From positions 41,933,681-41,997,680 of the forward strand of contig NC_088786.1 in assembly GCF_949628265.1 (NCBI RefSeq): a stretch of DNA of 64,000 nucleotides, read 5' to 3'. The position numbers and the translations under genes are program-made. Below, one piece after another: positions 1 through 64,000 of this stretch. Every line of letters starts with the position of its first letter. Position 1 is the first letter of the stretch. The stretch comes from Cloeon dipterum (taxonomy: Eukaryota; Arthropoda; Insecta; Ephemeroptera; Baetidae). The notes below the pieces were generated by a model. The model searched no databases, was not told where the DNA came from, and worked only from the letters and a program-made list of their open reading frames with translations.

Positions 1-568
1 ACAAGAAATATACCATAGTATTGGTTTTGGTTTCCATAGACAGGGTTCGCAAGCACACTTCCACTGCTGTTCGTGTTCGAATAAGAAGCGTCGCCATGGG
101 GATTGGAGGGAGCTGAAATCATATAAATTCAACAAACATAAAATACTTGGAGCAAAAGAGCAGGCTATAAATATACATGCCTATTTGGTTTTGATACGGT
201 AGTAAGAATTGAAGCTGTCTAATTGGTTCCATTGATTGCAAACCAAATTGGGGTTGATCCAATAAATGATTGAATGGCTGCACCTGCTCTTGCCTTTGAT
301 CGAAAGGCTTATCATACTGCTCAGCTGAAATAAAAACATAAAAATGACTTTGCCGCTCTTTCCTCCAACTTTATATGATAATCTCTACCAGGATATGGTG
401 GTGGTTGTCGGTTTTGGTAATTGCTGCAAACATATTAGTTTCAATAAGAATGCAATGCGAAGAAAAGAAAAAAAACCATGCATCGTAGAATACGCTTGCG
501 CAATGTTCACAGTAGGAATTTCCATCCGCTGGTAAAATGTTTCCACACGTGCTGCAAATGGCCGCCAT
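1..568 (-). CDS. A1: type A zinc-finger gene, 5' coding exons (runs off left edge)
   Basis: Four exons are visible on the minus strand: 477-568, 389-423, 181-324 and 14-112; the rest lies left of the window. The ATG at 568 opens a zinc-ribbon-like exon with two cysteine pairs (CSTCG and CEHC) about 15 residues apart. A proline-rich mini-exon (NYQN..PPPYP) and Q/N-rich linker exons beginning AEQ follow. All junctions keep phase (2, 1, 1, 1) against copies A3, A5 and A6. The donor after 181-324 reads GCATGT, so that intron is read as GC-AG, as in A5 and A6. The zinc-finger terminal exon expected from the paralogues is not in the window. Probably a nuclear zinc-binding protein; function not recognised. 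The conserved type A upstream element lies about 330 bp 5' of the start codon. Confidence 0.75.
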
Positions 569-893
569 CAATTACTCACCTTAACGAAATTAACTCGACT
601 CATTAACGACACTTCTGAAACACTTATTAAATTTTGTGTTAGGCTATCTGTATACTTCAAATAATATACTATATTTCAATACTCAAAAGGTCACAAAAAA
701 GAATTAAAATCAATAATACCCCTTTTTAATACATTAGAGTTCATTCGTTCTATAGGATTTTCAAGCTGAGAGAAAAAGACCGCAGATTTCCGTATTCGAT
801 CAAATATCTTATTAATTTCCCAAAGTCGCACTCTTTAATAAGATTATGTATCGTTTAAAGGCTGATTAAAACGAAATAAATAAGCTTTTTTGC

Positions 894-1052
894 CTCACCA
901 ATTCGATCGCTTGGAGTTCCCTCTAAAAATCACCTGACTTTCGTAGCGTCACCCTGAATACTAACGGTTTATTCGGTTAACTCAGGGCGTGAGAGCCAGG
1001 TGGCAGGTCAGTCGGTGACTCGTTTCATTTTCAACGGTCTGTGGCGCGTATA
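894..1052 (-). promoter_or_regulatory. Type A upstream element with non-coding exon 1 (for A1)
   Basis: A ~155-bp block found six times in the window, always 5' of a type A gene. In transcript direction it holds GGCGCG or CCCGCC near its start, a CACCTG..CCACCTGG pair (two E-box-like sites), a CTGAGTTAACCGAAT core, a CAGGTG site and then a GT donor (AG/GTGAG) about 150 bp later. This looks like a core promoter plus a non-coding first exon that splices to the ATG exon. Promoter function is inferred from conservation and position. Confidence 0.65.
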
Positions 1053-1295
1053 TACAAATAAAAAATGCATAACTACTGATCATAGATTGTGTTTTCCGGA
1101 TAAAATATTTCAATTTTTTAAGATGATATTAAAGAAAGTGAACAAATTTGTTCAATTCTAAGATTGAAAGTAATTCTCAAACTCACTTTAGTGTCTGTGG
1201 ACTCGGCATGCTTTTATCATTATTCCTACTACTACCCTCTGGGTCAAAGGTAAAAATCAGGTAATAAGGGTGGAACGAATATTCAAACGGAATTC

Positions 1296-1704
1296 ACCAG
1301 TTGCATAAACCCTATGTGTTCGAAGTCACCAACAGATGGCGCCACCGTAAACTTTCGATTTTAAGGCACTTTCGCTGCGATTTCAGATTCAATCTAGCTA
1401 CTGTGCATTCTTCAATTAATTTGCTATTTTTTGACGTGCTGAAAACCAAAATCGGTTCAGCCAATCGCCGTAGAATCGTGAAAAACTTTTTTTTTAAATA
1501 AAAAAAATCTTTTCCAACGTTTCTACGGCGATTGGCTGAACCAATTTTGGTTTTCAGCTCGTCAAAAAAAGCAAATTAATTGAAGAATGCAAAATAGCTA
1601 GATTGAGTCTGAAATCGCAGCGGAAATGCCTTAAAAATTTTTTTTAAGAAAGTCTGTGGTTGCGCCATCTGTTGGTGGCTTTGAACACTAAGGATGTAAC
1701 TGGT
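1296..1704. mobile_element. ~410-bp foldback (MITE-like) element
   Basis: Two ~190-200-bp arms are near-perfect inverted copies about a centre near 1495-1505. Left features such as CACCAACAGATGGCGCCA and the tract around CCGATTTTGG recur as reverse complements on the right. The outer ends are CCAGTT and AACTGG. The homologous DNA upstream of A3 (about 8990-9110) has the same flanks without this block, so it is an insertion. An AATT at both edges could be the target duplication. No coding capacity; a non-autonomous DNA element is the likely identity. Confidence 0.75.
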
Positions 1705-2129
1705 CAATTACACTTAAAATAGTTAGTTTTACCCGAAATTTCAGCCAAATTAAAATTATTTCGAGACACGCGAGGTACTCAGGTTTATAGATATTTCCAT
1801 TTGAAAATTCATGTAATATATATTTTTGCAAATTTTTTTCTACGGACGATAAACTGGAGAATGGAACTCATTTGATTTCTGCGTTGTGATAAAATTTCCT
1901 AGCGTGAGTTGTTCAAATTAATTATAATTTAGGAGATTTCCGCAGAGAAAATCATGTACCATTTTTCAGTTAATCTTACCTGTCATCCTGAGTACCTGAA
2001 GGTCCAAATTAATTTTTTGCCGCACTCGAGAGTTAAAATTTTCTTAAATTTGAGTATTCATTATTTTCTACTAATTTTTTTGGTAGCCGCTTAAGTTCAA
2101 TTGTGTAAAACTTGACTACTTTACTGCGC

Positions 2130-2320
2130 ATGCTCGGATCAGGGAAAGCCTCCTTTGCTCTTGTATGGAAAACAGCGCATGGAATATGCAATTTCACACT
2201 TTTGGAGGGTCGACAGTGGAACAGCACAAGATTGGATTTGTTCGCCACCAGTACTAAGTTAGTTACTGGTTTTGAAGTTTCGCAAAACAAACAGGCGATA
2301 GAAGCCAAACGTCCGTCTTT
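2130..2320 (-). pseudogene. Decayed type A terminal finger exon
   Basis: An open stretch on the minus strand still resembles the A4 terminal exon: it keeps CLFCE for CPFCE and KLHIPC for ELHIPC at matching spacing. The flanking finger residues and the final histidine pair are lost. No splice context or start is visible. I read it as a relic finger exon left between A1 and A2. The rest of 1053-2560 outside this relic and the foldback element shows nothing I can identify. Confidence 0.45.
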
Positions 2321-2560
2321 TGGTTTCTTCTGGTTGAATATTATATAAATATTACAACCAGCAGATGCTGCCGTGAGATCGAAAATGAATTTCAAAAGCA
2401 TTTATGGCTTTTTTACATATCATGCTTATTTTAAAAGGGAATCCTTATTAAAAAAATCAATTAGGTTTTTTCAAAAAACTTTAAGTTCATTCTGATTAAT
2501 TTTTCAACGCCAGTATTTTTTTCTATTCAAAAAAGAAGTTTTGGGAATTGTCTTAAGCAT

Positions 2561-4006
2561 TTATCCTGTAGGTGACGAAATAAACCCATGATGGTTCTTG
2601 TGCACTTTGTCGTCGTGCTGCTCTTTTTCTCCTGCGTTTCCGAAGTACATATTTTTAGTGTGTAATTCACAAATCAAGGCATCCTGCCACTTAGGACGAG
2701 AAGGACACTTTTCGACATGTTTAGAGATTCCTCTACCATCTTTCCAAAGTTTTTTACAGAACGGGCAGAACGTCATGCCATTAAGAGTTGTCAGGTCATC
2801 GATTTCTTTCTGAGTGTGATCCTTGCGTTTGTGGTCTCTCAGCTTTTCATCAGTATCGAATTCTCGTCCACAAGGATACACATTACAAAATTTCAATTGA
2901 CTGTGCTCTTTTTTAAAATGAACACGCAAATTATAAATGGTTTTATATCTCACATCTCGACAGTAAGGGCACTGTTTCATTCTGGAACGATTTGATTCAC
3001 CTGGAAAAGGGAAATAAAGAAATTTATTCTTCCTTTTCGATTTTATAAAACTGAATATTCGCCTTGGAACGATTAAAGAAACACTAGACAATTATTTTTT
3101 GTATAACCTCGGGAAAATCTGACATTATCTTACTTGAATTTAGGTTTTTAACTAACTTTTAAAATAAGTATTTTTTCATTTTTGCCATTTTTCAGCAATT
3201 TTTGACTCAGAGTTTTCGGATGAAAATATTTGATCATATTAAAATTCACCTTCATTGTTAGCTGCGTTTCCAGCCACATTTCGGGAGACCTGAGAAGAAG
3301 AGGTTGAGGGAAGCGGCGCTGGAGGGTAACGTGGACCAAGCAGGGGCGATTGCTGTGCAGCCATTAGCTGGAAATAATTCATGTTTCCCACTGCTCCCTG
3401 ATTTGGCGAGAAATATTGGGTCGGCGGGACTCGACCTCTGATCGGGTGTCGATGCAATATGAGCGGAGATCGAGGCAGGGTTGCCTGATGTTGAGCAGCA
3501 TCTCTAAAATAGCTATGAAACCAATTCTGCAGGACACCAATGCCCATCTCTTCACCTGAAATTAAACTTTTGATTTGAGCCAGAGAAAACCTTTTACCAA
3601 AAACTCTTTGCGAGATTACCATTTTGGAAATCAAATGCTGAAAATAGAGAAAATCTGACATGCGATTTACCAGGATTTGGAATGAACGGCACGGCATCGC
3701 ATGAAGCGTGAACTCCAGGTTGGCCCCTATTTTCAGCTGGAGGGCTATGATGGGCTTCTCTTTCTTCTCCCTTACCCTGGTTCGGGGCTTCCTGGTCAGG
3801 TTTCTCTGGTAGATTTGCTGGACACAAAAATCGGAATCGCTTCAAAATAAAATGGACACCCGCGCTTACCAGCAGCTTGGGAACCTTGAAAAGATGGTCC
3901 TGCTTCATCGGTTTCGTCTGCCCAGGGTCTGTAAAATTTTTGTGGAGATGCTTCTTCAGCGGGAGGATCGACCTGGACTGGGTTCTGCAACACTTGCTCT
4001 CTTTCT
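2561..4006 (-). CDS. A2: type A zinc-finger gene, 5' end not found
   Basis: Exons 3870-4006, 3671-3817, 3250-3555 and 2561-3000 join in one frame (342 codons, stop at 2561). The last exon carries C2H2-like fingers: CPYC..H-x4-H, C-x4-C (CNVYPC)..H-x4-H, then CPFC and a CELH..H region ending KVHKNHHGF. Linkers are P/Q-rich. The exon 3671-3817 ends in FIPNPG, as in B1 and B3, so this exon is shared with type B genes. I found no zinc-ribbon start exon between 4007 and the upstream element at 5080, and the first exon listed has no Met. The gene is therefore 5'-truncated or uses a start I cannot see. Confidence 0.6.
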
Positions 4007-5079
4007 CTAAAAGTTGATGCAATTTTTGATGCAACCTAAAATATATCGGATCCTCACCTTTTCAAATTCCGGTTTTCACAAAACTCTTGGTCATCCTTGT
4101 GAATTTCGTTGCATTTTGTGCAATTTTTTGGATCCATTTCAAGAGGAATTCCGATATTACACGGCGAGTGGAGAAAGAAATAATCGATCCAACTGTAAAA
4201 AATGATTGAGATTGCTTAGTAAAATTGTATGGGACCCAATCCTGAAGAAAATATTCTCCCATTTTGTGAATAGGGATGAATATTCTGTGTTTCAGAAATA
4301 AGAATTATTTTATTCATAAACAAAATATTTAGAATTCTCTTCGAAATATTCACACTTGTGAGTTTGGTTTGCTTTTCTTTCTTTCAACGGATCACACTGA
4401 ATATTCATCGGAACCGATGACAAGAGAAAATTCTTAACTCACAAGGAAAACAGGCTAAATATGATCCTTTTATGACAGACCGTACGTTACACAGAGAGGC
4501 AGCGAAATATTATGGATGCATTTGATCCACGAAAATAGATACTATGCGAGAAATGGAGAAGAATTCCCGTCATTTCTCTCATATTCTTGAGATTTTTAAA
4601 GATGTAATAATAGAAAAGGCATTTCAGAGATTCCAAGACAAAATTCTTGTAAACTGATGCAATAGATGAAAGATTTATGAAAGGAATTGAACTTGACTAG
4701 CCGTCTTGCTTCGAGATTAAGGCCTCGCCAATGACGAGCGAAGGTTCCGTGACAGCACCACATTAAGAGAATATAATATGAAATAATTTGCTAGAAATTC
4801 ACAAAAAAATATAGACTTGAAATTTAACTCTACCTGAAAAGAGGCTGTTAATTTTCTTGTTTGATTAAAAAAATTAACTGGAGTAAAAATCAATGAAAGA
4901 TCCTATTTGTCAATCCTTAGGGAATGAATAGTTTAAAATGATCAAATCAAAAGGGAAAAAGATCATAGTTTTTCTTTTGATATTGTGTTTTGTTGAAATC
5001 GAAAAATAAATAAATTTTCATCAGAAAATCTTACGTTAAAAGCCACGAAATTAAAATTCAAAGTATTTTAGCGGCCTTA
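4007..5079. other. A2 5' region, no gene recognised
   Basis: AT-rich DNA between the first A2 exon I can support and its upstream element. It may hold a long first intron and an unrecognised start exon. No zinc-ribbon motif, transposon or repeat was identified. A short open stretch on the minus strand at 4062-4262 has no family resemblance. Confidence 0.4.
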
Positions 5080-5234
5080 CCTATTCTATCGCTCACGACA
5101 ATTCCCTCTAAAAAAACACCTGATTTTCTTAGCGTCACCGACAATACTGAAGGTTCATTCGGTTAATTCAGGCTTGACTGCCAGGTGGCAAGTTAGTCGG
5201 TGAGACGCGTTTGCTTTTTCAACGGTCAATGGCG
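5080..5234 (-). promoter_or_regulatory. Type A upstream element (A2)
   Basis: Second copy of the conserved block. It keeps the tandem CACCTG-like sites, the GAATGAACCTTCAGTATT core and the exon 1 donor (GATAGAATAG/GTAAGG). It lies about 1.07 kb 5' of the first supported A2 exon, farther than in the other copies. Confidence 0.6.
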
Positions 5235-5537
5235 GGTAAAATTAACACAATTGCATAGCCACCACACCCATATGTTTTACAGGTTTATAACTGTTGATGA
5301 GTTAAAAGACAAGGTTTAATAAATGAAATCATTTTTTTATGACAGATTTTATTTATTTCCAATTAAAAATCGCCTAATGTTCTTTTTACAAAATGTAGTG
5401 TCACTTCGAAATTAAAGGTCTCGCCGATGTTAAATGAAAGAGACCGATATTCTGATTACTTTTTCATCATTAGGAACGTTTCTAATCAAACAGAAGTTTT
5501 ATGCAGCACCTTTAGCCTATAATTACGAACTACGAAA

Positions 5538-8362
5538 CTAAGTAAGCCTATAATGGTGCTCGTGAACTTTCTCGTCGTGCTGCCTCTTTTCCGCTGCGTT
5601 TCCGAAGTACATATTGGTAGGATGTAATTCACAAATCAAGGCATCCTGCCCATTGGGACGAGAAGGACAGCTTCTGAAATGGCTAGAGATTCCTCCACCA
5701 TCTTTCCAAAGTTTTTTACAGAACGGGCAGAACGTCATGCCATCCGGAGTTGTCAGGTCATCGATTTCTTCTTGAGTGTGATCCTTGCGTTTGTGGTCTC
5801 TCAGTTTTTCATCAGTATCGAATTCTCGTCCGCAAGGGTAAACATCACAAAATTTCAATTGACTGTGCCCACCGTCAATATGATCACGCAATGTTTGAAT
5901 GTTTTTGTATCTCTTATCTCTACAGTAAGGGCACTGATATATCTTCTCGGGACGATTTGATTCACCTGGAAAAGTTAAATGAAGAAATTTACTGTTGAAA
6001 ATATTTGATCATATTGATTCACACTACCTATATCGATAGCAGCGTTTGCAGCCACATTTCGGGAGACCTGAGAAGAAGAGGTTGACGGAAGCTGCACTGG
6101 AGGGAAAAGAGGACCATGCTGGGGCGACTGCTGAGCAGACATTTGCTGGAGATTCATGCTTCTTGCTCCCTGATTTGGCGAAAAATATTGGGTAGGTTGA
6201 GAAGCAATATTCTCAAGCTACCATTAATTACTTCCTTCCAAATGTCGTTCCTACATAATTGTATCATTACTTTATGGATGTGTGCTGATTTGGGGCAGAG
6301 TTGCCCTGTCAGCCCATAATAAACTTAAATTTTGAAACTAGGTTGAGAGGGTCCTTTCCAAACGAGAGAAGTTTCAGGCTTGTCAGAAGTCACTAAACAA
6401 AAGCATTAATTATTCATTAAATAAACAAAACTGAAGAATATATTAGAAAAAAATTCCTCGAAACATAACTTAATTGTAGAAATTATCCATTTTTACAGAG
6501 CATAAGTTACAATAATAAAAATGTACCAATTTGGACATCACTAGCAGCGTTATGTTGCGGGACTTGAGATCCCCTTGCCTGAGCGACGTAAGGTGCTTGT
6601 TGTGGCGGAAGAAATGACCTTTGGTCGTAGTGCTGAGAAATCTGACTTTGCTGGAAAGCAATGCTTGCGGCACCTGGAATTTTATTTTTAAATGGTGCAC
6701 GAGATACCAATTATTAAAATTGTTCACTCCATTTTTTTGACGAAATCGATTATGTTTATTGAGATAAAATTAACTATTCTACCTTCTTGGACAGCATTTG
6801 GTGGAACGTTTTGCGAAAGCGCTGGAGGATAAGGATGCTGGATCGGCTGGTTGAAATTCCTTTGGTTAAATCTCTGAGGGACCTGCATGCTTGTTGTGTC
6901 TGGAACTAATTATTTCAATGTTGATCAAGAGAGGTGCGATTCTTCACAAATTGTATCATCAAAAATATTGAAAAAATTTAAACATTTATCTTCGTCGGTC
7001 CTGATCTCTCTGGCGCTGATGCCTTTTCAGAGATTATTTCTCCAATATTTCTCCAAATTTTAAGATTTTTCAAAAAAAAAAAAAAAAAATAAACACACCT
7101 CGGTTTGTATGTTCTCTCATGGATGTTTGCATCATTTCGGTTGTTCGGATTAAGCAAAAGTTCTGATGGATTAGAATATTGTCCGACTGAATTTAGTTGC
7201 TCGTAACCTTGACATTGTCCACTCGAGCTATTCTGCAAGTTCTTTAATTCAGCTGTGCCTGGTAGTTGTACTTCGTCCATAAAATGCAGGTCAAACGATA
7301 TTTGCTGATCAGATTGGCCTGGAAAAGCAGAAATAGAGTGAACGAGATTCTATAGATTAATTGTAGACATGTTAATTCTAAAAGTTGCAGTGAACAATGT
7401 AAAATCTATTATTGAATATTTATCATCGTAGTAGCAATGCAATAGATTTGTTCGACAACATAATTGAACTGAGTAAATTTAGATAAAGTCATTAATTTTT
7501 AATTTCATAGACTTTTAATTGACTATATTACTTGTTTGGTTTGGCTGAGGGTGGTTGTAAGGGTTAGAGCCGGGATTCATCGCTTGCGCTTGCTGTTGAC
7601 TCTGATTGAAAGGCATACAAGTGTTGTGCTCTGCTGGAATTAAAAGTGGTTAAATTATTTTGCTTGCATTTTGCACGCTTAACACCTTATTTGAAATTCG
7701 ACAAGATATTTTTAATCAAGACCAATGAATGCATTTAGATTTATTTTAGGTGTGCACTTCATTAGATTTTTAACAAGAGAGCTGGTGAATTTTGGTCGAC
7801 GAGTAAAGTGAATTTCAAAGTTATTACCATAGTATTGATTTTGCTTCCCATTGACTTGATTCGCAATCAAACTTCCACTGTAATTGGCACTCGAAGAAGA
7901 TGTGACGTCAAATAAATGACTCGAGGAAGCTGAAATCGTTTTCATATTTCACATGAAATATTCACAGGAAAGAAGCTATAAAAAACTACCTGCTTGATAT
8001 TGCTGCGGTTGCAAGAAGTTTGGCTGTCTAATTGGTTCCACTGATTGCGAACCAAATTGAGGTTGATCAAATAAATGATTGAATAATGGCTGCATCTCAT
8101 CTTGACTTTGATTGAAAGTTTCATACTGCTCAGCTGAAATTAAAAGACAAATGATTTTTCTGCTTCCTCCGCTTACTTTATATGATAATCTGTACCAGGA
8201 TATGGCGGTGGTGGGTTCTGGTAATTCCTGCAAACATGTTTGTTTCAATATCATTCCAAAACGAACCAAAGAAAAATACCTTGCACCACAGTATGTGCAA
8301 TCTATATAGGAATTTCCACCGGCTGGTAAAGTCTTTTTACATCTTCTGCAAATGGCCACCAT
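5538..8362 (-). CDS. A3: type A zinc-finger gene
   Basis: Start codon at 8362 (MVAICRRC). Exons: 8280-8362, 8196-8227, 7990-8133, 7828-7929, 7532-7633, 7099-7318, about 6783-6905, 6527-6673, about 6028-6200 and 5538-5965. The protein begins with a zinc ribbon (CRRC..CTYC), runs through Q/N/P-rich linkers and ends in fingers: CPYC..H, CDVYPC..HKRKDH, CPFC..H. The first six exons keep phase. The 7099-7318 to 6905 junction does not keep phase with the obvious splice sites, and the exon near 6028-6200 has no in-phase acceptor and could be skipped (6527 to 5965 is phase-compatible). Either my boundaries are wrong there or the gene carries a small lesion. Nuclear zinc-finger protein by motif; role unknown. 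Confidence 0.65.
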
Positions 8363-8663
8363 TGATTTCTCACCGTGATGGACACTCAACTCTTAATCTA
8401 TGTACTCTCCTGAAATAATTTTTAATTTTTAGTGGTTTGTGGTTGTAAAGCCGTTCGTTTTATTTCGAGTTACTAAAATATCATTAATAGAAAGCATCGA
8501 ACAAATTTGTATCAATCGGAAATCATTAACGATCAAAAATCACAGATGAAAAGGATCACCTATTTTAACTTTTGATCGGTTATGTATTTTATCAAATTCG
8601 GTAACACATCATAAAATATCACGTTAAAAGCGCCCAATTTAAATTAAATCTGTTTTTTAAACT

Positions 8664-8819
8664 CACCTATTCAATTGCTCAGAGTTTTCTCTCAAAATCA
8701 CCTGATTGTCGTGGCGTCACCTGAATACTGAAGGTTCATTCGGCTAACTCAGGGCGTGTGAGCCAGGTGGCAGGTTAGTCAGTGACGCGCTTTCTTTTTC
8801 AACGGTCTGTGGCGGGTAA
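8664..8819 (-). promoter_or_regulatory. Type A upstream element (A3)
   Basis: Third copy, about 300 bp 5' of the A3 start codon. It retains the CAGGTGATTTT and GCCAGGTGGCAGG sites, the AACTCAGGGCGTG core and the CCGCCACAGACCGTTG end (reading the minus strand). Confidence 0.65.
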
Positions 8820-9964
8820 AAATAAAAAACAAACAAATGCATAACGTCTGCACGTAGATCATGTTTTTCCGGTTAAAATATATCAGATTTTTTCAAATGA
8901 TAAAAATGAAAATGAAACTTTCTTCAAATCATAGCTATAATGTGATTCTCATGCTCACTATAGTAGCTGTGGACTCGGTATTCTTTCCTAACTATATCTA
9001 AACGCCAGGTACTCAGGGTGAAAGTTAAAAATCAGCTAATTAATGTGACACGAATTTTCCATTGGATAGCGATTAAAATAATTAGTTCTGTCCATAATTT
9101 TAGCCAAATTATATTTGTGATGCTGGAAAGTCACGAGGTACTTAAATATTTCAGATGATGTAAAACAAAACTTATTTTAATCAAAAAAAGAACAGCAATT
9201 TTAAAAGCTTAGTTAATTTTATTGAGGAAAATTTCCAATAGGCATGTTAACAAAAAAAAATAAGATTGAAATAAAATTTCCCTGGCTGACAGAAATGGAA
9301 TTATATACGTTTTGAACCTTTTAGGCTTCCTCATCATCTTAATTTTTTTAGTGTTTTCTATGCTGAGCATTTTATATACTCAAGTGATGATGGCTTTCCC
9401 GTCATATACACGCTGGGAATTTTTCCCTCTCGACAATTAGCACACCGCATCATCAATCATTTGTTCCAATCATTGCAGGCGATCAAGTCGTCCGGGATTT
9501 TTGCGTCCTCTCCGGATTTTCCGCATACATGAATGGCAAAAGCCTTCAGAAACATTGTGCGGTATCTTTTATTGCTTAATTCAGATTGAAATTACTGATC
9601 CTTTTGCATAACAAAAGAGTTCCATGCAGGATAATTCCCAATAAACCAATTTTTTATTTGGTTAGCATTAACGAAGAATGAATGATCAGCGCACTTGCTG
9701 ATTATATTGAGCAATTTGAAAGGTTAAAGGCTTTTGATGGAAATATTAAATATCTTATACACATGCATTTGGGTTTTGTATTTGTGTTGACATTGATTAA
9801 AAGGAAGATTTTAGATGGGACTACTTTTATGTCTATTTCTGTTCATTGTACATGAGTGGACCACACCAGTTAATGAATCAATCATCTATCGGCACTTCTA
9901 AAAGATTGAATTGTTACATTTTTGCGTCACTAAAGGATTTTTTTAAATCTAAAATTTGAGTTCG
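8820..9964. other. A3/A4 intergenic region
   Basis: The part from about 8820 to 9110 matches the DNA upstream of A1 (1060-1290 plus 1705-1760) and marks the empty site of the foldback insertion. The remainder to 9964 is AT-rich and shows no coding exon or repeat I can support. Confidence 0.5.
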
Positions 9965-11024
9965 TTAAAAGTGAATCGCAGACTTAATAAATCCACGATG
10001 GTTCTTGTGCACTGTCTCGTCGTGCTTCTTCTTCTCCTCCGCATTTTTGAAGTACATCGTGCATGGGATATGCAATTCACACTTGCGGACTGCCGATGCT
10101 GACAATGAGCCACATGCTGAACAAGTAGTTTCGAAGTGCCTGTAAATACTAGATGCTGCTATTGATCGTTCGCAGAACGGACAGACGGTAGAAGACCGTC
10201 CTCCATTAGTTCCCTTCTTTAACACTTTGTCTCTGTCTTCTTCCTTGTGATCCTTCTCCATGTGATCCTCGAGCTCTTCCAGTGTTCCGAATTCTCGTCC
10301 GCAATAGTAAACCATGCAAAAGTGCAAATTTATGTGCTTGTTAGATATATGTTGACGCAAATCATAAGCTCTGCACAATTTGTCACCACAGTGAGGGCAC
10401 TGAAACTTATTCTCATCCTCCGATGCATCTGGAAAGGGAAAATAAAGAGAAACGTGACGATGGCTTTCGATCTACCACTAAAACAATGCACCATGCAGAA
10501 TTTCAAATCAACGATCTGACAGTATATATCACCTGCAGGATTCGAAATGTGATAATTTTATATATAATATTTTAGAATCACGATTTATTTCTCTGTTTAC
10601 CGTTCGCAACTTGAGGAGAGAGCAGGTGGTTTTGATTCGTTGCAACTTGGAGAAGTGTTGCAAACATAGGATTCATTCGTTTTTGGTGACATTGTGCTTG
10701 GTTTGCAGAATATGCATCCTGAAAATCCGTGTCTCCTCCCGGAGATGAATAATTGCTTTGCCGCATTGGATCTTGCGTTTGATTGAAATAAGGCATCGCA
10801 TTATGCTGCTCAGCTGAAATAAAACTTATTTTGCTAGTCCTTAAACTCAATTTAAGATAATCTGTACCAGAATTGATTGGTGGCCGGTTAATGGCATTCC
10901 TGAAAAAAAAAAAAAATTGGTTCAATAAATGTCCAAATTGAACAGAAGAGAGAAAGGAATACCAAGCTTCAAGGTATAAGCAATGTGCACAGGAATTTCC
11001 ACCACTGCAAAAGGCGGCCTCCAT
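9965..11024 (-). CDS. A4: compact four-exon type A zinc-finger gene
   Basis: Exons 10963-11024, 10868-10899, 10601-10813 and 9965-10428 give an open frame of 256 codons plus stop. Compared with A1/A3, the N-terminal exon has lost 10 codons, including the first CxxC, leaving MEAAFCSGGNSCAHC, so the zinc ribbon is probably not functional. A single linker exon (AEQ start, Q/N-rich) replaces the usual chain. The last exon has C2H2-like fingers: CPHC..H-x4-H, CMVYYC..H-x4-H, CPFC..H and CELH..HDETVH. It is diverged from A2/A3 and closest to the decayed exon at 61.6 kb. Intact and plausibly expressed from the element at 11363. Confidence 0.78.
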
Positions 11025-11362
11025 CAATTTGATTGCTTGACGGCAACTTAACTCATAAACTTCAATTCTGAAATAGTTTATAATTTTTTATGTTAGGCGT
11101 TTGGATTTATCACATCATAAAAGATCGTTAAATTCCATATTTGATGAATAAAAACAGAGGATAAATAGGAAATAAAATCAACCATAGATCCAGGTTTTAA
11201 CTCTTTGGAAATCAATCGTTTTAAAGGATGAAATCTGAGCGAAAAAGGGTCACAGATTTTTATTTTTGATCACGCATTTTGTAAAATTGGGAATATCATA
11301 TTTTAATCGGATAAAATGTTACGATTGAAGCATTTTAAAACTAAAAAACTATTTTTAAACTC

Positions 11363-11521
11363 ACCTATTCTATCGCTAAGAGAGTTCCCTCTAAAAATCA
11401 CCTGATTTTCGTAGCGTCACCGACAATACTGCTGAAGGTTCATTCGGTTAACTCAGGGCATGAGAGCCAGGTGGCAGGATAGTCGGTGACGCGATTGCTT
11501 TTTAAACAGTGAGTGGCGGGA
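11363..11521 (-). promoter_or_regulatory. Type A upstream element (A4)
   Basis: Fourth copy, about 340 bp 5' of the A4 start. The donor of the non-coding exon (GATAGAATAG/GTGAG in transcript direction), the paired CACCTG-like sites and the GGTTCATTCGGTTAACTCAGG core (20 of its bases match other copies) are present. Confidence 0.65.
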
Positions 11522-11825
11522 AAAATTAATAAAATTGCATTGCCACTAGACGCATTAATGTTGTTCAGGTTTTTAACATTTTATTCGTTAAAAGCCAGGA
11601 AGTAGGAAACGAAATCATATGTTTCAAGCAAAATTTTATTTATTTGCAATTAAAAAATTGAAAATGATCAGAAAACGCGAGAAAAATGAGACTTTGAAGA
11701 AAGCGAAGCATTTGAAGATGCTGACGCCGCGGTCCAACACTTCCAACCGCACGCTATTTTTTTTCTTTTTCGAACATTTTGAACTGGAAAAGAATGCCTT
11801 CAAAGGCACCATTCTGTTCAAACTG

Positions 11826-12036
11826 CTAGGCGGCCCTTCTGAAGAGGCACGGCTCGTCGAAGAAAATCTCGATTGTCACCTGGCTCCCGTCCGTAACCTG
11901 GAGGGACGTCTTCCAGGTCGCCCAGGTCAAAAAACGGCTGTCTTTTTCTGTCTCGTCCAGTTCCAACTTTGTGTTTTCTCCAATCGTGACCGACGACGGC
12001 AGCAGCCAGCGCGATTCCACGGGATTCAAAAAGGTG
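11826..12036 (-). pseudogene. Orphan 3'-terminal exon of an unrecognised gene
   Basis: A GC-richer block reads open on the minus strand from a good acceptor (TTTTTTTCAG at 12037-12046) to a TAG at 11826. It contains ESRWLLPSSVTIGEN and EIFFDEPCLF, looks like real coding sequence rich in E/D/T/S and may be a beta-rich domain. No upstream partner exon is visible, and base composition differs from the neighbours. It may be a captured or abandoned last exon of another gene. I do not recognise the family. Confidence 0.4.
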
Positions 12037-12039
12037 CTG

Positions 12040-12623
12040 AAAAAAATACATGAAAGTTAAATAAATAAATGTCGATAAGATTTTTGTCTGGAAATTTTGC
12101 TTGAATGTTAAGAATATTAAGACTTTAAATTTTGGTCCATAAGACGACCATTTAACTAGCCTACAGTTTTTATATTTAAACAAAGTTATTTGAACTGTTG
12201 AGTAATTATTACTGAATTCTTATAATTTGTGAATATATTATTGTGTTACATTTTGCTGAGGAAACAGCAGAATTGATTCATAATATCTATATAAGTTTTC
12301 CACTCATTAAATAATGAAACTACAGTTAAGTACATTTTGACGTTATTCCTTTCCAAATGCATCTTATTTTCATTTGTTTATTGAATGTGAATTAAAATTT
12401 GTTTTGGTTTTGAAGAAAACACTGTAATAGGTAATAGACGGTAACCTTAAATAAGAAACAACTTTTTGAAATTAAAAACAAGTTTAGTTAAGTTCTAACT
12501 ATCGTTAAATACAATTTACTGCTTTTACAGCGAACGTTTCATTGTGAGTATACCGAAATAAATTATTTAATCTCGACTTTTCGAAGGTCAATCTTAATAA
12601 CCTATTTCAATTCTTTTTCAAAG
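12040..12623. other. Cathepsin copy 1 upstream region
   Basis: AT-rich. The last ~300 bp resemble 33840-34215 upstream of the second cathepsin (shared ATTAAGTACATTT-like and TTTAATCTCGACTT stretches), so the promoter region was duplicated with the gene. No exon seen. Confidence 0.5.
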
Positions 12624-14039
<1,416 letters not shown>

Positions 14040-14054
14040 TTTTTAATCAAATAA

Positions 14055-15056
14055 AAGTGTAATTGTAAAAAAAAACATCACGCTGCTCATTTTGGTCGTA
14101 AAAATATCCACTTTACCCAATTCGGCCCTCAAGAATGGATTAGTGAGCTCAGAAACTTCGTCAAAGACGGTCTGCTTTTAATAGACGATAATTCATTAAC
14201 GAGTAATTATATGTTTTCTCTAAAGGAGAGTTACAAAAAAGAAAGAAAACGAAAGCTACTAGCTCATTAGGAGAATTAAGATAATATAATCAGGGTCTTA
14301 GAGAGGCATCGCACGTTGATGCACGTTCCTTGTTGGCTTTCCTTCAAATGCAGACATTATTTTGGAGTAGCGGTGAGTAAGGGCAAAACTCGAGGGAGTG
14401 AAATTTTTTGACTGAACGAGGAAGAATGCTACGAAAGTCTAAGCCAGTTACCTTTTTGGATGCTTTAATTTCTAACCCTTCAATAATAATCCAGATTGTT
14501 TGGAATGCGCGTTATCAGGATTGATGCATTTTATATTACGGAACAAAACAATTATTTTGTGACATTGACAGACATGATTTTCAAGGATGTTTTTCTCATT
14601 TCTTAAAAAAAATTTAAATCTCTTCGTTAAGTAAAAATAGTTTCAATTAAATTTAGATTTTAATTTTTCATATTTGGCGTGAAAAAACGTGACTACCACT
14701 AAACAAATTTTAGGATATTTTCGCAAACAGATAATTCGCAAAAGTAGGTGAAGCAGCAAAGAAATGATATTCATCTTTCTGGTTTTTCCATTCAGCCAAA
14801 ACGAATGATTTCAAACATTTGTAATCCTAATAATTATGTCTGAACAAAATTTAATCACTTTAAGACAAATATTCCGATAGGTGTGTAGCAAAGAAGAAAT
14901 AGGAAAAGGCAAGATTTGAATGCACTGCTATTTATTATACATACATATTTTGGAATTATGAATTTTTATATTTCTCTTTATATATATGATCAAAAGGACC
15001 TTGATAAAGATATTATCGCTGACAAGCTTATTGTGTCTCTTCTTGAAAATTCAACA
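14055..15056. other. Intergenic region, nothing recognised
   Basis: AT-rich DNA between the cathepsin 3' end and the A5 stop codon. Short open frames near 14916-15137 lack family resemblance. No repeat or RNA gene seen. Confidence 0.4.
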
Positions 15057-17259
15057 TCATTCCTCATTATCATCGTTGATGTACTCAAGAGGATGCTGTG
15101 TTTCAATGTGATTCGTGACATCTGTTATTTCGAATGAAGAAAACTCACATTTTGAGCAGCAGAATTTCTTTCGAGTTGGAACGCCCTTCTCCTCATTTCT
15201 GTGTTTCGAGCTATTCATGTGTCTTTTCACAGATGATGTTTTTGAGAAGAATTCGCAATGCGGACAAGCAGGTGTTTTTCGAACTGAACAGATCGGTGGA
15301 CGAAAATGCTTTTTGATGTGTCTTTTTAAACGGTGTTTGTTCTCTGTGGAGTAATGACAATGTGCACAGCGAAGTTCCTTCCTTTCTCGATGTTTCTTGC
15401 GCTCGTGCTCGCGCCTTTCCTCCCATGAGGGGTAAAAATACCTGCATCCTAAAATTGAGCATTTTTGCAGCCTGGGATGATTTCTTTTATATTGGTGCTC
15501 ATTGATGTTACTACAATTTTTGTTGCACGATTCTGCTGCACAATAACCACCGCTTGAGTTCAATTTCTCACTGGTCTGTTTTACTCCTTTCTTCAACCAA
15601 TCTGAGTCAGATTTGGCTTCTTGCGGATCCTGCTCTCTTTTCCTCTTCAAACTTCGGACTCCGCTGCTATCAGAACCTCCTATTTCAGTTCAATTAAATT
15701 GACTTACGTTTATTAAATCCAAAATAATTACCATGTGCCTCTTTCTGCTCAACAACCAATTCTTCATTCCACTCAGGATTTTCATGAATGGTTGGATCAT
15801 CAACGAAATCTGAAAAGGGCACAGGCGTTGCTCCAAACCGAAATCCAGTTTCCTCCTGGCCGTTTCCTTGGGACTGTTCTTTGCTCTCATTTTGAGACTC
15901 TTTGGAAAGATTTGACTTGTTAGTCTGGTTCTCTCTGCCACTGAAGCCTTTAATGCGATCATTATTTTTATGTCGAAGAAATAAAACATATAAACACACC
16001 ATTGTAAGCTTGAATTGCATAGAAATTTGCAACATTTTGGTTGTTCAGATTAGGCAAATGTTCTGAGGGATGTTGTCCAACTGAATTTAGTTGCTGAAAA
16101 CCTTGACTCTGGCCTGCACTCCAGCTACCTTGAAATTCCCCGAATTCAGCAGTTCCTGGTAGTTTTACTTCTTCCTTACATTGCAGGACCGGAAAAGATT
16201 GGTCTGGAAAAGCTGAAAAAGCGTTAACGACATTGTATAGATGTAATACCATTTTCCTAAATTTGCGGCTCATTCTTTAAATTCAATTTTTGAATATTCA
16301 ATCCACTTACTAGAAATAGAATGATAGAAAAATTAATCGATCATTATAAGACTTTGGTTTGACCATCAAGATTGAACATTCAATTTTATGGTCTTTCAAA
16401 AGAAGCTCGCATTTTATTACCTGTTTCAATTTCTTGAGGCTGCATGTTAGGTACCATATATTGAGCTTCAAAGCCGGGATTCATCGGTTGTTGGCTCTGA
16501 TTCAAAGACATGCAAGAGTTGTGCTCGGCTGGAATCAAGTGTTCAACTTTTATTTTGCGTGTAACACACAGGTTTGAAATCATATCATATTATTTTTGAT
16601 TAAATGCAATTTTATAAGTACGAACGTGTTTCGACTGATTTTTAAATGGCAAACTTGGGTGACCCAAACTCCCAAATAATACAGATTAACAAAAATATGG
16701 AACGCATGATATTTACCGTAATATTGATTTTGGTTTCCGTTCACGTAACTCGCATGCACACTTCCACTGCTGCTCGTGTTCGAATAAAAAGTGTCGCCAT
16801 CATAGGGATTGGAGGAGGCTGAAACCGTATTCATTATACACATCAAACAATCAGAGGAAAATAAGAAAAATAGATGCCTGTTTGATATTGCTGCGGTTGC
16901 AAGAAGTGAGGCTCCATTGATTGGGAAGCAAATTGAGGTTGATCCAATAAATGATTGAATGGCTGCACCTGCTCTTGCCTTTGGGTGAAAGGCACCTCAT
17001 TATACTGCTCAGCTGAAATAAAATTATAAAAATATCTTTGCTGTTCTTTCCTCTAACTTTATATGATAATCTGTACCAGGATACGCTGCTGGTTGTGGGT
17101 TTTGGTAATTCCTGCGAACATATTAGTTTCAATAAGAATATACAAAGCAAAAGAAAGCAAAAAATACCATGCATTGTAGTATACGCATGCGCAATGTGCA
17201 CAGTAGAAATTTCCATCCGCTTGTAAAATGTTTCCACATGTGCTGCAAATGGCCGCCAT
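15057..17259 (-). CDS. A5: chimeric zinc-finger gene (type A start, type B end)
   Basis: Exons 17168-17259, 17077-17111, 16878-17012, 16717-16818, 16421-16528, 16000-16203, 15732-15947 and 15057-15679 sum to 1515 nt, an open frame of 504 codons plus stop. The N-terminus is type A: zinc ribbon (CSTCG..CAHC), PPYP mini-exon and AEQ/Q-rich linkers. Exon 15732-15947 (SGRENQ..ESQNES) is shared with B2. The last exon is type B: LKRKREQDPQEAK, an NLS-like basic run, then five fingers (C-x4-C YCAAESC; CSILGC..H-x4-H; CAHC..H; CPHC..H; CSKC..H) and an acidic HPLEY tail. Every junction keeps phase, so the chimera looks functional. The donor after 16878-17012 is GCATCT (GC-AG). Confidence 0.8.
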
Positions 17260-17591
17260 CAATTACTCACCCTGACGAAATCCCAACTCATAAACGACAC
17301 TTCTGAAACACTTTTTAACTTTTTTGTTAGACATTTGTACTCATCTCATGTTAATTGAGTTCTCAAAACATCATAAATATGAATTAAAATCAATAAAACT
17401 TCCTTTTACTCCATTGGAGTTCATTCGTTCTAAAGGACTAAAAACCGGCTGCTGAGTGAAAAAAGATCGCAGATTTTCGTATTAATTTGATCAAATAAAT
17501 CTTATTGAGTTCCGATAGTCATAGTCACACTCTTTAATAAGATTATGTATCGTTTAAAGTCTGATTAAAACGAAATAAATCAGCTTTTTTG

Positions 17592-17750
17592 CCTCACCAA
17601 TTCTATCGCTTGGAGTTCCCTCTAAAAATCACCTGATTTTCGTAGCGTCACCCAAAATACTAACGGTTTATTCGGTTAACTCAGGGCGTGAGAGCCAGGT
17701 GGCAGGTCAGTCGGGAACGCCTTATTTCTATTTGAACCGTCAATGGCGGG
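17592..17750 (-). promoter_or_regulatory. Type A upstream element (A5)
   Basis: Fifth copy, about 330 bp 5' of the A5 ATG. It is closest to the A1 copy: both read ACTAACGGTTTATTCGG where other copies have CTGAAGGTTCATTCGG. This supports A1 and A5 as recent duplicates at their 5' ends. Confidence 0.65.
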
Positions 17751-19298
17751 CAAATATATTAATTAAAACACATATCCACCACAAAGCATATATTTGGCTC
17801 CTATATAAAAAACTTTCAGATTATTCGCGACATTTTGTTATCGCAACTAATTAAATAATCATAATTCTCTGGTTTGCTTACTGAATTATTTTTTTTAAAT
17901 TAAGACTTTGGCTACGATGTTAAGTGATTATTATTAAACATTGTGCCCTCCGCGATACAGTTTTGTGATTACACGTCTTTTGATTATAATAATGATAATA
18001 ATAAATACGTATCATGCATTAAACTAAATCCTATGAAGATAAATTCAATTTTGTTTTTATCTCGAAAACACTTATAGGCGCTTTGGTCCACCTGCTGCGT
18101 TTCGTTGCTTTGAACATCCAGAAACTGCTGCAGATTTTGACCATCTGCGGAACATCAATTAAATATCAAACTCGTCAACAGAACATTAGTACAATTGAGG
18201 ACAGTTTTAAATCTTTACCCATTTCTTTTTGGTCCATGAGAGCAGGAAGAGCTGCTCTGAATCTGAAACACGTGTTTACCTGCTGACAGTAGGTTACAAA
18301 CTGGCTCCGAATTTAAGGTGGATATGGGGAGGATTATTCTTGGCAGCTGCGCATGTGCGGACAGGATAGCGCTTCTCGCAGTGTTGCCAAGTTTCGTTAA
18401 ACATAATAGCTTGATGAATGAGACTGATGCAGGATGAAAATTGAAAAAATGCATGGATTAATGGATGCAACAAGCCTTTAATTTATACATTTGTTTATAA
18501 ATTTGCAATAATTAAAAAAGGATCTACCGAAAGATTAAAACTTTCAAGTTTTCTACGAGGTAAATAAAACACCAATTGGATCGAAACCTGATATATTCTA
18601 CGGAAAATTTTAAATTTAATCTAAAAAATAACCACTGAAACGAACCGAGGTCAAGAAATATTAAGGTTTCATCATAATAATTCAATTTCATTCCTAGCAA
18701 TTTAGTTTTTATTACATTGTTTGAAAAGAAAAAAAACTGTTTTACAAAAAGTTAGTCGGAACTGGAAGAAGGCATACGTTCGTCCTTTAAGACAAGGCAT
18801 GATCATTACCTGCCTTTGGCAGGTGAAAACCCCAACAAATTTTTGCTCGATTACGATTTATTTAAATTTTTGTAATTTCCTAGTTTGCCTCGCATCCTTT
18901 TATTTCCACAGGTTCCAACTTGCAGACTCTCGATGGAACATTTTTGACAAAATCTTTTTATTGATATCTTTAACATAAATTTTTGATTTCTAAATAGCAG
19001 ATAGCGTCGTGAATGTCTTTTAAATTCTGGCACAAGTCCAATTCTGATAAAATTTATTCCTGAGAAAATTAGGTATTTTTCAATTAAATGATGCAATATG
19101 ATATTTTTTCCATGAATATTTTTTTATTATTAATCCGATCGGATAACCAAACTCGCTGTTTTCTAGTTGTCAATTCTGTTTACAAAGATTTTCGTGAATT
19201 GGAGGCTCGCACAATTTACAATTTCCGACGGATAGGCGTTAGGGCCTTTTGATGCAAAGCTCAGCTACTCAGCACTTCTTGCAAGTCAAATGTCATTA
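17751..19298. other. A5/B1 intergenic region with a possible Q-rich exon relic
   Basis: On the minus strand about 18078-18144, a stretch behind a CCGCAG acceptor reads GQNLQQFLDVQSNETQQV, similar in style to the family's Q-rich linkers but unlinked to a gene. The rest (18145-19298) shows only short AT-rich open frames that I do not support as genes. Confidence 0.35.
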
Positions 19299-21101
19299 CT
19301 AATCATCATCATCATCGATATACTCAAGAGGATGTGTTTCAATGTGATTTTCAACATCCGATTTTTCAGTTGAGGTGAAGTCACATTTTGGGCAGTAGAA
19401 TATCTCTCGAGGTGGAACGCCCCTTTCCTCATTGCTGTGTTCCAAGGTATTTATGTGTCTTTTTACCATAGATTTATCTACTGTGCAGAAATCATCGCAG
19501 TGCGGACATTTATAAAATTTTCGTACTAATTTGCTCGGAAAACAAAAATGTTTCGTTATAATGTGTTTTCCCAAACCCCTTTTGTTATCTGCGGAGTGAT
19601 GGCAATGTGCACAGCGAAATTTCATCCTTTCTCGATGTTTCTTGCGCTCGTGCTCGCGCCTTTCCTCCCATGAGGGGTAAAATCTCCTGCATCCAGGCAT
19701 TGAGCATTTTTGCAGCCTAGGATGACCTTTCTCCTTCAATTGGTGATCATAAATGTGGCTTTGGTATTGTTCCTTGTTGCATGTAGCTGCTGCACAATAA
19801 CCACCTCTTCGGTCCAATTTCTCACTGGTCTGTTTTTCTCCTTTCTTCTTCTTCAAGTCTGAGCCAGATTTGGCTTCTTGCGGATCCTGCGCTCTTTTCC
19901 TCTTCAAACTTCGGACTCCGCTGCTATCAGAACCTCCTATTTCAGTTCAATTAAATTAACTTACAGTTATTAAAATTAAAATAATTACCTTGAGCCTTCT
20001 TTTGCTCATCTGCTGATTTGTCACTCCGCTCTGGAACTTGAATCGAGAGTTGATTCCAACCGTGCGAAGTTCCAGGCATATCATAAGCCACTAAAACAAA
20101 ATATTGTTATTTTTTATTGAGTGATTTAACCACAGTAAAAAAGTTCTTCTTACAAGGAGCACTTCTTGTCGATGAGCTGTTATGGTCAACTCCACGATGA
20201 TCCAGATATTCGTTTAGAATTCCAAACAAATCAGGAATTTCGCGATGGTTTTGAGCAGGAGAGTTTAGTTGCCAGCGTGCTCCTTCCTGACCCTGGTTCA
20301 TTTCTGCAAGCCCAAGAGGTTGCTTTGCTGAAAAAAAGGAATTATTCCGATCTCCAAGAGCTTTAAAAATGCTAGTATCATGATTAAAAACCACGGGTAC
20401 CAAAAAGCCATTCAACACCCCAAAATATATTAGTGACAATAAAATAACAAATATCTGAAATAATTTACCAGGATTTGGAATGAAAGGTGCGGCGTTATGT
20501 GAAGCATATAAGGGTAGGCCAGTAAAATAATTAAGATCAAAAGCTGGCAGCTGGCTAGGATGGAATCGTCCTTGAGTTTTCTTACAATGTGAAGCACTTG
20601 TTGGTGGGAGAACAATTTCGTCTCCACGATCCATCTTTTGTCTTTTCGGCGTCTTCGATACTCCAAAAGAAGAAGGAGTGTCTTGACCCGATCGTCCATC
20701 TTGATGTCTTTTTGACGCGTTTGAAGGTTCAGGGACATTTCTCAAGGACTGGGTCTGACTTGTTCGGACTGCAACATTAGTTTTCCGCTCGACAAAATTA
20801 TGGACATTTGATTATACAATTTGTTTAATGCTTATTCTTGCAGTTAAGATTGATTAGGAAGAGTTAGCAGCCTTAAAAATAGAAGGGTTTAGAAAAAAAC
20901 ATACCCGTCAAATCAAGTGGGGCGTCGAGTAATGGTGACGCTGGAATTTGCCTCACCTCCTCTACTTCTGACGCTGGACTGAGGTTTTGAGGATTAAAAT
21001 CAATGAAAATTCAAAGCTCATTTGAGATTTTACCTTTGGTGGTCAGTGTCTGAGGTTGAAGCCGAGATTTTACTCGGTATTATTCCTTTTGTCCGAGCCA
21101 T
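19299..21101 (-). CDS. B1: type B five-finger gene
   Basis: Start at 21101 (MARTKGIIPSK). Exons 21034-21101, 20905-20978, 20469-20768, 20154-20327, 19989-20090 and 19299-19936 total 1356 nt: 451 codons plus stop, all phases consistent. Order: short basic N-terminus, acidic SPASEVEEV exon, a linker with SKTPKRQKMDR (NLS-like) ending FIPNPG, a MNQGQ exon, a MPGTSHGWNQ exon, then the finger exon. Fingers: YCAAATC, CSMPGC..H-x4-H, CAHC..H-x4-H, CPHC..H and CPKC..H-x3-H, then an acidic PLEYIDDDDD end. About 420 bp of intron separate the start codon from the non-coding exon at 21521. Nuclear nucleic-acid binding is inferred; the family name is unknown to me. Confidence 0.82.
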
Positions 21102-21520
21102 TATCTCAAGAATAAAATCTTCCAAGGATGAGTGTAACCGCAACGCTTGTGTTGATTTTAGAAGACAATTTTCCTCACTGCCACACAGTGAGAAAAGTAG
21201 CGAAAATTAGAAAGACTCTCAATCATCGACCATTTCCAGCCCATCAAAGCGCATTTTTCAATTTTTTATTTTATTCTTTTTGTGAAAGATTCAGCACTTT
21301 ACGCAATTAATTTTTTAAATGAAAACCACCATATTGGATTTGAAATTTGACCGTTAGGAAATATTATTTCAAATCGCATCTCGCCCCTGGCCCCTTGTGC
21401 TTTCGTAAGTTTGAAAATGCCATTTACGTAAGATCGATTTTAATCAAAATGATTTTACAATTAAGGTACAATTAACAGCTTGGAAATTGAGAAGGCTATA
21501 AAACGCTTAAATTTACTCAC

Positions 21521-21800
21521 GATATTTGGGATTTCGAGCCTTCTCCGTCAGCTGTGTGGCGTGAATTAAAAGCTAAAAGCTAAGAGCTGTCGTGCAGGCT
21601 CCTCAGTTCAGGAAAACTTATCGCTAGGAGAATTTTGATCATAACCAATCAAAAAGTGCCACGAGAATTCAGGCAACCAATCAAAGAAGAGACGAGAGAC
21701 TCTCCCTTACTGGCGGTGTCACTCTGAGCTGGTAAGCCAGCCAATCAAGGAGTTGCTCATCCCTTCTCTGAATGGTCGGCAATGTTCTTGTGGTACCTAC
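21521..21800 (-). promoter_or_regulatory. Type B CCAAT cassette and non-coding exon 1 (B1)
   Basis: Transcribed leftward. Several CCAAT boxes lie within ~150 bp (AACCAATCAAAA, CAACCAATCAAAG, CAGCCAATCAAGG), then GAGCCTGCACGACAGCTCTTAGC and a GACGGAGAAGG segment ending in a donor (ATATC/GTGAGT) at 21521. Seven versions exist in the window. Promoter role inferred from its constant position before B genes. Confidence 0.65.
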
Positions 21801-21825
21801 CGTACTTTAAATAAAGCGCGGTGGA

Positions 21826-21905
21826 AAAGGCCGAGCACGACGAGAAAGTGCACAAGAACAAACACGGGTTTATTTTGCCTGTGCTTCACTTATTTGCCAA
21901 TAAAG
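21826..21905 (+). pseudogene. Relic tail of a type A finger exon
   Basis: On the plus strand the frame reads EKAEHDEKVHKNKHGFI, matching EKEQHDDKVHKNHHGFI at the end of A2. The rest of that exon is absent, and the fragment starts where the B1 CCAAT cassette ends. It marks a breakpoint joining type A and type B DNA. Confidence 0.6.
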
Positions 21906-22619
21906 GAATGGCTTAATTAGAATAAAACCAAAAATGTAGCAAAAAATATTTGTTAAGGATCCAAATAGAATGAACCATTCTTTGGCAAGTGGTCTTCAGA
22001 TCTTGATGAAATTCGGCGGAGTTGTTGCCTTAAGGACTTAAGTTTAAATCTAAAATATTGGATCTAAATTAAAAACATTTCCCATTTTACAAGGGTTCAA
22101 AATTTGAGATTTTTGAAAAGGCGATGTTTTCAAAACGGCGATTGGCGATTTGTTACTTGGACTCTGTTATAGTGGTAAACACAAAATAATTTAATTCCCG
22201 AAATGATCTACGCTTAATGCCCAACAACTTTCCTACGATGACCAACTTCGTAGGTCAAAGGTCAAGGTCAGTAACTTGGGGTCAAACTTTCCAAAAAAAT
22301 TCCGCATACCCGCAAGTACAAAAATTTTGTAAATTCTAATTAGCCTCATATCCATGGTAAAAACATATAATATATAAAAAATTGGTGACACTTTTTTTTC
22401 GTTTTCGAGATATTTCGAATTGAGTGTTTAAAGTCGATGTTTTCCGGGTCTTCCGGCCGATTCAAATAAAACATGTTTTCCGCTTCATCTCAGCAAATTT
22501 TTATTTCAGTTTTTTATATCACTCTCAAATATTGGTGAAAGCCATGATCATCATAGAGAAAAGTAAATTTGGATGAAAAGATCAGCTGCTCAGATATCCT
22601 TGAAAATCCAAGGACAATC
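21906..22619. other. Intergenic region B1/B2
   Basis: AT-rich DNA with no supported exon. It contains tracts such as TAGGTCAAAGGTCAAGGTCA near 22250, a possible nuclear-receptor-type AGGTCA direct repeat, but nothing else ties it to regulation. Confidence 0.35.
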
Positions 22620-24326
22620 TTAATCATCATCGTCCAGATACTCAAGAGGATGATGTGTTTCAATGTGATTCGTGACATCTGTTATTTCGAATGAAGAAAA
22701 CTCACATTTTGAGCAGCAGAATTTCTTACGAGTTGGATCGCCCCTCTCCTCATTTCTGTGTTTCGAGCTATTCATGTGTTTTTTCACATCAGACATTTTT
22801 ATTGAGAAGTAATCGCAATGCGGACATGCATGTGTTTTTTGAACTGAACAAATTGGGGCACGAAAATGCTTTTTGATGTGGCTTTTTAAATGGGGTTTGT
22901 TCTCTGTGGAGTAATGACAATGTGCACAGCGAAATTTCATCCTTTCTCGATGTTCGTTGCGCTCGTGCTCGCGCCTTTCCTCCCATGATGGGTAAAAATA
23001 CCTACATCCTTTCATTGAGCATTTTTGCAGCCTGGGATGTTTTCTTTTAAATTGGTGCTCATGCATGTTACTAACTTTTTTGTTGCATTTTTTTGCTGCA
23101 CAATAACCTCTGTGGTAGTTGGTCTGTTTTTCTCCTTTCTTTAAATTTGAGTCAGATTTGGCTTCTTGCGGATCTTGTGCCCTTTTTCTCTTCAAGCTTT
23201 GGACTCCGCTGCTACCTTTAGAACCTCCTTCTTCAGTTCAATTCAAATAAATTAAAAAAAACTTTATAAAATGTATTAAAATTACCTTGAGCCTGCTGCT
23301 GCTCATCTGCCGATTCTTCATTACGCTCTGAATTTTTATAAATGGGCATTGCTTCAAACTGAAATCCAGTTTCCTCCAGGGTGATTCCTTGGGACTGTTC
23401 CTGGCTCTCATTTTGGGACTCTTTGGACAGATTTGACTCGTCGGTCTGGTTCTCTCTGCCACTGGTGCCTTTCAAAAAGAGATTAATTTTTAAAATTCAT
23501 TTAAGGACAACTCTAAAATAAAAACACCCTTGGTTTACATGCTTAGCTTATTCTTGGTATCGGTCAAGAATGGATTAATTTCAAAATATCAAAAAGCAAT
23601 TTCACACAAAAACATCTAGACGATTGATCGATACAAATTAAAAATTATTTTTTTTTAAATCTACCTTCAGAAGCAGCGATTTCAGTCTTGATATGACAGA
23701 CCTGAGCATTGGAAGTTGATGGAAACTGCGCTGGTATATTACCGAGCGAAGTTCCTGGCGCCATAAAACAATTTTTAAGAATTCCTCTCCAAAACATAAG
23801 TTTTAATTAAACTAACCCCAGGATTCTACATATACTATTTACTATGCTATTGTGAATCTCTATATATTTTATGCGCCTATCTCACTTAATTAGTATGGGT
23901 ATTATGTTAATCTTACACACTCTTATTGTAGGTGTGGTTACAGGTATTATAATTGCACCATCTGCTGGAGGCGGCTTCAAACATTAAGGGTTTGCACAAC
24001 TCCAATTAACATTATATTAATAAATGCTAATTTCTTGCAAATTAAGGCAATTGAGATTGACAAGGAGAATGTACAGCGTTAAAATTTTTAAAAAAGGACG
24101 AGATTTGAACAAAAAAAAGCATACCCGTCAGATCAAGTGGGGTATCGCCTTGCTGTGACGCTGGTGTTTCTGAATTTTGCTCGACTTCCTCAACTTCTCG
24201 CTCTGGACTGAGGATTAAGGGATTAAGTCAGTAAAAATTAAAGCCTCATTTAAGATTTTACCTTGGATGGGCATTGTTTGAGGGTGAAGTCTGAATCTTC
24301 CTCGGTGTTCCTTTTTTCCGAGCCAT
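22620..24326 (-). CDS. B2: short type B five-finger gene
   Basis: Start at 24326 (MARKKGTPRKIQTS). Exons 24262-24326, 24125-24207, 23665-23754, 23286-23468 and 22620-23227 total 1029 nt: 342 codons plus stop. It lacks the NLS/FIPNPG and MNQGQ exons of B1 and instead has a PGTSLG-like exon and the SGRENQ..ESQNES exon shared with A5. The final exon is closest to that of A5 (CAHCHYSTENK, HFRAPICSVQK, HHPLEYLDDDD). The first type B finger is reduced to CAAKKC..H. Intact and in frame. The intron between 23754 and 24125 contains a fragment of the foldback element. Confidence 0.8.
23953..24003. repeat. Single-arm fragment of the foldback element
   Basis: Within a B2 intron, CACCATCTGCTGGAGGCGGC and the following ~25 bp match one end of the 1296-1704 foldback arm (GCGCCATCTGTTGGTGGC..). 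No second arm was seen nearby. Solo arm or old relic. Confidence 0.4.
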
Positions 24327-24755
24327 AATCTCAAGAATTAAAATCTTCCAAGGATGTGTGTAATCGCAACGCTTGTGTTGATCTGAGAAGACAATTTTCC
24401 TCACTGTCACACAGTGAGAAAAGTAGCGAAAATTAGAAACACTCTCGATCATCGACCATTTCCAGCCCATCAAAGCGCATTTTTCAATTTTTTATTTTAT
24501 TCTTTTGTGAAAGATTCAGCTCTTCACGCAATTAATTTTTTTAAATAAAAACCACCATATTGGATTTGACATTTGACCGTTAGGAAATATTATTTCAAAT
24601 CGCATCCCGCCCCTGGCCCCTTGTGTTTTCATAAGTTTGAAAATGCCATTCACCTAAGATGGATTTTAATTAAAATGATTTTACAATTAAGGTTATAAGG
24701 TTCAACAGATTGAAAATGGGGAAGGCTATAAAACGAAACGCTTAAATTTACTCAC

Positions 24756-25000
24756 GATATTTGGGTTTTCGGTCCTTCTCCGTCAGCTGTGTGGCGTGAA
24801 TTGAAAGCTAAGAGCTGTCGTGCAGGCTCCTCAGTTCAGGAAAACCTGCTAGGAGGTTTTTGATCATAACCGATCAAAATAAAAGTGCCACGAGAATTCG
24901 GGCAACCAATCAAAGAAGAGAGAGGCTCTCCCTTATTGGCGGTGTTGCTCTGAGAGCTGGTAAGCCAGCCAATCAGGGAGTTGGCCATCCTTTCTCTGAT
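24756..25000 (-). promoter_or_regulatory. Type B CCAAT cassette and non-coding exon 1 (B2)
   Basis: Same layout as upstream of B1: CCAATCAAAGAAGAG and CAGCCAATCAGGG sites, GGAGCCTGCACGACAGC and the ATATC/GTGAGT donor. DNA between the donor and the B2 start (24330-24750) is nearly the same as in B1, so both 5' ends derive from one duplication. Confidence 0.65.
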
Positions 25001-25588
25001 ACGTAATGCTAGGTAATGCAAAAGTGATCATGAAGGGTGCCAGTAGCCCCCCTCGAGCCGTTTACTTCCCCCTGGAAATCCGTAAAAATTATTTTTCATA
25101 TTTTTAACCTATCTCGATAAATTAAGCGTGTTACCAATCAAGTGTGTCCCAAAAGAGTTAAAATAATAATTATTTATTACTTTGTTTGTAGAGAAACCTT
25201 ACTAATATTAAGATGCAAAAAAATGTATTTAGGTTTATATAAAAAATATCATTAAACTGCGTTCTGGTTTATTCAAAACAACTTAAATTATCTATTATCT
25301 ATATTTATTAAGAAATTTTAAATATTTTTCCTATATTTCATATTCTACAGCGTTTTTTACTATATTATTTTATATAAATGCAACCGATTCCAAAATTTTA
25401 TTTCACACATAATATGCACCAAATGCTGATGGTTGCACAAAGAGGGAAGACGAAGTGGAAACCGAAGATGAAAATGCATTAAGAATAATTTTTTTGTCAA
25501 ATAACCACTTTGATTTATTTTTATGTGTATCATAAATACAAGCAACAAATGGGAAAATCTCAGTTTAGATTCAAAAGTTATGTTATCA
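25001..25588. other. Intergenic region B2/M13
   Basis: Similarity to the B1 upstream DNA ends near 25000. The rest is very AT-rich with no supported feature. The M13 3' UTR probably lies here. Confidence 0.4.
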
Positions 25589-28500
25589 TCAGGGGTTCAT
25601 TTTAGAGCCTTTTGGACAACTCCACGCATCTGCAAACCCGTTCATTTTCGACAGGGTTCCCAGCACCAAGGACCGGCCAGGCAACAAATTATTCACAGAG
25701 GTGGGCGACGTGTTCGAACACCACATCTGCAACAAACGCAAATTTATCGAAGTTATGTAACGCTTTTAATTATTTTTTGTAACAAGCGCAAATTCACATC
25801 AGGAAGTAAAAGAATCGTGTAAAACTTACGTTCGCGAAACTAAGGAAAAAGAGTTGCTCTTTCGAGTAATCTTTCACACAACCATAGGCAGAATTATGGA
25901 AGTACATGGTAAGGGAAAGTCGTAGCCCAAAGATGTAGGCCCGCCATTCGTCTTGCGTTGCCTAAACGAAAAAAAGGATTTTTATCACTATAGTTGTAGA
26001 GAATTTAAATCTTCGCTTAAATCTTCGAAACGTCTAAAAAAACAGGAATTATATTTAACCTGAAAAATCTGGTTTATCGCAAGTTTCTAACAATATCTAA
26101 ACAGTCGTAATCGAACACCAGATTGAAGAGACTAATTATTTATCAAGAATTAAATGGCAAGATATCGGGAAGGAACAAATATGTTTAGATAATTTACCTG
26201 ACTTTCCCAGTCTTGCAGTTTACTTGAAGTTGTGGAATTGCTCTCATTGTGATTTTCGTTACAAATTGGCTCTTCTTTAAACCTCTTCACACGTCCTATA
26301 TTGAAGGCGCGGGTGAATTCTAAGCCCAAAAGACTGCTGATCGCTGCGTACTTCACAAGGCTGAGAACACATAAAATATTATTTTTGTTGCGCCAATAAA
26401 ATCTATGAAATATTCACTCGCCTTTTACGAAGTTGATTGAATGGAGGTTGCAATAACACGCTTACTGGGATTGCTGGCACAGAAATGAAAATAATTAATT
26501 TGCTCAATGCTGATTGTTCAAGTCTTTGTTTCCATACAAATCGAATTGGTTTCCGGATCATAATGGACAATGGCCTTGCTCTGGTCACTGTCATATATTA
26601 AAGTAGCCTCTTTCTTCGGAGTAAGGTACAATGAATTCAACTTTGATGCTTCCAAGGCGGCCAGAATCTTCAAATGCAACTCGAAAAAATCACCAACGTC
26701 GCAATAGATCTGAATTAACAAGAAACATTATATATAATAGCTATTCGTAAATTTAGACGATTTTTGTTCTAACAACAGAATAAAATAGTCAACCACCGTT
26801 TCATTTTCAAAGTCCTACCAAGGAGTAAAAATGCTCTAGTTTGCTGGGGAACAGCGGCTTATCGTAGTTAACCACATTGGCTCTTAGCGATTCGATTTTC
26901 TTTAGTCCCAGTTCCTTGGTCTCTGCGTCCATCCAATACAATTCCATGTCGTAACTTTTGAATTTTATATTTTTTCTAATTTTCCTCAACATTTTACTAG
27001 ACATGTCACTAAACATCTCTAATGCCTGAAAGTATAATTATAATTATTAATCCTTTTTATCAACTTTAGGAAAATAAAATATAAGATTCCACACAAAATC
27101 ATAAAAAATACTCTTTTTTCTGTCACTATGATAGATTTTTTAAGCAACGCGTAACTCAATTCATGTACAACCAAGCAGCAATATATTTAACAAATAATTT
27201 TTCCTTCACCTCTTTTCTCAGGTCTTTGTTGAGGTGAATCTTTGCGTATTCAAAGTCAATGATAAATCCGTACGCTTTGTGGACCATTTCCACGCAAACC
27301 TTCCACCTTGGAGTAATTACGCGGATGCCACTGACCTTCTGCCACAGTTTACGCTGCCTCGTTTGGAATTCTCTTCTTGTGTAAGGGGCAAGGGACGAAA
27401 AAACTCTCCACCAGATGTACATCTCTGATTTTAAAAAGATATTCCATCATCACTCTATGCAAAATATCTCTCACCGATCATTTCAGGACTGCTGGTTTGA
27501 AAGAGTCGCGACCACCGTTCGAAATATTGCTGATCTCCAACTATGATCCGCTTGTCCTTTTCTTTTCTCTTAAGGCTGGCGTCTTCGTCGCCAACGAGCA
27601 CTTGGTTGAAGTACACAGACCAGTTAAACTGCGATTGAGTTAACGAAAAGGTTGAGAGTTGAGAAAAAACTTTATTAGTCAAGTTACCCTGTTGGTGGAG
27701 TTTTTGCTGATATGCTTGTCAGTGATCTCCTGCAATTCACTCAAGCTCATTTCCTGGTAATGCCCCGCATTTGTCATCGTCAGGTTTCTCAGTTCCGAGT
27801 GAAACGCGTATATATTGCCAGCGATTCGCTTAGCGTCCACAGTCGCGCCTGGAACCTACGAATTTCACATAGAATGTTTGGGTCTTGTAAAAAAGCACAA
27901 TTGAAATAAAAATTACGTGTTTGATGAACATGCTGATGTAGTCAGCGATAAAAGCTTCAACAGTATCTCTATCACCCTGACATTGGGTTTCTGGCAACTC
28001 CTCATAGCTTCCTTGTTGAACCTGCAATCAATACAAAATTCGCTCAAAATATTTCTTTTTCATTCGTGTAAATTTTTACTGGATGAATTATTCTATTTGT
28101 AAACCATTTTCAGACCTGCAACACGTGTTTGGAGTTGTCTAGTGGATGCTGGATGACGTCTAACGAGAAGAAAATGCTATCGCCTAGCATCTTTTCTGCG
28201 TTGACTAGAGCCCTTTGCCACGAAAATCTTTCTTGTTTCTTCAATTCTGGCACTTGCGGCAGCCCTAGAGAGCGTAAAACTTCCAGAATAGGCTGCACGC
28301 CCTTCTTTTGTATTTTGTCTATGAAAAATACACATTATATCTGAGGTTGTCAATTTGTTATCTGTATTAATATTTTGGTTCAAATTAAAAAATATATTTT
28401 TTGGATATATTCATTATTTATGTTCAAATTAAGAAAAATAAATTCTTAGAGCGAAGCTATACCTTCATCCAAGCAGCTTCGGTACAAACTTCTCGCCTGC

Positions 28501-29015
28501 ATCAAAGGAATCACCGTCATATATGAATCATCAGCCTCGAGGATTTCTACACGAATCGAAATGCGTGTCTCGTTATATTATTATCGGTCAGTATGAGTGT
28601 AAAAACCTCTGATTTTATTCTTGCTTTGCTCAGTGAGCAGTTGAAACTGGTCCACGTGCGATTTGCCTTCGGGAACAGGGTGTTGTTCGATCCATTTTCC
28701 GCATGCGAACTGGAAGAAGTCGTCGCACGGATCGACGCTTGTGTCGATTGAAGAAGTCAGTCTTGCAACTAATTGAATGGAAAGAAAGCAAATTGAGCTT
28801 GCAAAGAGCATTTGGGGGGTTGACGATGGTGTCCGAGAACGGGACGCCCTCAAGCATCATTTACCTGATATTGATGATTTTCTACAGTCTTTGAGTCTTA
28901 CATCTCCTTGCATTTCAAGGAATGAGAAGAACGTAATTACGATGCTCAATATGGCAATGCACCAAGGTAAATGTCGCAAATAAAACCTAGAAAAATATTG
29001 CATTATATTCACCAT
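25589..29015 (-). CDS. M13 (neprilysin family) metallopeptidase homologue, predicted inactive
   Basis: Exons, 5' to 3': 28902-29015, 28607-about 28760 (acceptor unresolved), 28463-28546, 28116-28318, 27917-28021, 27688-27855, 27475-27628, 27210-27424, 26819-27025, 26538-26709, 26418-26473, 26198-26350, 25830-25961 and 25589-25726; about 680 residues. A short cytoplasmic start and one membrane anchor (CIAILSIVITFFSFL) precede the M13 signature DTSVDPCDDFFQFACGKW. The active-site region normally reading HExTH is LEFTRAF here, so both zinc histidines are gone. The ENxxD ligand motif and the NAxY-type substrate motif (here AIVHY) are also not recognisable. Later landmarks remain: SKEQLFFLSFA and GFADAWSCPKGSKMNP, ending without the usual C-x-W. 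A separate exon at 29235-29255 (MPSMFDN/GTGAGT) may be an alternative 5' exon. Confidence 0.85.
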
Positions 29016-29269
29016 TTTCTCAAAAATAATAAATCATTTTTTTTTAATTTCAAGAACTCACTTGCATTTTAAGTTTGCGTACGTAGTTTTAGAAATCTCA
29101 AATTCCCGTTTTGTAAACTTCTCACATACCTTTAAAAACAAAATTTCACAAGAATAATCAATACTTTGATTACAACTAAATTTATGAGTTGACTCTCAAT
29201 GTGATATTTCAACTTAAACTTTCGTCATACTCACGTTGTCGAACATGCTGGGCATCGTGGCTGGTGGTT

Positions 29270-30080
29270 CTTTGAAATGACTCGCTACGCGCTGTCGCGA
29301 GGTTTACATTCACTGTGATATTCTGTTTTACGTTTTTGTTTTTTAGTGGAAATATCGTAAGCAGACGTACGTGTGTTACTAATATTTTTACTCGACTTGC
29401 TTAAACGGGAAATGACGAAAATATATTTTGACCGATCATTAAAAATATGTTTATTTATATTTTGCTCGAGTTAAAAACTTTCAGATGTAAAAAGAACTTG
29501 GAAAAAAAATCAAATCAAATAAGCTTTACTAACTTACTGACACTCACTTTGTAAACTCTGGATGAAACTTTGTTGTCTATGGAAATAATTGGAAGATGCA
29601 AATTTTCACAGTAATTGGATAAATATACCTTCTCATTTATTTGAGATGTGTAAGATGAAAATACCAAATTATCTACAAACTTAAGACGTTCGCACAAATA
29701 GCGATTTCAGACAGAGAGGAATATAAGCGAAAAATTAAAAATTTTAATTATTATTGTTTTAACCATTGTTTTGGTTTTCAATTTGTTATGAATTAAATGA
29801 CAAAATCTAACTAAGATGAAGGAGTGATGCGCTCAATGACCACGACGTCTTGATTCAAAGAGAGACGGATTTTTTAAATCCAAAATAATGCTGGTGCATT
29901 GTATCGTCATGCTTAGTTTTTTTTTAAATATGAGGCGATGAAATTAAAAAAACGCAAGATTTCAATGCAATCCTAAATTTTATTTATAAATTTGTGTTTT
30001 TCATATCATTTTTCTACTGGCCAAACATGATCAGATGATTTTGATGACAAGCTGCTCTCCCTGAAAATCTAATGTCATTC
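29270..30080. other. Intergenic region M13/B3 (B gene 3' flank)
   Basis: Parts of 29520-29950, reversed, match 50820-51140 right of B4 (shared AATCAAGACGTCGTGGTCATTG region). It is the duplicated 3' flank of B-type genes. No coding exon seen. Confidence 0.45.
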
Positions 30081-31880
30081 CTATTCAACATCGTCAATAT
30101 ACTCAAGAGGATGTGTTTCAATGTGATTTTCAACATCAAGTTTTTCAGTTGAGGCGAAGTCACATTTTGGGCAGTAGAATATCTCTCGAGGTGGAACGCC
30201 TCTTTCCTCATTCCTGTGTTTCTTGGCATTCATGTGAGTTTTTACCCAACATTTTTTTACTGAGCAGTAATCATCGCAGTGCGGACATTTATAAAATTTT
30301 CGGACTAATTTGCTCGGCAAACATAAATGTTTCCTTTCAATGTGATATCCCAAAACCCATCTTTTGTCTGAGGAGTAATGGCAATGTGCACAGCGCAGTT
30401 CCTTCCTTTCTCGATGTTCGTTGCGCTCGTGCTCGCGCCTTTCCTCCCATGAGGGGTAAAATTTCCTGCATCCAGGCATTGAGCATTGTTGCAGCCTAGG
30501 ATGACCTTTCTCCTTCAATTGGTGCTCATAAATGTGGCTTTGGTATTGTTCCTTGTTGCATGTAGCTGCTGCACAATAACCACCTCTTGAGTCCAATTTC
30601 TCACTGGTCTGTTTTTCTCCTTTCTTCTTCAAATCTGAGTCAGACTTGGCTTCTTGCGGATCCTGCGCTCTTTTCCTCTTCAAACTTCGGACTCCGCTGC
30701 TATCAGAACCTCCTATTTCAGTTCAATTAAATTAACTTACAGTTATTAATATCACAATAATTACCTTGAGCCTTCTTTTGCTCATCTGCTGATTTGTCAC
30801 TCCGCTCTGGAACTTGACCTTGAATCGAGAGTTGATTCCATCCGTGCGAAGTTCCAGGCATATCATAAGCCACTAAAACAAAATATTGTTAATTTTTATT
30901 GAGTGATTTAACCACAGTAAAAAAGTTCTTCTTACAAGGAGCACTTGTTGTCGATGAGCTGTTGTGGTCAACTCCACGATGATCAAGATATTCGTTTAGA
31001 ATTCCAAACAAATCAGGAATTTCGTGATGCTTTTGAGCAGGAGAGTTTAGTTGCCAGAGTGCTGCTCCCTGACCTTGGTTCATGTCTGCAAGCCTAAGAG
31101 GATGCTCTGCTGGAAAAAAGGAATTATTTAGATCTCAAAGAGCTTTAAAAATGCTAGTATCATGATTAAAAACAACCGGTACCAAAAAGCCATTCAACAC
31201 CCCAAAATATATAAGTGACAATGAAATAACAAATATCTGAAATGATTTACCAGGAATTGGAATGAAAGGTGCGGCGTTATGTGAAGCATATAAGGGTAGG
31301 CCAGTAAAATAATTGAGATCAAAAGTTGGCAGCAGGCTAGGATGGAATTGTCCTTGAGTTTTCTTACAACGTGAAGCACTTGTTGGTGGGAGAACAATTT
31401 CGTCTCCACGATCCATCTTTTGTCTTTTCGGCGTCTTCGATACTCCAAAAGAAGAAGGAGTGTCTTGACCTGATCGTCCATCTTGATGTCTTTTTGACGC
31501 ATTTGAAGGTTCAGGGACATTTCTCAAGGACTGGGTCTGACCTGTTCGAACTGCAACATTAGTTTTCCGTTAGAAAAAATTATGGACATTTGATTAAACA
31601 ATTTGTTTAATGCTTATTCTTGCAGTTAAGATTGATTAGGAAGAGTTAGCAGCCTTAAAAATAGAAGGGTTTAGAAAAAAACATACCCGCCAAATCAAGT
31701 GGGGCGTCGGGTAATGGTGACGCTGGAATTTGCCTCACTTCCTCTACTTCTGACGCTGGACTGAGGTTTTGAGGGTTAAAATCAATGAAAATTCAAAGCT
31801 TATTGAAGATTTTACCTTTGGTGGCCAGTGTCTGAGGTTGAAGCCGGGATTTTACTCGGTATTCCTTTTTTCCGAGCCAT
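30081..31880 (-). CDS. B3: type B five-finger gene
   Basis: Start at 31880 (MARKKGIPSKIPAS). Exons 31816-31880, 31687-31760, 31251-31550, 30936-31109, 30765-30872 and 30081-30712 total 1353 nt: 450 codons plus stop. Exon order and sequence are very close to B1, so the two are recent duplicates. Fingers as in B1, with a CSMPGC..H-x4-H second finger and a PLEYIDDVE end. The usual non-coding exon 1 and CCAAT cassette are not just upstream. Similarity to the B1 upstream DNA stops near 32075 and resumes near 35740, so 3.66 kb of other DNA lie between this gene and its apparent promoter at 35849-36090. Confidence 0.82.
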
Positions 31881-32949
31881 TATCTCCGACTAAAACCTCC
31901 CACGGATGAGAGTAATCATAACGCTTGTGTTGCTCAGAGAAGGGAATTTGCTTCACTGGCAATGAGAATAGCAGAAAAATTCGAACGATTCTCGGTTATC
32001 GACTTTTTCGAGCCCATCAAAGCGCATTTTTCAAATTGTTTACTGCTCTTCAGGGAATTAATTTATTTTGTTAAATGTAAATTCGATTGTGTATAAAGAA
32101 AACAAGGGAAGCATTTTATCATTAATTTTACTATCAAAAATGGCTTTTTTTATTTTCATGTGGCATATTAAAAGTAATTGTAAAATAAGTCACTTGAGGA
32201 AGCTTTCAAAAGATGCCGTAAAAATTGCGCATAGCTCCAAACATTACACTGTATCAAATAAATCTCACCGAGACAAGGATAAACCCTGTCAAGTTGACAT
32301 TGGCGCTCGAACAAGCCTTAGATGGCTTTTCTGCCAGCACCCCTCTGACCACTTCCATGGCGGCTGATCCCAATCCTTGCGGATTCCTCCAAGATGTACA
32401 ATTACAAAAATCCTGACTTAAAGATTGTCTTGAACATAATTGTGGCCGGCCCCGTTTTGCTCGTCGCGTCTGGTGCTGACCAACTCCGTGACCTCCGCTG
32501 CGGCCGCAAAGCGACCATGACGAGCGAAACATATCATCAACTCGCACTTTTCTAACGGTTTTGAATTTTAATTGCATAGAGAATGCTGGTGAACTGCATA
32601 AACATAATTTATTCTTTTATCGTTTGCGTTTTTTTAATATTAATTTTTGTTAAATTTAATTAGATTCTTCGTGTAAAGATGTTTTGAACAAGAATTTTAA
32701 TCTGTTGAAAGAAGCTAAATGGGAGTCCTGAACGAGAAGAATTTATTTTTTGTGTTTATCTCATGAAAGAATGACAAATTGTTTTGAAAATGATGTTTTT
32801 AAACAACGTTTTTCACGATTAAAAATTTTCATTTGATTTGCTGAATGATTTATGTAAGGAAAACCTAATTAACCGCTTTTATTAGTTTCATTTTTAGGTA
32901 CACTTTCCATTGGTCCACTCTGATGCTCAATCAGATTCTATGAGAACAT

Positions 32950-33358
32950 ATCTACAGTGAGCAAAAAATTGTTTATGAAATTGTTTTAGGTTCGCCAATG
33001 CTTGATATTCTTCCTGCTCCAGGTGAGGTTGTTCTGGTCGATGCATGTAAACCAACATATTTTTTTGAGCAACAATAAGCAGCTGCTGAAATTTTGAACG
33101 AATGAGAATCATTAAAAAAGATCAGGCTGCTATTCATACCTTTTGTTGTTGCGAAAAACTGGCTTTTTCTTCTGAGGTTGCGGCTCTTAGATACACTACC
33201 AAGAAAAAATAAACAGAGATTTCAATTTTTTATTAATTTTATTACCTTGTGGCACTTCAGAGGGAAGATTTGGGTTTGGTGCATCCTGATTCTGCAAACT
33301 ACTCGTTGGATTCTGGGAACATCCACTTTTAGCAATCAATTTTTCGTGATATTGTTCT
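32950..33358 (-). pseudogene. Decayed copy of the type B repeated exon pair
   Basis: Reading the minus strand, 33245-33358 gives EQYHEKLIAKSGCSQNPTSS, the core of the exon repeated in B4 and B5; 33120-33185 matches the short VYLGAATS exon; and 32950-33085 is a diverged copy of the start of the next unit. No flanking finger exon or promoter is present. It shows that the module also existed on the minus-strand side. Confidence 0.6.
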
Positions 33359-34215
33359 GAAATGGTTATTCACTGCCAGGCAGAGATCTACAATATGTTT
33401 GTGTTACATTCGTGAAGAATGATCTGGCGTTTCAGGATTGCTCGTTAATCCAAAAATTCGGCTCTGCTCTTCTAAATTCCTTCATATTTGATTCAAGGAT
33501 TTTTAACAATTTTGAAAAGACCACCAACGCGATTTCCTGTGAGTGAAGACATATTTTATTTGTGTAATGCCTTTGCGTCCACAATTTTAGACGTGTACTC
33601 GTCGTAAGAGTGCACTCGTTGGAATAAAATCAATATACAGAAGAGAGAAACATTAAAAAAAATGCAACGGTAAGGCATCAAAAGACACAATTAAGCGACA
33701 TTAATATCTGAAATATTCAAGGTTGCGTTTGTTATCTCTACATAGGAAATGATTATCGTAATTAAAAGGTTTGAAAAGTATAAACAAAAGAATATTAGAC
33801 ATAAAGATTATTAATCTCTCTATACTAGTTTTAAACTCACTAAATTAACTAAAATTAAGTACATTTCGACGATATGTATGTCACAACACCTTCTCTATTC
33901 ATTTATATATTGAGTGTTAAATTTAATTCCGTTTAGGTTTAGAAGATTTATATAATAGCAGACATTATTAAGAACTTCATAATGAACAAAATGTTGAAAT
34001 TATAAACAAGATGAGAAGCATACTAATATTTCGTTAAATACCATTTTAATATTTCCTTTAGTATTAAAAGGCTTTAAAGTTCATTAATATTTTCAGTCCG
34101 AGTTTTGTCTGCTTGTACAGCGAACGTGTTTCATGGTGAATATTTCTAAATATATTATTTAATCTCGACTTCTAAGGTCAATCTTGGCCAACATTATTAA
34201 AATTCTTTTTCAAAG

Positions 34216-35617
<1,402 letters not shown>

Positions 35618-35848
35618 TTTTGTTCAAATAAAAGTTTAAAATTTAAATAAACTGTTGTTTAATTTGAAATACAAAGCATTCATGCAACTCTTTTTAATAG
35701 AGGCATACTTGATTTGGTGCTTTTATAACTTTGAAAAAAGGAAAACCCACAAAAGAGGGATTTTAATTAAATGCGGATTTTACAATTATGGCTGTATAGG
35801 GTAAACGCGGCTTGCAAATTAAGTTATGAAACGGTCGATAATACTCAC

Positions 35849-36090
35849 GATATTTGGGATTTAGGTCCTTCTCCGTTGGCTGTGTGACGCAAAAATTAAA
35901 GCTAAGAAGTGTCGCTAAGAAGTTCAGCAAATCTTGCTAGGAGGTTCTTGATCTTAACCAATCAATAAAAGCTAGGAGAACAACGGTGACCAAGCAGAGA
36001 AGCGATCGGCTCTCTCTCATTGGCTGTGTCGCTTAGAGCTAGTAAGCCAGCCAATCAGGGAGTCGCTCTTGCCTTCTCTGATTGGTCGGC
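35849..36090. promoter_or_regulatory. Bidirectional CCAAT cassette between B3 and B4
   Basis: Carries the type B exon 1 with donor (AATATC/GTGAGT at 35849, leftward) and several CCAAT boxes in both orientations (AACCAATCAATA, CAGCCAATCAGGG, TCTGATTGGTCGG). B4 starts only ~270 bp to the right on the other strand. The head-to-head spacing suggests one shared promoter for B3 and B4. Inferred, not demonstrated. Confidence 0.55.
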
Positions 36091-36177
36091 AACACTCAAA
36101 CCAACCCAATTATGTTTATATCATTGTCAGTATAAAACTTTCGTTAGTCGAGAAACACATGTTTTGGCTTATCCTAA

Positions 36178-36303
36178 AATGGACACCAGGATAAAAGTAA
36201 AGCAGACGAGAAGAGCCGAATATTTGAAATTACGTGCGTTCGTGAAACGCGCTAGATCATTGTTGTCGGATGTGATTGAAATTTTTCAGATATCTGCTTG
36301 GTA
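36178..36303 (+). other. Conserved 41-codon open frame upstream of B4 (possible uORF)
   Basis: Reads MDTRIKVKQTRRAEYLKLRA.. to TAG. The frame is also open at 55905-56013 and 63240-63353. An ATG is present at 63240 but not in the 55.9-kb copy. A TTTTTCAG acceptor lies inside it (36285-36292), so it may be intron and 5' UTR rather than a peptide. Confidence 0.35.
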
Positions 36304-36363
36304 GTGAAACGCAATTTCCTCTCTGGCGTGACCCAGTCTTGCGTTTTCTCTCCTTCTTTCGGC

Positions 36364-38784
36364 ATGTCTCGCTGCAGAGAAATGCCGCCGCAGGGCGAAA
36401 TTTCTGCCTCAGAGGGTCCTGTTCAAAGGTAAGAAATATTCAGCCGATAATTTTCAAATAACTTAATGATTAAACTTCGGAAAAAACAGTTCAGAGTCTG
36501 AAGATGAGGAAGAATGTCAGATTCGAGGAATATCCGAGTTTCAGCAGATGAATGCCCCACAAGTTTCACGTGCGTGTTTAGTTTCTTCTATTTTGTGCTT
36601 AGAATCGATTTCATAAATGCAACATATTTAATTTGAAATTGAATATTTTACTAATAAAATAAACCAATTGCAGTCGGTATAAATCGCAGAGAATCGCAGA
36701 GAAATTACACTGATTTTTCCAATGAATCTCAAGGTCAAGATGGTCGACAGGCTCGAGAAACCTCGTTTTGTCTCCCAGAACGACATTTACCAAAGAGACC
36801 AAGAATAGAGGATCCTGGAGTTGATATTGCACAGGCTACGACAAGTTCTGTTTCTTGTATGAAGAAAGTTTACCTTAAAACTATAAAATATTTGAGATTT
36901 TGTCAAAAACAGGGGCAAATGAAGCGCCTGGATCTTCGCTCGGTTTAAATCGACCGTACGCAGAGCAAGACCAAGCTTCAACTTCAAACCAGGAAGACTT
37001 TCAAACAACATTGGCGAAACTAGAACAATATCACATAAAACTGATTGCTAAAAGTGGGTGTTCCCAGAATCCAACGAGTGGTTTGCAGAATCAGGGTGCA
37101 CCAAGCCCAAATCTTCCCTCTGATGTGCCACATGGTAAAAAAATCAATAAAAAATTCAAATCTATATTTCTTCTGTTCAGCAGTGTATCTAGGAGCTGCA
37201 ACCTCAGCAGAAAGTGCCAGTTCTTCGCAACAAGGTATCTTGTTTAAAAATTTATTCTCATTCATTCAAAATGTCGCAGCAGCTCCTGCTTGCTCAGAAG
37301 CTTCCGGCGTCGGTTTACCAGTACAATCTCACTCAGAGAAGGAAGACTTTAAAACAATATTAGCGAAACTAGAACAATATCACAAAAAATTGATTGCTAA
37401 AAGTGGATGTTCCCAGAATCCAACGAGTAGTTTGCGGAAACAGGATTCACCAAACCCAAATCTTTCCTCTGATGTGCCACATGGTAAAAAAAATCAATAA
37501 AAAAATTCAAATCTCTATTTCTTCTTCTCAGCAGTGTATCTAGGAGCAGCAACCTCAGCAGAAAGTGCCAGTTCTTCGCAACAAGGTATGAATAGATGCC
37601 TGATCTTGTTTAAAAATTTATTCTCATTCATTCAAAATGTCGCAGCAGCTCCTGGTTGCTCAGAAGCTTCCGTCGGTTTACCAGAACAACCTCACTCAGA
37701 GAAGGAAGACTTTAAAACAACATTGGCGAAACTAGAACATTATCACATAAAATTGATTGCTAAAAGTGGATTTTCCCAGAATCTTATTCAGCAACAGAGT
37801 CGTGGACCAATTGAAAGTAGACCCTCTAAAGTGCCACAAGGTAAGAAGAACAAATTCTTTTAAAATCCAACTAACTATGCAATTTTTACCTGCGGCAGTG
37901 TGTCTTGGAGCTACATCCTCAGGAGACAATGTCAGGACACAAGGTAAGAACATCATTGATTGATTACCAAGCCAAAGCAATTAGAACATATTTTATAAAA
38001 TAAAAAATAATAATGACTACAATTTAAAAAAATAGTTCAATGTTATGAGAATACAAAATGCAAGCCAATGGACAGACTTTTATTGATTTTTAAAGCTCTG
38101 AGATGGGAATAATTCTTTTTTTCCCGCAAATCAACCTCTTGGGCTTGCAGCGATGAACCAGGGTCAGGGAGCAGCATGCAGGCAACTGAATTTTCCTGAT
38201 GGAAAGCATCGCGAGATTACTCATTTGTTAGGAATTTTAAACGAATATCTAGATTATCGTGGAAAAGACCATACTAACTCATCGGCAAGAGGAGCTCATT
38301 GTACGATCTTTCATTCTGTACTTAAATTACTGAAAAAAATTAACAATAATTTGTTTTAGTGGCCTATGATATGCCTGGAACTTCGCACGGTTGGAATCAA
38401 CTCTCGATTCAAGGTCAAGTTCCAGAGAGGAGTGACAAATCAGCAGATGAGCATAAGAAGACTCAAGGTAATTATTTTAATTTTAATAACTGTGAGTTAA
38501 TTTAATTGAACTGAAATAGGAGGTTCTGATAGCAGCGGAGTCCGAAGTTTGAAGAGGAAAAGAGCGCAGGATCCGCAAGAAGCCAAATCTGACTCAGACT
38601 TGAAGAAGAAAGGAGATAAACAGACCAGTGAGAAATTGGACCCAAACGGTGGTTATTGTGCAGCAGCTACATGCAACAAGGAACAATACCAAAGCAACAT
38701 TTATGATCACCAATTGAAGGAGAAAGGTCATCCTAGGCTGCAACAATGCTCAATGCCTGGATGCAGGAGATTTTACCCCTCATG
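36364..38784 (+). pseudogene. B4: type B five-finger gene, 5' part (interrupted by transposon)
   Basis: Start at 36364 (MSRCREMPPQ), exon end 36428; then 36490-36569, 36674-36856, 36913-37134, 37181-37234, 37280-37483, 37532-37585, 37646-37840, 37899-37943, 38151-38300, 38360-38467 and 38520-38784. The finger exon stops after FYPS at 38784, where the transposon begins, and continues at 49815. Without the insertion the frame would be 663 codons. Linkers contain an acidic ESEDEEEC exon, an NLS-like LPKRPRIED and three repeated exon pairs (EQYHxKLIAKSG..; VYLGAATS). The exon at 38151 lacks the AG used by its paralogues (CCCG replaces a CAG) and probably uses an AG 24 nt downstream, which keeps frame. 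As it stands, a full-length finger protein would need the 11-kb element to be removed or skipped. Confidence 0.8.
36913..37943 (+). repeat. Tandem exon-pair repeat in B4 (3 units)
   Basis: Each ~370-400-bp unit holds a 195-222-nt exon (EDFxTTLAKLEQYHxKLIAK..) and a 45-54-nt exon (VYLGAATSAESASSSQQ), both phase 1-1, so units can be added or lost without changing frame. B5 has four such units at 56622-57988. Introns are repeated too, showing genomic tandem duplication. Confidence 0.8.
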
Positions 38785-38804
38785 CCCAGCAGAAAATTCT
38801 GAGC
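38785..38804 (+). repeat. Left terminal inverted repeat
   Basis: Twenty bases starting CCCAGCAGAAAAT, directly after the ATG target duplication. Pairs with 49792-49811. Confidence 0.9.
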
Positions 38805-39235
38805 GGCTTTTTGCCGCTCTTTCTTGCTCGCTCATTTACACACGTATTTGGGACATTCTTGCTCTTTCTTGCTCGCAACCTAAGTTCGGTTCCTGGCTCG
38901 TTTCTGCTATTTTTCGCTCAATGCTGCTTTCTGCTGCCCTTGCTGCTCGCTCAAAAACGCTTTTGTTGCTCGCTCATTTAGGCACGTATATGGAACATAT
39001 TGGCTCTTTCTTGCTCGCTAGGATTTTTCTGGCTCATTTGTGCTTTTTATCGCTCAAAGGTGCTTTTATCTGCTCAAGCTACTCGCTCAAAAACGCCTCT
39101 GTTGCTCGCTCATATATAGACACTTTTTTAAACATTGTTGCTCGCAACCTCAGTTCGTTTCTAGGATTATTCTGGCTCATTCATGCTCACAATTGCAGCT
39201 CTGTACTCCCTCCCGTTTGATTCAAATTAGTTTTT
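38805..39235. repeat. Left subterminal repeats
   Basis: Dense copies of TGCTCGCTCA, TTCTTGCTCGC and related GCTC-rich words (for example near 38828, 38868, 38946, 38968, 39010 and 39100). Subterminal motif arrays are typical transposase-binding regions of CACTA elements. The apparent reading frame here is an accident of the repeats. Confidence 0.7.
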
Positions 39236-40411
39236 TTTAATCCCATTTACTGCTGAAACGCGCTAGCACTGACTTGACAGTCAATTCATTTTTATTGCAC
39301 ATTAACGCTTGCATTATTGCAACAATATGAGGAGGCAATAAAAAGCAAAAAGCGTTTACATGCAAGAAATATGCACGCCTTAGCCAGCAAATCACGAGAA
39401 CTGAGGTGGAGAGCAGGAATGTTCCAAATAAATGAGCGATCGAAAATAAAAATGAGCCAGAATGGCTCAAGTATGCATATTTCTTGTTCGTTAATAACTG
39501 CAACCAAAAAAGAGCATGTTTTTTATGCAATAATGGAAGTGGTAATGAGCAAGAAGCAAGAAATATGCTATCTAGCCAAGCCAAGCGCGTTATAACTGAA
39601 CAGGGGATTTAAATTCACTAATACGTTTTTAAGCCTTGTATTAAATTCATAAAAGCTGTGTGTTAATTACATGATCTAAAAAAGCTCATTTTTTTTCTCA
39701 ATAAAAGGAAATGTTTTGCTGCTTTAAAGTTTTTGCCTGTCTTAGGTGTCTTTGCTCTTACAGAAAATTCCAAAATTAATGAACTCATGAAATGCAAACG
39801 AGAAAATAATTAAAGAATAAATTAATTAAAATTATTAAATAAGATTGAGCGATAATATTGCTTAAACATATGAAACAGCTTTGCTTGAAAACCATAAATG
39901 GCAATATTTTGAATAAAATTTGCATTTTTAGGAACCTAAATTGCTGTATTTTATTGATACCGATTTTCAAAATACAAAAATAAACTTTTTGGAGTAACTT
40001 CTCACCTCATAAGCTGCGGATCATTCTGTGTCTGTGTGGCTAGCTAAAAACAAATCAATTGAGATGTACATTAATTTAAAAAAAGTGCAACTCGCGTTTT
40101 CCTGATAAATTTGCCATAGCCTAATCCCAAAAATTAAAAAAAAAACAGGTTCATCTTTGCCATCCAAATAAACCGTCACAGAAACCAGAAACAAAATCAA
40201 TGATATGCATCTATCTCGACGATTCAATGATGATTGGCCGGAAAGTATGATATTTTCGGCATAAAATTTGTTTACGATATTGTATCAAATTAGAAAGGCA
40301 ATTTTTAAAAAATTAATTAATGCGTATTTTAATGTGGTACTATTATTTCTACTTTCATTGAGCAATTCTAGTAATATATAGATTTAAAAGAAAGGATCAC
40401 AATTTAAATAA
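39236..40411. other. Transposon interior, left non-coding part
   Basis: AT-rich DNA between the subterminal repeats and the end of the BEN gene. A ~90-codon plus-strand open frame (39317-39595) contains motif words like those of the subterminal region and has no recognised domain. The BEN gene 3' UTR probably lies near 40000-40400. Confidence 0.4.
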
Positions 40412-43180
40412 TTACTCACCATCATCACAGTCAGCAGTGGGAACAACTTCTGTCAACTGTCGATAGCCATGGCTGGTCCACACACTTGTGTTGGGATTAG
40501 CACGCTGACAAACATTCGAAACGATTCTTCTGGTTGCTGCCATAGTCAGTGGGGTGAGATTGTTCATCTCGCAGTACGCTCTCTGGCTTACTAAAATTAG
40601 AAAAGTTTTGCAAGATTACCTTTATGCTCATATGATTTAATATAATCAATCACCTCACAGAATAAATTCTTTCATGCAGCAAAACAGAAAAATAATAAAC
40701 ACGTAAAATAATAATTATCTTTATTGACTTTTCGGTTTTTTTTAAACTCAAAGCATTTTAAAATTTAAAACTCCTACACGTGATTTAGGATAATAAATGG
40801 CAAATGGTGAAATTTTCAAAGAAAAACTACGTGTTTTGCGCTCTCTCAAACTGTACAACATTAATTTAGCCATCTCAAAATTTCTCAGACCTGAAATTAG
40901 CTGCATATTTTTGCCTAAAAAATCTAACATATAATAACCACAGTGAAAGCAAGCTCTAAAGAATTAAGTATTCAGATAACCAAAAGGAGAAGAGAGAGGC
41001 ACTTACGGAAAATGCACTCAACGAGCTTGCAGTCAAGTGCAAGGAAGTCTCCTCGCTCAGCATTCAGACGGGACCTGCTCAAAATGTCATCTCCAAACAC
41101 GGCCTTTGTCATTTGAGTGACAAATCTCGCAGGACGCTGACTCGTGTACATATCAACCGAAGCGTATCTTCCTCTCAGGAGCACGTAGCCATTGCCGATG
41201 TAGTTCTGTATCATGAAATTTGGGATCAAAATATGATATGAAAACTGAAATTAAAATTGACTTACGTAATTGTTGCACACAATCTGTAGCAAATCAGGTT
41301 CATCGGAAGCAGCTTGCGTTCCTCTCATAGCAGCACTGGACTTAAGGAGCAGGTCAATTTTGCTATCCAGCACGTGAATTAACTGTAGCATTTCCACTGA
41401 GCAGCAACAAGATCGGTCTAAATTTGAGATTTATTATATACATAAAAATAAATAAAAAACAAAACTTCACCTTCACTGGCCAGACTTGGTTTTTTACCCA
41501 CAAACTGAGACGACCTTGATGGTAAAGGGTCAACCTCGTGACTGCTCTCACCTACAAAAATCAATTAAACAGTTGGGTGAATAGCCCTTATTTTGCCCGC
41601 TAACAGATATATATTTATCGCACCTTGAACGACAGCGTCATCCCAATCAGAAAAAAGGCCATCAGATGACCACTCTAAGAATTAAATTTAAGTGCATAAT
41701 ATAAAAAATGATCATTTATAATTTTTACCTCTTTGAATCTGACGCCGTCTTTCTTCGGATGAATGTGTCTCAACTTCACGATGATCTGTGCTGTCAGCAT
41801 CTTCGTCATGCTCCTTCTCAAGCCTGTGACATGTGTAAAATAGAATTACCAATTGAAAAAGCTAAATTTTAATAAATAATTTTATATCATTACATCTTAG
41901 ACGATCCAGCAGTCGACCTGTAATTTCCACGACCTCCGTCCAGCCTCATGGAATCACCGGATTTGGCCAGAGGTCTGCTCCTCTCTTGGGAACTGTGAAT
42001 ATTGACTTTCTGGGTGGTGGTGTCCTTATTAGCAGCTCCAGTCTTAGTCACCGTGTTCGTCTTTGGCGCCCTTTTCTCTTGAGTACTGCATTTCTTGCTC
42101 GCTTTCTTGCTTTCTTTGCCCACATTTTCTTGGGTTGCTCCTGGACCATCAAAAGAGGTGTCGCTATCTTCTCCATCACCGGTTCCTGCTGCTAAACTCT
42201 CAGTAAACTGAACCTTCTCCTTTCCTTTCTCAGGCCTTTCATTTGTAGAAACAAAATTACCAATTGCAAAAATCAAATAATTTGATATCATTACATCTTA
42301 GACGATCCAGCAGTCGGCCTGTTATTTCCACGACCTCCGTCCAGCCTCATGGAACCAGCGGATTTGGCCAGAGGCCTGCTCCTCTCTTGGGAACTGTGAA
42401 TATTGACTTTCTGGGTGGTGGTGTCCTTATTAGCAGCTCCAGTCTTAGTCACAGTGTTCGTCTTTGGCGCCCTTTTCTCTTGAGTACTGCATTTCTTGCT
42501 CGCTTTCTTGCGTTCTTTGCCCAGATTTTCTTGAGTGGCTCCTGGACCATCAAGAGAGGTGTTGTTTTCGTCTTCATCGCTTGGCAAATTCACCTCTTTA
42601 GCTCTTGATATTGCATTTAACAGATCAATTTGCATGTTACTGGTTCCATGCTAGAAATTAATATAATGAAACATGCAACACAATTGATAAAAATATATAG
42701 ATATATTTATATATACCGCTTTTTTCCCCATTTTCTTTGACGGAGATCTCGGTCTATCTTCCTCATCGGCAGTTTCTAAATTTTTGGCAGGCAACCTTCG
42801 GATCCTTTTGGGTCTCTCTCCAGGGAAAACACAGTCAGCGTCAAGTTTCCTCAATTTTTCCATCTCTTGCATTTCACAAAAAGTGCCTAATTTAACAAAT
42901 AATTATTAATAAAAACAAAACTTACTTTAGAGATGGTTAAAAACTAAAAATTACCTGGGCCATGTAAAATCAGAGCTGGTTTTGTTTCAAGCCTGCCACT
43001 TTTATCTTTTCCAGAAATCACGTTGTACTTCTTGGTTCCTTTTTTGGGGGGATCATCCATATTGTTTACTTCGTCAACCAAACAAACTTGCGTTTTTTTC
43101 GACTGGAACCATTCAATAACGACGTAATTACGTCCTTCTTGATTAGCCTTCTCTGGTGAAGGTCGAGATTGGCTCGTCAT
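40412..43180 (-). CDS. BEN-domain protein encoded by the transposon
   Basis: Exons 42955-43180, 42717-42886, 42295-42650, 41894-42235, 41729-41823, 41624-41674, 41471-41551, 41266-41417, 41007-41205 and 40412-40590 give 616 codons plus stop, all in phase (the last exon read to a TAA at 40412; a further 3' exon cannot be excluded). The N-terminal ~75 residues (YVVIEWFQSKKTQVCLVDE) resemble a small beta domain often preceding BEN proteins. The middle is charged and low-complexity with basic runs. The C-terminal half of the frame ends in a BEN-like domain (RFVTQMTKAVFGDDILSRSR..LALDCKLVECIF). Exons 42295-42650 and 41894-42235 share a ~250-bp near-identical core (KKASKKCSTQEKRAPKTNT), an internal duplication. 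BEN domains bind DNA or chromatin proteins; here a role in element regulation is inferred. Confidence 0.75.
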
Positions 43181-43389
43181 GATTAAAAGTTTAACTGGAG
43201 CAACCTATGAATTAGAAATAATTAAAACATATTCATTTACAAATGAAATTGACGAAATAATTAACAAAATTTAAGTATTCATTATTGCTGTTTCTGATTC
43301 TTTTTTGCACTGCTGAGCAAAAACATGCACACAGAATAAAATCAACAAAAATAACAATCCAATTGAGACTTTTGGTCAGAATTCAGTGC

Positions 43390-43925
43390 TTTAATTAAGT
43401 ATGCATATTCATTCATGCATGTAAATGTATGTGCAATATTCATGCAATATTATGTACACATGCACGTGCATTCATTATGTACACATGCATGTACATGCAT
43501 TATGTACATATTTACATGCATGTAAATGCATTATGTACATACATGCAAGTAAATAATGCATTATGTACATGCATGTATGTAAATGCATTATGTAAATACA
43601 TGCACGTAAATGCATTACGTACATACATGCATGTAAATGCATTAATGTACATACATGCACGTAAATGCATTACGTAGATACATGCATGTAAATGCATTAT
43701 GTACATACATGCATGTAAATGCATTATGTACATGCATGTAAATAAATGCAATATGTACATGCATGTATGTGCAATATGCATTTTTTGTGCATATCTATGT
43801 CATTATATAATTATCCATTTACACATGCACAAAGTACATGCATTTACGAAACATGCACAAAGTACATTCATGCATGCATGTTCATGCATTATCATGTGTG
43901 CATGTACATACATTTACACAGTTTA
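43390..43925. repeat. ATGCATGTA-type tandem repeat tract
   Basis: About 530 bp of irregular tandem repeats built from ATGCATGTAAATGC and ATTATGTACATAC words (basic period roughly 26-27 bp), rich in self-complementary TGCATGCA and GTACATGTAC. It lies between the two divergent transposon genes, where a shared promoter would be expected. Long frames of Met, His, Cys and Tyr residues across it are repeat artefacts. Confidence 0.8.
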
Positions 43926-44482
43926 TCTTCAATTATTTACATGTGTGACTTCGCAAATATAACTGCGCGCACTTAAAATTCGGGACATGCATTGACACAA
44001 ACAAAAAATACATAATCAACACTTATTTAGGAACTAACCTTGCTTATTGTGTTTCCAACAAGAGTCGGTAATTTATTATTAAGAAGATGTAGTCCGTTTT
44101 CTTCTACATTCACTGTCACGACTATCTCGTTGTTTTGATCGCAAGAGTGATTTCGGCGAATATTTTAGCCGGAACAGAGTGCGAGACAACAATAATGAAA
44201 TTACCGATCGTGAGGTAAGGAAGCAATGCAGTAGTGTGCGGTCTGCGGTGGCGTCTGGAGACCAAATCGACACTCAACGCTGATTGGCTTCTGTGTGTGC
44301 AACGCTTTGCCCGCTAAATTAATTTACCTAGAAAGCGCGCGCTGGTTGTTCGTGCATTCTGCCTGGGCTTCCATATGAACGAATCTGCGTATGGATTGTT
44401 GTTTTGGTTTTGAGTTTGCCTGTGCATATAGCATATATACTGATCTACATTTTGGTTTCCTTCTGATAATAAAAGGACCAAA

Positions 44483-47400
44483 ATGGATCAACAACTCGAA
44501 AGCAGTGGTTCAGCAGGACCACGAAAAAGGAAGAGTTACCGTGTGTTGCACAGTAATAATAAATTGCCGAGGCAGACAATTTATAACTGGAGGAAGAAAG
44601 CAGCCCAAGCTATGGATCAAGCTTATGCAGAAGAGACCACTAATAACATGTCATCACCGGTAAGTGAAAAAATAATTTTTCATAATTTTCAATGAAAATA
44701 CAAATAATATTATAATGAGAAAATATTCTAATATTTATAATAGGCCTCTGACTGGTATGCAGGAGGAATTTAAAAATTTAATTTGTAAATAAATATTAGT
44801 GATGATTAGTGTGCAATGATTGATGAGTCTGTTGAAATTTTTGGGGTTGTGGTTTTGCAGTAATTATACTTAAAAAAATTATTTTCATTTCACTACTTTA
44901 AAATTTTCAATTAACTTTTTGCAAAATTTAAAAATCTATAAAATTTAGAAAAAAATTAATATGGAACTATCGTGAAGGTAACACAATTTTATTTGGCACA
45001 TTTTAGAATATTATTTGGAATTCCATTTTGTAAAACTACTATGATTGTATTGTTATAAATGTTTGTTTTTCCTTTTGCATTTTTTTACATTATTGTTTTC
45101 AATAATCAGAAAGTGTGCATTTTGAGAAGATCATCACCTGAGAAACAAACAAATAAATTGAATCGAAAATGGTTACAATACATGACTTTTTTGTTCATAT
45201 TTTTTAAATATATTTTAAATCAATGTTTATAAATGATAACAAAAAATGAAAATACCACAGTAAATTTAATATTAATGTGTTTGATAAAAATACAAACAAG
45301 AAAATCAATTTTGAGACGTTAATAATAATAATATATAATTTATTTAAAAAAATTTAAGGGAGATGAATATGACCGTGAGGCAAGTGAAAATGATGAAGAT
45401 TCTCAGACTCGTATAACGCATGATGAAAGAGGAGTTGATAGATGCAGTGACAACGATGACCAACCATCACCAGAAAGCGATGATGGCCATTATGAAGAAG
45501 AGCCTGAATGTGAAGTAATACAGTTGCATTTAATGTTTAAAATTAAGAAGAAAGTATTTATTGTGATGTTTTTCATTATTATTATTTTGCCAAGATGGAA
45601 CGACGAGCTTCTCCCTCCTCCGAGATTGACGCCGATGCTGATGATTTTACAACGACGTCTGTTTCCTCTCTCAATGATTCTGAAGTTGATGAGAGCGACG
45701 TCGACGAGGATAATAGCGACGAAGAAATTAATAATGGGCAGCAAGAGGAGGTACTTTAATAGCTAAATGCTCACCTTTCATCATATTATTTTTGCTTTTA
45801 TGGTACATTTTAAACTGGGAATTTAAACTTTGCTGGGAAAATGCGTCAATTAATATTAATGAATTTTCTTTAATTATAATCTTTAGTTTCTCATAAATTA
45901 TATATTTCCCAAAAATTAAAATTTATGCCATGATTATTATTATTTCAGGAGTCAAATGAGGACTCACTACCAGAGGAATTTGACAAAAACGAGAGTTTCG
46001 CTGCTCCTTTTCTGAAGTTGCCACAGGTCCCCCTTTACCCTCCTGATGGTCCAAGTGTGGCAGATATGACGCTTGTCATTTTATCAATACTCATTAAACA
46101 CAACTCTACTGACTCTTTGAAAACCGAGATTTTCCGCGGACTCAATCTTCTCCTTGGAACTAATGACTTTCCGGACAACCAGTATAAGTTGAAAAAACTT
46201 TACAAAGCAACCAGTGACACAATGGAATGTCATGTTTTTTGCAAGAAGTGCATGAAATATGTGGGATTGAAAGAAGAAAAGTTACTCTGTCCATCATGCA
46301 ATGAGTTGATCAAAAAATCAGAAAAGGAAGAAAATTTCTTCTTTACCGCCAAGCTGAAGAATATTTTGTCATCAACACTTGAGAAGAATAGCGAGAGCTA
46401 TGATGGAAACTTTGCTGAAATGCCATTAGTGAGGGCAGATGGAGAAGAGAAAGTCTTTTCTGATCTCCCAGATGGAAGCATCCACGCTTCGCTTCGTGGA
46501 AAATTCGGACCTTCCATTCATAGTTACAACATTTTCGGGGATGCTGCACCTGCTTTCGAAGCCTCGAAGAAATCCATTTTTGCTCTGATGTTGGCTCCAA
46601 ACTTTATTAAAAAATCGGAGAGGTAAATGTGTATATATATATATGTGGTTGAATGAATATGGCTAAATAAATATGACTAAGTATTTCATTAAATTTTATA
46701 TATATACATATGCAGGCTAATAATAATAGGGCACAACTTTCTGAAAATATAATAATTTAACGACAAAAATACAAATACTCGCAGATCTAGAAGCTGATGG
46801 TCGATTTTCTGCGCAGCAGCTTTATTTAATAAATCTGAATAACTGCTTGATAAATATATTACATGCTTTCGTTTATAAAGTTCTAAATTTAGTAGCTACA
46901 GAAAAATATTATTTGATCCCTCTCTAATTAATAATTAATATATGCAACTCTTTTATTTATTCCCTATCTCTAGGTCTCGAAACGTGAAGCTAGCAGCAAT
47001 CTGGGTGGGCCGAAAAGAGCCTGATATGAATGTTCTTCTACAGCCTTTTGTTAAAGAGGCTAGGTATATTGCTGAAAAAGGAATTCAGTGGACGGACCAC
47101 AACGGAGAAGCGAGAAACTGTAAAATTTTCCCACTCACAGCAGTCGCAGACTCGGTCGCGAGACCCAAGATGATCGGGTCATGCGTACACAATGCTCAAT
47201 TTGGATGCACTTGGTGTTATCACCCCAACGACGCCATTGGGCAGTCGTACAACAGGTACGTAGAAAATGAGAGAACATTAAATATTTTAATATTTAACCA
47301 CTACTTTGTGCATCTCTAGTAAATTCATAAAGCAATTAATATATTTCTATTTTTAAAGCTGCGCGCTTTTCAGTTTTTGACTTTTTGTGGCCCCTCTAGC

Positions 47401-49166
47401 TATTTTATATATATATATAGCGTTGAAATTTATACACCAGTTAATTATTGCTTTTTGCTTCTATTGATTATCATTCATAAATACACGATATTTGCCAGGT
47501 ATACTTTTCGAGAACCATGTGCGCCACTACGCACTAACGTATCCTGGAAAGAGGATTTGGACACTGCCTTAAGCACAGGTGAGCCCTGCAAGGGTGTTCA
47601 AAATGAAAGCGTTCTGCTGGATCTACCAGGGTTTCTCATCCCTGAAAATATTGGAGTTGAGCAGATGCACGCGGGTAAATTACTTATTTAATTATAGAAG
47701 ATTACACTTTTTTAAATTGATATTCTCTTTTTTAGCTGATGTAGGCCACTCAAAAACAGTCCTGAAATTGTGGACAAGCAATTTTCGCCAAGACTACTAC
47801 ATTTACACTCCTGCAAAGCGAATGCTCCTCGACAAAAATATGTCTGAGGTGCGACTGCCGACTCTGAAAAATGCAAGATTGCTCACAAAATTTACAGACT
47901 TTAAATCATGGAAAGCTAGCCAGGCAAAGTTGTGGACTCTTCACTTGAGTGTGCCATTGCTCATTGAGGTACAGAAGCCAAAAGATGTAGCGGTTTGGGC
48001 AAGGTAAATGTTTTTTCTAAAACTTATTTATAATTGCAAATAATTAAATAATACTGTATTTATGCGGCAATCTGCCCAAATACTTAATAATCTTCTAATT
48101 ATATCTACTTAAATTTTTAATTATGCAAGTAAATTTTTTAAATTTTACAAATTAAAATTAATCGAAAATTGTTTTTATCTTCAAAACTCTTATTTAAGTA
48201 GAAAAATGAAATCTCTTCCCTGAAGTTAAAACGTATATCTTTTGTCATTTGATTTTCTCTTAAATATAAATATTTCCAGCCTGTTCTATACTTTCACTTT
48301 ACACCCATCTGTATTATTATATTTACTTGCTTTACAGATTTGTCGCTGCATATTGGCTCCTTAATCAGTCCACGATTACGGAGACTGATCTGATTACTGC
48401 TCAAACCTACCTAGAGGAGCATTCTCAAGGATATGAGACACTCTACGGAACTCTGGTCATGACGTCAAACCTTCATCAGTCTCTTCACTGGCCATTGGCT
48501 GTTGCTCGAATGGGTCCGTTACAAAACTTTTCGGCATACCAGTATGAAGGAAAGTTCCCAGACATCAAAAAAGACATCAGCAGCACGAAAGCTACCGCAC
48601 AACAGGTAATGGAGCGTGCAATCATGAGAGAATCGCTCCCTCACATTGCACAGACAGTGCTCAGGAGGCAACAAACAAAAGAGTACGTTTCCCAACTCTT
48701 AGAAGGCAAATCTACCAAAGTCGGACCACCTGAGACAAGAGGCCCACCAACGTCTGAAGATGCTGAAGGGAAGCACTTCAAGAAAGCACTGTGGTCAGGA
48801 TTTGTCCTTCGAACTTTTGAGAGTCAGAAGGGTACACGCAAATGTGACTCTTGCGTGCAACTGAAAGACAATACATTTGGTATCGTCACAGATGTCATGA
48901 AAATTGTTGAAAACAACAAAGTCAGATTAAAAATTTTATCTTTGAACTGCACGCCACACATCATCAAAAAGTGCACAATTAGGTCGGGCGATCGTGAACT
49001 GAATATGGAAGACCTGAAGCTCCCTCATCTTTATTCAGCAAGTGTGGCGCACCAGCGATTGAGGGTGGTAGATGCCGAAATGGTCAAGGGTGTTTGTATT
49101 TTGATGGAAATGACAAATGGAAAGTTGTATGTTAGTGTTCCACCAAATAATGAAGAGGCCCAGTAA
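44483..49166 (+). CDS. TNP2/CACTA-like transposase
   Basis: Exons 44483-44659, 45359-45514, 45595-45750, 45949-46622, 46974-47255, 47499-47674, 47736-48003 and 48338-49166 join to 905 codons plus stop with every phase matching. The N-terminus has a basic, helix-turn-helix-like stretch (PRQTIYNWRKKA), then acidic exons and a zinc-binding pair region (CHVFCKKCMKYV..CPSC). The core has the TNP2-type order: IWVGRKEPDMNVLLQPFVKE, ADSVARPKMIGSCVHN followed by FGCTWCYHPND, then GVEQMHADVGHSKTVLKLW. The C-terminal part includes TSNLHQSLHWPL and a CDSC motif. Lengths and order fit animal CACTA/EnSpm transposases. Catalytic acidic residues cannot be assigned with certainty by eye. No internal stop or frameshift seen. 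Confidence 0.85.
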
Positions 49167-49319
49167 AAAGCATAATATACAGTTTTATTTATCTATCATT
49201 AATAACCCATCCTCGTTTTGGTCTCATGCATGCATGTTAATCTGAAGCATTCAATTTGATTCGTAAATATAAAACCAAAATAAATCATTGGCGACTGTCT
49301 ATATTTTGGCAAATATTTT

Positions 49320-49791
49320 CGCAAGCCAGTTTAATGAGCGAGAGCGAGCCGAGCGTGAAATGAGCCGAATTTAGCAAGACACTTTCAGCTCGAGCAGTGT
49401 CAGCTGAAAAAAGCAAGTGTTACTCATGAGCAAAAGTGAGCAAGAGCGAGCAGAGCATGAATGAGCAGAAAATTAGCGAGTTCAATTAAGCTCGAGCAGG
49501 TTGAGCTGAAAAAAGCAAGGGTTGCTCATGAGCAAAAGTGAGCAAGAGCGAGCAGAGCGGAAATGAGCCAGAAAAAACGAGCAATTTACGCTCTTTTTTA
49601 ATACAAGCCGCTCGAGCAAGAAAAAACAAGAATTGCTCGCGAGCAATTTCTGCTCTTTTTTGATGCGAGCCGCTCGAGCAAGAAAAACCAAGAATTGCTC
49701 GCGAGCGATTTTAGCGATGAGCGAGCTGAGCATGAAAAATGCCTAAAAAAGCAACTCGAGCAAGAATGAGCAGCCTTGCTCGCTCATTAAT
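49320..49791. repeat. Right subterminal repeats
   Basis: Inverse counterpart of the left array: GAGCGAGC, TGAGCAAAAGTGAGCAAGAG and GCTCGAGCA words, including a ~107-bp unit repeated in tandem across about 49330-49560. Not coding. Confidence 0.7.
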
Positions 49792-49811
49792 GCTCAAGAT
49801 TTTCTGCTGGG
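49792..49811 (-). repeat. Right terminal inverted repeat
   Basis: Ends ..TTTTCTGCTGGG at 49811 and is followed by the second ATG copy (49812-49814). Differs from the left repeat at two positions (TTCTGAGC versus TCTTGAGC region). Confidence 0.9.
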
Positions 49812-49814
49812 ATG

Positions 49815-50181
49815 GGAGGAAAGGCGCGAGCACGAGCGCAACGAACATCGAGAAAGGAAGGCACTTCGCTGTGCACATTGCCATTACTCCTCAGACAGAA
49901 GACGGGATTTGGGAGAACACATTGAAAGGAAACATTTTTGTTTGCCGAGCAAATTAGTACGAAAATTTTATAAATGTCCGCACTGCGATGATTTCTGCTC
50001 AGTAGATAAATCTAAGTTAAAAAAACACATGAATACCAAGCAACACAGGAATGAGGAAAGAGGCGTTCCACCTCGACAGATATTCTGCTGTCCAAAATGT
50101 GACTTCACCTCAATTGAAAAACTGGATGTTGAAAATCACATTGAAACACATCCTCTTGAGTATATTGACGATGATGAATAG
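49815..50181 (+). pseudogene. B4: 3' part of the finger exon after the transposon
   Basis: Resumes with WEERREHERNEHRERKALRC and continues through CAHC..H, CPHC..H and CPKC..H-x3-H to PLEYIDDDE and TAG. Together with 38520-38784 it totals 632 nt, exactly the B3 exon length, with no added lesion. The unbroken frame on both sides indicates recent insertion. On its own this fragment has no start or splice acceptor of the family type. Confidence 0.85.
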
Positions 50182-51203
50182 GAATGACAATTGATTTTCA
50201 ATGGGAGCAATATGTCATCAAAATCGTCTGATTATGTTTGGCCAATAGAAAAATTGATTCGATGAACAAAAATTTAGAAATAAAATTTAGGATTGCATTG
50301 AAATCTTACGTTTTTATGTATCCTAAAATGCCTCAAATTTATGGAAAATACAGCAAAAATTTGAATATGCAATAATTTCAACTTTATTTGATATTTCAAC
50401 TTAAATTTTTAATTACAAGCATGAATAGTACGCTATGACATTTGTGCAGAATTGGAAGAATGGTTTATTAAAAATAAACTTTAATAATTTTTATTTAATT
50501 CCTTGAACACAGAAGAGTTTACCTTTATTTTGCTAAGGGCTCATTTAATCCAGTTCTGCCCTTTCCTAATCTGCAACAATACGTATACATTCGCAAGTTT
50601 TTCCTGTTCGAGAACATTAAAATATTATTGTCTCACCAAAAAAATATTCCCATTATAGATTAAGTAAGTCCAGCAAAAATACGACCTTCGCACCAAAGTA
50701 TCGATTAATTTCAATTCAAATTAAAACGAAGCATTCTCCATGCATTATATGTATTTCAAATTTAAAAAAATGTATGAAAAAACTTAGAAGAACGATAAAA
50801 TTCAGCAGCACCATTTTGGATTCCAAAAGTGCGACTCTCATTGAATCAAGACGTCGTGGTCATTGCGCGCATCACTTCATCTTCTTAGTTAGATTTTGCC
50901 ATTTAATTCATAAATAAATAAATAATTTGGGATTTTCATCTTCAACATCTCAAATAAATAAGAAAGTATTTATGCAATTACTGTGATGCTTCTTTTTCCT
51001 TGAGGTTTTGCTTTTTAAAATAATTTTCATAGACAACAAAGTAGCATTCAGAGTTTACTACACGTAGTGAGTTTGAGTGTCAAATAAATAAGCTTTGATT
51101 TCAAGATTTTTTTATTTTTTCCGAGTTCGTTTAACATCTGAAAGTTTGTAACTGGAGCGAAATCTGCTTTGTATATAGTTGCTATATGTATTTGAAACAA
51201 TTT
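50182..51203. other. B4 3' flank / A6 upstream region
   Basis: 50190-50780 resembles the B5 3' flank (59210-59740), including GGATTGCATTGAAATC. 50820-51140 is the inverse of 29500-29950. No exon seen. Confidence 0.5.
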
Positions 51204-51355
51204 TACCCGCCACTGACCGTTGACAAAAATTGCGTCTGCGACTCACCTGCCACCTGGCTCTCACGCCCTGAGTTAACCGAATGAACCTTCAGTATTCTGA
51301 GTGAAGCTACGAAAATCAGGTGTTTTTTTAGAGGGAACTCTAAACGATAGAATAG
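51204..51355 (+). promoter_or_regulatory. Type A upstream element (A6)
   Basis: The only plus-strand copy: ACCCGCCACTGACCGTTG, CACCTGCCACCTGG, CCCTGAGTTAACCGAATGAA, CAGGTG, then GATAGAATAG/GTGAG with the donor at 51356. It is followed ~350 bp later by the zinc-ribbon start exon. Confidence 0.7.
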
Positions 51356-51706
51356 GTGAGAGGAAAAAGTAGATTTGTTTTATTTTGATCAGGCTTTAAG
51401 CGTAACAGTATCTTTTTAAATTGATTTGTTTCCCAAATTGAAAAAAATACTCGATCAAAAGTTCAAATCAGCAATTTTTGAGCCTGATTATTTTTCCCTG
51501 TGATTTTTGATCTTTTAAAACACGATTAATATCGAATCGAAATAATGCATGGTTTTCATTAATTTTAATTCATTTTTATGATATTTGGATAACTCGAATG
51601 AGGAATTGAACGGCATTTGACACGATCAGTACAACCACCTAACACTTAAAATTAAATTATATTACAGAAAAGCCAGTTTTTAAGTTGTCTTCCAGGTGAG
51701 AAATTG

Positions 51707-54100
51707 ATGGCGGCCATTTGCAGCAGATGTGGAAACCATTTCCAAGCGGATGGGAATTCCTACGCTTATTGTCCATGCCATGCATGGTATTTTATCTTTT
51801 GTTCGGTTTATATACTGTTATTAAAACCAATGTGTTTGCAGGAATAACCAGAACCCACCACCACTCTATTCTGGTACAGATTAACTTAAATTTTGTAAAA
51901 CCAGGGGCAGGAAAATAATTTTTATTTCAGCTGAGCAGGATCTTGAGATGCCTTTCAATCAAAGGCAAGATGAGGTGCAGCAATTCAATTTTTCATCAAT
52001 TCTTCCTCTAAGTGTTTCGCAATCAACAGAATTAAATGCTCAGAATCACTTCTTGCCCCCGAAGAGAAACCAAAAAGGCATGTATAATATATAGCCACGC
52101 TTTAGTGAGTATTTTAATATTGTGTATATAACAAATGCGATTTCAGCTTCCTCCAGTCTTTATGACGTCTCAGCTTCTTCGAATGCGAATTGCAGTGGAA
52201 ATATGATTGCGAATCCAATCTATGGAAACAAAAATCAATGCTATGGTAAATTCGAGATCCACTTTTTTGTTAATTTATAGGCTAATTAACTCGATCGACC
52301 AATACAAAGAACTGCATCCTTAAATCTGAATATATTCATTGCTGTGGACCAAAAATATCGTATCAAATTTGAAAAATGTGTTAATCATGCTTAATGCAAT
52401 TCAAATAAGTTAACGCTCTATATTCCAGCTGAGCAGTACACTCATATGCCTTTCAATCAGGGTCAACAGCCGATGAATCGCAGCTCTGAAGCTCAACCTA
52501 AGGACCCTTACACGCATCCTCAGCAAATCCAAAAAAGTGTAGTATAGTCAAATATAAGCTTGTTTTGAAAGCAGGGCTGAGTATTTCCCATAGGGAGATT
52601 CCCCAAGCTTGCAGTGCACTGTTTTTTTTGCACATCATTGTAATAATATTGCAAAATGCCCTATATTGAGAGACAGAACGGGTTTTTGGATTAATATTTA
52701 TTACTTTATTGATACTTTTTACTTAATTCATTCTTTTGACTTTATCATTACTCTTTGTTGACTGTTGACTCATGGGGTTTTAAACATTTTAAATCTAAGT
52801 TTTCATGGGCTCCAATAATGCGGAAGAAAATCTCTAAAAAAACACTTGATATCCATGCCCAACCCTGTTTGAAAAACTGTCAAAATTCAATAACCAGAGT
52901 GAAAAAATTCTATTAGTAGCATCTAGTGTACCATTCACAAAAATAATTCCAGGAGCAGAAAGCATTTCTTTCCAGCAAAGTCAGATTTCTCAGCACTACG
53001 ACCAAAGTTCTTTTCAACCACCACAGCATGCACCATACGTCGCTCAAGCAAGGCAATCGTCGCAATATGACCCGGCAAGTGTAGTGCAAAAAGGTACATT
53101 CTTAATTTAATCTTGTTATTATAATATCAAAAATTTCTAGAAGAAATTACCGTTTTCTTTACACTTTTCTTTTATTTAAATTTCAGTTCTTAAGAGACCC
53201 ATGGGATTCAATGATGGTATAAGTAATTGCTCAACGCCTCAAGGTCAATTAAAAAAGCAGGCTCAAGGATTTGAGATTGTTCCTGAACGTGAGCATGAAA
53301 CAAAAAGATCAAGGATGACGGGTTTTGGACCAAACCTTCCTAGCACATCGACAAGTGCTGCTCTTTGTAAGAAGAACTCTGATTGATAATCATTTTGAAC
53401 TCAATTCTAACATTCGATATAGTGGAAAATGACCTGCTTGGATCTTCACTCGGTTCGATGGAACCTCCGATTCAAGGTCAAGATCAACTGACCCAAAATT
53501 TACCTCCAAATCAAGAAGCGACGTGCATGGATAATCTCCAGGAAACTCATTTCCCTGATTGTGCCCTTCACCAGCCACTTCACCATGTCCAGAATGCATC
53601 AGCGCCTCTTCCGGCAGAACCAGGTGCCATGAATGGTAGATTTAATTTTTACTATTCGCAAAATTTAAGAAATTGTATCAATAAGATGCGGTATTAAATT
53701 ATGATGATTGTGGATTATTTTTCCAGAGAATATTTCGTTGAACAACCAGTCCGCTGACGGAGCACCAATTGCTGGAGACAGACCTAAGATCGAATTTTTC
53801 GTCGGAATGACATGCCCATCTATGTGCACAAGATTGTACACTCGTGGAAAGCTTCTAACATTTTCTTCACGCCGTTCTTTTAAAAGGCATCTGAAAAATT
53901 GTCATGGGGATTACGATTGGTGCCTTGTACTTAAGTGCAACATGTTGTTTCAAACGACTAAAAGAGGAAAAGAATCGGAGAATGAGCACTGTGCCAGTGT
54001 CCATCAAGGTAAAGTTAAGTGTAGAAGATGTTCAAAACTAGAACTGAAAAATATGGGTTTGCTGAGAGCTCACTTTTTCGAAGCTCACAATTTGCAGTAA
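51707..54100 (+). CDS. A6: type A gene with divergent finger exon
   Basis: Exons 51707-51786, 51842-51873, 51931-52077, 52147-52245, 52429-52536, 52953-53093, 53187-53366, 53423-53635 and 53727-54100 total 1374 nt: 457 codons plus stop. N-terminus MAAICSRCGNHF..CPCH (the ribbon shifts to CPC-H). Linkers are Q/N/P-rich as in A3, with an NLS-like ETKRSRM. The terminal exon differs from all other copies: CPSMC..FKRHLKNCH, CLVLKC..HCASVH and CRRCSKLEL..LRAHFFEAH. It is a diverged or separately acquired three-finger end. The donor after 52077 is GCATGT (GC-AG), needed to hold phase. Intact. Confidence 0.78.
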
Positions 54101-54539
54101 AGGGTATTTCTTCTTGATATTAACTTTACATGTAATTTATGTAGACCCTACTGCAAAAAATATTCGATATAAAAACAAATTTTATCAGCAAAATGATTGA
54201 TTTTTATTATTATTTTTTAAATTTTGAACTAAGAACTACCTATTTGAAATTAACCTGTGTACAACTTTGATGTTAATTAAAAGAATGGAATTATTTTTTC
54301 CGGAATAATAAAACCACAACGCTCAATCGGCGAGGGTTCAACTGCCCGAAATTTTATCCATTTTCCACTTAACACTTAATCTGTATAAAACAGTCTGATG
54401 GTTCAAATTAAAATGTGGCGTTTATTCTCTCTAAATTAAAGTAAATGATTGTTCTGAAGCACTTTCTCGTCGTTCTCGTTCTATTCCTCCGCGCTTCTAA
54501 AGTTCGTTATGATCCAATCGTTATATGTACAAACATCGA
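54101..54539. other. A6 3' flank with a relic type A finger tail
   Basis: At about 54440-54510 the minus strand resembles the HDETVHKN region of a type A finger exon (TGCACTTTCTCGTCGT-like plus-strand words), cut off by the B-type CCAAT cassette that follows. The rest is AT-rich. Confidence 0.45.
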
Positions 54540-54812
54540 GAACGTTGCCGACCAATCAGAGAATGGATGAGCGCCTCCCCGACTGGCTGGCTTGCCAGTT
54601 CAAAGCGACGCAGCCAATTAGAGAGAGCCGCTCGCTTCTCTGATTGGTCGCTCGAATTCTCGTGGCAATTTTAGATTGGTTCAGATCAAAAACCTCCTTG
54701 AATAAACAAATCTCCTAGCAATTATTCCTGAACTTGAGAGCCCACCACCACCCTTCTTAGCTTTTAATATTCGTCACACAGCCGACAGAGAAGGACCTAG
54801 ATTCTAAAATTC
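54540..54812 (+). promoter_or_regulatory. Distal type B CCAAT cassette upstream of B5
   Basis: Has the full set: GCCGACCAATCAGAGAA, GACTGGCTGG, GCAGCCAATTAGAG, TGATTGGTCGC, CGTCACACAGCCGACAGAGAAGG and the ATTC/GTGAGT donor near 54812. DNA behind it (54880-55020) matches intron 1 of B1/B2, but the MARKKG-type coding exon is absent. It is probably a leftover of an earlier duplication, or an alternative 5' exon for B5. Confidence 0.55.
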
Positions 54813-55504
54813 GTGAGTAAAATAATGCGTTTTGTTGCCCTCCATTTCGAAGCTGTCGTACCCTATAGCGAGCCTTAATTGTAAGATCATTTTAATGAAA
54901 ACCCATCTTAGATGAATTGCATTTTCTCAAACTTATAAAAGCACCAGAGGCCAGGGGCAAGATGCGATTTGAAATATCATTTCCTAACGGTAAAATGTCA
55001 AATCCAAGATTGTAGGGTCTTTCCAAAGAAATACGGAATGCAGAATATTCAGTGAACCATTTAAAAATTATTACGCAACATGTCAGATCATTTATTCCTA
55101 ATGCGGTTTGGAAAGAGAAATTCTCTGCTGCTTTCATTGACATATTATTATTATTTCCAGCTTTTCTATTCTTTCGACTTGGGCAACGCATTTTTTGCGA
55201 CTACTCATTTCTTGAAAGAAAGGAAAAGTTGACATAATTTAGAAGGTTCAATATTTCAAGGACAAAAAATAAGTATTTTTATATGAAAAAAAAAATATTA
55301 AAAATTCTCGTATTTCTGAAAGACAGAATATTCATCCCTAAACACATTGGAAGTAGCCTATTTATCTCATCCGTGGAAGTTGTTGTTCTGAGATGATGCT
55401 TTGGAAAAAAGAATGCTGAGGGAATAACAGACTTCAACCTCAAACATTGCCCGTCAAAGATAAAATCTTAAATGAGGTTTTAATTTGTACTACAAGAACG
55501 TTGC

Positions 55505-55749
55505 CGACTAATCAGAGAAGGGATGAGCAACTCCCCGATTGGCTGGCTTACCAGCTAAGTGCGACACCGCCAATAAGGGAGAGCCTCCCTCTTCTTTGAT
55601 TGGTTGCCTGAATTCTCGTGGCTCTTTTTCATTGGTTCAGATAAAAAACCTCCTAGCAGGTTTTCCTGAACCGAGGAGCCTGCACGACAGCTCTTAGCTT
55701 TCGATTCACGCCACACAGCTGACGGAGAAGGACCGAAAACCCAAATATC
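55505..55749 (+). promoter_or_regulatory. Proximal type B CCAAT cassette (B5)
   Basis: Second cassette 0.95 kb after the first: CCGATTGGCTGG, GCCAATAAGGGAG, TTGATTGGTTGCC, CATTGGTTCAG, GCACGACAGCTCTTAGC and the ATATC/GTGAGT donor at 55750. The B5 start follows at 56074. Confidence 0.65.
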
Positions 55750-56073
55750 GTGAGTAAATTTTAGGGTAGTGCAAAACCGATTATTTTTTCATTTGCGTTT
55801 ATGATGTTTGGACTATCAAATGAGTATGAATCATCAATTTTTAAGCATTTCGACAGATTTTCAAAATCGATTATTATAAAATCAAAATCCTCAATTCAAA
55901 TAACAAATAAAGCAGACGAGAAGAGCCGAATATTTGAAATTACGTGCGTTCGTGAAACGCGCTAGATCATTGTTGTCAAATGTGATCGAAATTTTTCAGA
56001 TATCTGCTTGGTAGTGAAACGCAATTTCCTCTCCGGCGTGACTCAGTCTTGCGTTTTCTCTCCTTGTTTCGGC

Positions 56074-59000
56074 ATGTCTCGCTGCAGAGAAATGCCGCCG
56101 AAGAGCGAAATTTCTGCCTCAGAGGGTCCTGTTCAAAGGTAAGAAATATTCAGCCGATAAGTTTCAAACAACTTACCGATTAAATTTCGGAAAAAACAGT
56201 TCAGAGTCTGAAGATGAGGAAGAATGTCAGATTCGAGGAATATCCGAGTTTCAGCAGATGAAGGCCACAGAAGTTTCACGTACGTTTTTAGTTTCTTCTA
56301 TTTTGTGCTTAGAATAGATCTCATAAATGCAACGTATTTAATTTGAAAATGAATATTTTACTAATCAAATAAACAATTGCAGTCGGTATGAATCACAGAG
56401 AATCGCAGAGAAATTCGCCTGATTTTTCCAATGAATCTCAAGGTCAAGATGGTCGACAGGCTCGAGAAACCTCGTTTTGTCTCCCAGAACGGCATTTACC
56501 AAAAAGACCAAGAATAGAGGATCCTGGAGTTGATATTGCACAGGCTACGACAAGTTCTGTTTCTTGTATGAAGAAAGTTAACCTTTAAACTATAAAATAT
56601 TTGAGATTTTGTCAAAAACAGGGGCCAATGAAGCGCCTGGATCTTCGCTCGGTTTAAATCGACCGTACGCAGAGCAAGATCAAGCTTCAACTTCAAACCA
56701 GGAAGACTTTAAAACAACATTGGCAAAACTAGAACAATATCACAAAAAATTGATTGCTAAAAGTGGACGATCCCAGAATCCAACGAGTGGTTTGCAGAAA
56801 CAGGGTGCACCAAGCCCAAATCTTTCCTCTGAAGTGTCACATGGTAAAAAAAATTAACAAAAAATTCAAATCTCTATATTTTCTTCTCAGCAGTGAATCT
56901 AGGAGCTACAACCTCAGAGGAAAGTTCCAGTTCTTCGCAACAAGGTATGAATAGATGCCTGATCTTTTATAAAAATTTATTCTCATCATTCAGCAGCTCC
57001 TGGTTGCTCAGAAGCTTCCATCGGTTTACCAGAACAACCTCGCTCAGAGAAGGAAGACTTTAAAACAACATTAGCGAAACTAGTACAATGTCACAAAAAA
57101 TTGATTGCTAAAAGTGGATGTTCCCAGAATCCAACAAGCAGTTTGCAGATTCAGGATGCATCAAACCCAAATCTTCCCTCTGATGTGCCACATGGTAAAA
57201 AAATATCAATAAAAAATTCAAATCTTTATTTCTTCTGTTCAGCAGTGTATCTAGGAGTTGCAACCTCAGCAGAAAGTGCCAGTTCTTCGCAACAAGGTAT
57301 CTTGTTGAAAAATTTATTCTCATTCACTCAAAATGTCGCAGCAGCTCCTGGTTGCTCAGAAGCTTCCGGCGTCGGTTTACCAGAACAACCTCACTCAGAG
57401 AAGGAAGACTTTAAAACAACATTACCGAAACTAGAACAATATCACAAAAAATTGATTGCTAAAAGTGGATGTTCCCAGAATCCAACAAGTAGTTTGCAGA
57501 TTCAGGATGCATCAAACCCAAATCTTTCCTCTGATGTGCCACATGGTAAAAAAATCAAAAAAAAAATTCAAATCTCTATTTCTTCTTTTCGTCAGCAGAG
57601 AATCTAGGAGCTGCAACCTCAGAAGAAAGTGCCAGTTCTTCGCAACAAGGTATGAATAGATGCCTGATCTTGTTTAAAAATTTATTCTCATTCATTCAGC
57701 AGCTCCTGGTTGCTCAGAAGCTTCCGTCGGTTTACCAGAACAACCTAGCTCAGAGAAGGAAGACTTTAAAACAACATTAGCGAAACTAGAACAATATCAC
57801 AAAAAATTGATTGCTAAAAGTGGACGTTCCCAGAATCTGATTCAGCAACAGAGTCGTGGACCAATTGAAAGTCTACCCTCTGAAGTGCCACAAGGTAAGA
57901 AGAACAAATTCTTTAAACTAACTATGCAATTTTTACCTGGTAGTGTGTCTTGGAGCTACATCCTCAGGAGACAATGTCAGGACACGAGGTAAGAACCTCA
58001 TTGATTGATTACCAAGCCAAAACAATTAGAGCATATTTGCAAAAATAATAAAAATAACTCCACAATCTAAAAAAATGGCTCAATATTATGAGAATACAAA
58101 ATGCAAGCCAATGGGCAGGCTGATATTGATTTTTAAAGCTCATTGAGATAAGAATAATTCTTTTTTTCCAGTAAAGCAACATTTTGGGCTCGCAGCTATG
58201 AACCAGGGTCAGGGAGCAGCATGCAGGCAACAGAACTTTCCTGATGGAAAGCATCGCGAAATTCCTGATTCGTTTGGAATTCTAAACAAATATCTGGATC
58301 AACGTGGAAAAGACCATACTAACTCATCGACAAGAGGAGCTCCTTGTAAGAAGATCTTTCATTCTGTACCTAAATTAGAGAAAAAAAGATTAACAAAATT
58401 TTGTTTTAGTGGCCTATGATATGCCTGGAACTTCGCACGAATGGAATCATCCCTCGATTTTAGGTCAGGTTCCAGAGCGGAGTGACAAATCAGCAGATGA
58501 GCAAAAGAAGGCTCAAGGTAATTATTGTGATTTTAATAAACGTAAGTTAATTTAATTGAACTGAAATAGGAGGTTCTGATAGCAGCGGAGTCCGAAGTTT
58601 GAAGAGGAAAAGAGCGCAGGATCCGCAAGAAGCCAAATCTGACTCAGACTTGAAGAAGAAAGGAGATAAACAGACCAGTGAGAAATTGGACCGAAGAGGT
58701 GGTTATTGTCCAGCAGATACATGCAACAGGGAACAATACCAAAGCCACATTTATGAGCACCAATTGAAGAAAGGTCATCCTAGGCTGCAAAAATGCTCAA
58801 TGAAAGGATGTAGGTATTTTTACCCCTCATGGGAGGAAAGGCGCGAGCACGAGCGCAACGAACATCGAGAAAGGATGAAATTTCGCTGTGCACATTGCCA
58901 TCAGTCCTCAAGCAAAAAAATATTTTTGAGACAACACATTGAAGGGAAACATTTATGTTTGCAGAGCAAATTAGTCCGAAAATTTTATAAATGTCCGCAC

Positions 59001-59204
59001 TGCGATGATTTCCGCTCAGTAATTAAATCTAATGTAAAAACTCACATGAATACCAAGAAACACAGTAATGAGGAAAGGGGCGTTCCACCTCTAGAGAAAT
59101 TCTACTGCCCAAAATGTGACTTCACGTCAACTGAAAAACTGGATGTTGAAAATCACATTGAAACACATCCTCTTGAGTATATTGACGATGATGAATTGGA
59201 ATGA
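56074..59204 (+). CDS. B5: type B five-finger gene with four-unit exon repeat
   Basis: Exons 56074-56138, 56200-56279, 56383-56565, 56622-56843, 56891-56944, 56994-57194, 57243-57296, 57342-57545, 57596-57649, 57700-57894, 57944-57988, 58172-58345, 58410-58517 and 58570-59204 total 2274 nt: 757 codons plus stop, all phases consistent. Order: MSRCREMPPK start, acidic ESEDEEEC exon, NLS-like LPKRPRIED, four EQYHKKLIAKSG/VYLGAATS exon pairs, the MNQGQ and MPGTSHEWN exons, then fingers YCPADTC, CSMKGC..H-x4-H, CAHC..H, CPHC..H and CPKC..H-x3-H, and a PLEYIDDDELE end. This is the longest intact member. Coiled or helical repeats in the middle could mediate protein contacts (inference). Confidence 0.85.
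56622..57988 (+). repeat. Tandem exon-pair repeat in B5 (4 units)
   Basis: Same module as in B4 but one unit more. Unit boundaries fall in introns, and the intron sequences (for example CTGATCTTGTTTAAAAATTT) repeat too. Units 2 and 3 differ in whether AAAATGTCGCAG precedes the acceptor, showing unequal origin. Confidence 0.8.
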
Positions 59205-60204
59205 CAATTGATTTTCAATGGGAACCATTTGTCATCAAAATCTTCTGATCATTTTTGGCGAATAGAAAAATATGTAAAATACAAATTGAGAAATAAAATT
59301 TAGGATTGCATTGAAATCATCTTCTTTTTATGTATCTTAAAATGCTTCAAAATTTATGGAAAAAAGAGCATAAATTTTAATATGCAATAATTTTAACTTT
59401 ATTTGATATTTAAACTGAAAAGTTTAATTTATAGCTTGAATAGTACGTAATGACAAATGTGCAGAATTGGAAGAATTGTTTATTTAACATTAAACTTTAT
59501 TATTAATTTTTATTTGATCCTTGAATATAGAATAGTTTGCCTTTAATTTGCTAAGGGCTCATTTAATCCAGTTCTGCGTGTCCTGCCCTAAACTGCACCA
59601 ATACGTGTACATTAAGTAAGTCAACAAAAATACGACCTTGACACCAAAGTAACGACTAATTTTAATTCAAATTAAAACGAAGCATTCTCCATGCATTATG
59701 TATTTCAAATTTAAAAAAACGTATGAAAAAACTAAAAAGAAAGACCAGCCCGTTGGCTCGCATTGTTCAGCGGCACTCTCAGGAGTGTCAAAGCAATGGG
59801 AAGGTATTTGAGCAGTTCGGAGATCTAATACTGGCTACCCAATTCGTCAGAGATGGCAAAAAGTTGTTAGTTCAGTGACTCGAAATGCTCGAATTGCTCA
59901 ACGGGCTGCTTTGCACCTTTCCAGCATGCGCTTCACGGGACGAATGTCTAGCGTTTCAATGCAGTCCTCGGTGCGGAGGCAAGTGGCCCTTGAGTGGGCT
60001 GGGTCCCTGCGTGCGGCCTGGTGCGCCCATGTTATCCGTTCGCGGTGTTATTCGCACTCGGAATTCAGCATTCGTGCCAGTGCAGTGCGCGCTCTTCCCG
60101 GTCCTCGGACAGAGATAAAAAGAGCAAAAAAAACAACTAAATAAGTGCGAAGTGGAAATTTTAATATTTATTGTCTTGGCAACCATTTAATAATATATTT
60201 CCAG
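59205..60204. other. B5 3' flank and a GC-rich segment
   Basis: 59210-59735 matches the B4 3' flank. From about 59740 the similarity ends and a GC-richer stretch to ~60120 follows, with overlapping open frames on both strands and no recognised domain. It may be a captured fragment of another gene. Confidence 0.4.
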
Positions 60205-61915
60205 GTGCAGCGAAAGCATTGAATCCCAACAAAGTCAATTCTCTCAGGACCACGGCCATAGTTCCTTTCATAATCCGCCACGGAATGCACCTTACCCACA
60301 TCAAGTATCGCCATATTACGCAGCAAATGTTTCCCAAGATGGTTATGATTGATTCATAATTAATTTTAACTTGTTACTGCATTAATAATTTATTTCTTTC
60401 ATTTATCTTACAATTTACTATCAAAAGAGCTTATCAGAAAATATATAAAAATATATATTATTATTATTGCTTGTTTATTCTCACCAAAAGATATGTGTAC
60501 ATACATGTTAAAAAACAATTTGTCAACAGTTAAAAAAAGAAAGCACAAGTGAGAAAAGGCACCATTCCTGGCAAACATCTCGCTAAAACTTTACCCAGGA
60601 GGGCAGAGCCGGAATGGGCCTTGAAAGGAGGGGAATTAAGCTGCACTAGAAACACGCACTCACATACGCCTTACACTTGCAAGGAAACTGTGCCACTGAC
60701 AGTCTTTCAATGCAGGTCGTGCAGCATTCCAAAAAGTGACGACTCGAAAATCAAACACACACTGGCCGATTTCGGTGCGCGCTGGTGGCTGTTGCAGCCG
60801 CGGATGCAGCGGGTCGTCGCCGCGGTGCACGCGGCCCTCGGTGATGCGCGCCATTGCGTCGTAATCTGTGAGGCCGCAAAGATATTAAAAATTTTTGTTT
60901 TGAAACTTTCCGGTATAAAGGGTCAAAATTTTATACAAAGGGATACTGTATTTACAAAATTACCAATTGCATTTGGAAAACATCCAGAAGTATCTTATTT
61001 TTCCCACGATCCTCAAAATCGACGAGCAGCTTTGAATCGTTCCGGAGAGCTGAATTCAATGGAAAGACAAAGAATGCCGGGTTTTGGGGTCGGAATTCCT
61101 CACATCTCGACCGGTTCAAACTTTTGTAAGTAGAATTAAGAACAATTTATCAATAAAATATAAACATTTCTGAAAACAGGCACCAGAGGCATGCCCGGAA
61201 CTGCGCTCGGAGAGTATCGACCCGAACATAGATGTCATGAACAATTGGTCACTCCATCCCAGCCAATGTTAACAGCTTCTGGAGGACACGCGGGTATTCA
61301 GCAGACTACGTATTTGCCAAACCAAGCCTATAACTACCAAAACCAAATGAATTCTACGTTTGCGACACAGCACCAAGTTGCAATTAACTAATCAAAACCA
61401 TCTCATGCTCTCTCAAGTTGCAAGTGGTACACAGAGAAGTAAATTGGTTTTCCAAAATATTCTTAAATTATTAATTTTAAAACACATTTTGCGTGAATCC
61501 TGCAGCTGAAACTGTCAAATCTTCACAAAAAAGGACTTTAGCGCAAGGTATAAATCATAAATTTTCTAAAATTGATCGATATTATACATATATGTTTTCG
61601 TGCAAGAATTTAGTGCATTTCTCTTTATTTTCCCTTTCTAGATGCATCGGAGGATGAGAATAAGTTTCAGTGCCCTCACTGTGAAGACTATTAATTGGTC
61701 AGCTCTGCTGGAAATTTGCGTACACATTTATAGCAAGCACAAAAATTTGCACTTTTGCATGGTTTACTATTGCGGACGAGAATTCAAAACACCGAAAGAG
61801 CTCGAGGATCACATATATACAGAAGGATCATGAGACTGATAGATAAAAAGTGTTAAAGAAGACAACTTTAGGAAAACGTGTCGCTTCTACAGTCTGTCCG
61901 TTCTGCAAAAATTCA
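60205..61915 (+). pseudogene. Decayed type A zinc-finger gene
   Basis: Recognisable exons: 60205-60341 (SESIESQQSQFSQDHG, like the A3/A6 exon but shifted by one base at its start), an exon ending at 61125 (MPGFGVGIPHIS, like A6), 61180-61426 (frame broken near VAIN, where a TAA appears relative to A4), 61506-61547 (AETVKSSQKRTLAQ) and a finger exon from 61642 that hits TAA after FQCPHCEDY. Further finger words (CMVYYCGREF, VCPFCK) follow until 61915, where a type B cassette cuts in. No zinc-ribbon start. A GC-rich segment at 60690-60880 interrupts it (minus-strand frame with ITEGRVHRGDDPL, unrecognised). Confidence 0.65.
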
Positions 61916-61919
61916 AAAT

Positions 61920-62137
61920 TATCAAAGCGACGCAGCCAATAAGAGAGAGCCACTCGCTTCTCTCATTGGTCTCTCGAATTCTCGTGGAAATTTTAGATTG
62001 GTTCAGATCAAAAACCTCCTTGAATAAACAAATCTCCTAGCAATTATTCCTGAACTAGAGAGCCCACACCACCCTTCTTAGCTTTTAATATTCGTCACAC
62101 AGCCGACAGAGAAGGACCTAGATCCTAAAAATCGTGA
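61920..62137 (+). promoter_or_regulatory. Distal type B CCAAT cassette upstream of B6
   Basis: Near-copy of the one at 54540, but its 5' end is replaced by the decayed A-type finger exon (junction near AAAGCGACGCAGCCAAT). Carries GCAGCCAATAAGAG, CTCATTGGTC, TAGATTGGTTCAG and the CGTGAGT donor. Confidence 0.55.
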
Positions 62138-62824
62138 GTAAAATAATGCGTCTTGTTGCCCTCGATTTCGAAGCTGTCGTACCCTTTAGCCTTAATTGTA
62201 AGATCATTTTAATGAAAACCCATCTTAGATAAATTGCATTTTCTCAAACTTATAAAAGCACCAGAGGCCAGGGGCAAGATGCGATTTGAAATATCATTTC
62301 CTAACGGTAAAATGTCAAATCCAAGATGGTGTGTATGGTCTTTCCAAAGAAATACGGAATGCAGAATATTCAGTGAACCATTTTAAAAATTATTACGCAA
62401 CATGTCAGATCATTTATTCCTAATGCGGTTTGGAAAGAGAAATTCTCTGCTGCTTTCATTGACATATTATTATTTTCAGCTTTTCTCTTCTTTCGACTTG
62501 GGCAACGCATTTTTCGCGACTACCCATTTCTTGAAAGAAAGGAAAGTTGACATAATTTTAATTTAGAAGGTTCAATATTTCAAGGACGAAATATAGTAGA
62601 ATTTAAAGTATTTTTTATATGAAAAAATATTAAAAATTCTCGTATTTCTCAAAGACAGATTATTCATCCGTAAACACATTGGAAGTAGCCTCTTTATCTC
62701 ATCCGTGGAAGTTATTGTTCTGAGATGATGCTTTGGAAAAAAAGAATGCTGAGGGAATACCAGACTTCAACCTCAAACATTTTGCCCGTCAAAGGTAAAA
62801 TCTTAAATGAGGTTTTAATTTGTA

Positions 62825-63087
62825 CCACAAGAACGTTGCCGACTAATCAGAGAAGGGATGAGCAACTCCCCGATTGGCTGGCTTACCAGCTAAGAGCGAC
62901 ACCGCCAATAAGGGAGAGCCACTCTCTTCTTTGATTGGTTGCCTGAATTCTCGTGGCTCTTTTTGATTGGTTGAGATCAAAAACCTCCTAGCGATAAGTT
63001 TTCCTGAACTGAGGAGCCTGCACGACAGCTCTTAGCTTTCGATTCACGCCACACAGCTGACGGAGAAGGACCGAAAACCCAAATATC
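62825..63087 (+). promoter_or_regulatory. Proximal type B CCAAT cassette (B6)
   Basis: Near-identical to 55505-55749, with the donor at 63088. The block 61920-64000 is a duplicate of 54560-56700, so B5 and B6 are recent tandem duplicates. Confidence 0.65.
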
Positions 63088-63413
63088 GTGAGTAATTTTT
63101 AGGGTAGTGCAAAACCGATTATTTTTTAATTTGCGTTTACGATGTTCGGACTATCAAATAAGTATGAATCATCAATTTTTAAGCATTCCGACAGATTTTC
63201 AAAATCGATTATTATAAAATCAAAATCGTCAATTCAAATGACAAAAGTAAAGCAGATTAGAAGAGCCGAATATTTGAAATTACATGCGTTCCTGGAACGC
63301 GCTAGATCATTGTTGTCGGATGTGATCGAAGTTTTTCAGATATCTGCTTGGTAGTGAAACGCAATTTCCTCTCCGGCGTGACTCAGTCTTACGTTTTCTC
63401 TCCTTGTTTCGGC

Positions 63414-64000
63414 ATGTCTCGCTGCAGAGAAATGCCGCCGAAGGGCGAACTTTCTGCCTCAGAGGGTCCTGTTCAAAGGTAAGAAATATTCAGCCGATAA
63501 GTTTCAAACAACTTACCGATTAAATTTCGGAAAATACAGTTCAGAGTCTGAAGATGAGGAAGAATGTCAGATTCGAGGAATATCCGAGTTTCAGCAGATG
63601 AATGCCCCACAAGTTTCACGTGCGTTTTTAGTTTCTTCTATTTTGTGCTTAGAATCGATCTCATAAATGCAACATATTTAATTTGAAATTGAATGTTTTA
63701 CTAATAAAATGAACAATTGCAGTCGGTATAAATCGCAGAGAATCGCAGAAAAATTACCCCGATTTTTCCAACGTATCTCAAGGTCAAGATGGTCGACAGC
63801 AGGATCGAGAAACCTCGTTTTGTCTCCCAGAACGGCATTTACCAAAGGATCCTGGAGTTGATATTGCACAGGCTAAGACAAGTTCTGTTTCTTGTACGAA
63901 GAAAGTTTACCTTAAAACTAAAAAATATTTGAGACTTTGTCAAAAACAGGGGCAAATGAAGCGCCTGGATCTTCGCTCGGTTTAAATGTACCGTACGCAG
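63414..64000 (+). CDS. B6: type B gene, 5' part (runs off right edge)
   Basis: Exons 63414-63478 (MSRCREMPPK), 63540-63619 (acidic ESEDEEEC), 63723-63893 and 63950 onward. The third exon is 171 nt, 12 shorter than in B4/B5: it lacks the codons for the NLS-like RPRIE after LPK and has one added codon, so a basic cluster is lost while the frame is kept. The start of the first repeat-type exon (NEAPGSSLGL) is visible before the window ends. Presumed to continue like B5. Confidence 0.78.

Follow-up and report, generated by a model that had tools for sequence, protein, structure and literature searches.

The window analyzed here is a 64,000-nt stretch of the genome of the mayfly Cloeon dipterum. 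Positions 38785-49811 of this window are occupied by a transposon of 11,027 bp, which carries two divergently transcribed genes and whose features are collected in Table 1. The element is bounded by inverted terminal repeats that begin with CCC (CCCAG) and are identical at 18 of 20 bases; the preliminary description of this DNA, which had spoken of matching 20-bp ends, was right about the repeats and slightly generous about the match. Elsewhere in the window no sequence matches the 20-mer with ≤3 mismatches; chance alone would give 0.07 such matches on average. ATG is found on each side of the element, and the flanks joined with a single ATG span five paralogues within the window; both the target-site duplication and the empty site that had been claimed are thus borne out. 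The exact junction is displayed in alignments for the first two of these paralogues only (30847-30053 and 20065-19279).

Table 1. Features of the transposon and of its empty-site paralogues (positions in the window)
Feature	Position	Strand	Remarks
Target-site duplication, left	38782..38784	.	ATG; flanks element
Left terminal inverted repeat	38785..38804	+	CCCAGCAGAAAATTCTGAGC
Left subterminal region	38785..39560	.	24 GCTC; GCTCGC 9.0 per kb
Second gene	40021..43180	-	621 aa; 11 exons
Second gene, exons 1-4	43180-42955, 42886-42717, 42650-42295, 42235-41894	-	
Second gene, exons 5-8	41823-41729, 41674-41624, 41551-41471, 41417-41266	-	
Second gene, exons 9-11	41205-41007, 40590-40420, 40043-40021	-	
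Exons for C-terminal region, BEN-like by eye	40420..41205	-	residues about 492-610; marginal score
Exon-containing tandem duplication	41874..42574	-	two units, 41874-42173 and 42275-42574, 94%
ATGCAT-rich short repeats between the divergent genes	43400..43930	.	mostly about 27-bp spacing
Transposase gene	44483..49166	+	905 aa; 8 GT-AG exons
Transposase, exons 1-4	44483-44659, 45359-45514, 45595-45750, 45949-46622	+	
Transposase, exons 5-8	46974-47255, 47499-47674, 47736-48003, 48338-49166	+	
Transposase motifs (residue start)			DAAPAF 361, ADSVARP 446, GCTWC 465, NLHQSLHWP 674, YEGKFP 699
Right subterminal region	49320..49811	.	31 GAGC, inverted relative to left; GCGAGC 14.2 per kb
Right terminal inverted repeat	49792..49811	-	CCCAGCAGAAAATCTTGAGC (reverse complement)
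Target-site duplication, right	49812..49814	.	ATG; flanks element
Empty-site paralogue	30847-30053		93.8%; junction exact letter by letter in alignment
Empty-site paralogue	20065-19279		91.9%; junction exact letter by letter in alignment
Empty-site paralogue	58435-59231		90.5%; 3 gapped letters in 800
Empty-site paralogue	15778-15043		77.6%
Empty-site paralogue	23330-22600		74.9%

The divergent arrangement agrees with the preliminary description, as does the transposase gene, which is open over the claimed 905 codons once its eight exons are spliced. The CMC transposase signature is defined as D, D, C(2)C, H(3-4)H, E (PMC12730594); the D, D, C(2)C, H(3)H, and E residues, which are invariant across six aligned transposases, are also present in the window protein. 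Its best Pfam family is Transposase_21 (PF02992; E=0.002, 17.8 bits vs. a cut-off of 28.6). Searching the genome with the PF02992 profile yields zero matches, but control genomes likewise yield zero. Against PDB, a transposase profile gives three weak matches, the best being a RING finger (E=0.025).

Our own splicing of the second gene gives 10 exons and 616 aa, and an 11th exon (40021-40043), implied by NCBI proteins P0002 and P0003, extends the product to 621 aa. The open 616-codon gene described earlier therefore holds after splicing, but the BEN name given to it is not established. The tandem duplication inside this gene has two units in the window and three in the copies on C2 and C4. Protein searches with the second protein, which were word-limited (one scored only the 8000 candidates with the most shared words), return the element copies and one relative in another Cloeon record, with an identity of 53% across 53% of the protein and, in a separate search with the C-terminal stretch, of 73% across 64% of that stretch. 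Within these limits the searches return no separate host orthologue.

Subterminal repeats are a feature of the CACTA/EnSpm superfamily, and in Spm they are dense and inverted in orientation, like those present at both ends of the window element. The density of GCTCGC at the left end compares with about 0.2 per kb within the body of the element and in the remaining window sequence, and that of GCGAGC at the right end with 0-0.2 per kb elsewhere. The GAGC count at either end is reached by none of 5000 single-letter shuffles. Palindromes at the right end (two GCTCGCGAGC and four GCTCGAGC) occur nowhere else in the window. The right end also contains AAATCTTG, which has seven of the eight letters of AAATCTCG, the optimum site of the BEN-domain protein BANP (PMC10206803). 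Like the repeated GCTCGCGAGC, this resemblance was noted post hoc, and the reading of a BANP-like site by the second protein is only a lead.

Four full copies of the element are found in the genome, on C1, C2, C4, and C5, with target-site duplications ATG, CAT, ATA, and TTA, and are 99.86-99.93% identical over ungapped columns. The transposase gene is unbroken in three of them (it is broken on C4), and the second gene in all four, C4 included. The preliminary description had proposed checking whether the two genes co-occur between the same ends in other copies. Both genes do lie between the same ends in 4/4 copies; however, since the copies are nearly identical, they are not independent evidence for co-occurrence. 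Neither finding named there as contrary, copies without the BEN gene or BEN orthologues at unrelated single-copy loci, is seen, again among four near-identical copies and, for orthologues, within the limited protein searches above. Genome-wide, the ends (≤3 mismatches) are counted 286+166 times vs. 35+55 times for a reversed control, and additional copies with diverged ends may exist. Six loci with lone ends of the same 20-mer pattern were examined (L048-L053). L048 and L049 are 76-78% similar to the element over about 170-205 bp, and tblastn with either gene finds no match in the 7 kb examined; at L050, similarity is limited to the 20-mer, with none beyond. L051 and L053 represent a 3063-bp relative (99.97% identical to each other; duplications TTT and AAA), in which coding similarity to the element genes is not found, and L052 is a third, related copy of it.

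The transposase signature, the ends, the target-site duplications, the empty site, and the near-identical copies support the earlier claim of an intact, recent, CACTA-like transposon. We place the window element in the CCC-ended (TRC) branch of animal CACTA transposons, as a member that was active recently. A CCC core has been proposed for the ends of animal TRC elements within the CACTA superfamily (PMC1636069, PMC4298943). The known TRC elements (SmTRC1 of Schistosoma, those of Aedes and Tribolium, and Spongebob/EnSpm-4N1 of Hydra) share with the window element this core, seen in CCCAGTCAAC of Aedes, CCCAGCCAACATTGAC of Hydra, and CCCAGCAGAAAATTCTGAGC here, and probably a Transposase_21-type transposase, although the match here lies below the family cut-off. 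Duplications of 2 bp are reported for TRC, whereas those of the window element are 3 bp in 4/4 copies; 2-3 bp is expected of CACTA/EnSpm. The 2-bp direct repeat is a trait reported for the first TRC members (7/14 SmTRC1 copies), and the passages drawn on here do not make it a requirement (PMC1636069, PMC4298943). SmTRC1 makes further proteins by alternative splicing, one of them from a second reading frame of the transcript; the passages of these two papers drawn on here mention no separate divergent second gene, and the window element has one. Maize Spm/En also has two products, the transposase (TNPD) and a second protein (TNPA). In that element, both are spliced from a single transcription unit (PMC1636069) and the ends are CACTA, whereas the window element has two divergent genes and lacks plant-type CACTA ends.

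Distant tnp2-like genes are present elsewhere in the same genome; eight such loci are listed, of which six were examined. Their transposases are 23-27% identical to that of the window element. At five of the six (L054, L055, L060, L061, and L063) the tnp2-like gene is followed, in the same orientation, by a companion gene whose product combines an N-terminal module with a DUF4806-like region at the C terminus; at the sixth, a companion was not found. In a Pfam scan that took in three companions, L060 scores above the DUF4806 cut-off of 25 (29.5 bits), and L054 and L055, for which DUF4806 is the best family, score below it (22.0 and 14.9 bits); the L061 and L063 companions match our own companion profile. 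Pfam matches of the transposases are all below cut-off: Transposase_21 (E=0.0014) and DUF1258 (E=0.0011) for L054, and DUF1258 only (E=4e-7) for L055. The L054 pair (element C4:32400411-32410888) is enclosed by CCC ends of 21 bp that match perfectly; this element has a TG duplication and its own subterminal repeats. Ends are found for this one locus of six, with none in the stretches examined for L060, L061, L063+64, and L062+65. A candidate end pair at L055 (263-9343, 12/14, duplication AG) was too weak to be counted. A DUF4806 search of the genome gives two weak matches, the L054 companion and C2:37012319; the listed tnp2-like match closest to the latter is about 61 kb away.

These pairs resemble the window element in having a related transposase and a companion with an N-terminal module and, for L054, CCC ends and subterminal repeats; they differ in that the companion is in tandem rather than divergent and the L054 duplication is 2 rather than 3 bp. 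These companions add support to the suggestion that the element may be of an undescribed two-gene kind. Homology of the window second protein to them has no significant support in sequence comparisons: its N module is equalled by 127/1000 shuffles, its C region by 121/1000, and its score on the five-companion profile by 227/2000, and neither Pfam nor our own DUF4806 profiles match it. By eye only, the second protein resembles the DUF4806 companions in layout: an N-terminal module is followed by a disordered-looking stretch, a short helix, and a C-terminal region.

The BEN label of the preliminary description is thus far not established, and assignment of the window protein to this family by sequence is marginal at best. 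Its likeness to the BEN-domain proteins BANP, BEND6, and RE55538p (which we take to be Insensitive) lies in the pattern of residues over its last 100 aa, as judged by eye; unlike them, it has no significant profile match. Searched with the Pfam BEN family, the genome shows three places, none of them within a copy of the window element. An AlphaFold2 model has a mean pLDDT of 31, too low to judge a BEN fold. The C-terminal region matches only a ribonuclease in PDB (E=0.53), a second-protein profile has no PDB match up to E=10, and Rfam searches return nothing. There is a substantial minority chance that the second protein belongs to some other, unnamed family and resembles BEN by chance, a reading that overlaps the other alternatives and is compatible with a binding role. 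It is favored by the lack of any Pfam match up to E=10, by the lack of signal against three BEN segments in HMMER and hhalign (Probab 0.10), by leave-one-out controls in which true BEN segments score 22-56 bits and the window protein 1.0, and by the shuffles that equal the window score: 63/2000 on our six-segment profile (30/729 scored shuffles in an earlier run), 212/775 with three PDB segments alone, 31/749 with another subset, and 393/2000 on a joint BEN and DUF4806 profile. Against it, the score of the relative P0006 is reached by only 2/2000 shuffles on the six-segment profile (500/2000 on the joint profile), and the order of parts parallels the DUF4806 companions by eye. DUF4806 has been described as a BEN subtype (PMC11075544). 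With the BEN profile, L063 alone of the five companions stands out (1/2000 shuffles; the others, 154-1070/2000). In the reverse test BANP, L039, and L040 stand out (6, 4, and 8 of 2000), unlike Insensitive (108), BEND6 (537), and L041 (1530). Our own profiles, then, do not generally recover a BEN-DUF4806 link.

With moderate confidence, we lean toward an autonomous-looking, recently mobile, CCC-ended (TRC) CACTA transposon whose second protein is a helper that binds DNA and probably belongs to the BEN superfamily. The second protein would bind DNA sequence-specifically, coat the subterminal repeats of the element ends, and help the transposase to pair and cut them; it would also tune its promoter. 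By analogy, its role would be that of TNPA, the partner of TNPD in maize Spm, where TNPA also acts on its promoter (PMC1636069). A precedent is the Tn3 transposase, whose DBD1 recognizes the end of the transposon and has a BEN-like fold (PMC9579193).

It is less probable, though worth some credit, that the second protein serves as a regulator or anti-silencing factor, binding element or host chromatin and controlling expression or escape from silencing rather than cutting, much as proposed for TET/JBP. BEN transcription factors are reported to recruit chromatin-modifying factors (PMC10206803), TET/JBP genes on fungal transposons of no relation to this one have been proposed to serve such an escape (PMC12730594), and the action of TNPA on its promoter and the repeat-rich stretch between the divergent genes point the same way. 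However, the repeats with the strongest enrichment lie subterminally, at both ends and inverted between them, an arrangement more in keeping with end recognition.

CACTA elements capture gene pieces, and the second gene could be a passenger, a host gene that the family took up on a single occasion and that plays no part in transposition. This we consider rather improbable. The near-identity of the four copies means that they show one event; in addition, the protein lacks demonstrable homology to the companions of other tnp2-like genes, and its gene differs from them in orientation. On the other hand, a full multi-exon gene is intact in 4/4 copies, has a relative in another Cloeon record and no separate host orthologue in the limited searches above, and other tnp2-like genes of the same genome also have a companion. 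That the locus is no transposon but two host genes in a segmental duplication, with which four near-identical copies alone would be compatible, can be set aside, because the copies stop exactly at the same inverted repeats, have different 3-bp duplications, and have an empty site.

If the second protein is a DNA-binding helper, the companions of the deeply diverged tnp2-like genes suggest that such a protein is a regular part of animal CACTA-type transposons. A broader proposal is put forward tentatively, as possible but doubtful: BEN and DUF4806 proteins would be the animal counterpart of TNPA, an old and general second gene of CCC-ended CACTA elements that reads the subterminal repeats and builds the transposition complex; the expanded DUF4806 families of animals would then consist in the main of transposon genes, and some BEN regulators of the host may be domesticated ones. 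DUF4806 genes number 69 and 54 in two Hydra species vs. 0-6 in five other cnidarians (PMC7642931), and four lie in a block of zebrafish chromosome 4 (PMC11075544). In the titles and abstract openings listed from open-licence PMC papers, and in selected passages, BEN or DUF4806 proteins are not tied to CACTA or tnp2, and the literature drawn on here describes mainly the transposase of animal CACTA elements. A recurring second protein, if true, would give a possible origin for the DUF4806 gene expansions and allow the two-protein scheme of plant Spm to be tested in animals; the present transposon, recently mobile, with its genes intact and its ends defined, offers material for such a test.

The ends of the transposon in the window are paired but not perfect. 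The preliminary description had given them as matching 20-bp terminal repeats; left and right are identical at 18 of 20 positions, and they are unique in the window at up to 3 mismatches (mean chance expectation, 0.07). As had been claimed, ATG lies on either side as a target-site duplication (TSD), and empty sites are present in paralogues: when the flanks are fused with a single ATG, they align across the junction with three paralogues at 90.5-93.8% and with two more at 75-78%, and the junction is exact letter by letter in two paralogues (see table). The element sits within one member of a gene array, C2H2 zinc-finger-like by eye, whose close paralogues retain the uninterrupted site.

The residues D, D, C(2)C, H(3)H, E are common to six aligned transposases and can be located in the window protein; excerpts of PMC12730594 give them as the signature of the EnSpm-Mirage-Chapaev-Transib group. 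The best Pfam family for this transposase is Transposase_21, with a score under the family cut-off. In excerpts of PMC1636069, CCC is the proposed core of animal TRC element ends, and CCCAG ends are reported for Aedes and Hydra members (there and in part of PMC4298943); the window element is also CCC-ended. However, its TSD is 3 bp, whereas 2 bp are reported for the TRC elements in the same excerpts. The catalytic signature and CCC ends uphold the CACTA-like assignment, and the element is filed as a TRC-like animal CACTA element.

Coordinates of features of the transposon, its surroundings and related elements
Feature	Location	Length	Remarks
Transposon	window 38785-49811	11,027 bp	
Array members	window 15043-15778, 22600-23330, 58435-59231		
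Array members	window 19279-20065, 30053-30847		empty-site junction exact
Array member with insertion	window 38385-38784 + 49812-50214		holds the transposon
Tandem exon-bearing units, second gene	window 41874-42173, 42275-42574		2 or 3 units by copy
ATGCAT-rich short repeats	window 43400-43930		between the divergent genes
RING-like cysteine stretch (weak)	transposase residues about 247-280		N-terminal of catalytic part
CCC-ended element at L054 (a distant tnp2-like locus)	C4:32400411-32410888 (L058, L054, L059)	10,478 bp	perfect 21-bp ends CCCTACGAGAAAAATCACGTG; TSD TG
Insertion in the C4 copy	L044/L045, within C4:31305009-31318263	1808 bp	ends TAGTGCTTTGCGCGGG; 8-bp duplication GTATGTTA
Non-coding relative (genome stretches)	L051 1958-5020; L053 1958-5020	3063 bp	inner end sequence ATCGCGAGC
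Third related copy	L052, from 2001		

The two genes are divergent in orientation and open, as described. Named NCBI proteins of the mayfly Cloeon dipterum match their products exactly or almost exactly. The transposase frame of 905 aa runs over 8 exons; the second gene has 10 exons (616 aa), or 11 (621 aa) with the last exon implied by NCBI proteins, which include two isoforms, one shorter by 17 residues. The ATGCAT-rich stretch between the genes is perhaps a promoter region. The RING-like stretch of the transposase scores E=0.0063 with Pfam zf-C3HC4_2 and E=0.025 with a PDB RING finger.

The part of the description that was not confirmed is the identity of the second gene as a BEN gene. Its protein has no Pfam match, BEN included, and a genome search with Pfam BEN lists three places, none within the element. 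A BEN profile of six segments (three PDB chains and three native Cloeon exons) gives the second protein 1.0 bits, equalled or exceeded by 63 of 2000 shuffles, and gives P0006, a relative from another Cloeon dipterum record, 3.7 bits (2 of 2000 shuffles as high); true BEN segments score 22-56 bits in a leave-one-out control. The score of the second protein is reached by 212/775 and 31/749 scored shuffles with smaller BEN profiles, and a joint BEN and DUF4806 profile is matched by 393/2000 shuffles (500/2000 for P0006). AlphaFold2 gave no usable structure. On these results, a BEN-type second protein is possible only. Word-based protein searches with it, one of which scored the best 8000 candidates by common words, list only the element copies and P0006 among their matches.

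At least eight distant tnp2-like loci, 23-27% identical to the window transposase, are present in the genome. In five of the six examined, a companion gene lies downstream in the same orientation, unlike the divergent second gene of the window; at the sixth (L062+L065) none was found in the stretch examined. The L054 transposase reaches Transposase_21 (E=0.0014) and DUF1258 (E=0.0011), and that of L055 only DUF1258 (E=4e-7), all under cut-offs; the transposases of the five examined loci besides L054 resemble that of L054 at 28-44%. The L054 companion combines an N-terminal module with DUF4806 (22.0 bits; cut-off, 25). At L055 the module is 41% identical to that of L054 (E=8e-14) and DUF4806 scores 14.9 bits; at L060 DUF4806 exceeds the cut-off (29.5 bits) and no shuffle of 1000 reaches the score of the left-out module. 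Module and C region score E=6e-4 and E=7e-4 at L061, and E=3e-8 and E=1e-3 at L063+L064, about 4.8 kb past the transposase. The L054 pair lies inside its own element (no end pair of 14/14 with a duplication occurs in 20 single-letter shuffles), which has subterminal repeats of its own, CACG occurring 15 and 9 times in the 600-bp ends versus 0.97 per 600 bp inside; ends were not found at the other five loci. DUF4806 is termed a BEN domain subtype in part of PMC11075544 (citing Pan et al. 2023). Our own short profiles back this link partially: a single companion of the five stands out when scored with the BEN profile, as do three of the six BEN segments when scored with the companion profile. 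Profiles linking the second protein to the companions give no match (127/1000, 121/1000 and 227/2000 shuffles reach the score). Among the open PMC matches listed, titles and abstract openings report no BEN or DUF4806 protein paired with a CACTA or tnp2 element; an earlier precedent in subscription papers or Repbase is possible.

GCTCGC reaches 9.0 per kb in the left end, and the complementary GCGAGC 14.2 per kb in the right, whereas outside the ends, both inside the element and across the remaining window, the density is 0 to about 0.2 per kb; GAGC (right) and GCTC (left) counts exceed those of all 5000 single-letter shuffles. The two ends carry these repeats in opposite orientations, an arrangement to be expected of sites bound by an end-pairing protein. 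By analogy with Spm, in which TNPA helps TNPD (TNPA roles, PMC1636069, in part), the second protein would most likely bind these repeats and assist the transposase. A BEN-like fold, DBD1 of Tn3 transposase, reads a transposon end (excerpts of PMC9579193). Alternatively, the second protein may be a regulator, or the gene may have been captured and have no function in transposition.

In the 190 Mb searched (10 contigs), where the window occupies C1:41933681-41997680, the 20-mer end pattern has at least 10 perfect matches; copy and end counts are lower bounds. Four inward-facing pairs coincide with four near-identical transposase loci, giving full copies on C1 (the window element; 11,027 bp), C2 (11,451 bp), C4 (13,255 bp) and C5 (11,101 bp), with TSDs ATG, CAT, ATA and TTA. 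Pairwise identity is 99.86-99.93% in ungapped columns, and the family is recently mobile; for evidential weight, the four copies are one lineage only. Both genes lie between the same ends in all four. The second gene is open throughout, its product being 621 aa in C1 and C5 or 734 aa in C2 and C4 because the number of tandem exon units differs (C2 and C4 each have one more, of 398 bp). In three copies the transposase frame is open; C4 has lost it, and the 1808-bp insertion there lies near the gene end. Other length differences are a few smaller gaps. The 24 ungapped variable columns (3 in transposase exons, 3 in second-gene exons, 18 elsewhere) are too few for a selection test. The C4 insertion looks like a non-autonomous hAT-type element, although the hAT name is a guess. 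The two 3063-bp relatives are 99.97% identical and have 3-bp duplications (TTT, AAA); a related transposase is the probable source of their mobility. Another Cloeon dipterum record contains relatives of the two proteins (P0006, P0008, P0009, P0010) that are 52-88% identical. Since no transposase of this similarity class is among the matches listed in the present assembly, the two records may differ in their element families.
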